Under the pieces are notes generated by a model, which saw nothing but the letters and a program-made list of their open reading frames with translations, was not told the origin of the DNA and ran no database searches. 64,000 nucleotides of DNA, taken from positions 27,645,205 through 27,709,204 of the forward strand of contig NC_135361.1 of the NCBI RefSeq assembly GCF_051622035.1, read 5' to 3'. Below, piece after piece: positions 1 to 64,000 of the stretch (the first letter of the stretch is position 1; every line of letters begins with the position of its first letter). The translations under genes were made by a program, and so were the position numbers. The DNA comes from Arctopsyche grandis (Eukaryota; Arthropoda; Insecta; Trichoptera; Hydropsychidae).

Positions 1-120
1 GCAACGTGGAAGATTGAATGAAAATGTCATGAGTCAGCCGTCCGCAACGAGAATACGATGCGCGTCTGCAAGACATTAGAGCTAAAAACGAAAATGTTTC
101 ACATACATACAAAATATTAC

Positions 121-10654
<10,534 letters not shown>

Positions 10655-11117
10655 GGCGGGGGCGGGGGGCGGCGGGGCGCGGCGCGGGACGGTGGGGCGC
10701 GAAGGGGGCGCGGGGCAGGGGGCGGCAGCAGCAGCAGCAGCGCCACGCACTCAAACGCACGCACGCTCACTCGCTCGCTCGCACCACCGCCGACCACCGA
10801 CCACCGACCACCGACTCCGCCCGCTGCCTCACCGACACCTCTACCAACACTCCGGACACCACACACCATTGCTGCCACACTCTCTCTCTCCGATGCGGTG
10901 CAAACGATCGAAAAGCGCCAGACAGACTGAAGCACAGATTAACGACACGTGTACCTTATGCGTGCGCACTGCTCGCACTTTCACGAAGTGAAATCTACTC
11001 GAAGTCCCGACATACCTACCCTGTATACGTTCTGTGCTTCTGATACTTCAGTTCCGAATTTTTCCTTATTAAATTATTAAAAACTCGCCAGAAAGATCCA
11101 ACTTAATTTTAATAATT

Positions 11118-11761
11118 ATGTAAGACAGGGAAGGTATGTTGACCGTATCCCGGTCTAACGAAACACGTGTTGTGTAGTTTGAAAGAGGATCGTTTATTTT
11201 TATTCAATTGGTACTATGGAGGATGAACGAATGAGACGACTGGCATGTTAATGCACGTGTTTATTATATGACAGCTGAAGACAGAGTGAGTAGTGGCTCT
11301 CCGAACCCAGCCGGGGTGGTCCCAACTCGCAGGAAGGCAACCAAACTCGACCATGTCGTATAAGCGAGCCGCCACAGTACAATGGTTATTGTATGTACGA
11401 AGAGGTTTCTTCGGAGATGTGATCTAGTTGAACTATAGAGGCTCACTCTGCCGGTGGAGGTTGCTGCGTTGCTTTATAAACGTTTTGGGTTGAAGTGTGT
11501 CGTGTGCACATCTTTTGTTCTTGGTACTCGCGCTGCCCTAGTTATGCTGCGAGCGTGGTTTTATGGGTTCATACGCCTGGACGTAGTTCGTGGTTTTTAT
11601 GGGTTCAGTGTGCTCTTCCTTTGTTTCCCAGACACGTGTATAGAAACACGTGTCGACCTTTTGACGAGGCGAGCGTGTGCCATGCGTTAATGACTTTCCT
11701 GGATATGTGTCGCAGTGACCTGATGAGATCATTTCAGTTGTACTATATGCCTACAATTACC
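11118..11761. mobile_element. Unclassified element nested in the MITE
   Basis: Interrupts the MITE after ATTTTAATAATT (11106-11117), which recurs at 11762-11773. The relative at 32.8 kb is uninterrupted here. Starts ATGTAAGACAGGG. A diverged second copy lies around 12946-13450 (GACGGGTAAGG and following). The 12-bp flanking repeat may be a shorter duplication plus chance matches. No coding capacity seen. Confidence 0.6.
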
Positions 11762-11849
11762 ATTTTAATAATTGCATCTGTGCACATCGAAAGGTTACTC
11801 GTCATCTGATGTGCAATTTTTCATTCGTGAAGTCGAGAATTGCGTTTAA

Positions 11850-12497
11850 AGGTCTGTTCATACCTAGTCAGCACGTACCGACTTCAGCAAGTATCCGGCC
11901 GTACGAAAAGTATTCTTTGGTACATTTTGTATGGGTATATTCATACCAACCGTCACGTTTACGTCACGGTAGGCCTACAGCACTACCCGACATTTCCTGT
12001 TCATACCTTACAGCAACATCCGTCAACGTATCGTATCCGTTTTTTTGGCCATCGTGGAAATATACACGCGAATTACGTGCCATGAGTCTGCTGCTTTACT
12101 GTTTTGGAACAATTATCGATAGTGAAAGTTGACAGCTGTTCAATCTTTCGACATGGTTTTGGCGCAAATATTTAAAAAAAAAATTAAATTTTTTACGGGA
12201 ATATTTAAAAAAATTTTGTCCATCATCCACAAGCTCCTTATACAATGTCCAAAATTCTCCTTCGGTTTTTTACTCGTAAAAGTACTCGACAATACGACGT
12301 AAGCAATATTGCGCCGTATCTTCATGGCCTGTAATGTATAAGTAAGCCGATTTTGCCTTGAACTCGGCCAAAGTGCTGTGAACGTGACGTGACCGCGACG
12401 TGTAGGTAGATATGAGTAGAAATGTTATAAAATGACATATTTGAAACGGAGTCGTGCAGTGCTGAAGCCGTGCAGTGCTGTTAAATATGAACAGACC
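11850..12497. mobile_element. TTAA-targeting (piggyBac-like) MITE nested in the MITE
   Basis: Flanked by TTAA (11846-11849, 12498-12501), with terminal repeats GGTCTGTTCATA / TATGAACAGACC. The empty site GCGTTTAAAGCAGCC is preserved, in reverse complement, in the copy at 32.8 kb, which proves the insertion and its TTAA duplication. Related to the shorter element at 30172. Confidence 0.78.
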
Positions 12498-12575
12498 TTA
12501 AAGCAGCCATCCAGTTAATCTGTGGTTCAATCTGTCTGGCGCTTTTCGATCGTTTGCACCAAACCCCTCTCTCTC

Positions 12576-14445
12576 TCACATGGCACCACACATTTCTCAT
12601 TGGCACAATCTTCAAAATCGGCGCTGTGGAGTCGTCACAAAAATAGCAACTCCGACTACCACTTAGTTCTCGATTTTAACTATATCAAATTAAATACCTT
12701 CTAATTTTTAATCCTATATGTATCGAGGCATTTAAATACAGTTGTGTGACACTACGGCATACGCTAAACTCAGTGGTGTCACTCTAATGGTTTCCATGAG
12801 TTTCCGGAAACCCGTTGTTAAAAATCAAAAGTTTCCGGAAACCCGTCATTTAATTTAAAAATTCACATAATTTTTTGTCAAATATTATACAAATCTTGAA
12901 AATTTAATAAACTTTCGCTGGTACATTTATTGACTTTATATGTATAAGACGGGTAAGGTTTCGACCGTTTCTCGGCCTATGGAAACTCAATTGAGTTTGA
13001 AAGAAGATTGTTTAGTTTTGTTCAATTGTTACAATGGTTATTGTATGTACGAAGAGGTTGAGTTTCGGAGAAGTGAGCTGATCGAACTCTAGAGGTTCAC
13101 TCTGGTGTTGGGAGCTGGTGCGTCGCTTTATATACGTTCTGGCTTGAAGCGAGCCGCGTGCAGATTGTATTCGTATCCAGGACACGTGTGTTAGAGACAC
13201 GTGTTGACCTGTTTTCGAGGCACGTGTGGTTTATAGCTATGGGGTCACCACCAGGACGTCGTTCGTTTGAGAATGGGGTCGTTTGCCACGCGTAAACGAC
13301 TTTTCAGGCAAGTGTTGCGGTCTCCTGATGACATCACTGTTGGGTTTCGTTCGTTTTACGATCAAGCGATGATCTCTTTCTTCTGGAATGGTCAAAGGGG
13401 ACGTTGCCCTTGAGTTATGCATGTTTGTACAGGATCGATGATGAGATCACTGATTTTGATTCGTAATAGCACAAGTCGTGCTATATTCCTATATATTTTT
13501 AAAATATATTAATATTTGGAGATTCTCCTGACGATTTTACATAGATGTATGTGGTTTTATGCTTAATTTCATTTTTGAAATCAGTGAACTCTCAGTTCGC
13601 CAGTCGCAATCGTTTACAGATACATTTTTATGCATCTCTTCCACATAGTGAAAGTGAGCCTTCATAGATAAAGTGAAAGGGAGTGTCATTTCATTTCATT
13701 ACAGTGATTTATTACACAAGCGTTGGATTGGGACGTCATTAGGAAATAGGGGGGGGGGGGGGGGCAGAGGTGATCATTTCCCATTCCTTATATTTTATCT
13801 ACATAAATGTAATTAAATGAAATAACACGAATCTTTACTAATGAATTCGTTACTAAAATTTTAAGTCAGCAAAAGCTGTAACAAGTGGATCAGAAACTTC
13901 ATAAAAAGCAACCACAAGCTGAGTAAATTTGGTCCCCCCCCCCTTGTAAAAAGCTAAAATAACTTACTTGGCGTTGGAGATGGAAGCTTTCAAAGTGATT
14001 TTAGAAGGGACCCCAAAATGAAAATAATTTTGTGTATGTACTTTATTTTGTTATTCGTCCAACTTCCTATTAGTTTTCGCTGCTGGGGCTCCCAAAATTT
14101 TGATTATGTCTCGAGTCTCACACATACTTAATGCACTGCTGTTTCGGCAGTCTCATACGAGGTCAATATTTACGGGACTACGTGATAATTTTTCTCATAA
14201 AAACCGAGAAATAAGCTACACAAGCTAAAACGACCCAATTCAAGTCAGCTGTTATATGCATTTTGGCACGTGGTACATTTCATTAGGCGATGCACGTCAA
14301 AAGCATTGTTACGATCACGACCGATTTGACAGTTGCTTCAGAGAAAGGTGAAAGTGTAGGTGTGCTGCAGATTTGCGGGGGCGCGAATCGTCCAGGCTGG
14401 ACAGAAGTCTTGATTGTCGACCGACAGGCGTTTCCCCACTCGCTC
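12576..14445. other. Intergenic region between eRF1 upstream repeats and STARD7
   Basis: No gene recognised. Contains a hAT-like fragment (from about 12772, CAGTGGTGTCACTCTAATGG, as at 37806), a diverged copy of the 11118 repeat (about 12946-13450) and a G-homopolymer (about 13750-13764). The STARD7 5'UTR and promoter must lie in the last few hundred bases. Confidence 0.5.
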
Positions 14446-17400
14446 ATGAGCTTCAGGTAACCCTACACCACATCGATTACATCGCACTTGTAACCTTTCA
14501 TTCCACTGGATCTCCATATTTCAATTTGACATTTGGTTTCGTATTGAGGGCTCGAATTAACGCAATTTATTGCGTTTCAATTCCGATCGTCGTTTGTTTT
14601 CATTCATACTTCGCCCGTCCTTTTTGCATAAACATACGCATTTCGCATTATCAATCGATTGGTGTCAACGGGGTCATCTGCAACTTTGTGTTTATATAAA
14701 CTAAATGCGACTTACTATATGAAAATTTACCCTTCACATTGTTCGACATTCGCCAATTTTAACCTTCGACGCAGTTCAATTTCGTCATATGCAAATTTTA
14801 TAGTTCAGTAAAAATTATAATATATTTTTTTTGATTTTTAAATGCTTTTTATTATTACGAAATTATGTTCACAATACATCTTAAATCTATTTTAATAGCT
14901 ACTGATCTACTGATCATTTTCTATTTTACAATTTTAAATTAATTTTGTTAGTAATCATAGTATTATATTATTTTAATGTTAATATGTACAGTGAAATAGG
15001 AAAAAGAGCTCAAAAACCTATTTACAATCTTTATAAATGTTCATAATACATCTAATACATAATATTAATTAAAGACTCTCTAAAGTCGATGACCTAAAGC
15101 AGATTGTGTTTAGGTAATCTGTGTGTTATACCTGAAGGGTATAGACATTTTGTTGTAATCACCGAGACTCTTCACAAGTGTGTTAGTATGGTTATTAGTG
15201 ATTCTGTCATAGAATCTACTGGTTAGTTTGTTAGTAATGTCTGTAACAAACGGAATATTATATATGGCATGCAGTTTTTTCAAGTTAGTATATATGGGTG
15301 TATTATAAATTATTTTTAGGGATTTATTTTGTATTACTTGGGGCTTGGAAAGGTTAGTATTCGAGGCGTAAAATTATAATATAGGGATGAACAATAGAAC
15401 CAAAACATGAAGATATAATTTATTGTGCAATAAAAAATTTTTGTATATGTTTATAATGATTTTATTGTGTTTTAAGGCTATTATGGAACTTAGCTGCCAG
15501 AGGTTTGTCGGCACACATAAGAGCGTCACAATGGACACACCGATTAAAAAGACACAAGACCTCTGGGATTGTAGGCTATTCGAGGAGGGTAAACAGCTCT
15601 CAGTGGATCCTGCGGCGGCTACGTAACGCTTTCGACCGTTACGGCAGAAAAGCCATTGTCCTCTCGGCAACGGGCGTGTACAACGCCACAAAAGATGGTA
15701 AATCGTCACCATTCGATTGGTCCCAGTGCAATATTAACGATGACACACTGCAGGTAAAATCACTGTTTGCAATCGACACGCAGACTGTTGCATTGATGAC
15801 GTTCGACGGTTTCGTTGCAGGACCTGACGGGAGAAATGGGCGAGATGGAGTCGTTGAAAATGGCGACTATCGTTTGCAGCGTCTGTAAAAAGCGGCTTAT
15901 TATTGATAAAGCGCAATCTGGGACCGTTTACTGCAGGTTGGTGTGACAATTTGTCCAAATTATGATTTTTCTCATTGAATTCCGACTTGAAACTGATTAA
16001 ATACTTATAAATTGTATTCATTTGCAGTTTGGCAGTTTTTCTGTCTCATATATGTACATTAGACCAGAGCGAAGAATGCGAATTTTGGATTTGCATTGAT
16101 GGACCTATTGAAAAACTTGCGTTATATCAAGGAAACGTTAAAAAAAATTCAATGATTTTAAACAATGTCCTGTGCCTTCAACCAATCGATTTATCCCGAT
16201 AAAAATTTTGCAAAACATAGAAAAGCCTAGTGAAAAGAGGGTTTTTCTCATATATTTATCTTTTTTTCGAGAATAGTTTTGATTTTTAAATAAAGTAAAC
16301 GCTCAATATTCACAATTTGGAGTTTATTTGAGTCGATTATCATAAGTATTGACTGATAAACGAGAATTCAAACTCGTCGTCTCGCTCAAAAGTCTCCATA
16401 TAAAGCGCGCCGCGCTCGTAATGGGTGTATGTATGGGGGAAGCGTTATTTTCATAAAATCTTATTTTTTTTTAATTTCCCGTGATTGTTTTGTAGATAAA
16501 AGTCGTTTTAAAGCTTCCTTGGGTATATAGCTTTAATTTGAACACAAAAAAATTACAACTGTTATGAAATATATACATATATAGAGTCCAAAATAACATT
16601 TTAGCCGCCAAATATATCTTAAAATTCGTAAGTTTTTGTGTTCAGATAAAGGTATATACTCAAAAAAGCTCCTGGCGACTTTTATTTTCAAAATAATCGT
16701 GGGTAGATGAAAAAAATGACGATTTTCTGAAAAGAACGCTTTCCCCATACAAACACCCATTTTGAGCGCGGCCCGCTTTGTATGGGGACTTTCGAGCGAA
16801 ACGGCGACTTTGAATTTTCGTTCGAAATATATCATAATCGACTCAATTAAGCTGCAATAAATGAATATTAAGCATCTAAACTATTCTCGGAAAAGAATTT
16901 TTTAAAAAACCTATTTTTCTAAAACATTTAATCGGGATAAATCGATTGATTGGAGGCACAGGATAGTTAAAAACCAATGAAATATTTCATTCAATGTTCC
17001 CTTGATGCGATGAAAATTTTTAAAACCTATGAAATTTTTCATTCAATGTTCCCTGCAATGAAAATTTTCTACTAAGTCCATCGATGAAAATCAAAAATTC
17101 ACGTTTTTTTCGCTCCTAATGTATGTACATATTTAATTAATCTCGTTTGTTATATTTGCTTTGCATGGCTTTTTTATGTATTAAAGTGTAATTTGTTAAT
17201 ATCGTTTCAGTTGTGCAAACAATAAAGCCATAGTTGATCCAAAAACTGGATGGCATCCGTTTCTTGAAGACAAAGATATTATCATATGGCGGAAGGAACA
17301 AGAAGGTGGAGGTGGACTCTTTGCTTACAAAGGTTTCAATGTTGATTTGACTTATGCTATGATATTGAATATTTTCTTTTGAATCTGATGGATCATGTTT

Positions 17401-20062
17401 ATTAACTGTCGCTCGTTTTTTCGATAATTTAGTATACGGACGGTACAGCGAGGTAACGGCTGAAGATTTCTTAGCAATGCACATAGATACTAAGTATTGG
17501 CAGTCTTGGGACAGTTCGGCGCTATCCGTACGAACGTTGGATAACAAGTACGATCATCTTGGAGGGCAATGTGTTATACACTGGGAAATGCTTTGGCCTG
17601 TCAGTATTACAAACTTTCTTGCTTGTCAGCTGCCGTCTTGACGTTTGTTGTATGTGTTTTGTTGTTGTAGAGATTTTTCACCAATCGGGACTACGTCTAT
17701 CTCAGACGATACGCGTATTTAAGCGATACTTCAAACCGCGTAAATAGAAACGGGGAAGAAAGCAAGTCAACAAGGTTTGTCGAAAGCTCTAATTCAGACA
17801 CGAACAGGGGAATACGTAACAATGAAAAGATGATTGTGATAACGTCTAGATCTTGTGATCATCCCAACGTACCCGAGAACAGCTCGGCTTATAGAGTTAA
17901 AAAATATTGGAGCAATTTGGTTATATCACCTTTTATAGCTTCGGACAAGGTATTTATCAAACATATTGCGTCCTTAAATCACAATAGTGATGTGACGTTA
18001 CACCCAATACATGAAAATGCTAAAAATATGCTTACTTCATATATGATGTAATGCTTTTTAATGCCTAGTTCATATATGATGTAAGCTTTTTTCATGATAG
18101 TACTCCAATTAACTCTTTCAATTTTAAGTACCTTTGGTTTTTAATTTGTTTCTATATAGAAATATGAACAAAATTGCTCTAATAGTTCAAACCAACCAAC
18201 TTTTAGAGTTGTCGCCATTGTGTTTTAAGGACGCTTAATACAGAATTGATTCATATAATGTTCATATATGTACACATGTATGCAGAAAGAATAACTTTAT
18301 TTCTGATTTTAGCCCGGAATTGAATTTAGTTTGACATATTTTGACGATCCTGGAGCAAATATTCCTTCCTCGTTGCAAGCTTGGGTAGCTGGTCAAGGGA
18401 TGCCTGACTTTTTAGCTAGAATGAGAAAAGCTGCAGCTGTATATAAAAAAGTTATGAAAAACAATGCAAACAGCAATCATACAGTACTGGTAAACATAAA
18501 TGCGTGTGTAAAAATTAATACATATGTATGTAGTTGTACTAGAATCAGTTATGCAATATTTTGTGAACATTTCAGAAGCCACATTCGGAAGTACAGATAC
18601 CGTCGACGCAACCAGATGTTTTGGTTAATCTTGCAGCGAAATGTGAAGATACAGTTAAAACGGCGAACGATAAGCAGGTTAAAATTAATTTTAATTTCAA
18701 ATTTGTGTATAATGGTTCCGCGACATATCGCTCACTAAACTAACGATCAATGACAAAACGTGCATGACGTATCGCTAACGCAACAAAACTTTCAAGGACA
18801 TAATACTCACAAATAAAACGCTCACGCGACATAACATTCACAGATAAAACGCTCATGAGACAAACTCCCACGCGGCAAGACGCTCACGCATTCGTACATA
18901 TAAAAACGTTATTTTGTACAGCAAAATTAATCCAAAGTTCGAATTTACTCATTATCCTATCACAGATTAATAAATAAAATATATATCAGATAAACCAGTT
19001 TAATCTCATGTGTTGTCGCATGAGCGTTATGTCGTGCGCGTTGTGTTGTTGTGTCCATGAGCGTTTTGTCGTGACACCGTATATCATATATTGAACAACC
19101 AAAAAATATACCGAAGCGATGACTGATTAAGCTTTACTAAGTTTGACCCACTGAATTCGAATATGACATTGATTTTTGTTAGTTTGCTCTCATTGGTGAG
19201 ATATGAGCGCTTAAAAAGATTTGAAATTTTTACAGCTTTTTGACTTTTGCAGTATTTAACTCAAAATCCAGAAAACCAATCCTTATAAACATGGTAAAGT
19301 GAAAAATTAGTGAAATAAGCTCATAATATCATGGAAAAAAATGTATGTATATATATAGTATGTTTTTGATTTAAAAAAATTCGCTAGATAACTAATTATT
19401 TTGAAGCAATTAAAAATCACAATCAATAGAAGAAACATCTGACTATTGATTCCAATACTCAATATTGGCACAGCAATATTAGATTTTGAGTATTAAAGAC
19501 TGTAAAAGATATTAAAGACTGCAAAAGGAAAAAAACTGTAAAAACTGAGCATTTTTTTGAACGCTCGTATCTGGTAAGCAAGAGCAAACCAACAAAAATC
19601 ATTGTCATATTCTAATTATAAATAATTTTATATTCACAGTATGACAATTCTACAGAAGAGTTTTTAAACTTGATCAATGGAAAGTCGTCTAATGTCGAAG
19701 AAAACTCCAAGAAAGTGAGCGAAAATGTACCTGAAGAAGCAGTACAGTATACGACGTTTGCCGACGCTAATTTGATCAATCCTGCTAAAGAAGATGTGGA
19801 AGCGGCTAAGCAGACTGCGGAAGAGATTAAATCTAATGTTGAACAAAATCAACTCGAAAATCATATTTTAGACGAACAGAACGTCGAATCGCTTCCCGAG
19901 GAACCGAAGATGGATTTCGTCAGCAACAAACATGCCAAGGAGGCTCCACCCTCACAAAACCAGGAGAGTGTAGCTTCGGAAAACCAAGAAAAACCCTCGA
20001 ATCAAACGCAAAACAACAATTACAACTATTGGCACTTTTGGCCGTTGTACTATTTTGCTTGA
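14446..20062 (+). CDS. STARD7: StAR-related lipid transfer protein 7-like (START domain), complete
   Basis: STARD7 binds phosphatidylcholine and carries it to mitochondria. Nine coding exons: 14446-14456, 15477-15753, 15821-15936, 17211-17332, 17433-17599, 17671-17949, 18313-18489, 18576-18677, 19640-20062. These give 1674 nt (557 residues) with every junction in phase. The tiny first exon encodes MSF plus two bases; I chose it because it joins the only open frame of exon 2 to an ATG through CAG|GTAACC. Residues 1-60 are Arg-rich and low in acids, fitting a mitochondrial presequence. The START domain spans about 150-385 (YKVYGRYSEVTAEDF, NRDYVYLRRYA, RSCDHPNVPENSSAYRVKKYW, FSLTYFDDPGA, GMPDFL). 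A C-x2-C-x15-C-x-C cluster sits at residues 115-136, before the START domain. The tail (about 420-557) is acidic and Gln/Asn-rich and ends in an aromatic run. The human protein is about 370 residues; the extra length is mostly the tail. Confidence 0.93.
16058..17120. repeat. Long inverted-repeat (fold-back) element in a STARD7 intron
   Basis: The left end (TTAGACCAGAGCGAAGAATG) and right end (CGCTCCTAATG) are inverted and imperfect. Symmetry continues inward: ATCGATTTATCCCGAT (about 16188) against ATCGGGATAAATCGATTGAT (about 16930). The inner CTATTCTCGG and GACTCAATT words also pair. No transposase seen. Fills most of the intron 15937-17210. Confidence 0.6.
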
Positions 20063-21218
20063 CTAATGTAATATAATTTTTTTCCTATAAATTTTGTATA
20101 TAGATTTGTCTTTTTTTAATATTGTAAAAAGTATGACTTTGCAATTAAACAAACTAGTCTCGTAAGGATCACCAGTGTAACCTTCCAACTGCCGTTATTG
20201 AATAATTGGCTGATATTTATTTCATTTTAGACTATTTTACGCATAATTGAAACGGTCGAATGGTATCTTTAATCAATTAGGGCAAAAATTCCATCGATAT
20301 AAATCGAAAAGAATAGTATTGAAAAGGAAAATGTTTGACACATACATATAATAATCTACCTCGAATTGACAATTTTTTTTTTACAATAGTGGTTTTTATA
20401 AAAATGAATATTTTTTAATGTGTGCAATATTATGTATAACTTATCAAATTTTAAGCCATGTTTTCACTCGAGAATCATTCGAATTCAAGTGTACATTTAT
20501 AATATTATATGCGACACATTTTTCTTCAACTTTCCTAAACAGTAGTTGGATTACATATACATATGTATTGCAGTTCGAGTCAATCTGCAAATCTAAAAAA
20601 TATAAATCAATTAATTTAAAACCATTACAGATAAAGGTTGAAACCTTGCTTTGGATGTACATAGTTACATATTAGTTGTCAGAAAAGACGATTTTTCTAT
20701 TGCAAATTTACACACATATGTAAATAGACTTGGCTCGTTCTAGTATGCAGCATTGAAACTATGTAAGTTCTTGTTTATCTGATTTTCCTGCAATTGTAGG
20801 AGGTCAGACGTTTACTGTTCTGGTCTATATATAATGCTAGAAATGGTTGAGACGGTTTTAGAATGATTGGATATTTCCAAAACTTTGTTATTAATATGTA
20901 GACGTACGTTTTGCTAATACCTGTACAAATTTTTAATTAATATACTCGACATACATACTTTCATTACCAATTTTCAGCTCTGTATATGTACATACAAGTA
21001 CAAGAAAACGATAATAATTTTTTTTTTACATTTATTTCAACGACAAACAATCATTATATATGTATGTAGGTGCAAAATGTGTTGTTTTCATATAATTAAC
21101 CTTAAACAAAAAATGTTATAGTCTGTTTTTAACATATACAGTTGAATTATTGTAGTTACGATTAGTCACCATTCTTAACAAATGTAATATAAATCAATTT
21201 CAATCTTACATACATACA
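20063..21218. other. STARD7 3' flank and AT-rich intergenic DNA
   Basis: Contains the STARD7 3'UTR (extent unclear; no clear AATAAA soon after the stop) and AT-rich sequence with TACATATGTA-type microsatellite words. Nothing else recognised. Confidence 0.5.
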
Positions 21219-21509
21219 TGTGGGTGGAATTCCTGAATAGATGACGCTATTCAGGACCACGATGGGATGTGGCGGTGGAATTGAAGATCAAACACGTGCG
21301 TTTTCAGTCATGTTGTTTATTAAAACGACACCACGCGGTGGTTTAACGACCAACCGCCCCCAGTGGAAGGTTAACTTCTACTAACTGTAAAATAGCGGTC
21401 CTTTCGCGCCCTCTGCCACTTTTCCATCCCCCTCCCTACAATCGGTCGTAACATACCCTTTCTCAGCCATAGCCCATACATCAGCCTTTCGTTCAATCCC
21501 AACACTACA
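21219..21509 (-). repeat. 3' LTR of the gag-only element
   Basis: 291 bp, TG...CA ends. Same length and apparently the same sequence as 24057-24347. Confidence 0.9.
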
Positions 21510-22203
21510 ACTCGGCCTTTCCTGACCACAAACCTGCCCTCAGGTTTCTCTCACCTGCCGGGCCATTCCTCAATCATATTACACATAATTTTCAGACATA
21601 CTTCTCAATAATCCCAGACATACTTCACAGTAGTCTTCAACATACTCCACAATAATCTCAAACTTACTCCACAGTAACCTTAAACATATTTCAGTATCAT
21701 ATCAATTTTTCACGTTTCAATACAATTCAATCTTCAAAAAAGTTACACACAGATCATCACAATTAAAGTTACACATAAATCATCACAATTGCAATTTAAA
21801 ATCATTACAAAAAATACATAGCATTAAAATCAACACCTTCACATCGGAAACAAATCACATTTTAAAATCATTACAGGAAATACATAGCATTAAAATTAAC
21901 ACCTTTACATCGGAAACAAATCACATTTTAAAACATCACTAGAATTACATTTCAATACAATTATCTCATATTCTTCTAGGCATGTGACCAAATTAAAACA
22001 TTATTCAACATACCAAACACTCGCCAAAACATGAAAACACTAGAATAATCAATAAAACATTAACAATATTTCAAATCTTAACTACTAACAAAATAAAACA
22101 ATAATCAAATATCATGTAAGGCTTAACTAAAACCCTTCCGGGTACTCCACTTATTCTCCAATTCGCTGACACACACTTCACTTCAATCGGCACAACCTAA
22201 ACA

Positions 22204-24006
22204 CTATCCGATGCCAGTCGCGATTCCACGCGGCTGTCCGATGATGTTGTCCGCGATGGCCCTCCCGTCGCCCCACAGCTTTCCATGTAGTATCTTGCCA
22301 CAGATGAAGTTGACCAATATCGTTCCTGGTTCACCGATATATCCAAAAACTCCTTTCTTAATCCATGGTCTTATTTTATTTTCCATTAAAGCAACATCAA
22401 TCTGACTACGACCGAGCTTGAAAGTGAATACATTGTCCTTTGGTGTTGAAATTTTGACTGGGTCTCTTATTCCTTCTGGTGATTTATCCATATCTTTTTC
22501 TTCATGTTTCCCATTCTCTTCATCTTCATCTTTAGGATTCTTCGAATGACCATGAGATCCTTTACTGAATTGACCATCGGGCGGTTCATCTTTATTTGAA
22601 AACGGTATGTCTCCGTTGTCCCAAAGCCTTCCAATATGCAAATCATCACCGTCCATACTTCCATCACCCATGTCCACGCCTCCATTACCCATGTCCTCAT
22701 TTCGATCACTCATGTCTACACCTCCATTACCCGTGTCCTCACTTCGATCACCCGTGTCCAAACCGCGATCATCCATGTCTACACCGTCCTCTTCATTATT
22801 GGAAACATCTATTCCACATGGTTTGCGATGCTTACTTTCATCATTCGTTATCCTAATTGAATCTGTGGTTGATGATCGATTTTCTGTGCTCGGTCGCACT
22901 GAAGAATAGTCCAAATGAGCTCGAGACGGCGATGCTGGAGGCTCTAAGGGGGTCCTCACCATCTGACCATGTGACATGTTTGATGTTCCATCAGCCTCGC
23001 TTGAACAGGAATCGTTGGGTTCTGCATGAGCAGACATCTCTTGTGAAGCCCGTTCTTCTTTTTCCCTCCGCAGACTCTGTTCCAACTTAACCTCGATCGG
23101 AACTCGTGGTTTTGACGTTTTATCGCGTTCCACTTTGATTTTTTCTTGCTCTCCATCCTTCAAGTCCGAATCAGCCCTCCTTACTCCTTCCGCAGCTTTT
23201 CTACGAATGGCACCGGAGCTGTTACATTGGTCTCTTACCACAGGAACACTTTCACTAGTGATGATGCCGCATCGATGTACGAAGTTCTCGCCGGCGAGGT
23301 TGTCTTCACTGCCTGTGTCGATCAGTGCCGGCGTCCTCGCCTTGGGTCTCCAGCCACCTCCAGTTGAGGGTGCGGGCACTGCTTTGGCTGTGGCTACGGT
23401 TGCGGCTGCTTCTTCTGCCTTTACCTTTTCCACCAGCCCTTCGAAGGCGCTCAACTTGTCCCTGAACTCCTTCAAATTGCGGGCACCATGCAGCATCCCC
23501 TTCATAGAAGACCTGCCAGGGATCCCGTCGATGACGTATTCCATGAGGTCGCGATCCTCGATCGAACCCACGCTCGCCATCTCCCGCATCCGGTAAAAGT
23601 ACTCGTTGACCGATTCCTCTGACGTTTTCTGCGACTTGGACAGCCTCCTATGGACTGACGCCCCACTCACCATCCGAGCGAACTCCTCCAGTAATGCGCT
23701 TTTGAGTTTCTCCCACGAATAGACCCCAACTTGTATGCGCAGGAACCTCTCGGCCACCCCCTTGACCAGGCGTTTCCCAAACAGCAGCTTCTCCATGCTG
23801 CCCCAACCTGCCGAGTGTGCGACTTCTTCGATCTGCGCCACCCACTTTTCTACCGGATAGTCGTCGTTTCCGGTGAAAATGGGGACGGCGCCCTCCATGT
23901 CTTGGAAAGTCAGCTTGGCTCGGCTGGCGACTGGCTCTTCTATCGCCCTCTCCCGAACCCCTCTCGACGTCCTACGACCAGATGTCGGCCTCCTCCTCCG
24001 ATACAT
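22204..24006 (-). CDS. Gag-like polyprotein of the LTR element
   Basis: A 600-residue uninterrupted ORF. Residues 30-200 resemble a Ty3/retrotransposon Gag capsid region (VPIFTGNDDYPVEKWVAQIE, FGKRLVKGVAERFL, SVNEYFYRMREMA). It is followed at 225-245 by TPALIDTGSEDN, which looks like an aspartic protease active site (DTGS at 230-233). The CCHC zinc knuckle expected between Gag and protease is absent; a Gly/Pro-rich joint (STGGGWRPKAR) sits there, suggesting an internal deletion. Residues 250-550 are charged and low in complexity, with near-repeats of NGGVDMGD/DRSEDTGN type. I do not recognise the last 50 residues. No other enzymatic domain. ATG at 24006 chosen as first in frame after the primer site. 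Confidence 0.82.
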   Translation of the reverse strand: MYRRRRPTSGRRTSRGVRERAIEEPVASRAKLTFQDMEGAVPIFTGNDDYPVEKWVAQIEEVAHSAGWGSMEKLLFGKRLVKGVAERFLRIQVGVYSWEKLKSALLEEFARMVSGASVHRRLSKSQKTSEESVNEYFYRMREMASVGSIEDRDLMEYVIDGIPGRSSMKGMLHGARNLKEFRDKLSAFEGLVEKVKAEEAAATVATAKAVPAPSTGGGWRPKARTPALIDTGSEDNLAGENFVHRCGIITSESVPVVRDQCNSSGAIRRKAAEGVRRADSDLKDGEQEKIKVERDKTSKPRVPIEVKLEQSLRREKEERASQEMSAHAEPNDSCSSEADGTSNMSHGQMVRTPLEPPASPSRAHLDYSSVRPSTENRSSTTDSIRITNDESKHRKPCGIDVSNNEEDGVDMDDRGLDTGDRSEDTGNGGVDMSDRNEDMGNGGVDMGDGSMDGDDLHIGRLWDNGDIPFSNKDEPPDGQFSKGSHGHSKNPKDEDEENGKHEEKDMDKSPEGIRDPVKISTPKDNVFTFKLGRSQIDVALMENKIRPWIKKGVFGYIGEPGTILVNFICGKILHGKLWGDGRAIADNIIGQPRGIATGIG

Positions 24007-24036
24007 TGTAGCACGTGGTCTTCAAACTGCCGCCTA

Positions 24037-24054
24037 ATCCCGGACGAGCCCCCA
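24037..24054 (-). promoter_or_regulatory. Primer binding site complementary to tRNA-Pro
   Basis: On the minus strand, two bases after the 5' LTR, reads TGGGGGCTCGTCCGGGAT. This is the 18-base tRNA-Pro 3'-end complement, known from gammaretroviruses and some insect LTR elements. Confidence 0.85.
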
Positions 24055-24056
24055 AT

Positions 24057-24347
24057 TGTGGGTGGAATTCCTGAATAGATGACGCTATTCAGGACCACGA
24101 TGGGATGTGGCGGTGGAATTGAAGATCAAACACGTGCGTTTTCAGTCATGTTGTTTATTAAAACGACACCACGCGGTGGTTTAACGACCAACCGCCCCCA
24201 GTGGAAGGTTAACTTCTACTAACTGTAAAATAGCGGTCCTTTCGCGCCCTCTGCCACTTTTCCATCCCCCTCCCTACAATCGGTCGTAACATACCCTTTC
24301 TCAGCCATAGCCCATACATCAGCCTTTCGTTCAATCCCAACACTACA
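24057..24347 (-). repeat. 5' LTR of the gag-only element
   Basis: 291 bp, bounded by TGTGGGTGGAATTCC and CACTACA on the plus strand. It abuts the primer binding site, which sets the element's orientation. Confidence 0.9.
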
Positions 24348-24463
24348 TACATATTTAATTTTGTATGTAGTTATAACCTCTATTGTGTATTATTTTTATG
24401 TATTATTATCTTTTCCGCAATCATTAAGGTCACGTGTTTGTGTTAAATGGTAAAGTTGTTTAA

Positions 24464-24969
24464 CCCTTTGCCCGCGGAAATAAATATAGCGAACAAGCCC
24501 TGTAAGCGGCACCTTTTTCGCGAATTTGGCAATAGAGTTTTCGACCTTAAATACAGATTTTAATATTTTCTCAAGTAACCAGATATGTTAATTAACACAT
24601 AAAGTATTATTTTAAACAATAAAATACATAATATATCTCGTAGTTTTGGCTTAATTGTCAAATAATTATTCTTCATACTATTGAGACGTATCGTAGCCAT
24701 TGTTCAACAGACGTGACGTCACATAAACGAGGTTTCAGTATGGTTCCACTAAAAACTAATTTTGACTGGTATATATTCATTTTAAGCAAATTGAATAGAT
24801 GGCATTCAACTCTCAGTAATATATTCAACCAATATTGAACCTTAAAACTGTTGAAATAGGCGCATATAAGCCTCAAAATCCCGTGCAAAGTTCAGAAATT
24901 CTATGGAAGACAGCCGCGCTACAGACTTTTTGCCCAAAGCTTCCATAGAAGACGGCCGCGGGCAAACGG
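24464..24969. mobile_element. piggyBac-like MITE
   Basis: TTAA (24460-24463) then CCCTTTGCCCGCGG; right end CCGCGGGCAAACGG then TTAA (24970-24973). 506 bp, terminal repeats about 14 bp with one mismatch. TTAA target and CCC-start fit the piggyBac superfamily. No transposase. Confidence 0.8.
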
Positions 24970-25064
24970 TTAAAGTCGTTTCCAATGAAATGATTTCCAA
25001 TTAAATTTTGCGAAAATTCGATTTGATTGTGGTAGAGTTTAAAATATTTGCACTAGTCTTATTA

Positions 25065-25211
25065 GTAGAGGTCGGAATCTGAAGGGGCCGGAAACGTGCC
25101 GCCTATTGTTCCATTGTTGTAAATCCTTTGTAAAAAAGGTTCGGCAAACCTTTAACAATGCATTTACAATCTTTGAACAATAAACAGCCCCTTCAGATTC
25201 CGGGCTCTACT
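25065..25211. repeat. Short TIR element (about 147 bp)
   Basis: Starts AGTAGAGGTCGGAATCTGAA and ends with its inverted counterpart (CCCCTTCAGATTCCGGGCTC then TACT). Terminal repeats about 24 bp; inner copies of TTTGTAAA/AACAATG words pair as a stem. Confidence 0.6.
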
Positions 25212-25658
25212 TATTAGGTAAGTTGATAAAAATTTAATATATTTTTTTATATCGAAATAAGGAATACGAATAAATTAAATAGTGCTATTCGAGTATCTGA
25301 TATGGATTTTTTTTTGCATAATTGAAATGTTTTGTCCAAGTTTGCCTTTTCTTGTTATACTTTCTGTTTGCGAACACTATTGCACTTGTGTATATATTTC
25401 ATAGATAAAAACGCACATTTGGTAACGCATACTTTACTTTACATCACATACATTTGATGTTAGGTTCGTTGAAATATATTTTGTATGTTGTATTATATTA
25501 TTAATAAATAGTTGATACTGTGAACTGTTTTTGATTTCTTGCACATATTTGTATGTATTATTATACCAAAACGTTAACCAATATTCTGTAAATTCAGTGT
25601 AATCCATCACAGCTCAGTTTTACGGGTAAACTCGCAATGGAAAGCCTTATGTTGATTC

Positions 25659-26457
25659 CATAGATATAGAATACCATAGATACGCCCTTACGCTCTAAGC
25701 CGATCACCCTGTTGGACCATGCACACTCTCTCCCAGTAGCTAGTTAGCTTCTAAGTAGGAAGGTCAATTGACATTTTTCGAAAATGCCAACGTGTTCAGT
25801 GAAATTGTGTTACAATTACTCAAGAAAGCATAAAAAGGCGGATGGCATCACATATCATATGTAAGAATTAATATATAATGTCTTCAATTATAGTAGTATT
25901 TTAACATTAATGAAATATCGGCGCGATGTATGTAGTGTTCTATGCACTGATGGAACAGCGGTCGACAACCTCTGCCACAGGTGTCACTAAATGCACGCGT
26001 TTATCTTGTTGACACTGAAAGAAATTCAGAAATCGACATTAAGTTTAAAACTACAAACAATGAACTAAATATTAAAGTGTCAGCTTTAAAATTAATCCTT
26101 GTGGAAGTTACTAATGTTTTAATATTGTAATAGTTAATGATGGTTTTATTATAGTAACATACATTTGTAGTTTAATATAGTGTGTATAGCTAAATATTTT
26201 TTTCTTAATATGGCTTTATTAGTTTGGTTTACTGTCACGCGAAGTGTCCAATAAAATAAAGTTATAAATAAAATAAAACTTCAGTGCATGTACATATGTA
26301 CATAAACTGGTTGCTGACCACTGCGTTTTTTGCGTTCCTTCCTTTTTTTTCACCACTTCCCCACTAGTTAAACCCCCCCGCACCCCTCAGATAGTGGCGA
26401 CAAGATCTCCAACGAAATTTGTATGTAATGGCATATCTAGGTTATTCTACATCTATG
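25659..26457 (+). mobile_element. P-superfamily-like DNA transposon, non-autonomous
   Basis: Perfect 8-bp target duplications GTTGATTC (25651-25658, 26458-26465) flank imperfect terminal inverted repeats of about 37 bp (CATAGATATAGAATACCATA at the left, TATTCTACATCTATG at the right). It begins CA and ends TG, as P elements do. Inside, 125 bp from the left end, lies a THAP-type first exon with a splice donor. THAP is the DNA-binding domain of P transposase. The rest is non-coding and includes a nested hAT-like unit (about 25953-26323, CAGCGGTCGACAACC / GGTTGCTGACCACTG). Confidence 0.75.
25784..25860 (+). pseudogene. Orphan THAP-domain first exon
   Basis: ATG opens 25 codons beginning MPTCSVKLCYNYSRKHK and ending GITYH plus two bases, followed by a good donor GTAAGA. 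C-x4-C, the basic stretch and the aromatic-His end match the start of a THAP zinc finger (C-x2-4-C ... C-x2-H). The later C-x2-H and catalytic exons are missing from the element. Probably a relic of a P-like transposase. Confidence 0.65.
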
Positions 26458-26620
26458 GTTGATTCTCAAACAAAAAATAATCAAGCAATTATGGACATTT
26501 TATTTCGACAACATTACAAATAAGTTGTTATTATTATTCTTTGTCCATTTTTGATGTATGTATTTATCATAATAATAAATTAAAATATGAAATTGTATTG
26601 ATGTGAAGCTCTGAGACGTC

Positions 26621-29600
26621 TCAATCAGACCACACTGCTTGGTTTGTAGTTGTTGGTTTTACTTTGATTTCTGGCCACACTATGCTCTCTATCCACGGCA
26701 CGAAAGGTGAGACTCTCGTGTAGATGTTCGGTTGGCCTATGACTCCACAGTTTCTTCCGATGGATGTTATTCCGATGACGGTGTACGTGCAGTGTACCCC
26801 ATAATTGTATATTTGAAGTGGACCACCGGCATCGCCCTGGATATGCAGCACAATATTAAATTATGTTTTAGTGCAATTATTTGTATATATGTACATATGT
26901 ATGCGGTAAAAATATACACACCACGCAAGTGTCCTTCACTGCTGTTTTGCTTCCGTAGCATATTTGAGTGGCATTCCTGATTCCACTGGCTGCTAATATA
27001 TTGGGAGGAATTTTTTGGCTGCACTCTTCATATGTAAATTTATCTAAAATCACCTGTGAAATATTTGGCACATTGCATCATTTGCAATCGGATGATAGAT
27101 TTGAATCCGCCGGACCAAAAATCAGTGATTGGCTACGTCCACACTACTGCGGTCTCCGTGACGGGCCGGAATGTGAAATTACCAAAAACGCAAATATCGG
27201 AAGGCAAAGATCGAAAATCGAAAGATCTTAAGTCGAAAAAAAAAAAAAAAGGGTGCATGGTAAACGGCACATACTCTCTTAATTTGCGCGAGCAGGATAT
27301 AACAGGAACAAGAGGAACAGGCTTTTCCTCCCGTATTAATGTGCGCGCGCAGAATACGGGAGGAAAAGCCTGTTCCTCTTGTTCCTGTTGTATCCTGCTC
27401 GCGCAAATTAAGTTTGTATGTACCGTTTACCATGCACCCTTTTTTTCGATCTTTGCCTTCCGATATTTGCGTTTTCGGTAATTTCACATTCCGGCCCGTG
27501 AGGTAGACCCTCACTACCGATATCTACACCCAATATTCTCGAATTTTCCATATCCAGTTCCCATATTGCAACCTGTGGTTTCTATTTAGGAACTGGTTAT
27601 GGAAAAATTCGCAAATATCGGGTGTAGATATCGGTAGTGTGGACGTAGCCATTGGATTATTAGTCACATCACGATCGCCCAAAAGACAATTTTTGGCATG
27701 AATATTTGGCACTCGAGTTCTCGTTAGTTTGATAATGTTACGTACACCGCCGAGTAAGTGCAGTCGGATTAGGCCAAGTAGCATCCCAGTGACTGTGTGA
27801 CCATTTTAATTGGTTTCAAGGATTATCTCTAGACTAAGTGCATGTAGGCTAAACAATGGTCACCGAATTGGCCGCTATTGGTTCCTTCTCAGAAGTGACC
27901 GATACCGTGGGACTGAGTGTCGTGGGAATACATATTCGGGTACATGCCTAAACAATAGGGAAGTAACTGGATGTCGAAGATGCCCTGAGTGACCGATCCG
28001 TTATTAGGTGGTACTTATATTGTAGCATATACTAAAAAGAGCGCATCCCTGACACTGTGCGACCCTTATAATTGGTTTCAAGGATTACTAAGGCCACCAT
28101 GGCCACCGAGTTGGCCGTTTTTGGTCCCATCTCAGAAATGACTGATACCGTGGTACTGAATGTCGTGGGAATACATATCCGAGTACGTGACCATAACAAT
28201 AGGTAAATAAACCGGACGTGGAAGATGCCTCGAGTGACCTATCCGTTATAAGGCGGTACTTAGGCGATATCAAGACATTCTGGACGGAGCACTGCCAGTG
28301 CGTGTATCTCCTTAATCAGCAATAAATGCTGTGACACGACTTTGGCCTTTTACTTGGATCCTCCACCCACCCCTACGCAACAATAGTTATCGTTAGTATA
28401 ATGGACTTTTCGGCTGTCAGATAATTTATTGACTTTTGGGCGAGCGCTTTGTGACCAATAATCACCGAACCGTTAACTAGCATACGTTGCAATGCCACAA
28501 TGACGCATCCAATTCCCGTTCCCGTTTCTCGATGTGTTTCGATAAGTGAATATTTCAGTTTGTAATTAATAATCAAATTAAATTACAGTAATGATAATTT
28601 TGTTGGAAAAACGCAGATGGTGAACACATTTTGAAATTATTCAATTGTTTGTTTATTTTACCCTAACAAAGCAGGTGGCTACGCGAAAGCATTTGAAATT
28701 ATTGCGTCGAAATGCCATTCATTCCTGTTTTTCCATTCCCGTTCCCGTTTTTGGGCGATTTTTTTAACAGAAACCTTTGCAGGCATGCACACAATAACTC
28801 ATGGAAGTTTCATCGCAATCGGTTGAATGGTATAGGAATCCATACGTGGCAAAAAAACAGACAAACATTGATTTTTATATACATATATTGATGATAGATA
28901 GATTATATATTCATATAGTAATACGTACTTTGAGTAAAGTTGCGCTTTTAGTTCTGTTTTCTGTTGTTCCCCAACCAGTAGCTATAGCTTTTCGCTCATT
29001 TACTTGATTACCTACATGCAGGCAGGCTGGACGAATTTTTGCGCTAAATTTAACCCTAAAATGATAATTTATCATTATTTGCATATTCTTTCTGTTGCAG
29101 TATTGCAATAAACTGTGTCTTACTTTCTGTCCAATTTCAGTAGTCCTATATCATTGTAAAAGTTCATAGCTTCTGGGTGCTTCTCATGATATATTACACT
29201 GAATAGAAATTCAGGATTCGATGCAGAGCTTACACCCTCTCCGCCCAATCTTACATATCTGCGTCTAGTTTAAAAATTTCAGTAATGTAAGCTGAATAAT
29301 CACAATATAAAACATTCATATGACGACCTTAGAGCACTCTGCTGATTTGTCCACAAGACCCAATCAACCAGGGTAGCGATTATAATAAATTAGGGGGGCC
29401 TGAATAAAACATTCTTCATAATTATACTCCAGTTAACTGTCTTTTAATTGTATACAGGTACCTTAGATTTTTATTTTCATAGTTTTGTCCGTTGATATTT
29501 CGAATGGTGGTTTAAAAACGGGTAAAAATTTGTCAAAAGCTTATAAATATGCATTGGCAATATAATAGCACTATTCTGTGCGTGTATCTGTGTGCGATAA

Positions 29601-32600
29601 CGCTCGCCATACTATAATAGTCGTTTTGATTCGACATATATACGTCACAGCTAAAACACTGTCAACAACACGTACGAATATAATAATGGATTAAAAAATT
29701 TCTATTTATACTGTTTGCTATCAATGTTTCCTCTAGGGTAATAAGTCTCTGAGCGTTCATTATTGAAAATTTATTTAATTTTTATATTGTTTACTAGCTG
29801 AACCCCGGCATGCGTTGCAATGCCATAATAACGCATGCAATTCCCGTTCCCGTTCCCGATCCCGTTCCCGTTCTCGTTCCCGTTCTCATTCTCCTTTCCG
29901 TTCCAATTTGTCGGAAAAACGCAGGCATCGAACACATTTGAAATTATTGCGTTGCAATGACACTCATTCCCGTTTTTTCCTGTTTTTTTTTCACAGTAAT
30001 CTTCCCGGACATGCATACAACAAATCCTGATAGTTCCATCGTAATCAGTTCAGTGGTTTAGGAGTCTATTCGAGACACACACACACACAGACATTCATTT
30101 TTATATATACATATATAGATATGTAGGTAGGTAGGTAGTTTTTAGCATTTTTTTTCATATTAAACAATTAAAGGTCTGTTCATACCTATCCAGCACGACC
30201 CGAATCCTGCAAGTATCCTGCAAGTACGGACAGTATTCTTTAGTACATTCTATATGGACGCGCATGAATGCGTAAATGCGCATGCGCGAATGGAGTATGA
30301 ATACGTCCATATAATGTACCAAAGAATAATATCCGCACTTGCAGGACACCTGCAGGATACGGGTCGTGCTGAATAGGTATGAACAAACCTTAAAAAGTAA
30401 AGTATTTTCACTTACATGATGAGTCTTGCACGTATGCAGTATGAAGTTGTGAGTACCCACTGCTCACTGATCAAACTACCACCACAAATCCACTCAATCA
30501 CATCCATGCTCATGTTTTTATAACCGACAGCTGCCATATGTGGAAATTCACCGGGCTTAGTAGCAGTACCTCCAAGTATCAACTCTACGCCCGTGTGCCG
30601 ACACGTGTCCATTCGAATTTTAGGTGTGCTCACATTTGGATCAAGTGGCAAACATGGGAAAACTGAGTCCGCCAAATCAATGCATTCTTAAACAAAACGA
30701 TAATACTACATGACTTAAAACTGTATCCTTGCGAATGTTATTGTACTGCTTCATACTCACTGTCCCATGCCTTTTGACCGGTTTTGTTGACGGTGATTGC
30801 TTCTTTTGGATATTGGCACTCCGTGTAATTAGAAGTAAGGCGTTGTCTGGAATTAAATTTGGTTTTCGTAAACGCCTCAGCTTCATAGGGACAACATACT
30901 GTTGTTGGTGAATCAGTGGAACTACAAATCTTAAATAAAAAAATATTTTACTAACAGATAGTACATATTTTTTTTTTTTATTTATTTAATATACTTGGGG
31001 GAGGCGGCAAAGCCGATAGGCCCAAGGGGTTTGAATAAACATAATTTTACAAATTATACATATATGCAATAAAACAATGAGAAAAATTAAAATACATTAA
31101 AAAAAACAATATTAAAATAAAATAAAATAAGAGAAGAAAAAAAAAATATAAAATAAATAAACAAAAAAAGATAAAAATACAGAAATATGATTATGGGAAA
31201 GAAGAATCACAAAAATCCTTTGGTTTTAAAAAAAGTATCAAGTTTATTCTTAAAAATATTAATATTAATAGAGGTTACTAAATCGTTGGGAAGACTATTC
31301 CAAACTGAAACCACTCTGTTAGAAAAGAATGTATCTCTGATCAATTTATTAGATTTATCTTTTTGGAGTCTAAGCGTGTGACCTCTGAGGTGAGTGTTTA
31401 TGTTGAATGAAATAACATTAGACATATGACAATTATAGTGATTATTAAGAATTTTATAGACTTCGATTAAGTCACCTCTAGATCTTCTCGTCTCCAATGT
31501 AGTGAGATTCATTATTTTCAATCTTTCATTATAAGAAAGTGATTTGAGTTCAGAAGGAATCTTTGAAATTCTCCTTTGAACCCTTTCAATACATGTAATA
31601 TCCTTTTTAAAATGAGGATTCCATATGCAAAAAGCGTATTCAAGTCTAGGTCTGATGAAAGTTTTATATATTTTTGTTAAAATAGTTAAATTTAGAAATA
31701 TGTAGTAGAAGATTTTGGAGTAATTTGATTTTAGATTGTCTTCATTTTATCGAACATCATCATAATCTCTCTAGTCTATAAAGAATCAAGGAAAAGTATT
31801 TAGATAATGAACACGAAAACAAATTTACCGTTGGAGTTATTCCTTCTTTTTCCAATTGCTCTCGAGCTTTTGTACATTGATCTGAACTTTTACACACACC
31901 AGGAGTGCCATCAAGGAGTAAGCAATCATTACCTAAAATTATTATGATATTAGTAAAAGTAAATGTTGCCTGTTTAAAAATTTTGTTCATTTATAATGAT
32001 TATAAATAATTTTGTAAACTTCTTTTAAATCTTCTCATCTCTAATGTGAACAGATTCCATGATAATGAAGTAAATTAACATGATATTGAAGTATGTTCTA
32101 AAGTTAGGAATCGACGGAGAGATTTGTCTGCAGATATGCCTCTAGTAATTTGTCATTTTTGTATTAATTTGTATAATATGCAAACCATAGCAGTATCCAG
32201 GGGGGGGGGAGGGTTATGGGTGCACCAGCTCCCCCTATATTTAAAAAATCTAATATATAATTTTGAAAGAGACTTTGTATGTAAGTTTGGGTGGTAGTAA
32301 TATCCGGTAGTATCCATGATATTAATATCGATTTCGATTTTGATTCCTTTTTCAGTTCCTGTTCCGGATTCTTTATTCAGTTCCGGATCCCGATCCCTTT
32401 TTCAGTTCCGATTCCGGGTTCCTGTTTTAGTTCCGCATCCTATTTCCGGATTCCTATTTCAGATCCGGATTCGGATTCATTTTTTAGTTCCGGATCAGAA
32501 TTCATTTTGAGCCATGTTTAAGCGGTTTATATTATAAATAGCGCCGGCTAAAACCACTAGTAATATATAATTATGACTTGGTAAATGAATGTTGCATTTG

Positions 32601-35600
32601 TTTCGAAATATAGAATATTGCTCTGGTACTTTTCGAACTAAAATAAGTCATGTAAAATGTATAGAATGCTATATTTTCTTTAGAGTCTTTTTGCATTTAT
32701 CTTGGTTGTCATTTAATTTCAGTCTTTGAAAATTACATTTTTGTAAATATGTATACATATTGTCAGGGTTTGGTGCAAACGATCGACAAGCGCCAGACAG
32801 ACTGAATCACAGATTAACTGGATGGCTGCTTTAAACGCAATTCTCGTCTTCACGAATGATAGATTGCACATCAGATGACGAGTAACCTTTTGATGTGCAC
32901 AGATGCAATTATTGAAATTGAGTTGGATCTTTCTGGCGAGTTTAATAAGGCAAAATTCGGAATTAAAGTATCAGAAGCACATAACGTACACAGGGTAGGT
33001 ATGTCGGGACTTCGGGTACATTTCGCTTAGTGTAAGTGCGAGCAGTGCGCACGCATAAGGTACACGTGTCGTTAATATGTGGTTCAGTCTGTCTGGCGCT
33101 TGTCGATCGTTTGCACCGCATCGATATTGTTAACGTGAATTTTACTGTTAAACATGAAGAGAAGCGGGGACATTGTGTGGGTTGTAAATACAATATACAA
33201 ATACTTATTTGACGGATGAATCGTAAATTTTAGTTAGCAACTCGGTATTAAATGTACATATATTAAAATATATAATATAATATTAAGGCTTTACTTTTAA
33301 ATGCTTTGGTAATGAATTTCGTATAGCTTTGGAGGCTAGTGATAGCTGTGTGGGTATTAGTTTGACATGTAGTCCTCAAAGCGTTAAGAATCCCAACACT
33401 GACTATGCCTGTGAGGTGCCAACGAAAAACTCCCGAATCCGGTACTCTAACAAGTACACCACCACCGCTGTCTCCATTGCACACTGTCATATCTGTAAAA
33501 GATCAACATTGAACAGATATTATATGGCTTATATAAAAAATAGTTTTACCTTATTGAAACGAGTTCTCTGAAACATTCACACAGCTTATAAATGATAGAC
33601 AGATTTCTGTGGTAGTTTATGTAGTGTTTAAACTGTGTGAATGTCTTCGGGCCTCGACCAATTTATTTGCTTACTATTGATTCCCTTTACACAGTATTTG
33701 GTAGGGCTCACAAATTTGATGAACTCTCTTGGAACATTACCTATGCATTCGTCACGATCGATTATTTCTACATCAGCTTTCAATAGCTCATCTGATGTGG
33801 AAAATATGTCTCCCTCTTTTGTCACACCCCAACCTACAATCTATATATGTGAATAAATTAATCATGTCAGTTTCCAATCTTATATGGATAGTATTTGCTT
33901 TTAAATTAAATTATTCATTAGTATAGCATATACTAAAAAGGGGTCTACGTGACTTGACAGAATGTTAAATTACAGAAAACGCAAATATCGGAAGGCAAAG
34001 ATCGAAAATCGAAAGATTTTAAGTCGAAAGATAAAAAAAAAAAAAATGGTGCATGGTAAACGGTACATACTCACTTAATTTGCGCGAGCAGGATACAACA
34101 GGAACAAGAGGAACATGCTTGAACATGGAGTATGTACCACCATGCACCATTTTTTTATCTTACGACTTAAGATCTTTCGATTTTCGATCTTTGCATTCTG
34201 ATATTTGCGTTTTCTGTAATTTAACATTCTGTCAAATCACGGAGACCGACTAAAAAGAGCCGCCGGTTAAGTTTAATCGGATTAAGCCGAGGCGCATCCC
34301 TGACACTGTGCGACCGTTATAATTGGTTTCAAGGATTACTAAGTGCATGTAGGCTAAACAATGGCCATCGAGTTGGCCGTTATTGGTCCCTTCGCAGAAG
34401 TGACCGATACCGTGGTACCGTGGGACCGAATGTCGTGGGAATACATATCCGAGTACGTGACCATAACAATAGATAAATAAACCGGACGTTGAAGATGCCT
34501 GGAGTGACCGACCCGTTATAAAGGCGGTACTTAGGCGATATCAAGACATTCTGGACTGAGCACTGCCTGTGCGTGTATCTCCTTAATCACCAATAAATGC
34601 TGTGACACGACTCTGGCCTTTTACTTGGATCCCCACCCACCCCTACGCAACAGTATGTTTGTTTGGAATGGTTTTTTTTTTGAATATGAATACAATTGAT
34701 TTTAAGCTTACTTTTCCACCGTTATTGTGAGATAGATAAGTTGTTAAATCTCTATCCTTGTCAGCTAAACATGCTGCATGAACCTCATTATAAAAATCGA
34801 ATGGTGTCCTTACGACAATAACGGCAATATCGTCTTCCAAATTATTGTCGAAACCAATGTAAGTTTTTGGAATGTTAACTTTTTCAATCTGAAGAAGAAA
34901 AAATTAATATTAGTTTAATGATATTAATTTAAGGTTTGGGATGTGTCAGAGCTACTTTGTTGTAAATCATAATTGTACCATTTTCCTTTGAATGTAAGGG
35001 AATTCTTCGTTCTCTCTATGATTCCATTTTCTGTAAATCTTCCCAGCCGCTACAGCGTAGAAGTTTTCGTACGGGGTATATAGCAAACAATGTGCAGCTT
35101 TACATACATATATATGAGAAAAATAACTTAAGAATTAACGATAAATTCTAATTTAGCTTTATTATTATCAGCATTATACCAGTGATGACAAATTTCCTGC
35201 TGACTATTGTACCGCCGCATATGTGTTCATAGTCTTGATCTCTTAACTGGTATATACCTACATGCCACGGAGATGATCCTCGCTCTTCCACCTCGCCATT
35301 AAAAATGAACGGAACAACCAGACCGTTTTCTTTGCCGCAATCTGAAAGCAATTTTTTTTTTTAATTTTTACAAATGGTTGAAACAATTCAGAATTTTCAA
35401 ACACACAAGTTCAGTGCCGGCCTTACACCCGATGGCGCCCTCGGACAATTTTTTCTAAACACCCTTAGAAAGAACTTTCGCTTTTGGCGCTCTGATTTTA
35501 AAATTTAAAGCGACTTTGGCGCATCGTTCGGCGCCCTAACTTATTTGGCGCCCTCGGGCGCCGCCCGACCTAACCCCCCCTAAAACCGGCACTGCACAAG

Positions 35601-37512
35601 TTGCAACTCAATTCCAATCTTTCTTTAAGTACTTTTCCAGAAGTAAAAGTAGGTATTTATAGCTCGCGTGTCTCTTTAATGAATTGCAGAAACGAATTGC
35701 ATATGGCTCCATAGGTTTGACTTGGTTGATGATAATACTGAAGGTTAACTTCAATAACTTTTAACTTAAATAAATGAGAAGTGAACATCTAAGCAATTCG
35801 TGTATAATAGTATTGTAACGTATACTAAACAGAGCCGCCGAGTAATTGCGATCGGATTAGACCGGGTAGCGTTCTGAGAGACCGTGTGACCGGGGTAAGT
35901 GGTTTTAAGGATTAGCGACAAGCTAAGTGCATGAAACAATGATTGCACTTCTCATACCGTGGGAATACATATCCGAATACGTGACTATACAGTAGGTAAG
36001 CAGATTAGACGTCCTGAGAGATCTACCCCTTATAAAGCGGTACGTAGGCGATATCATGTAATTCTGGACTGAGCACTGTCAGTACGTATATCTCCTGAAT
36101 CATCAATAAATGCTTTGAAACGACTGTTGGCCTTTTACTTGGATCCTCCACCCACCCCTGTACGCAACAGTATCATCCTTGCTACTTGCATCGTGTGTGA
36201 ATCCTTAAACAACTTACCAGTGGAGCATTCTCTGAATTCATCCGTCCAACGTCCATTATTACAAGTCACTGCATTTAGATATTGATTTTTATTTGGTATG
36301 TGTAAAGGTTTACATTTGGGATTAACTATTGTGCCGTGGTCCATTATTTTCCTACATACCTTATAATTACCATTCAGTGAACAAGTGAAGTCTAAAGTTA
36401 ACGAATAAGGGAGTTCACATTTCTCTGTAATATAATATAAACTGATTTAGATGAAAAATAACTTTTATTATTACAAGATAAATCGCTGTAACTTACTAGA
36501 ACACTCCATGGAACCGATCCACATTCCATTAGCTCCACAATAAATATTCTGACTTCCAGATTTGGTGTACATATCATCACATTCATATGTAAGAATAGAA
36601 TATTGATTTACGATTTCACCAACGGCAATTTTAGTCTTATTGATGAAATAGTTACCTTTCTCTGGATTAGATGGAGCAATACATCTGATTTCAGAGTAAT
36701 ATAATTAGCACGAAGATATTTTTTTATTAATTTTATTATCGTTATTTTTATGATTAGGATAAGTAATAAAGCTTCTAACATATGTATAATGGATTTTTTT
36801 TTAAATATTTTTACATATCAGTTATAAATAAACTTATAATGATTAGATTGATACAAGACCGAACATTAACATATTCATTTGATAAAAAAAATGTATTTAT
36901 TTTATTTTTAATGGAAATAAACATCAATATTTATTAAATTGGATGTCTTATTTATAAAATATAAACACTGACAAAAGATTAGATTTATTATGTAATATAT
37001 TCAATTAAAAACCTAATCTATTTAAAAAATACTAATAATATGTATATGTTGTAATTATTATAAAAAGTATTCGACCATGTATCATTATTTTTTCCAGAAC
37101 CAGTCTGAGAAAAAATCAATATATAAAGAATTAATATTTCTTTGGAAAGGGAAGTTCATTATTTATGAACAGGTACTAAAATGTTGCTGTTCAGCTTTGT
37201 TTAGTTCGGTGAAAATATTAAAAATATCATAATTACCCTGAAGTTATTTCTTGGGAGTAAATGTTACGCAGACCTGAAACGATTAATGTTTTTATTAGTT
37301 AAATTGTGCAATTTCATATAATTCTTCTTTTCTGAATTTTTGTTTCCTTGTTATTCACAGAGAGATATTTAGATATCTATGATTTCTAGGTTATGACTGT
37401 TAGTATTAATCAAAAATATTTTTGCTATATGATTATACATATATTTGGAAAAAAATATAAGCATACTTGACAATATTATAAATATCCAATTCCACTTAAT
37501 CCAAAATAGCAT
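26621..37512 (-). CDS. MSP-A: modular serine protease fused to clip-domain serine protease homologue
   Basis: Sixteen exons: 37467-37512, 37237-37273, 36497-36684, 36218-36424, 35180-35341, 34979-35097, 34712-34888, 33675-33840, 33295-33492, 31829-31932, 30761-30929, 30416-30686, 29124-29264, 28929-29055, 26922-27053, 26621-26836. They total 2460 nt, 819 residues, all phases agreeing. Order: signal peptide ([15 protein letters not shown]), sushi (about 28-91), Wonton-like six-plus-Cys domain (91-160), SP1 (160-434), clip with six Cys ending VCC (434-460), linker, SP2 (about 560-819). SP1 starts after VVPFIFNGE, resembling the P-F-I-x-N-G activation region of initiator proteases, and keeps AAHC, DDIA and GDSGGG. 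Position 189 is Thr, so not trypsin-like. SP2 has TTSYC for TAAHC and GDAGGP for GDSGGP, so it should be inactive. Family members start haemolymph immune cascades. SP1 and SP2 could be two genes, but see MSP-B. Introns hold LTRs, MITEs and a LINE. Confidence 0.87.
27132..27651. mobile_element. Hairpin MITE with a second MITE nested inside
   Basis: Outer ends GGCTACGTCCACACTAC / GTAGTGTGGACGTAGCC. The right part (27510-27651) pairs with itself (CCGATATCTACACCC ... GGGTGTAGATATCGG). The inner element (about 27146-27508) has ends CGGTCTCCGTGACGGGCCGG / CCGGCCCGTGAGGTAGACC and very long near-perfect arms around 27340. It is flanked by a 9-bp duplication with mismatches (ACACTACTG / TCACTACCG). 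Lies in an MSP-A intron. Confidence 0.68.
27736..28020 (+). repeat. Truncated family A LTR
   Basis: Starts TGTTACGTACACCGCCGAG; ends where the next copy begins, without the AATAAA segment. Confidence 0.55.
28021..28382 (+). repeat. Family A LTR
   Basis: TGTAGCATATAC to CCCCTACGCAACA with AATAAATGCTGTGACACGAC; abuts the truncated copy before it. The following block repeats 8415-8900. Confidence 0.65.
29798..30125 (+). repeat. LINE-like 3' end with CCCGTT repeats
   Basis: Starts CTAGCTGAACCCCGGCATGC, has about ten CCCGTT-type units (29840-29895), then TCCATCGTAATCAGTTCAGT and a (CA)n/TATATA tail. Related to 8415-8935 and 28383-28890. Confidence 0.45.
30172..30389. mobile_element. TTAA-targeting hairpin MITE
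   Basis: TTAA flanks (30168-30171, 30390-30393). Terminal repeats AGGTCTGTTCATACC / GGTATGAACAAACC, with arms extending inward past CAGCACGACCCG. 218 bp; same ends as the longer element at 11850. Confidence 0.75.
30975..31760 (-). mobile_element. Truncated LINE, reverse transcriptase C-terminus (CR1-like)
   Basis: A 104-residue minus-strand frame (31207-31521) reads [19 protein letters not shown], then [20 protein letters not shown] and FKNKLDTFF. This is the conserved thumb/C-terminal segment of CR1/Jockey-group LINE reverse transcriptases. The rest of the ORF is missing or diverged. The 3' tail runs to the AT-rich segment near 30975. Sits in the MSP-A intron between the two clip exons and the SP1 exons. 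Confidence 0.68.
32766..33123. mobile_element. Intact 358-bp Mutator-like MITE
   Basis: Ends GGGTTTGGTGCAAACGATCG and CGATCGTTTGCACCGCATCG, with inner repeats of about 28 bp (CAAGCGCCAGACAGACTGA). Flanked by 9-bp duplications ATATTGTCA (32757-32765) and ATATTGTTA (33124-33132), one mismatch. Same family as 10891-12566, in opposite orientation. Lies in the MSP-A intron between SP1 and clip. Confidence 0.8.
33925..34652 (+). repeat. Family A solo LTR containing a nested MITE
   Basis: Flanked by GTAT (33921-33924, 34653-34656); the right end is ACGCAACA. After ACTAAAAAG the LTR is interrupted by 33941-34248 and resumes with ACTAAAAAG, continuing to AATAAATGCTGTGACACGAC. Confidence 0.75.
33941..34248. 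mobile_element. Hairpin MITE with 9-bp target duplication
   Basis: Perfect 9-bp duplications ACTAAAAAG (33932-33940, 34249-34257). Ends GGGTCTACGTGACTTGACAG / CTGTCAAATCACGGAGACCG are inverted. Internal arms match the inner element at 27.15-27.51 kb. Because it sits inside a solo LTR, it is younger than the LTR. Confidence 0.8.
35412..35594. mobile_element. hAT MITE
   Basis: CAGTGCCGGCC ... AAACCGGCACTG with perfect 8-bp duplications CACAAGTT (35404-35411, 35595-35602). 183 bp, rich in GGCGCC words. Lies in an MSP-A intron. Confidence 0.85.
35814..36169 (+). repeat. Family A solo LTR
   Basis: TGTAACGTATAC ... CTGTACGCAACA, TG...CA ends, 4-bp duplication GTAT on both sides, AATAAATGCTTTGAAACGAC near the 3' end. 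Lies in an MSP-A intron. Confidence 0.8.
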
Positions 37513-37805
37513 GACTGTTTATTTTTGTTCTTGTTATAATACGTCTTTAAACAGTCCTCGTGGATTGATTACTAGTACATAAGGTGACTTGTTTATATCA
37601 ACTAGGTACACTATTGGTCAAAAGTTTTGGTGCACTTACATATGTAAGTTCCTGCAGGCATAAAATGACGTAGTTTACATCGTCGATACAAATTTAGTAT
37701 TAAAATCTAATAATGTAAAACTTTATGAGAGCCATTACAGTGTCAGTAAAATCAATTATTCGAAAAAATAGACTTTGTTATTTATGTACATATCTATATT
37801 ATATC

Positions 37806-38053
37806 AGTGGTGTCACCCTAATGGTTTTCATGGGTTTCTGGAAACCTGTTGTTAAAAATCAAACGTTTCTGGAAACCCGTTATTTAAGCTAAAAATCGAT
37901 ATAATTTTTGTCAAAAATTATACAAATCTTGAAAATTTAATGAACTTTCATGTAATAGTTAGTGCCTTGGACGAAAAAATAATTTATATAAATATATACA
38001 TATATTCATAATAATTTTATTGAAAAAAAATCCAAAATTGGGTTGACACCACT
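37806..38053. mobile_element. hAT-like MITE
   Basis: CAGTGGTGTCACCCTAATGG ... GGGTTGACACCACTG. 248 bp, carries a doubled TTTCTGGAAACC word. A partial copy starts near 12772. Target duplication not clear. Lies between the two MSP-A signal exons. Confidence 0.6.
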
Positions 38054-38114
38054 GTTTATATGTATATAATCAATAAATGGCAGTCAATATAAAAAATAAG
38101 TGAAATTAACTTAC

Positions 38115-38160
38115 TTGACAGTATTATCAATATCCAATTCCATCTTATCCAGGTAAACAT
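38115..38160 (-). CDS. Alternative or duplicated signal-peptide exon of MSP-A
   Basis: Encodes [15 protein letters not shown] plus one base before GTAAGT, the same length and phase as the exon at 37467 and the MSP-B exon at 55619. Its 5' flank (CAGAATTCGACTCGAGACGA, then AAATTAGATAAAA further up) matches that of MSP-B, whereas the flank of the 37467 exon is more diverged. It may be the real first exon of MSP-A, a second promoter, or the relic of a local duplication. Spliced to 37237, it would give the same mature protein. Confidence 0.7.
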
Positions 38161-38841
38161 CGTCGTGGAATATTTTTAGGTCTTAAGCGGGTCGTCTCGA
38201 GTCGAATTCTGAATCAACATGCTTTTATCTAATTTACATACTTGTCCTTGTTGACAAACCCGTTGCTGGATTCGAATAATTTAGTTACATGAAAAAAATA
38301 CAGTTTGAACCAAGCTCTGAAACTTTTCCTTAAAATTGTACACAAGTTCATTTACCGCAAATTGGAAGACAAAGTAGGTCAGTTAGGTTTTTTTTCTTTT
38401 GTATATTTTAATATGGTGCTATTACAGGTATACCCAAGGTGACACTTATGGCCAAAGTTGTACATATGTAGTTTAGAGGTGACAAATAGAGGGTAAGTGG
38501 CCAATTTGGTGAGGGATCGTTTCAACAATGAAATCAGATAATTTGGCTGATAGGAAACAATCGATCTGGAGTCACATATGTACATACATACCTACGCTCA
38601 TCATTATTCTCTTAATTTGAATGTGATGTATGTGTGGAATATTAATCTATTCTCCCATTTGGGCCTCGCAGGGATGTTTTGTATTTGTAGCTTGTTCTTA
38701 TTTATCGGAACAGGCTGCAGGTGCAAGATATTCCTTTATTTGTATTTTTACTTATTTTAATTTTAATTTTTACACTATTGGTCAAAGATTTACACCATTG
38801 GTCAAAAGTTTGAGATCATTTACATAAATATATACTATTAA

Positions 38842-39090
38842 CCAGCAGCATGGACTAATGGTAAGCATAGATGCTTTCGAACATAGTGGTCAAGGGCTCG
38901 AGTCCCACTGGTTGCTGCTAGCCAGACCTTAGTTTGTGACTCCAGTTCGATCGTTTCCGATCAGAGTTTGTCAATTTATCGGATTTTCATTGAAACGGTT
39001 CCAACGAATTGGCAACCTTTACCCATTTCTCGCAATTTTCGAGTTTTCAGCATCTCGAATTTCACTGATTCGTATAAAAATGCTCCAAAT
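38842..39090 (+). repeat. tRNA-derived SINE
   Basis: CCAGCAGCATGGACTAATGG (box A-like) and GGGCTCGAGTCCC (box B-like) spaced as in a tRNA, followed by the shared body (TTTGTGACTCCAGTTCGATC ... TTGAAACGGTTCC). Same family near 1.03, 50.66 and 56.4 kb. Confidence 0.65.
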
Positions 39091-40530
39091 TTGTCCATAA
39101 ATGTCTCGTAAATTTCAATTTTTTTCAGCATCTCGAGATATGACGATTTATATTTAAAAAAATGCTCACAAAATGTAAATTTATCAATAGAATAGATGCC
39201 TATGATGCTTTGTTAAAATTATTCTAAAAATTGTTTATTTATTATGTATGTAAAAATAAAATAAAATAAAATATGTAAGCTCTTGTAGAATTTTCATTGT
39301 GAAGTCTATTTTTTTAATGCTATTGTGGACAATCAACTCTTTTATTTTAATAGTGGTAAAAATCTAGACTTGCAAGTTTTGAATAAAATAAAAAGCAATA
39401 TTATTTCCAGTTTTTTGTGCTCTCTGGCTTTTGGCTGACACGGTATATATGTACATTTGATAAGATTGTACATGTTTGATGAACTCGCTCAATAATAATA
39501 TATGAATGATTATGTCAAGCAATACGTATGTATGTAAATATGTATGTATGTATATCACGGTTGAAATTGCTAATTTTTCTTTCGTGTTCATATTTTTTCG
39601 TATTATGTATATACATACATACATATGTATGTATGGGTATAATTATATATTGAACATACATAATAATAATAAAAAATATGTACTACTATTTAAGATTTTC
39701 CTGTTATCAGTCGTTTAAAAACTTTGACCTTTGAATAATAACTTTGAAGTTGGCTATTCACGTGTCGAGACCAGTGCTACCCAAATGCCGGCGATAGCCA
39801 GTGTTTTGAAGAATTGTTGTGGAATGTTTCATAATCTGGCTATTATTATTTACGAAAAAGGTGAATAGCTTTACATAACATATTTGTGCAATATCATCAG
39901 TAATTACTTGACAAATTCTGCAGAATGATTTGATTAACTCTACTCTAGACAAACCATTCTTCTCCTTTATCAACCCTTTCTGTTGCATAAACATCTAAAA
40001 CCATTTTTATATTTTTAATTATTAAAGTATTTTTTGCCTGTAGACTTTCGTTGCTATTTTGCTCTAAGGCCTTGGTGACATATTGGGTAAACCTTCAATA
40101 TGAAATTTCACCTCTTCAGTTCTGAGTTTTTATTTTTTCTAGATTTTTTTTTGATATGGATCCTCTTATTTTAGTAGGTATTTATGTATGTATGTACGTT
40201 AAAGTGGCATGAAAAAATATTTTTTGTATAGTTCTGAATTTATAGTTGACTTTTTCATAATAAAATAACGAAAATAAACATATGGCTACCTGGAGCGGCG
40301 CACAGAGTGGTATTTGGCCTGAAAACCTGGTCAAAAATGTTTTTTTTTACGCTTTTTTTTACGTTTTTTTTACGCAAACAACATCAATCTAGCACTTATA
40401 TCAAAAACAATACAATTCTTGTAAATTATGCTGTTTTATAAAATTTAATACAATGAGTAATAGGTTTTTAAGCCATTTTTCCTATTATGCTGTACATTAA
40501 CATTAGAATAATATAATACGACCTACTTAA

Positions 40531-41275
40531 TAGACTAACACAGCTGGACAGGGAAAGAAGAAAAGTAGGATTAAAAATTAACGTAGATAAGACCAAACTA
40601 ATGTTCAATAGTTATTGCATGCCTGATAGCATCCCATTGGATGATAAACCAGTAGAAGTAGTAAATAATTATTTATATTTAGGTCAAATAATCGACATGA
40701 GTGGTAGTAAAGATGAAGAGATAAAGAGACGTATGAAATTAGGATGGAGTGCATTTGGACGCATGAATGCTGTTTTTAAATCAAAAATGCCACTCTGCCT
40801 GAAGAAAAAGATCTTTGATCAATGCGTTTTGCCAGTGATGACGTATGGATGTGAAACTTGGACACTGAATGCCAAGATGCTACATAAAATCCAATGCACT
40901 CAAAGAAGCATGGAACGCTGTATGCTTGGCATAACGAGGAAAGACAGAATGCGGAACACGTGGGTGAGAAGTATAACAAGAATAGTGGACATAGTGGATA
41001 GAGTGAAGAGATTGAAATGGCAATGGGCAGGTCACGTAGCTAGGAGGATGGACGAAAGGTGGACAAAAGAAGTGTTTGAATGGTACCCGAGAGAATGCAA
41101 AAGGGTAAAAGGAAGACCGCAAGGAAGATGGGTGAACGAAATTAGGAAAATGTGCGGAGTGAGATGGATGAATGTTGCGCAAAACAGAGACGAGTGGAAG
41201 CGTGTTGGAGAGGCCTTCATCCAGCAGTGGATGGCGAATGGCTGTAAATTATGATGATGATGATGATGACTAAAA
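40531..41275 (+). mobile_element. RTE-clade LINE, 5'-truncated
   Basis: A 217-residue frame (40601-41254) reads DDKPVEVVNNYLYLGQIIDM, VLPVMTYGCETWTLN and GHVARRMDERW, the C-terminal region of RTE/BovB-type reverse transcriptases. The element ends in a TGATGA microsatellite, typical of RTE 3' ends. Upstream it continues as LDRERRKVGLKINVDKTKLM before truncation. TTAATACAATGAGT words on both sides suggest insertion into the hAT element listed next. Confidence 0.82.
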
Positions 41276-41389
41276 AAAAATTAAATTAAAATTGTAAAAT
41301 AGAAAATGATCAGTAGATCAGATGCTATTAAAATAGATATAAGATGTATTGTGAACATAATTAAGTAATAATAAAAAAGCATTTAAAAA

Positions 41390-42103
41390 TTAAATACAAT
41401 GAGTGGATTAATTTTACCTTAAACTTTATTTGAAAGGAAGGGTTTTAAATTAATATGTTCTTCGTAAGTTCTTTACTAATAATATCAGATTTTTAATTCG
41501 CGGTGGGCTTAATTTGAAGATCGGCTATTTCTGGTAGATTGTTTACAAACTACACAAAACCCCCACGTCTCTGAAAATTCTCTTTCATTGAATCTTTCTT
41601 TCATTGACACTAATGTTGTATCTAAGAATTAAAAAATAATTTAACTGAAAAAAAAACATCGTTCCAAACTATTAATGAAAAAAGTTGAAATATTTTAATT
41701 GTTCCGCTAATGTGTTTGCTACATGAGCTACACCTGGATCCTTTCTTTCAGTTTCAGATAAAGAAATTAAAGCATCACGAACTTCAAAAATTTGATTGGG
41801 AACTGCTTTGACACTAGCTATTTTTGTTTCTCGTCGTGTGTCAGACAATAAGGAATATAATTGCATGTGAATCAGTAAGAAACTTCCAGCGATATACATA
41901 CATATGTATTGAAGCTGAACATAGTGTAAACATGTTTACAGTTTAGAAAGTAGAAGCGCTTTTGACCTTCTAATCTAACATTTTATAGTGCCTTCGGCGC
42001 GATTTTAAAATTTTAAAGCGCCTTTAGCGCATCGAGTGGTGCCCTAATTTACTTGGCGCCCTCAAGCGCCGTCCGACCCAGTTCCCCCCTAAAACCGGCA
42101 CTG
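41390..42103. mobile_element. Right part of a larger hAT element, split by the RTE insertion
   Basis: Words ACAATGAGTGGATTAATTTTACC and the GGCGCC-rich end (AAAACCGGCACTG at 42103) match, in reverse, the full element at 47359-47885. The missing part (AATTCTTGTAAATTATGCTG) lies at about 40410-40455, left of the LINE. Confidence 0.55.
41672..41899 (-). other. Unassigned 75-codon frame upstream of MSP-B's end
   Basis: The frame includes SDTRRETKIASVKAVPNQIF, a stretch that looks transposase-like, and lies in the interior of the split hAT element. It may be a relic of hAT coding sequence. No match I can name; not called a gene. Confidence 0.2.
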
Positions 42104-42591
42104 AATGAGACAGAACTTCATAAGTTAAAAAAAGCTAGACGGATCAATAGATCTAATAGTGAAACTTGAAGTTTAACATGGTTTGCGATTGAAAAAGATT
42201 ATTTGTATTCTAAAATTAAGGCGAGATAAGAATTTAAAAAATATATGTACAATAGTGTAATATTTTTTATTAATTTCAAATGTATCTAACTAAAATAATA
42301 TAATATTATAGTATATATTTTTCTATGAAAAAACAAAGGCAATAATAAATAATAATCCAATATATAGAACCCTCCTTTTGCTTTTATGAAGGCTGCAACA
42401 TGTGCCGGCATGGACAATACGAGATTTTTAAGCTTTAGTTTCATAATTTGTCCCAGGGTATTATTTTTGTTCCCTTTGCTTTATTATGGCCCATAAATTT
42501 TCGATAGGGTGTAAGTCAGTACTATTGTCTTTTATATAAAATTCTATATAAAACTTAAAATAGAATGCTATATAAATTTGTTTGATGATAT

Positions 42592-43060
42592 TGTAACGTA
42601 TGCGTAAAAGGAGCCACCAGTTAAGTGCAATCGGATTAGGCCGAGTGGCATCCCCGCTATTTCCCAGAATCTAGACGAGCGTGATACGGCGCATCCTGAC
42701 ACTGTGCGACCGTTATAATTGGTTTCGAGGATTATCTCCAGACTAAGTGCAAGTCGGCTAAGCAATGGATGGACTTAGCGGTCGGTACCGGCACCCAGCC
42801 ACTTCCCGCCAGAATTATCAGAACTGACTGCGCGAGAGCGTGAGACCACATATCTGGTACGTGACTATAACAATAGGTAAACAAACGTGTCAAAAAAGGA
42901 AGATGCCCTGAGCGACCTGTCCTTTATAAGGAGGTACTTAGACCATATCAAGGCATTCTGGACGGAGCACTGGCGGTGCGTGTATCTCCTGAATCACCAA
43001 TAAATGATGTGAAACGACTTTGGCCTTTTACTTGGATCCTCCACCCACCCTTACGCAACA
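42592..43060 (+). repeat. Family A solo LTR, plus orientation
   Basis: TGTAACGTATGC ... CTTACGCAACA, 469 bp, perfect 4-bp duplication ATAT on both sides. AATAAATGATGTGAAACGAC then a GGATCC-containing tail. Confidence 0.82.
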
Positions 43061-43093
43061 ATATCAATCACTTATTTTAAATACAATAAATAC

Positions 43094-43478
43094 TGTTGCG
43101 TACGGGTGGGTGGAGGATCCAAGTAAAAGGCCAACAGTCGTTTCACAGCATTTATTGATGATTAAGGAGATACACGCAGTGTCACTGCTAAGTCCAGAAT
43201 GACATGATATCGCCTACGTACCGCCTTATAAAGGGTAGATCTCTCAGGACGCCTAATCTGTTTACCTGTTGTATAGTCACGTATTCGGATATGTGTTTCC
43301 ACGACATTGGGTCTCCCCGTACCGATTCTGAGAACTAACTAATAACGTTCATTGTTTAGCCTAAATGCACTTAGAGTCCAGATATAATCTTTGGAAGTAA
43401 GTGCATGCATTTAGTTAATCCGATAACAGATATCCGTTGGTCTAAGTGCAATTCGCTCAATCCGCGGCGTACGTAACA
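43094..43478 (-). repeat. Family A solo LTR, minus orientation
   Basis: Plus-strand reading TGTTGCGTACGGG ... GGCGTACGTAACA, perfect 4-bp duplication ATAC on both sides. Faces the LTR at 42592 with 33 bp between. Lies just downstream of the MSP-B stop. Confidence 0.82.
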
Positions 43479-43624
43479 ATACCATAACATCCAATGGAAA
43501 GGTTACTGATTTGGGAAATAAAATAAAATAGTCATAATTTTAAAAGTAATTGTATTTTATTTAAATAATATCACAATTTTTTTAATAATGTAACAATATA
43601 ATGCGTATCGATATTTAAGGCCTC

Positions 43625-46600
43625 TCAATCAGACCACACTACATTTTCTGTACCAGATATCCTACTAACTAATACTGGAGCTTCATTAGAACTAGGCCAG
43701 ATCACACTTTCGATCCAAGGCACGAAAGCTGAAACTCTAGTATAAACGGATGTCGAGCCAACGATTCCACACCCTCTTCCGGCGGAAGTAATTCCGATGA
43801 CTGTGTAGGTGCAGTGTACTCCATAATTGTAAATTTGTAGAGGACCACCAGCATCTCCCTAGAAGTGATAAATTTCAATTGATGCAAACGAAGACAACAT
43901 TTTGTGACAGCTCATTCGGGGAACAAACTTATTTTAAATAGATTTTTCTTTCTGGGAAAAACACAATACCTGACAAGTATCTTTTATTTCCGTTTTACTA
44001 CCATAACATATTTGAGTGGCATTTCTGATTCCATCAGGTGCTTTTTTAGTATTAGAATACTGCTTGTTACATTCATCATTTGTGAATTTATCTAAAGTAA
44101 CCTGAAAACATTTTTTGAAAATTATATATGACATTTTAATTGCCTCCTATGTATTTTGACATAAGTAGACGTTTGATAAATTTCATAGAATAATTTTTAG
44201 TTTTTTTAATTAAATTAATTTAATTTGTTTTCTTTGAATAATTTTCAATTTGTTTCATTTCATAAAGGTAGGTTAATAGCTTAATTAGTAGGTTAAAATA
44301 TACAAAAAAATGTTTTACATATAATATATGATAACCCTTTTATGTACACATAATGGGTCTATTCCGTTCGACCGACTCACATTTACTTGACTCACGTTTT
44401 TTCGTCTGCTCGAACTGAAGTTTGTACACGTGTGTTGTATTCGAAATGTAATTTTAGTTGTAATATATTCAAACTGGCGTTTTAAATCAATAATATTCGA
44501 ATACAATTCAGCAAGCACAAATATACTTTCAACAATGTGCGCCAGTTGTGATATAACAGTCGAGTTTTTCAAATTATGAGAGTCTAGACAACGCAAATCG
44601 GTTGAACGGGCACATACATACGAAAACTCATTTTTAAACACAAATGAACATATTTACTTTATTTGGAGTACGTACTTTAAGTAATTTTTTGCTATAAACT
44701 GTAGATCTGGGTTCTGTACTTCCAAAACCAGTGGCTATGGCTTTTTGGTAATTCACTTGATTGCCCACGTGCAAACAAGCAGGCCGTATTTTTTCGCTAT
44801 ATTTGATCCTAAAATCAAAAATCCATGATTGATTTTTATTTTTTATATTGGTAAATAGCTATATATCTTACGTTTTATCTAGTTTTATAAGTCCTATGTC
44901 GTTATAAATGAATCTACTGGTGTAGTTGGGGTGTACCACTCTTTCTATCACATTAAATAGAAATTCAGGCGTATGCTTATCCATGTCTTCACCTCCTAGT
45001 CTTACGTATTTGACCATATTCCTGGAGCAAAATAAGTATGTGTAATTTAGCTGAATTAACTATCGAACGAGACGTTGGGAAGCAGGAATTTCTCAGATAT
45101 TGAAATGTTTCAAATGGGAGGAATTTTGCAAATTCTCAAAGGTTTATTTACTTCTGGATATATACCTTTACAAAATGATTGAATAGAAAAAAATGAAAAA
45201 TTTACGTACCCACTAATAGGATTTAAGCATTGTGCAGCTGCCATGACCCACAGCTCACTGATCAGAGAACCACCGCAAAACCAATCAATTTCGCTTCGAT
45301 AATCGTTATCATAACCAAGTAGCGCCTGATGTGGAAATTCGTCAGGTTTGGTGGAAATACCTCCAACTATTATCTCCACACCTGTATGCTTGCACGTGTC
45401 TCTTCTCATTTTGGGGGAAAACGAACCTGTAGAAAGTGGCACACATGGAAACACCGAGTCCGCCAAGTCAATACATTCTTAAACAAAACGGACGTATTAA
45501 ATTATTTGAAAGTGGATTTTTATGAGCATATTTCTTTTTTTCATTCGTTACTTACTGTCCCATGCCTTTTGACCAGTTCTGCTGACTGTGATGGCATCTT
45601 TTGGAAAGTCGCATTCTTTGTACGTCGAAGAACCACTTGGTTTGACTGGAGCTGTAGTCGTAGTTGAAGCATCACTAGGACAGCACACCATTGTTTGTGA
45701 ATTAGAAGAACTACAAATCTGAAAGAAATAGAAGCTTGAAATAATATATGAGAAAGTGACGTGAGAAGTAGCGATTATTTTGGGTTTGGAATTTGAATTT
45801 AACATTAAATTTGCTTGCATGTATAATATATGAGCGTCACCACCTTTATCCACAAAATTCTCATTTCTGAAAAACATACATATAAGGCTATCCGTCAAAA
45901 CAAGTGCAAAATAGTGCTTAAATCTCTTGAAGGTTTATTGTCCTTTAAATTTAAATTGAAATATGTGGTATGTCACATAATTGTATAAATAGTGTAGTGT
46001 TGGGGTGGGTTCAGGGATACAAATCATTTATTCTACGACTGAAAAGGTCCACACGGAAACGCCGCTCTCTCGAGAATGTCCAGTATATCGTGTTTCTCTC
46101 CTAATAAAGGCAGGTAGCCGAGTGCTTTTACATGCAGTAGTCCGAACAGCCCCAGCATTCTCCGTAAACGTTATTTCCCACAAACTCGGAATTCTCCACG
46201 TCACATTGATCCAAAATCTTACCTTATCATAGTTTATATTTATTTAAGTTTGGAGCATTGTGGCATTATAGGAATCCCTAATGCGTCACAATAGTCAAAA
46301 ACATACATATGTATGTATATATACACAGAAAAATACATTTATACATAGTCACAGCCAGCACCAATATACAAGAACCAGCCATAAATAAAAAACATCCCTG
46401 CGAGGTCCAAATGAAAGAGAGAATATCAAAATTCCATTCATACATCACATACAATTACAAAAGTAGTGATGAGCAGAGATAGGCGCGACCCAGGGCTTTG
46501 TGAACAAAAAATGGGTTCGCCATTGTCTATTACATTGAAAAAAAAATCTAGAGAGCAATAAAAAAAGGTTCACAATAAAAATGGACAATACGGCACCGTG

Positions 46601-49600
46601 ATGCGCCGGCCTATAGTGATGAGCGCAGGCTACCAGACAGATGGATTGAAATAATCCCCGATAACTGAGGTGGAAAATATCACATTCAAGAACAGTAACA
46701 ATAATTTAATTGAGAAGTTCTGTTCTGAGAAGATGGAAAATTCGATATTTGATATGAAAAATTGACATACTGTTCATTAATGGAATTTTTTTAGGATGAT
46801 AGGGGGGAGGGGAGGTGCATTTTTTCAAATTTTTAGATAAAACACCACTTAAGTATACAATTAAATTAATTCTGGATTTGGGTTTACCTCCTGATTTATC
46901 CCATCTTTATTAGTTTGCTGTTGGGCTCTTTTGCAATCACCTAGCGTCTTACATACGCCCTGAGTGCCATCGATTAGTGAACATGCATCTACAATTAAAT
47001 ATATACAGTATATGTATTTAGGTACGAAATATTTGTAAACTTTGATACTTTTATTCGTTCATCCTGATAAAAAAAATTGAGATTGACTTTGTAATTCGTT
47101 GATAATGAAATCCTCATGACTGGAAATACTGGTGATAGCTGTGTGGGTGTTGGTCTGACAGGTGGTCCTTAAGGTATTGAGAATTCCAACGCTGACTACG
47201 CCCACGAGATGCCACCGGAGAGTTCCTTTATCCAAAATTCTAACGAGTATACCACCACCGCTGTCTCCGTTACAAATTGTCATATCTGAAAAATAGCAAT
47301 TAATTGAATAGCAACATTAGCTTGAGACAAAGTCACGGTGACAATCAGACGGTTTATCCAGTGCCAGTTTTAGGGGGGGGGTCAGGCAGCAACCGAGGGC
47401 GCCAAATAAGTTAGGGCGCCGCTTGATGCGCCAAAAACGCTTTAAAATTAAAATTAGAGTACCAAAGGCCCTACAAAAATGTAGATTAGAGCGCCAAAGT
47501 CCCCCTTAGAAAGTACTTTCTAAACTCAAATATTTGTACTCGGCAAATTCTATTCAAACAATCTATGTACTAGAGTGAACCGAACTTCAAATTAAGCTCA
47601 CCGCGAATTCAAAATTTGATATTATTAGCAATGAACTTATCAAATGAATAGCATTTCTTTCAAATAAAGTTCTAGGTAAAATTAATCCACTCATTGTAAT
47701 AAATTTTATAAAACACCATAATTTACAAGAATTATAACCAAACATTTGGGTTGATATGCTTTTGCTGACACTGCCTGAAACTGTAGCAAGGTCTTAAGGC
47801 CCGAAAAAGGAGGATGATAATCCATTTTCTAAAGGAGTTTAGAAAAAAATGCCCGAGGACGCCATTGGGTGTAAAGCCGGCACTGGGTTTATCAATCGTA
47901 ATTCTAGAACAGTCAGACTAGTTATGAGTTTTCTCAAACATTCGTTTATTTATTTCTAGAATGAGATCTGTTAAATTGATTAGACACGATAAGTCTCGGG
48001 CTTACTTCTGGCACCCTTCACACAGAATTTGGTCGGACTCACAAACTTAATGAACTCTCTTGGAACCTCTCTTATGCAATCGTTGCGATTAACCAGTAGT
48101 ATATCTGCTTTCATTAACATGTCTGATGAGGAAAATTGATCCCCCTCTACAGTGACCCCCCAACCTACTACCTGTCAAAAATAAAGAAAATTCATACTTT
48201 TTACCTTTTACGTAGTGTTAAAATGGAATCAATGAAATATTACTACAAATATGAAAGTATATACTGACTTTTGCAGGATTATTGGGAGAGGAATAGGTTC
48301 TTAAAATTGCATTGTTGACATCGAAACAAGCGGCGTGAACTTGAGGATAAAAATCGAAGGGAGTCCTTACAACTATTATAGCAATGTCATCTTCCAAATT
48401 GTTGTCGAATCCATAATAAGTGCTCGGAATTTTGATTGTTTCGATCTGAAAGAGAAGTATCAATTCATCATACACAATCCAAACGAATAGTTTTGTATTG
48501 TTGTTATATTATTGTTACGTACGCCGCGGATTAAGCGAATAGAATCCCAGAGACTATGTGACCGTTCAAGGGTTATCTGTTAATGGATTAACTAAGTGCT
48601 TGGACTTAGACCAACGGATATCTGTTATCGGGTTAACTAAGTGCTTGCACTTATTTTCAGGATTATATCTGGAAGTAAGTATAACTCTAAGTGCATTTAG
48701 GCTAAGCAATGACCGTTATTAGTCCTTTCTCAGAATCGGTACGGGAAGACCCAATGCCGTGGAAATACATATCCGAATACGTGACCATACAACAGGTAAA
48801 CAGATTAGACGTCCTGAGAGATCTACCCTTTATAAGGCGGTACGTAGGCGATATCATGTCATTCTGGACTGAGCACTGCCAGTGCGTGTATCTTCTTAAT
48901 CATTAATAAACGCTGTGAAACGACTGTTGGCCTTTTACTTGGATCCTCCACCCACCCCTACGCAACATTATCATGGGCACACACAGGAGTGATCCAGTTG
49001 ATTCGGAAAAAAAACTTTTTGTATTTTATATGGTTCGGTGATTATTCCGCAAAAAACGATATCGCGTACTCACTGAAATCTCGATCATGGAACATCTGGC
49101 ACCCAAAAATTCCAACAATCCAAAGTAAACCACGCGAAATATTGTACTAACGAGAACTAGAGTGCCAGATATTGAACGATTGTCGTGCGCACCATTGCAA
49201 TTTGGGCAATAATCCGATTACCCCAATAGTTTCATATTGATGTGATATTATCATGGCCACACACAGGGGTGGTCCAGTTGATTCGGAAAAAAACTTCTTG
49301 AATTTGATATGTATATGTACATAACATATAATGTTTTTGGCGCGCTTGGAAAATATCTAATTTGGCATCTTATTATTTTATTTTATCGTATTAAATATAT
49401 TAAAAATTATTAAAATGTAAATTTGGAAAATCAATATAAAATTAGAAGAACTAAAAGATAAACATTTTTTTATAAATATTAAATATTAATCTATTAGAAT
49501 TATTGTAGTTTGAAAGTTTCAAACGAATAGTCGTTATCAAAGTATCTATTGTTCCCTAATTAATATTCTATTGTTTATATGATTAAATTATATATCCGAC

Positions 49601-52383
49601 CTTTATCCCTGTTAAATTTTAAATAATTTTGGATAATTCGAAAATTATCACATCCAGCACCTAGTTGCTACTACTTAATTCATACTTATAATTTGAAGAT
49701 ACACACATTTGAATAAAAATTGATTGCTTATTCAAGTTTACTTATTATTGAAAAGCATTATTATACCATTTTCCTTTGAATATGAGGGAATTCGTCTTTT
49801 TCTTTATGATCCCATGCCCTATAAAGCTTCCCAGCCGCTACGGCGTAGTAATCTTCGTACGGAGTTTGTAAAAAACAGTGAGCAGCTTTAAGTAAATATT
49901 ATACAAGAAAAGATTAAATAAATATTAATAAAAAAATTATCTTCCTGTATTATTATGATCATTATACCGCTTATAACATATTTTCTGCTGACTATTGTAC
50001 CACCACACATTTGTTCGTATACTTGATTTTTATTTAGCTGGTACACTCCCACGTGCCAAGGGGATAAATCTCGCTCTTCCAAATCAGCATTTAGTAGGAA
50101 GGTTGTAACTTTAGCATTCTGTCTACCGCAATCTGACAGGAAAAAAAATATATAATTTGAGATTTTTTAATCGAATTGAATAATATGAGACCAAAAACTT
50201 AAAAATCAATTTAAGAAATCGACGTTTTTCAAAATATAACCATTTCTAATGAACGATTTTAAAACAGGTGGGTAATTTCACTTTGTAATACCAACTTTTA
50301 TAAGAATACCAATGCTGGGTTACCTACCGATTTTTTTAAAATTTATACATATGTACGATGTTGCCATTACGGGCTTTGTCCCAAAACAACAGATATGATC
50401 TATTTTTTTATGCATTTATATACTGTAACGTGGGAACACGAGAGAGAGTTTCTACTGTCTAAGTACATTTGTGGGTGAACAATAGAGACCCCGGATTAGG
50501 CTAAGGGGACTCAGTAAGTGCCCGAACAAGGGATACGCTGGAGCTCTCACAAACCTGGACGAGTTATTGTTAAATTTTACATTTATATCTTAATTTTATG
50601 CACATCTGTTGTTTGTTTATTTTCAATAAATAAATAAGCAAAATAAATGACTGTTGTCAGCCAGCAGCATGGCTCGGTAGTTGCGTCAATGCTAAGGAAT
50701 TAGAGGTCACCGGACTCTTCCCATGAGCCGAACTTGATTGAAAAGAATTTCCTCCGAGTATAATCTGTAATGATGTTGGTCAGACTTGGATATTTGTGAT
50801 TCTCGATGTCAATCTTTTCTTATCAGAGTTTGGCAATTTATCTGATTTCATCGTTGAAACGGTTCCTCATGAAATTGGCAAAACCACCATACCATACCAA
50901 CTTTATCACCACTATTTGAACATGATTTCAAATAATTATAATATATAAATTTATATATGTACAAGTTTAATAATATAGATGTAAACCCTTAATGACACCA
51001 TGGAATAATATGAATTTAATATAAAATAAAATATACTTAAGTTCTGGCCTGCATCACCGGGCCAGGGTTGAACCCATAACCCCTTAGCTGATAGCATTAT
51101 ACGCTAGCCACTGAGCTATGTTGCTGGTTATACTTTATATATAGCTTCATTTAGGAATATTGATACATTTGTATGTACTGTAAAGTTCCAAGACGCAGTT
51201 TTTATATATTTTAGATTACTTGGTTAACAAACCAAAATTTCTTTATTATCTTAAAAAACGTTAAATTTATAATATTGGTAGATAAACTGCAACTTTAACT
51301 ATGGAACGATGATGAATTTGAAATGAGATACATAAAACTTTGTTTCAATAATTAACTTTGGTTCACTTTGTTCTGCTGCTGTGCTGACCGTCACTTGCGG
51401 GGTCGATGTTAATGATTACTACTCTCAGAGTCTCGATGGTGATGACTAACTAATGTGATCGAATCGTGATCTTCATATGTATATAAATGATTTTTTATCT
51501 TTTGGGTTGGAAAAAGTCCGGCATTCCTGGGTTGGGCAAAATCCGGCACTCCTGTCTTATCTGACTATCCCTTTACAGAAATTTTAATGGGCTTGTTACT
51601 CAAGTATATGAATGTCAGAAAGTGAATTCGGTTATTGTGGGAACTACATTGATAAGCGAGGTACATAACAGTACATATATAAACATATAAAAGGGGATAC
51701 AACTCACCAGTAGTACATTCTCTCAAAACATCGGTCCAACGCCCATTTTTACAAGTCGCTGGATTTAAATTTTGATTCTCATTGGGCTTGTGCAGAAATT
51801 TGCATTTGGGTGTGACCACTGCATTGTAGTCCATAAACTTTTCGCATTCTATATTTCTATTGTTTAACGAACAGGTGAAGTCTAAAGTTAACGAATCGGG
51901 GAGTTTACATTTCTCTGAAAAGGGAATTTAAATAATTAAGCGGACACGAAAATCAATCATTTTGTATGACAAATTCATCATCACTTACTAGCACACTTCA
52001 TGGAACCGATCCAAGTTCCATTAGGCCCACAATACATACTCTGACTTCCAGTTCTGGTGTACATGTCATCACATTCATAAGTAAGGGTTGAATACGAATT
52101 TACATTTTCACCAGCGGCAACAGTAGCTCCATTGATTAAATATTTACCAAATATTGGATTTGGCGGAGAAATGCATCTAAATCACCGAAAAAATGTCTGT
52201 TACGGTATTCTAAAGATTTGAATGATTTTAGATTTCCATGGAAGGAACTTGTTATTAAAATAAAAAATACTATCGACATTTTCAAAGCAAAACGCGATAT
52301 CAAATTCTCGTCTTGTTATAATCAATAATTAATATGCGACTTAATGATTGTATCATTATTATAAATATGTACATATGTATATG

Positions 52384-52472
<89 letters not shown>

Positions 52473-55400
52473 GTACTCGTAAACAGCAAGATAATTTTGT
52501 GTGTAATAAAAATGGTGTGATAACCCTGTATATATAAACTTACCCTTGAGCTAGAACACTACTCATATCTGAAAAAAATAATATTTCAAATTATTATGGG
52601 AAATTTAATTTTATATAATCAAAAAAATATATTTAGGATCATTCTTAATCGTAGCTTTAATTGAATATTTAGTGTTTTATTTGTTATCAAATTGAATATA
52701 CGTTTGAATTTCGGAAAATATACTAGCTTGTGAATCCGATGCCTCAGTGGTATTTGGCCTTAAAAGCTGGCCAAAAATCAAAAATTTAAATTTTCAAAAA
52801 TTGAATTTATGTTGGGGTTCCAAAGCAGATAGATAAATATGACGTTGACGTTACCTGGGTTAGGGAGAAAACACACATCGATGCACGTGGCATGTGGTAT
52901 TCTTTAGATACTTTTAACCATGCGAAAAAAATGGGCCGTGCCTTGCACATATTCATGGAACGCCCAGAACGCCTCGCCCTAAAATGAACCTCTGCAGGGT
53001 TTTCGGTAAAATTGTATCCTTGTATTTATCCTTGCTTGACAGTAATCGATAGCGGTGTATCCCATATTTGAAGAAATGTAGAAAACTACCCACAGCGGGG
53101 AGTCAAGCGCATGATGTGCCGTTCATTGCGGTGTGTTTTCACCATTAAGCTCACTTGTCAAATGTAGTCGCAGTGGAATCCTGTCATTTGTGTGATACGC
53201 TTGTTTTCGTTATCGGCATTTTGTTGTTAACAACTGTGATTATATTTATGCTAAAAGTGTTTTTGGTGGAAAAACTTTGTATAGACGTTGAAGAACAAGA
53301 TATGTCCACTTGATTAAATTAAGTTTCATTCCTTTTAAAATTTTATTTTACATGATTCGATCTGTCAACAAATCCTAATATTTTCACTTAGGTTTTCTTT
53401 ACTCTTTTCTCCCAAAATAATGTTTTAAAACGTATTGTGTCTATTTTAGCCGAATCAAATATACGTGATCTCTACGTTTATTCCAGTAAAACAAAGTTTG
53501 CCCGAATTTGCCCCTTAAATAATAAATATTAATCAATAATAATTAATTGTATTAAAAATAATCAATAATAATAAGCGTATTTTGGAACTCCAAGTTTTTA
53601 CTTATTTTCAGTCTTTCATGTCTATGACCCGAACGCATCCACATGATATAATAAGAGGAAGTACCGAAAGGTTTTTATTAAAAAATTCAAAGATTGAGAA
53701 GAAAAAAACTAGTAACTGTTACAAAGTGCCCTCCTGCGAAACTTAAGAAATTTCGAAAAATTATCAATAATTTTAAGATTTTTTACAATCGTCAATAGAT
53801 CGCATGTAATAGTAAAGAAAGTAATTTTTTGGTATGAAACGTAAAAAAATATTTTTGGCCAGGTTTTCAGGCCAAATACCACTTTATGCGATGGAGCTGC
53901 TTCAATGGTTGGAAAATATCGAAGATTTATTGCATATCTGAAAACAGATTTACTAAATATTTTTTAAATAAGGTTGGGAAGGACATGGGTCACTTAATAT
54001 TATAATAAAAACAATAAATGTCATTAAATCAAGTCCACTTCGAGATCGCCTTTTTCGACAAACATGAAAACGAGGAGGATTTTGAGCGCCTTCTATTTAT
54101 TACACATATATGTAAGTTCTTTGGTTATCGAAGGGTAATTGTCTTAATTGTGTTGTTACTAGAGACCCGTATTTTGGGCATCTATTTTTGTCAATTTTTG
54201 CATTTTAGCGTTTTAGGGCATTAAAAATGTACAATTTACCATCTATTTTTATGAAGAGTTTAATTAAATAAATAATAAAAAATTTCGATGAATTTTAATA
54301 AAATTTATATACCTACATATGTAAATACAATTTAAAGACAAAGACAAAACAATTAAAAAATAATAGGAAAATTCAAAAATGTTTTGAAATTAAAATAACA
54401 ATGAAAAAAACATGAATATAAAAATATAATACGAATTAAAATTTATTAAAACTCAACATGGAGCATATTTCTACAGATTCTTATTTGAGATTCGTGCGAC
54501 GATCGGTAACAATTATATTGTATTTACTAAAATACCTTTCAGCATCCACACTATGGGTCACCAAATAAATTTTAGAGCTGCACATTCAAACTCTTCATAT
54601 TTAATTTTTGTTGCCATCAATAATAGCAATATATCTTGCGTGGATTCACTTTTTATATTCTCTATTAATTGTCCAAAAAAGTGCTGATATCCTTCCAAAC
54701 ATTGAACATTTTTGATGCCCTAAAAGGCTAAAATGAAAATGCTAAAATTGACAAAAATAGACGCCCAAAATACGTGTCTCTACTTATGACATGTATTTCT
54801 AAAAAAATCATCGCGATCTACCAATATAAAGGGGACGGGAATTAAAAATCTTTTATACAGGGTGGCTCACGAGAAATGGGTGGTTATAAATTAAATGGTA
54901 CTCCATAAATTTTTTGGGTGAACATTATTTGTTGACACAGAAATAAAAGTTAAAGTATTCCATTCTCAATTGTTTAGTTGTAAAAAATGATATCACTCAA
55001 ATGCCATTTTCACGAATACACGTTTGAAACCACTCTTCCCAGAACAGGGCAATGATCGGTTTAAAGTCGACTGATTGGACAGTTTTGGTATTTTTCAACA
55101 TGTATTAAAATTATTGAGAATTAAAGCGAATTGTATTTATATTTTTTTTAATTGTAATCTAATGAATCAAAAATAAGATCGACTATGTAAATGAAAATTA
55201 AATTATAATTACTTACAATTTCAATTGAAATATTTACATACTATTTTTTAGACCTGGCATTGATTAAAATAATGTTATCACACAATGACGTAGCTCACAT
55301 CAGATCATAAGGTCATATAACATACAAATACATGAGTGGTGAAACGTTCAATTTCTATATTTGGCATTTAAATGTACATACATATATAATGAAAAACTTT

Positions 55401-55664
55401 ATGAGACCTATTCAAGTTTTAGAGAGCTTTATATTATATAGGTACATAAATATGTACATATATATTTATATAAATATACCTATATATTGTCTTTATACGC
55501 ATATATGTTTCTATGCATATGTCAGCCGTTTTAAATATAATGTTCACAGTTAAGTTACTAATTAACAAATTAAATCGATAAATGCAGGTAACCTGAAAAC
55601 TAAATGAAATGAACTTACTTGATAGAATTATTAATATCCAATTCCATCTCATCCAGGTAAGCAT
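43625..55664 (-). CDS. MSP-B: modular serine protease fused to clip-domain serine protease homologue, complete
   Basis: Sixteen exons: 55619-55664, 52544-52568, 51989-52176, 51708-51914, 49968-50132, 49767-49885, 48269-48445, 48006-48171, 47088-47285, 46888-46988, 45556-45718, 45210-45477, 44872-45021, 44676-44808, 43970-44101, 43625-43858. They total 2472 nt, 823 residues. Signal peptide (starts [15 protein letters not shown], likely cleaved near VLAQG), sushi 24-87, Wonton-like 87-156, SP1 156-431, clip about 431-477, Thr/Pro linker, SP2 from IIVGG near 554. SP1 has His213, Asp270 and Ser373 (AAHC, DDIA, GDSGGG). SP2 has AAAQC for TAAHC and GDAGGP, a pseudoprotease, and lacks Arg/Lys before IIVGG. 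The SP1 3' exon and the clip exon are only 99 bp apart: no room for another promoter and signal exon. The donor there (GTCAAT) is weak, and read-through ends at a stop ten codons later, so an SP1-only form is possible. Confidence 0.88.
47359..47885. mobile_element. hAT element (527 bp) in an MSP-B intron
   Basis: CAGTGCCAGTTTTAGG ... GTAAAGCCGGCACTG, perfect 8-bp duplication GGTTTATC (47351-47358, 47886-47893). The ends match the 183-bp MITE at 35412; the longer interior matches the split copy at 40.4-42.1 kb. Confidence 0.85.
48513..48967 (+). repeat. Family A solo LTR
   Basis: TGTTACGTACGCC ... CCCCTACGCAACA, perfect 4-bp duplication TTAT on both sides. Contains two copies of a GGTTAACTAAGTGCTTG-type word. 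Lies in an MSP-B intron. Confidence 0.82.
48968..49320 (+). repeat. Direct repeat of about 70 bp flanking a small insert
   Basis: CACACACAGGAGTGATCCAG (48977) and CACACACAGGGGTGGTCCAG (49259) begin two similar segments of about 70 bp. Between them is a segment with ends GGTTCGGTGATTATTCCGC / AATAATCCGATTACC, which look inverted. Confidence 0.4.
50424..50577 (+). repeat. Truncated family B LTR
   Basis: TGTAACGTGGGAACACGAGA onward matches 3405-3545 and stops before the polyadenylation region. Confidence 0.5.
50660..50890 (+). repeat. tRNA-derived SINE
   Basis: CCAGCAGCATGGCTCGGTAG head, body ending TTGAAACGGTTCC. In an MSP-B intron. A minus-oriented relative occupies about 51045-51130 (AGGGTTGAACCCATAACC, GCCACTGAGCTATGTTGCTG). 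Confidence 0.6.
52387..52467. repeat. (TA)n microsatellite
   Basis: About 40 TA units in MSP-B intron 2. Confidence 0.95.
52744..53884. mobile_element. TIR element in MSP-B intron 1
   Basis: CAGTGGTATTTGGCCTTAAA at the left and TTTCAGGCCAAATACCACT at the right are inverted. A third end of the same type is at 40308 (GTGGTATTTGGCCTGAAAAC). About 1.1 kb. No transposase recognised. Confidence 0.5.
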
Positions 55665-56027
55665 AGTTGCGGATTATTTTTACGTCTTGAGCGGATCGTC
55701 TCGAGTCGAATTCTGAGGCGACTTGTTTTTATTTTATCTAATTTACATACTCGATAAGACCACATGACGAACCCATTTCTAGATTCGCATATTTTGTTTA
55801 CACGAAAAAGCTTCAATTTAAACCAAATACTGAAACATTTCCTTAAAATCGTATACGAGTATTTGTTTTATATTGTACTAGTTGTTTTACCCGGCTTCGC
55901 TCAGTATTTGTAATATAAACATCTTCAACATGGCGAATCCAATAAAACATATTCATTTGTTTTTTTATTAAATTTATATGAATCGAAAAAAATATAACAT
56001 TCAACCAATGAATTGTTGACATAGAAA

Positions 56028-56138
<111 letters not shown>

Positions 56139-56394
56139 CAAGAGGAACAGGCTTTTCCTCCCGTATTAATTTACACTGTAAGGCCTTTCAGGTAACCCCA
56201 ATGCGCCTTCCTGGCTAATTACAAACATTGCAGATTTTTTTTTTATTATACAAGTCGCTGAATTACGAGACACTGAAAAACTCGCTAATTAACGAGACAT
56301 ACATGAATTGTACATACATTAATCAATCTCAAATAGTGGTGACATAGTAGGTAGGAAGGATATTTAGCCAATTTTACCGGGAACCGTTTCAACA

Positions 56395-56590
56395 ATGAAA
56401 TCAGAGAAAATTGGCAAACTCTGATAGGAAACGATCGACCTGGAGTCACAAATATCCAGGTCTGATCAGCAGCACTACAGATATACTCAGAAAAATTCTT
56501 TTCAATCGAGGTCAGCTCATGGGATCGAAACCGGCGCCTCTCGACATTAAGCAGAAGCTTAACGACCGAGCTATGTTGCTGGCTAACTTT
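56395..56590 (-). repeat. tRNA-derived SINE, minus orientation
   Basis: GATCGACCTGGAGTCACAAA (body), then GGGATCGAAACCGGCGCC (box B-like) and AACGACCGAGCTATGTTGCT (box A-like, reversed). Followed by a (TA)n tract at 56620-56677. Confidence 0.6.
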
Positions 56591-56616
56591 GTATTGTTTA
56601 CGAAGTTCCCAACCAA

Positions 56617-56678
<62 letters not shown>

Positions 56679-56974
56679 TTACATACAAGGTCTCTTTCGA
56701 AATGATATATTAGATTTGTTTTATATTATATTTATGCTAGTTTTGTTTGTTATTATGTTTTATTTTGTTTTCATATTGTTTTATACTTTTTTTGTTTAGC
56801 CATAGTGACGACTTGGAACTACTCTGTAATGTCTATATGGCAAAATTGTAATAAATAAATAAATAAGTTATCCGCGGTATGAAAAATTATAAATTTGGTG
56901 GTCCGTGAGTTCCGAAATCCTGGCGAGTGTTCTAAACGATTGTACATATGTATGTTAAACTTTGAACCAGTTCT

Positions 56975-57376
56975 TAGTACTTGCCTTACTGTGCTAAAAT
57001 AATTCGCTAGCCACTGTGATGGACGCACAGCGTCCAAAATGCAAATTCGTAGCAATAAAAAATTTGCGAGGTTAAGTATTGTAATTAGCTATAAAATCAT
57101 TTTATTGAAATAAGTAGCAGTCCTGTCATTCCAAGGCGGATATCATTCTCATACTGATCGTTGAGCGGGGCGCGTACTGAATTCCTACTCTCTCCTTCGC
57201 ATCTGTTAGACATGTGTATAAGGGACCGCGAAAATAATTATTTCTGTTAATACTGATCAATGTTTTAATTTCGTAATGACATAAGACTCTGCATTAAGTA
57301 TATTTGTGAAATATTTGAGAAATAAAATAAAATATAAGTCTTGGTCAGTCGCTATCCATCACATTGCGGCAAGTGT
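56975..57376 (-). mobile_element. piggyBac-like MITE
   Basis: Left ACTTGCCTTACTGTG, right ATTGCGGCAAGTG followed by TTAA. The interior matches 62253-62641 in reverse. Confidence 0.55.
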
Positions 57377-57753
57377 TAATGTCGAGGCTTTACTTAATGA
57401 AATTAAATATTTTTGAAAAATTTCCTTTTTATAACCCAGTTGGCAACCCTATCATATATGTACATTTGTTTGTATAGATAAAGTAAAAAAATATATGTAT
57501 ATTTAAACATTTCATTACAATCTTACTTTCTTACCGCAAAATAAGTATTGGGTAAAATAAAGTACAAATATATATGTAACGTTATTATGGCATAGTTTAA
57601 AAAATAAATCAAAAACTTGCTTGAAGGAAATGTCATATAGAAAAATGATACAATATTTTTATTACATTGTTCTTAATAATGATTACATATCATACATATA
57701 ATAATGAAAATGGATATTTTTTAAAATCTTAATGAGATCTATATACATAGACA

Positions 57754-60700
57754 CTATAGACCTCTATTGGATATCTTATCTAATATTATAGGTGTTTCAT
57801 CAGAACTAGGCCAGACCACACTCTCTATCCAAGGCACGAAAGCTGAGACTTTTGTATAAATGGCCGGCTTGTTAATGACTCCACATTGTCTTCCAACAGA
57901 TTTAATTCCGATGACAGTGTAAGTGCAATGTACCCCATAATTGTATATCTGAACAAGACTAGCAGCATCATCCTAAAAGTGATTATAAATTTTAATTAAA
58001 TGCCGACCAAATAATATATGTATTATTTAAGAAAAATACAGTACATAACAAAAGTCTTTCACTTCTGTTCTGCTTCCATAACATATTTGAGTGGCATTTC
58101 TGATGCCATCAAGTGCTCTTTTACTGGGAGGATTCAATTGACTACATTCCTCAAATGTGAACTTTTCTAAAATAACCTGAAATTTTTTTTGGAATTATTG
58201 GCACACGTTCGGCATAGAAAATATATGTATGTAGATATAATAGACTGATTGCTAATTGAAAAAAGTACTGTGGAATGAAATGTACATACACAAACATAAT
58301 TGGTTATATGTTGAAAAATGAGAATTTATCTATACTTATCGGCCTCACATACATATATGTGATATATTGGATAAAGTAGATAGAGTAAAGAGTGTGGCTA
58401 GAAGAATGGACGAAGGGTGGACAAAATAAGTGCTAGAATTTTGCCCGAGAGATGGGTAAAAGGAAGACCAAAGGGTAGATGGGTAGAGTAATAAGGAAAA
58501 TGTATGAGGTGAGATGGATGAGAGTTGCGCAAAATAGAGACGAGTGGATTTTTTGAAGAGGCTTTCATCCAGTAGTGAATGGTTAATGGCTGTAAATGAT
58601 GATGATATATGTACATACTCGTTAGAATGTTACATAGGATCAAGTGCACTCAAAGAAGTATGGAACGCTGTACGTTGGGTATGACAAGGTGAGAGAGTAA
58701 ACCGAATACGTGGGTTAGAAGTATGAAAACGGTGGTTGATATAATGGCAGACAGTAGAGATATTGAAATGGCAATGAGTGGGTCACGTAAATAGGTAGAA
58801 GAACGGACGATAGATGGACGAAATATGTTCTCGACTGGTACCCGAGATAATGTTAAAGGATCCATGGAAGGCCACATAGGAGATGAAAGGATGAAATCAG
58901 AAAAATGGTTACCTGACAACTCGTTCACAGATTTTCCGTAAACCGAGGATGCGCTCCAGGCATTACGTATACGGCCATCTCTTTCTCACCCCGTCTGTTC
59001 ACCAAGATCTCGTTTACTATGCCATTACGTATGCAGCCACCTCTTTCACAGACCGTCTGTTCACCGATAACAGACGGTCTGTGAAAGAGATGGCTGCATA
59101 CGTAATGGCATAGTAAACGAGATCTTGGTGAACAGACGGGGTGAGAAAGAGATGGCCGTATACGTAATGCCTGGAGCGCATCCTCGGTTTACAGAAAATC
59201 TGTGAACGAGTTGTTGTGTCACCGGACGAAATATGTTCTCGACTGGTACCCGAGATAATGTTAAAGGATCCATGGAAGGCCACATAGGAGATGAGAGGAT
59301 GAAATCAGAAAAATATGTTGATGAGATGAATGAAAGCCGCTCAAAACGCAGAAGAATGGGAGCGTGTTGGAGAATCCTTCATCCAGCAGTGGATGGTCAA
59401 TGACTGTGAATGATGATGATGATAAAAGTACGTATATTAATCTTGAAATACGTACTTTAAGTATATTGTTGCTGTTAGTATGAGCTCTATTATTTGTACT
59501 TTCCCAACCAGTGGCTATGACTTTTAGGTCATCTACTTGATTACCCACGTGTAGGCAAGCAGGCCGTACTGTTTCGCTATATTTGATCCTAAAATCAAAA
59601 TTTATTATTTATTTATATTTTTTATTTTGGCAATTCACTGTATATCTTACTTTTTATCCAGTTTTAGAAGTCCTATGTCATTATAAAAGGAATTTCTCTT
59701 GAAGTCGGGGTGCGTCACCCTTTCTATCACATTGAATAGAAATTCAGATGTATGCTTATCCGTGCCTTCATCTCCTAGTTTTACATATTTGACCATTTCC
59801 CTGGAATAAAATACGCATGTGTAATGTAACTATAATAATTATGAGTCGGGACTTGGGAGCAAAACATTTGGAAGCCAGGGATTTCTTATTGGATTGTTTT
59901 CAAAGGATTGGGTAGGACAAATAAATGTTCTTTTACCCAGAAGTTGTATGAAAGCAATGCGCAGTTGTTACGATCCATTGCTCACTGATTAGAAAACCTC
60001 CGCAATTCCAGTCAATTTTACTATCAACACTATTATCATAGCCGAGCAGTGCCTGATGCGGAAATTCATCGGGTTTGGCTGTATTACCTTCGATTATTAA
60101 TTTGGTGCCAGTATACTTGCACGTATCCATTCTCATTTTGGGTGAATTAACATTTGGATCAAGTGACACACATGGGAACACCGAATCAGCCAGGTCGATG
60201 CATTCTTAAACAATATGCTCAATATAAAGTTAATCTTTCATCATAATTATGCGTTGCTTATTTCATCCGCCACTTACTGTTCCATGATTTTTGACCGGTT
60301 CTGTTGACGGTGATGGCATCTTTTGGAAAGTCGCACTCTTTGTAAGTCGAAGGGATTGTTGGTTTTGGTGGCATTGTCGTTGAAGTCGGAGCATCACTGG
60401 GACAGCACACCATTGTTTTTAAACCAGAGACACTACAAATCTGATAGAAAAAGTAATTTATTGGACGTGGAATTCGAAAGATCAGCGTTCGGAAGATGCT
60501 TTTCGTTCAAAAATTGGTTCACCTTTGGCCCGGGCCGCACCGCCCAACTCGCGAACAACTTGGTTGAGGGCGACCAGGCCAATGCATGCAGGTAGATGGG
60601 ACATGCCACACTCGTCAACTTGTTTTCCGCACACATTTCCATACATTTTTTCGTGTCGCGCAACAAGTCGGCCGACAAAGTTGCACGGTGCGGCCCGGCC

Positions 60701-63700
60701 CTTAGTTAATTTCTTAGAAAAACCAATGCTTTGTTGCTCTTGAACACTAATAGAGTGATCTATTGTTATTTGAAAAGCACCCAGTCAACGCTTACTTTCG
60801 ATCATCACCGGAAGATGCCTTTCGCAAAAAAATGGTTCACTATTGTCAATTGCTTAGAAAAACCATGATTTTTGGGTAAAAGTCGGAATTCTCGACAGGG
60901 CGAACCCTCTATTCTCGGTCGACCCGCGCCTTCCTGTGATTGGCTACTCTTTGCGATGCCCATAGTATTGCCGTGCCCTGTATTAACTCGAATTTTACCT
61001 GATGAAATACTCCAACATACATATGTACATATACTGCCTGGTTCGCATATAATTTCGGACGGTTGGGCAGCGTACGGAAATATTAAACATATTGTAAATG
61101 GTATATATGTACACACATTCGTTTGTGGTTCAATACAAATACATATAAATATGAATCAAAACGGGCACGCGTTGTGCCAAATTGACGCTTCATCTTTATT
61201 TTCATACGCATCCCCATATTTTCCACATCTTGCGTATGTATTTCACTATCATTTGGATCCACGAAATTATCCTGGTGAACCACTTTTACCGGAATTCGGA
61301 ATATTTCCGTACGCTGCCCAACCGTCCGAAATTATATACGAACCAGGCAGTATATGTCGGAGTATTTCATCAGGTAAAAGTTGAGTTAATTCAGGGTATG
61401 GCAATACTATTGGCATCGCAAAGAGTAGCCAATCACAGGAAGGAGTGGGTCGACCGAGCCTCGCTTCCGAGCCTCGAGGGTCCGCCCTGTCAATAATTCT
61501 GACTTTTACCGATTTCTTTTCTGTCGATTTGGATACCAATGGAGTATTGTTATTGTTATTTGAAAATCTATGGATGGTCTATTGTTATTTGAAAAGCATC
61601 CAGCCAACGCCTTCCTCTGATCATCATCCTTCTTTTTTCTGTCTCCAGAAAATATTCGTAACGTCCATAATAGTTATAGATATATAATTAAATACAAATT
61701 ATAAAGATTTGATTATATACAAAAAATTGCAATTCCGCTGATATGATACACCAAGAAAAGATAAAATTCAAATTTACCGTTGGATTCGTCCCGTTTTTAT
61801 TATTGATTTGCTCTAAGACTTTTTCACATTCGCGTAAATTTTTACATATGCCCAGAGTGCCATCTGGTAGTGAGCAGTCATTAACTGCAATTAAGAATAC
61901 ATACTGGTCAAAAGGTTTTAAAATTTTGACATTTTCGTTTGACTATTCTAATAAATTAAATTGAGATTTACTTTGCAGTTCGTTAATAATGAAATTTGTA
62001 TGACTGAAGATGCTAGTGACAGCAGTGTAAGTGTTAGATTGACAGGTAGTCCTTAGGTGGTTAAGAATTCCAACGCTGACTACACCCACGAGATGCCATC
62101 GAGGAGTTCCCTTATCCGGAACATTGACAAGTATTCCACCGCCGCTGTGTCCATTACAAACTGTCATATCTGGAAAGTGGCAATTATTTGAATATATCAA
62201 CATCATAATGACAGCTTGAGACACGGTCTTGGAGGCAATCAATACAGTTTAACACTTGCCGCACTGTGATGGATAGCGAGTGACCAGAACTAATGTTTTA
62301 TTTTATTTCTCCAAATATACTGAATGTAGGGTATTCATATTTTATGTATTCCACATCAAAACCTCAATGATTTGAATTATGTTATTAGGAAATAAAAAAA
62401 TTGATCAATATCAACATAAATAATTTTTTTTGGGGTACGCCAGTTGTACACGTGCTTCACAGATGCTAAAGGGACAGGGGCCATTCAGTACGCTGCGCTC
62501 GACGGTCAGAGTGTGAATGATATTCACTTTGGAATGATGGGTGTTGCAGAATTTGCAATATTCTAACTTAATTAAAACACACATTTTAACTGGAAGCTTG
62601 AAATCTCGATGCTTGATTTTTTTGATACAGTAAGGCAAGTGCTAACTGTCATTATTCCAGAGCTGTCACTTTATTCAATTGTTATATGCATGTTTATTTC
62701 TTGAATGAGGTCTGTTGAATTATTCGAAGTCTCGATCAATATCAAACTTACTTCCGACTCCCTTCACACAGAATTTGGTCGGACTCACAAATTTGATGAA
62801 CTCTCTTGGAACATCATTTATGCAAACACTGCGATTAATCAGTTGTATTTCTGCTTTCATAAGCAGATTCGATAAAGAAAATGGATCTCCTTCTTTGGTG
62901 ACCCCCCAGCCCACAACCTGCGAAAAATATATAAATTTAATTCATTTCACATATTTTCAATTTCTGTATCATTACATTACATATATATGTACATATATAC
63001 AAAAGAAGTGAGAGCCAGAAAACGTCAATTTCATCCACAAATATGCAAATCACTTTAATAAAAAAAAAATGAGAATAATAAAAGTATGAGACGAAAGAAA
63101 CATCAGTTTTGCCCAAAACACATAAAAATATGAAATTCAACGATTTTATTTATAATAAAAGTACCTAAATTAATTTCATAATTTTTATAAATGAATTATT
63201 AAATTTAAATTTATTAGTCGATTTACATGCTTCAATAAAATTAGAGACTCCAGTTAACGCAGACCACAATACTATTAATTAAAATAGTGATTAAAAGGAG
63301 TCGGAATCGGTTGATTTACGACTCGGACGCTTGAAATGCTCCGAATCCACGACTCCGACTCCGTCTCCACAGCCCTGGCAGTTACACCGTGAAAAGAGTT
63401 TAAACGCCTTAAATTCTTAGGCTTATTTCCATAGATTTCTATTTAACTACAACTGTACAGAGCTAACACATAAAAAGTCAGAACAATGCATACATGGCTA
63501 CATACATACATGGCTAATAAGGCTGTGCGATGAAGACAGGGAGATTTCTACGAAATGCCACTGGTATGTATACATACATATACATACATATGTATATGTA
63601 TGTATGTATATGATAAGCAAAAATCGGCATTGGGACGATGATTTTGGCACAAAAAATGGTTCACTCTTGTCAATCGTGCTTTTTTGCTCTCTTGCTTTGT

Positions 63701-63952
63701 AAACTAATGGAGCAGTCTATTATTATTAAACTAGCACCCAGCCAACACCGAACACCAATGATAAATTATACTCACTTTTCCAGCACTGTTCTGAGAAATG
63801 TTGGCTTTCAAATCTGCGTTGTTAATATCAAGGCAAGCAGCGTGAACTTGTGGATAAAAATCGAAAGGAGTCTTCACAACCACTACAGCAATGTCGTCCT
63901 CCAAATAATTGTCCAAACCAAAATAAGTACTTGGAATTATGACTTCTTTAAT
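57754..63952 (-). CDS. MSP-C: third paralogue, 5' part beyond the window
   Basis: Ten exons visible: 63776-63952, 62752-62917, 61972-62169, 61778-61884, 60278-60440, 59937-60204, 59651-59800, 59456-59588, 58045-58176, 57754-57972. Lengths and phases match MSP-B almost exon for exon. The upstream exons (signal, sushi, Wonton-like, SP1 His exon) lie past 64000. SP1 retains DDIA but reads NGHSGGG where the others have NGDSGGG: Asp194, whose salt bridge to the new N-terminus drives zymogen activation, is His. SP2 keeps TTAHC and NDIG, but the serine loop is DDAASL, so it too should be inactive. LIIEGN replaces IIVGG at the activation position. The SP1 3' exon and clip exon are 87 bp apart. No frameshift or stop breaks it, so it is a diverged gene, not an obvious pseudogene. 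Confidence 0.85.
58372..58625 (+). mobile_element. RTE LINE 3' fragment
   Basis: Degenerate copy of the 40.5-kb RTE 3' end (GAATGGACGAAGGGTGGACA, GTGAGATGGATGAGAGTTGC), ending in GATGATGATA. Confidence 0.65.
58640..59425 (+). mobile_element. RTE LINE fragment carrying a 300-bp palindrome
   Basis: RTE-like sequence resumes (CAAGTGCACTCAAAGAAGTA) and ends in GATGATGATGAT at 59410-59422. In its middle, 58916-59215 is a near-perfect palindrome, and about 90 bp of LINE sequence is present on both sides of it. Confidence 0.6.
58916..59215. repeat. 300-bp near-perfect palindrome
   Basis: Arms start ACAACTCGTTCACAG and end CTGTGAACGAGTTGT. The centre is ACCGTCTGTT, seven bases, AACAGACGGT near 59068. 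Only a few mismatches by eye. Lies in an MSP-C intron. Confidence 0.85.
60482..60720. repeat. Unclassified repeat
   Basis: GGCCCGGGCCGCACCG near the left and GTGCGGCCCGGCCC near the right are inverted, as are TTGTCGCG/AACTCGCG-type words. It is flanked by AAAAATTGGTTCACC and TTCTTAGAAAAACCAATG, which recur around 60.83 kb. Probably a MITE interior. Confidence 0.35.
60860..61540 (-). pseudogene. Merlin/ISXO2-like transposase remnants in inverted orientation
   Basis: Minus-strand frames read LLPDEILRHILPGSYIISDG then WAAYGNI (61267-61539) and DNFVDPNDSEIHTQDVEN (61083-61283), in different frames. These match the ISXO2-like DDE domain of Merlin transposons (second Asp in SDGWAAY, Glu in DVEN). 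A second, plus-oriented copy of the first segment (about 60872-61085, HILPGSHIISDGWAAYGNI) faces it. Frameshifts make both dead. In the MSP-C intron between the clip exons. Confidence 0.65.
62253..62641 (+). mobile_element. piggyBac-like MITE in an MSP-C intron
   Basis: TTAA (62249-62252) then CACTTGCCGCACTGTGATGG; right end GTAAGGCAAGTG then CTAA (one change from TTAA). 389 bp; family members at 4044 and 56975. Confidence 0.65.
63295..63380 (-). repeat. Fragment of a dispersed hAT-like repeat
   Basis: GAGTCGGAATCGG ... CCGACTCCGTCTCCACAGCC: read on the minus strand this is the AGGGCTGTGGAG(A/T)CGGAGTCGG terminus common in insect genomes. Only the end is present. Confidence 0.4.
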
Positions 63953-64000
63953 CTAAAGAAACAAAGGGTGTAAAAAATTCAAACTATAAATTTAATATTG

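What the first reader, a model, noticed from the sequence alone, without database searches (positions are those of the whole stretch)
43625..55664. One gene encodes an initiator-type modular protease followed by a clip-domain protease homologue
Seen: in MSP-B the last SP1 exon (47088-47285, phase 1 end) and the clip exon (46888-46988, phase 1 start) are 99 bp apart with no ATG/signal exon between. MSP-C shows the same with 87 bp. In MSP-A the gap is 1.36 kb, but only because a MITE and other repeats were inserted; the donor reads A|GTAAAG. All three junctions keep the same phase. Known: HP14/ModSP-type proteases (sushi plus Wonton-like domain plus SP) and clip-domain serine protease homologues are normally separate haemolymph proteins. 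Inference: this lineage has fused a cascade initiator to its cofactor-like homologue in one polypeptide of about 820 residues, and the fusion predates the triplication. I know of no described insect protein with this order.
Basis: partly seen in the sequence, partly recalled or inferred. Interest (0 to 1): 0.9.

Follow-up and report, generated by a model that had tools for sequence, protein, structure and literature searches.

The report
Fused insect immune protease gene family
A caddisfly appears to have joined an immune "starter" protease to a mostly dead copy of the kind of protease it normally switches on, in one protein, and has kept five copies of that fused gene.

Summary
The 823-residue model I built from splice sites is 100% identical to an NCBI protein of the caddisfly Arctopsyche grandis, LOC143914464 isoform X2 (P0001). 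There are five fused copies, not three, in one cluster, with the same exon phases and the same phase-1 junction. No transcript evidence was available.

The interpretation needs one correction. The second half is not a PPO-cofactor (CLIPA) homologue but a snake/HP21-type (CLIPC) unit, the class that modular proteases activate. It groups with six unfused genes of the same cluster, and the fused clip exon matches exon 2 of the five modelled. Ser195 is Ala in four of five copies, yet the Leu activation site stays in four of five. The fifth copy's catalytic exon is 93% identical to a solo gene's, which suggests that gene conversion restored Ser195. Both halves are under purifying selection.

Two hemipteran database proteins also end a modular protease in a dead snake-like domain. 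I read this as a new variant of the insect polyserases; function as a tethered pseudo-substrate or adaptor is inferred.

The parts
55619..55664 (-). MSP-B exon 1: start codon and signal peptide (phase 0 to 1)
   Evidence: NCBI P0001 identical
51708..52568 (-). MSP-B exons 2-4 (52544-52568, 51989-52176, 51708-51914): sushi and Wonton-type domains
   Evidence: Pfam Sushi 42-83 of P0001; Wonton-type region by homology to the modular protease P0014, the domain name recalled
47088..50132 (-). MSP-B exons 5-9 (49968-50132, 49767-49885, 48269-48445, 48006-48171, 47088-47285): SP1, triad intact, GDSGGG
46989..47087 (-). Fusion intron, 99 bp, phase 1, donor GTCAAT, acceptor TTGTAG
46888..46988 (-). MSP-B exon 10: clip exon, counterpart of exon 2 of the solo snake-like genes (phase 1 to 0)
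45556..45718 (-). MSP-B exon 11: rest of clip and linker
43625..45477 (-). MSP-B exons 12-16 (45210-45477, 44872-45021, 44676-44808, 43970-44101, 43625-43858): snake-like SPH, His57 to Gln, Ser195 to Ala, stop included
57757..63952 (-). MSP-C (P0003), exons 7-16 inside the window; junction 61972|61884 (87-bp intron); exons 1-6 lie outside, up to C7:27712686
26624..37512 (-). MSP-A (P0005), exons 1-14 as in NCBI plus exons 15-16 read here; junction 33295|31932 (1362-bp intron)

Best explanation
Shown from sequence: one gene model encodes a sushi-Wonton-SP1-clip-SPH polypeptide with a signal exon only at its start. SP1 is a modular-protease (HP14/ModSP-type) domain whose nearest relative in the tree is the N-terminal module of a two-module modular protease on another chromosome (P0006), a module that also leaves through a phase-1 intron. 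The second half corresponds to exon 2 onward of a snake/HP21-type clip protease of the kind that stands in the same cluster. Inferred origin: phase-1 exon shuffling put the modular half in front of a clip gene that lost its own signal exon; the founder lost Ser195, and the gene was amplified to five copies, one of which regained Ser195 by gene conversion. Inferred function: SP1 activates on microbial recognition and cuts the Leu-Ile site of its own tethered pseudo-zymogen (or of a neighbour's). The opened clip-SPH, probably still held by the clip-to-protease disulfide, then works without catalysis as a built-in pseudo-substrate or adaptor that paces or positions SP1 for the real downstream protease.
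For: Identical NCBI model and four fused paralogues; same exon plan and phase-1 junction in 5 of 5 copies (copy A follows NCBI's isoform to exon 14, exons 15-16 added). Fused exon 10 has the phases (1 to 0) and length class (101-107 bp) of exon 2 (92-104 bp) in 5 of 5 solo genes modelled, each of which has its own first exon ending in phase 1. Trees: fused copies one clade 100/99 for each half; second half with the six solos 98/96; SP1 with the P0006 N module 100/99. P0006 N-module last exon is 222 nt, phase 1 to 1, against 198 nt in the fused genes. dN/dS 0.18-0.27 (10 pairs, first half) and 0.23-0.41 (10 pairs, second half). The 18 aligned cysteine columns of each half are Cys in 5 of 5 copies. 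P1 Leu in 4 of 5 second halves, Ile in B. ModSP prefers P1 Leu, and ModSP/HP14 activate cSP48/HP21 (PMC10732536 passages); Helicoverpa modular SP41 acts before the CLIPC cSP1, listed activation tetrapeptide TDKL (PMC7215089 passages).
Against: No transcript or peptide across the junction was seen. A search with a 283-residue piece over the junction gave 19 proteins; none covered more than 63% of it, and the five from Arctopsyche, all unfused, covered 57-59%. NCBI models can merge neighbours. The MSP-B donor is weak. Signal-like open frames exist in the long junction introns of A and D. SP1 itself looks damaged in two copies (Asp194 to His in C; activation site deleted in D), so cis-cleavage cannot be general. 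Copy B has P1 Ile, and one Helicoverpa homologue, cSPH49, is listed with VSFI, so P1 alone does not sort the families. Whether the fused second halves lie inside or beside the solo genes is not resolved. Cleavage, tethering and regulation are all untested. NCBI's A isoform is truncated in the second half.
Confidence: 0.6

Rival explanations
1. Two neighbouring genes wrongly joined by the reader and by NCBI: an SP1 gene ending at the in-frame stop just after the donor, and a clip-SPH gene with an overlooked first exon.
For: In-frame stop 7-13 codons after the donor in all five copies, and crude signal-like open frames in the junction introns of D (three candidates) and A (four nested ones); weak MSP-B donor; tandem arrays are prone to merged models (general knowledge).
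Against: The 99 and 87 bp gaps of B and C and the 1265-bp intron of E held no candidate in the same scan. Five copies keep the same phase. Conservation falls soon after the donor, and the alternative tails differ beyond about three residues. The related module of P0006 also leaves by a phase-1 intron.
Confidence: 0.08
2. Both products are made: the fused protein, and an SP1-only protein when the junction intron is retained.
For: Short introns (87, 99 bp) in C and B and early in-frame stops; weak donor in B; NCBI's names for copies A and B say isoform X2.
Against: The tails after the donor are not conserved between copies beyond about 3 residues. What the NCBI isoforms differ in was not seen.
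Confidence: 0.25
3. A decaying array: the fused genes are remnants without a selected function in the second half.
For: Ser195 lost in 4 of 5, His57 lost in A and B, active-site loop changed in C, A's exon 15 one codon short, SP1 damaged in C and D; NCBI's A isoform truncated.
Against: Second-half dN/dS 0.23-0.41 over 10 pairs at dS 0.5-1.2; 18 of 18 cysteine columns kept in 5 of 5 copies; coding frames open from start to stop in the models.
Confidence: 0.12
4. The second half is a CLIPA-type PPO cofactor fused to an initiator.
For: It has a clip domain and, in four copies, a dead protease domain, as cofactors have.
Against: Groups with snake-like proteases (no CLIPA row was in that tree), and P1 Leu in 4 of 5 copies, where the Helicoverpa cofactors cSPH11 and cSPH50 are listed as ADLR and LDIR (a third homologue there, cSPH49, is listed as VSFI).
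Confidence: 0.04

Closest known systems
HP14 / ModSP / MSP modular serine proteases
   Same: Sushi and Wonton-type domains before an SP with GDSGGG; nearest kin P0006 and P0014 in the same genome
   Different: No LDLa repeats found, and a clip-SPH follows the SP
Snake-like CLIPC proteases (Manduca HP21, Drosophila cSP48, Tenebrio SAE, Helicoverpa cSP1)
   Same: Clip, linker, cysteines and, in 4 of 5 copies, Leu activation site of the second half; MSP-B is 49-59% identical to five solo proteins of the cluster
   Different: No signal exon of its own; Ser195 lost in four of five copies
Insect polypeptidases (polyserases) of Tenebrio molitor, PMC11172050 section 2.7
   Same: Two or three peptidase domains in one chain; four of seven have an SP first and an SPH second; L#I activation sites predicted for six
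   Different: There the regulatory regions before each unit are most often two sushi domains; a clip-type second unit is not described in that section
P0018 (Planococcus citri) and P0115 (Rhynocoris fuscipes) database proteins
   Same: Modular protease domain(s) followed by a snake-like domain without an intact triad
   Different: No clip domain detected; annotation only; two modular units in P0018. In the first-half tree they group with Cimex P0085 (97/96), not with the caddisfly copies, which points to a separate origin

Membership tests
HP14/ModSP modular proteases | Sushi plus Wonton-type region before the SP | tested here: met
   Pfam Sushi in 5 of 5 fused proteins; sushi-Wonton region of P0014 matches 5 of 5
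HP14/ModSP modular proteases | N-terminal LDLa repeats | tested here: not met
   No LDLa in P0001-P0006 or P0014 at E 0.01; the canonical-looking P0014 of this insect lacks them too
HP14/ModSP modular proteases | Catalytic triad and GDSGGG | tested here: met
   Triad in 5 of 5; GDSGGG in 4 of 5, GHSGGG in C
HP14/ModSP modular proteases | Activation site that allows self-activation | tested here: inconclusive
   F|IFNG in A, F|LLNA in B, F|LLNS in E, altered in C, deleted in D; self-activation itself not testable
Snake-like CLIPC proteases | Clip domain, linker and protease domain grouping with snake-like proteins | tested here: met
   18 cysteine columns kept; tree
Snake-like CLIPC proteases | Activation after Leu | tested here: met
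   P1 Leu in 4 of 5, Ile in B; cleavage not testable
Snake-like CLIPC proteases | Active catalytic triad | tested here: not met
   Ser195 to Ala in A, B, C, D; His57 lost in A and B; intact only in E
CLIPA cofactor homologues | Activation after Arg, as listed for the cofactors cSPH11 and cSPH50 | tested here: not met
   Leu or Ile in 5 of 5; list
Polyserases | Two or more S1 domains in one translation product | tested here: met
   At gene-model level in 5 of 5 copies; transcript not testable here

The most novel reading that the evidence does not exclude
Insects have repeatedly tethered the cascade initiator to a dead copy of its own substrate (caddisfly and at least one hemipteran origin), making a self-regulating protease with a built-in pseudo-substrate; in the caddisfly one copy was re-armed by gene conversion from an active neighbour, giving a one-chain two-step cascade.
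Probability: 0.28. Interest if true: 0.85.

Novelty: new variant of a known kind. Interest (0 to 1): 0.62.

Why it matters
Serine protease cascades depend on separate enzymes and substrates meeting. A natural fusion of an initiator with a unit of its substrate class, kept in five copies of which four have a dead and one a complete second active site, is a ready test of why pseudoproteases are kept and of how cascade steps can be merged. The E copy offers a case where a pseudoenzyme seems to have been made an enzyme again by conversion of one 168-bp exon.

Tried and rejected
The 'relic stop' idea (donor arising just before the ancestral SP1 stop) was dropped: the P0006 N module also leaves by a phase-1 intron, and a stop within 7-13 codons is about what intron sequence gives by chance (my estimate, not computed). 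AlphaFold of P0001 with 20 sequences gave mean pLDDT 55, with nearly all of residues 82-430 below 50; no interface claim is made and no fold search was run. An alignment with modular proteases added was not used, because they aligned to the second half. NCBIfam gave no match for three proteins. PDB sequence searches returned S1 proteases only, headed by PPAF-I for the solo P0122 and by thrombin for SP1 (best 60 shown of 275 and of 226). Other caddisflies could not be tested: I recognised no named caddisfly other than Arctopsyche in the listings (120 of 446, all 19, and 120 of 3915 hits listed); unnamed contig proteins such as P0151 may come from others. E's active second domain was first taken as ancestral; favour conversion from the solo P0141. 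The reverse direction is not excluded, since only 7 diagnostic sites fall in that exon (4 solo-like, 2 fused-like, 1 other, against 11, 78 and 7 before it). Looking for P0006 and P0014 in C3:37095001-37135000 found neither gene; P0006 was then placed by exact protein matches, and the full exon chain was not closed by the script.

Full report
WHAT IS THERE. The window is C7:27645205-27709204 of the genome held as G000. NCBI names the identical protein as Arctopsyche grandis, a net-spinning caddisfly (Trichoptera, Hydropsychidae). I built MSP-B from splice sites: 16 exons, 823 residues, phase-1 junction between exon 9 (47088-47285) and exon 10 (46888-46988) across a 99-bp intron. NCBI's P0001, LOC143914464 isoform X2, is the same protein over its whole length. 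NCBI thus reached the same model; whether RNA reads supported it was not shown to me.

FIVE COPIES. Four more fused proteins are annotated on the same chromosome: P0002 (816 aa), P0003 (818), P0004 (803), P0005 (728, truncated isoform). I call them D, C, E and A; P0001 is B. Exon phases match exon by exon in all five and lengths nearly so, except that NCBI's A isoform ends in an alternative last exon. A's own exons 15 and 16 are present in the window (27053-26925, 26836-26624), though exon 15 lacks one codon. The genome search scored 55 of 303 candidates, so copy number is a lower bound. Junction introns are 99, 768, 87, 1265 and 1362 bp in B, D, C, E, A. Ungapped pairwise identity of the five falls from 0.80 in intron +1..+8 to 0.45 and 0.40 beyond it, as expected of a used donor.

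WHERE THE HALVES COME FROM. The same cluster, C7:27.67-27.86 Mb, holds six annotated unfused snake-like clip proteases, P0121-P0125 and P0141, and exon matches of at least one more (27831134-27835085). In the five I modelled (P0121-P0125), exon 1 ends in phase 1 and exon 2 is a 92-104 bp clip exon from phase 1 to 0. The fused exon 10 has those phases and 101-107 bp. In trees of each half (17 and 23 rows; two hemipteran second domains, P0115_h2 and P0018_h3, were dropped before the second tree) the five fused copies are one clade at 100/99. The second halves group with the six solos at 98/96; whether inside or beside them is not resolved. SP1 groups with the N-terminal module of P0006 (100/99), a two-module modular protease on C3. 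That module's last exon is 222 nt, phase 1 to 1, and is spliced onward; the fused exon 9 is 198 nt, phase 1 to 1. So a modular unit with a phase-1 exit was joined to a clip unit with a phase-1 entrance, which is classic exon shuffling (inference).

STATE OF THE ACTIVE SITES. SP1: His, Asp and Ser are present in 5 of 5. Copy C has His for Asp194, and copy D has lost the activation site; A, B and E look usable. Second half: Ser195 is Ala in A, B, C and D; His57 is Tyr in A and Gln in B; C's loop is also changed. Only E has a full triad. The activation site keeps P1 Leu in A, C, D and E, Ile in B. The 18 aligned cysteine columns of each half are kept in 5 of 5. dN/dS by Nei-Gojobori is 0.18-0.27 (first half) and 0.23-0.41 (second half), 10 pairs each, against 0.20-0.55 in 6 solo pairs. 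The second half, dead in four copies, is therefore still constrained.

A RE-ARMED COPY. E's last exon (C7:27772485-27772652), which carries Ser195, is 156/168 identical to that of solo P0141 and 130/168 to D, its sister in the second-half tree; at third positions 49/56 against 32/56. The exon before it (80/132 to P0141, 98/132 to D), the intron between and the downstream flank do not share this (Fisher P = 1e-11 for the two exons, 1e-4 for P0141 against D within the last exon). At sites that separate fused from solo genes, E is fused-like at 78, solo-like at 11, other at 7 before that exon, and 2, 4, 1 within it. The simplest reading is that the fused founder already had Ala195 and that conversion from a solo gene gave E its serine back. 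The direction rests on few sites.

HOW IT MAY WORK. In Manduca and Drosophila the modular initiator (HP14, ModSP) activates a clip protease of the HP21/cSP48 group, and ModSP prefers P1 Leu (PMC10732536, passages only). In Helicoverpa SP41 initiates and cSP1, a CLIPC close to HP21, follows; the paper lists putative activation tetrapeptides TDKL for cSP1, ADLR and LDIR for the cofactors cSPH11 and cSPH50, and VSFI for cSPH49 (PMC7215089, passages only). The caddisfly fusion therefore joins an initiator to a unit of its substrate class rather than to a cofactor. P0186 (Q5MPB3, Manduca) is probably HP21; that link is recalled, and the accession given for HP21 in PMC3829845 (passages) is AAV91019. 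The best-supported mechanism is cis or trans cleavage of the tethered pseudo-zymogen by SP1, with the opened unit acting as pseudo-substrate or adaptor. This mechanism is inference throughout.

KNOWN RELATIVES. Tenebrio has seven polypeptidases; four are SP then SPH, regulatory regions stand before each unit, most often two sushi domains, and the authors pass on the proposal that SPH units modulate the active one (PMC11172050: passages, the whole of section 2.7). Among the 249 proteins held from three searches, a rough domain survey limited to those of at least 600 residues found a sushi-Wonton match plus modular SP followed by a snake-type domain in seven: P0001-P0005 and the hemipteran P0018 and P0115. 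The two hemipteran last domains lack a detected clip and an intact triad, and their first halves group with Cimex P0085, not with the caddisfly copies. Their gene models were not checked. My literature searches (listings with titles and abstract openings) showed none that describes a modular protease fused to a clip-type unit. Only open-licence PMC papers were searched.

VERDICT. The fusion is very probably real as a gene structure; the function is open. New variant of a known kind.

Noticed in passing
C7:27772485-27772652 (outside window) and C7:27855833-27856000: Last exon of fused copy E looks converted from solo gene P0141, restoring Ser195.
   Followed up: yes
38116-38160 and 37467-37512: MSP-A has two possible signal exons; the upstream one resembles MSP-B exon 1, the downstream one is used in NCBI's isoform X2.
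   Followed up: partly
25943-26014: Alternative last exon used by NCBI's MSP-A isoform X2, truncating the second domain.
   Followed up: partly
1594-2250: Open frame on the minus strand that reads like a fragment of release factor eRF1 in one piece, possibly a retrocopy; name recalled, not searched.
   Followed up: no
40517-41254 and 31207-31746: Open frames that look like pieces of non-LTR retrotransposon reverse transcriptase; recalled, not searched.
   Followed up: no
22204-24021: 605-residue open frame on the minus strand with a gag-like start; recalled, not searched.
   Followed up: no
C3:36996033-37019746 minus: P0006, a two-module modular protease gene, and further modular protease exons around C3:36.99-37.15 Mb.
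   Followed up: partly
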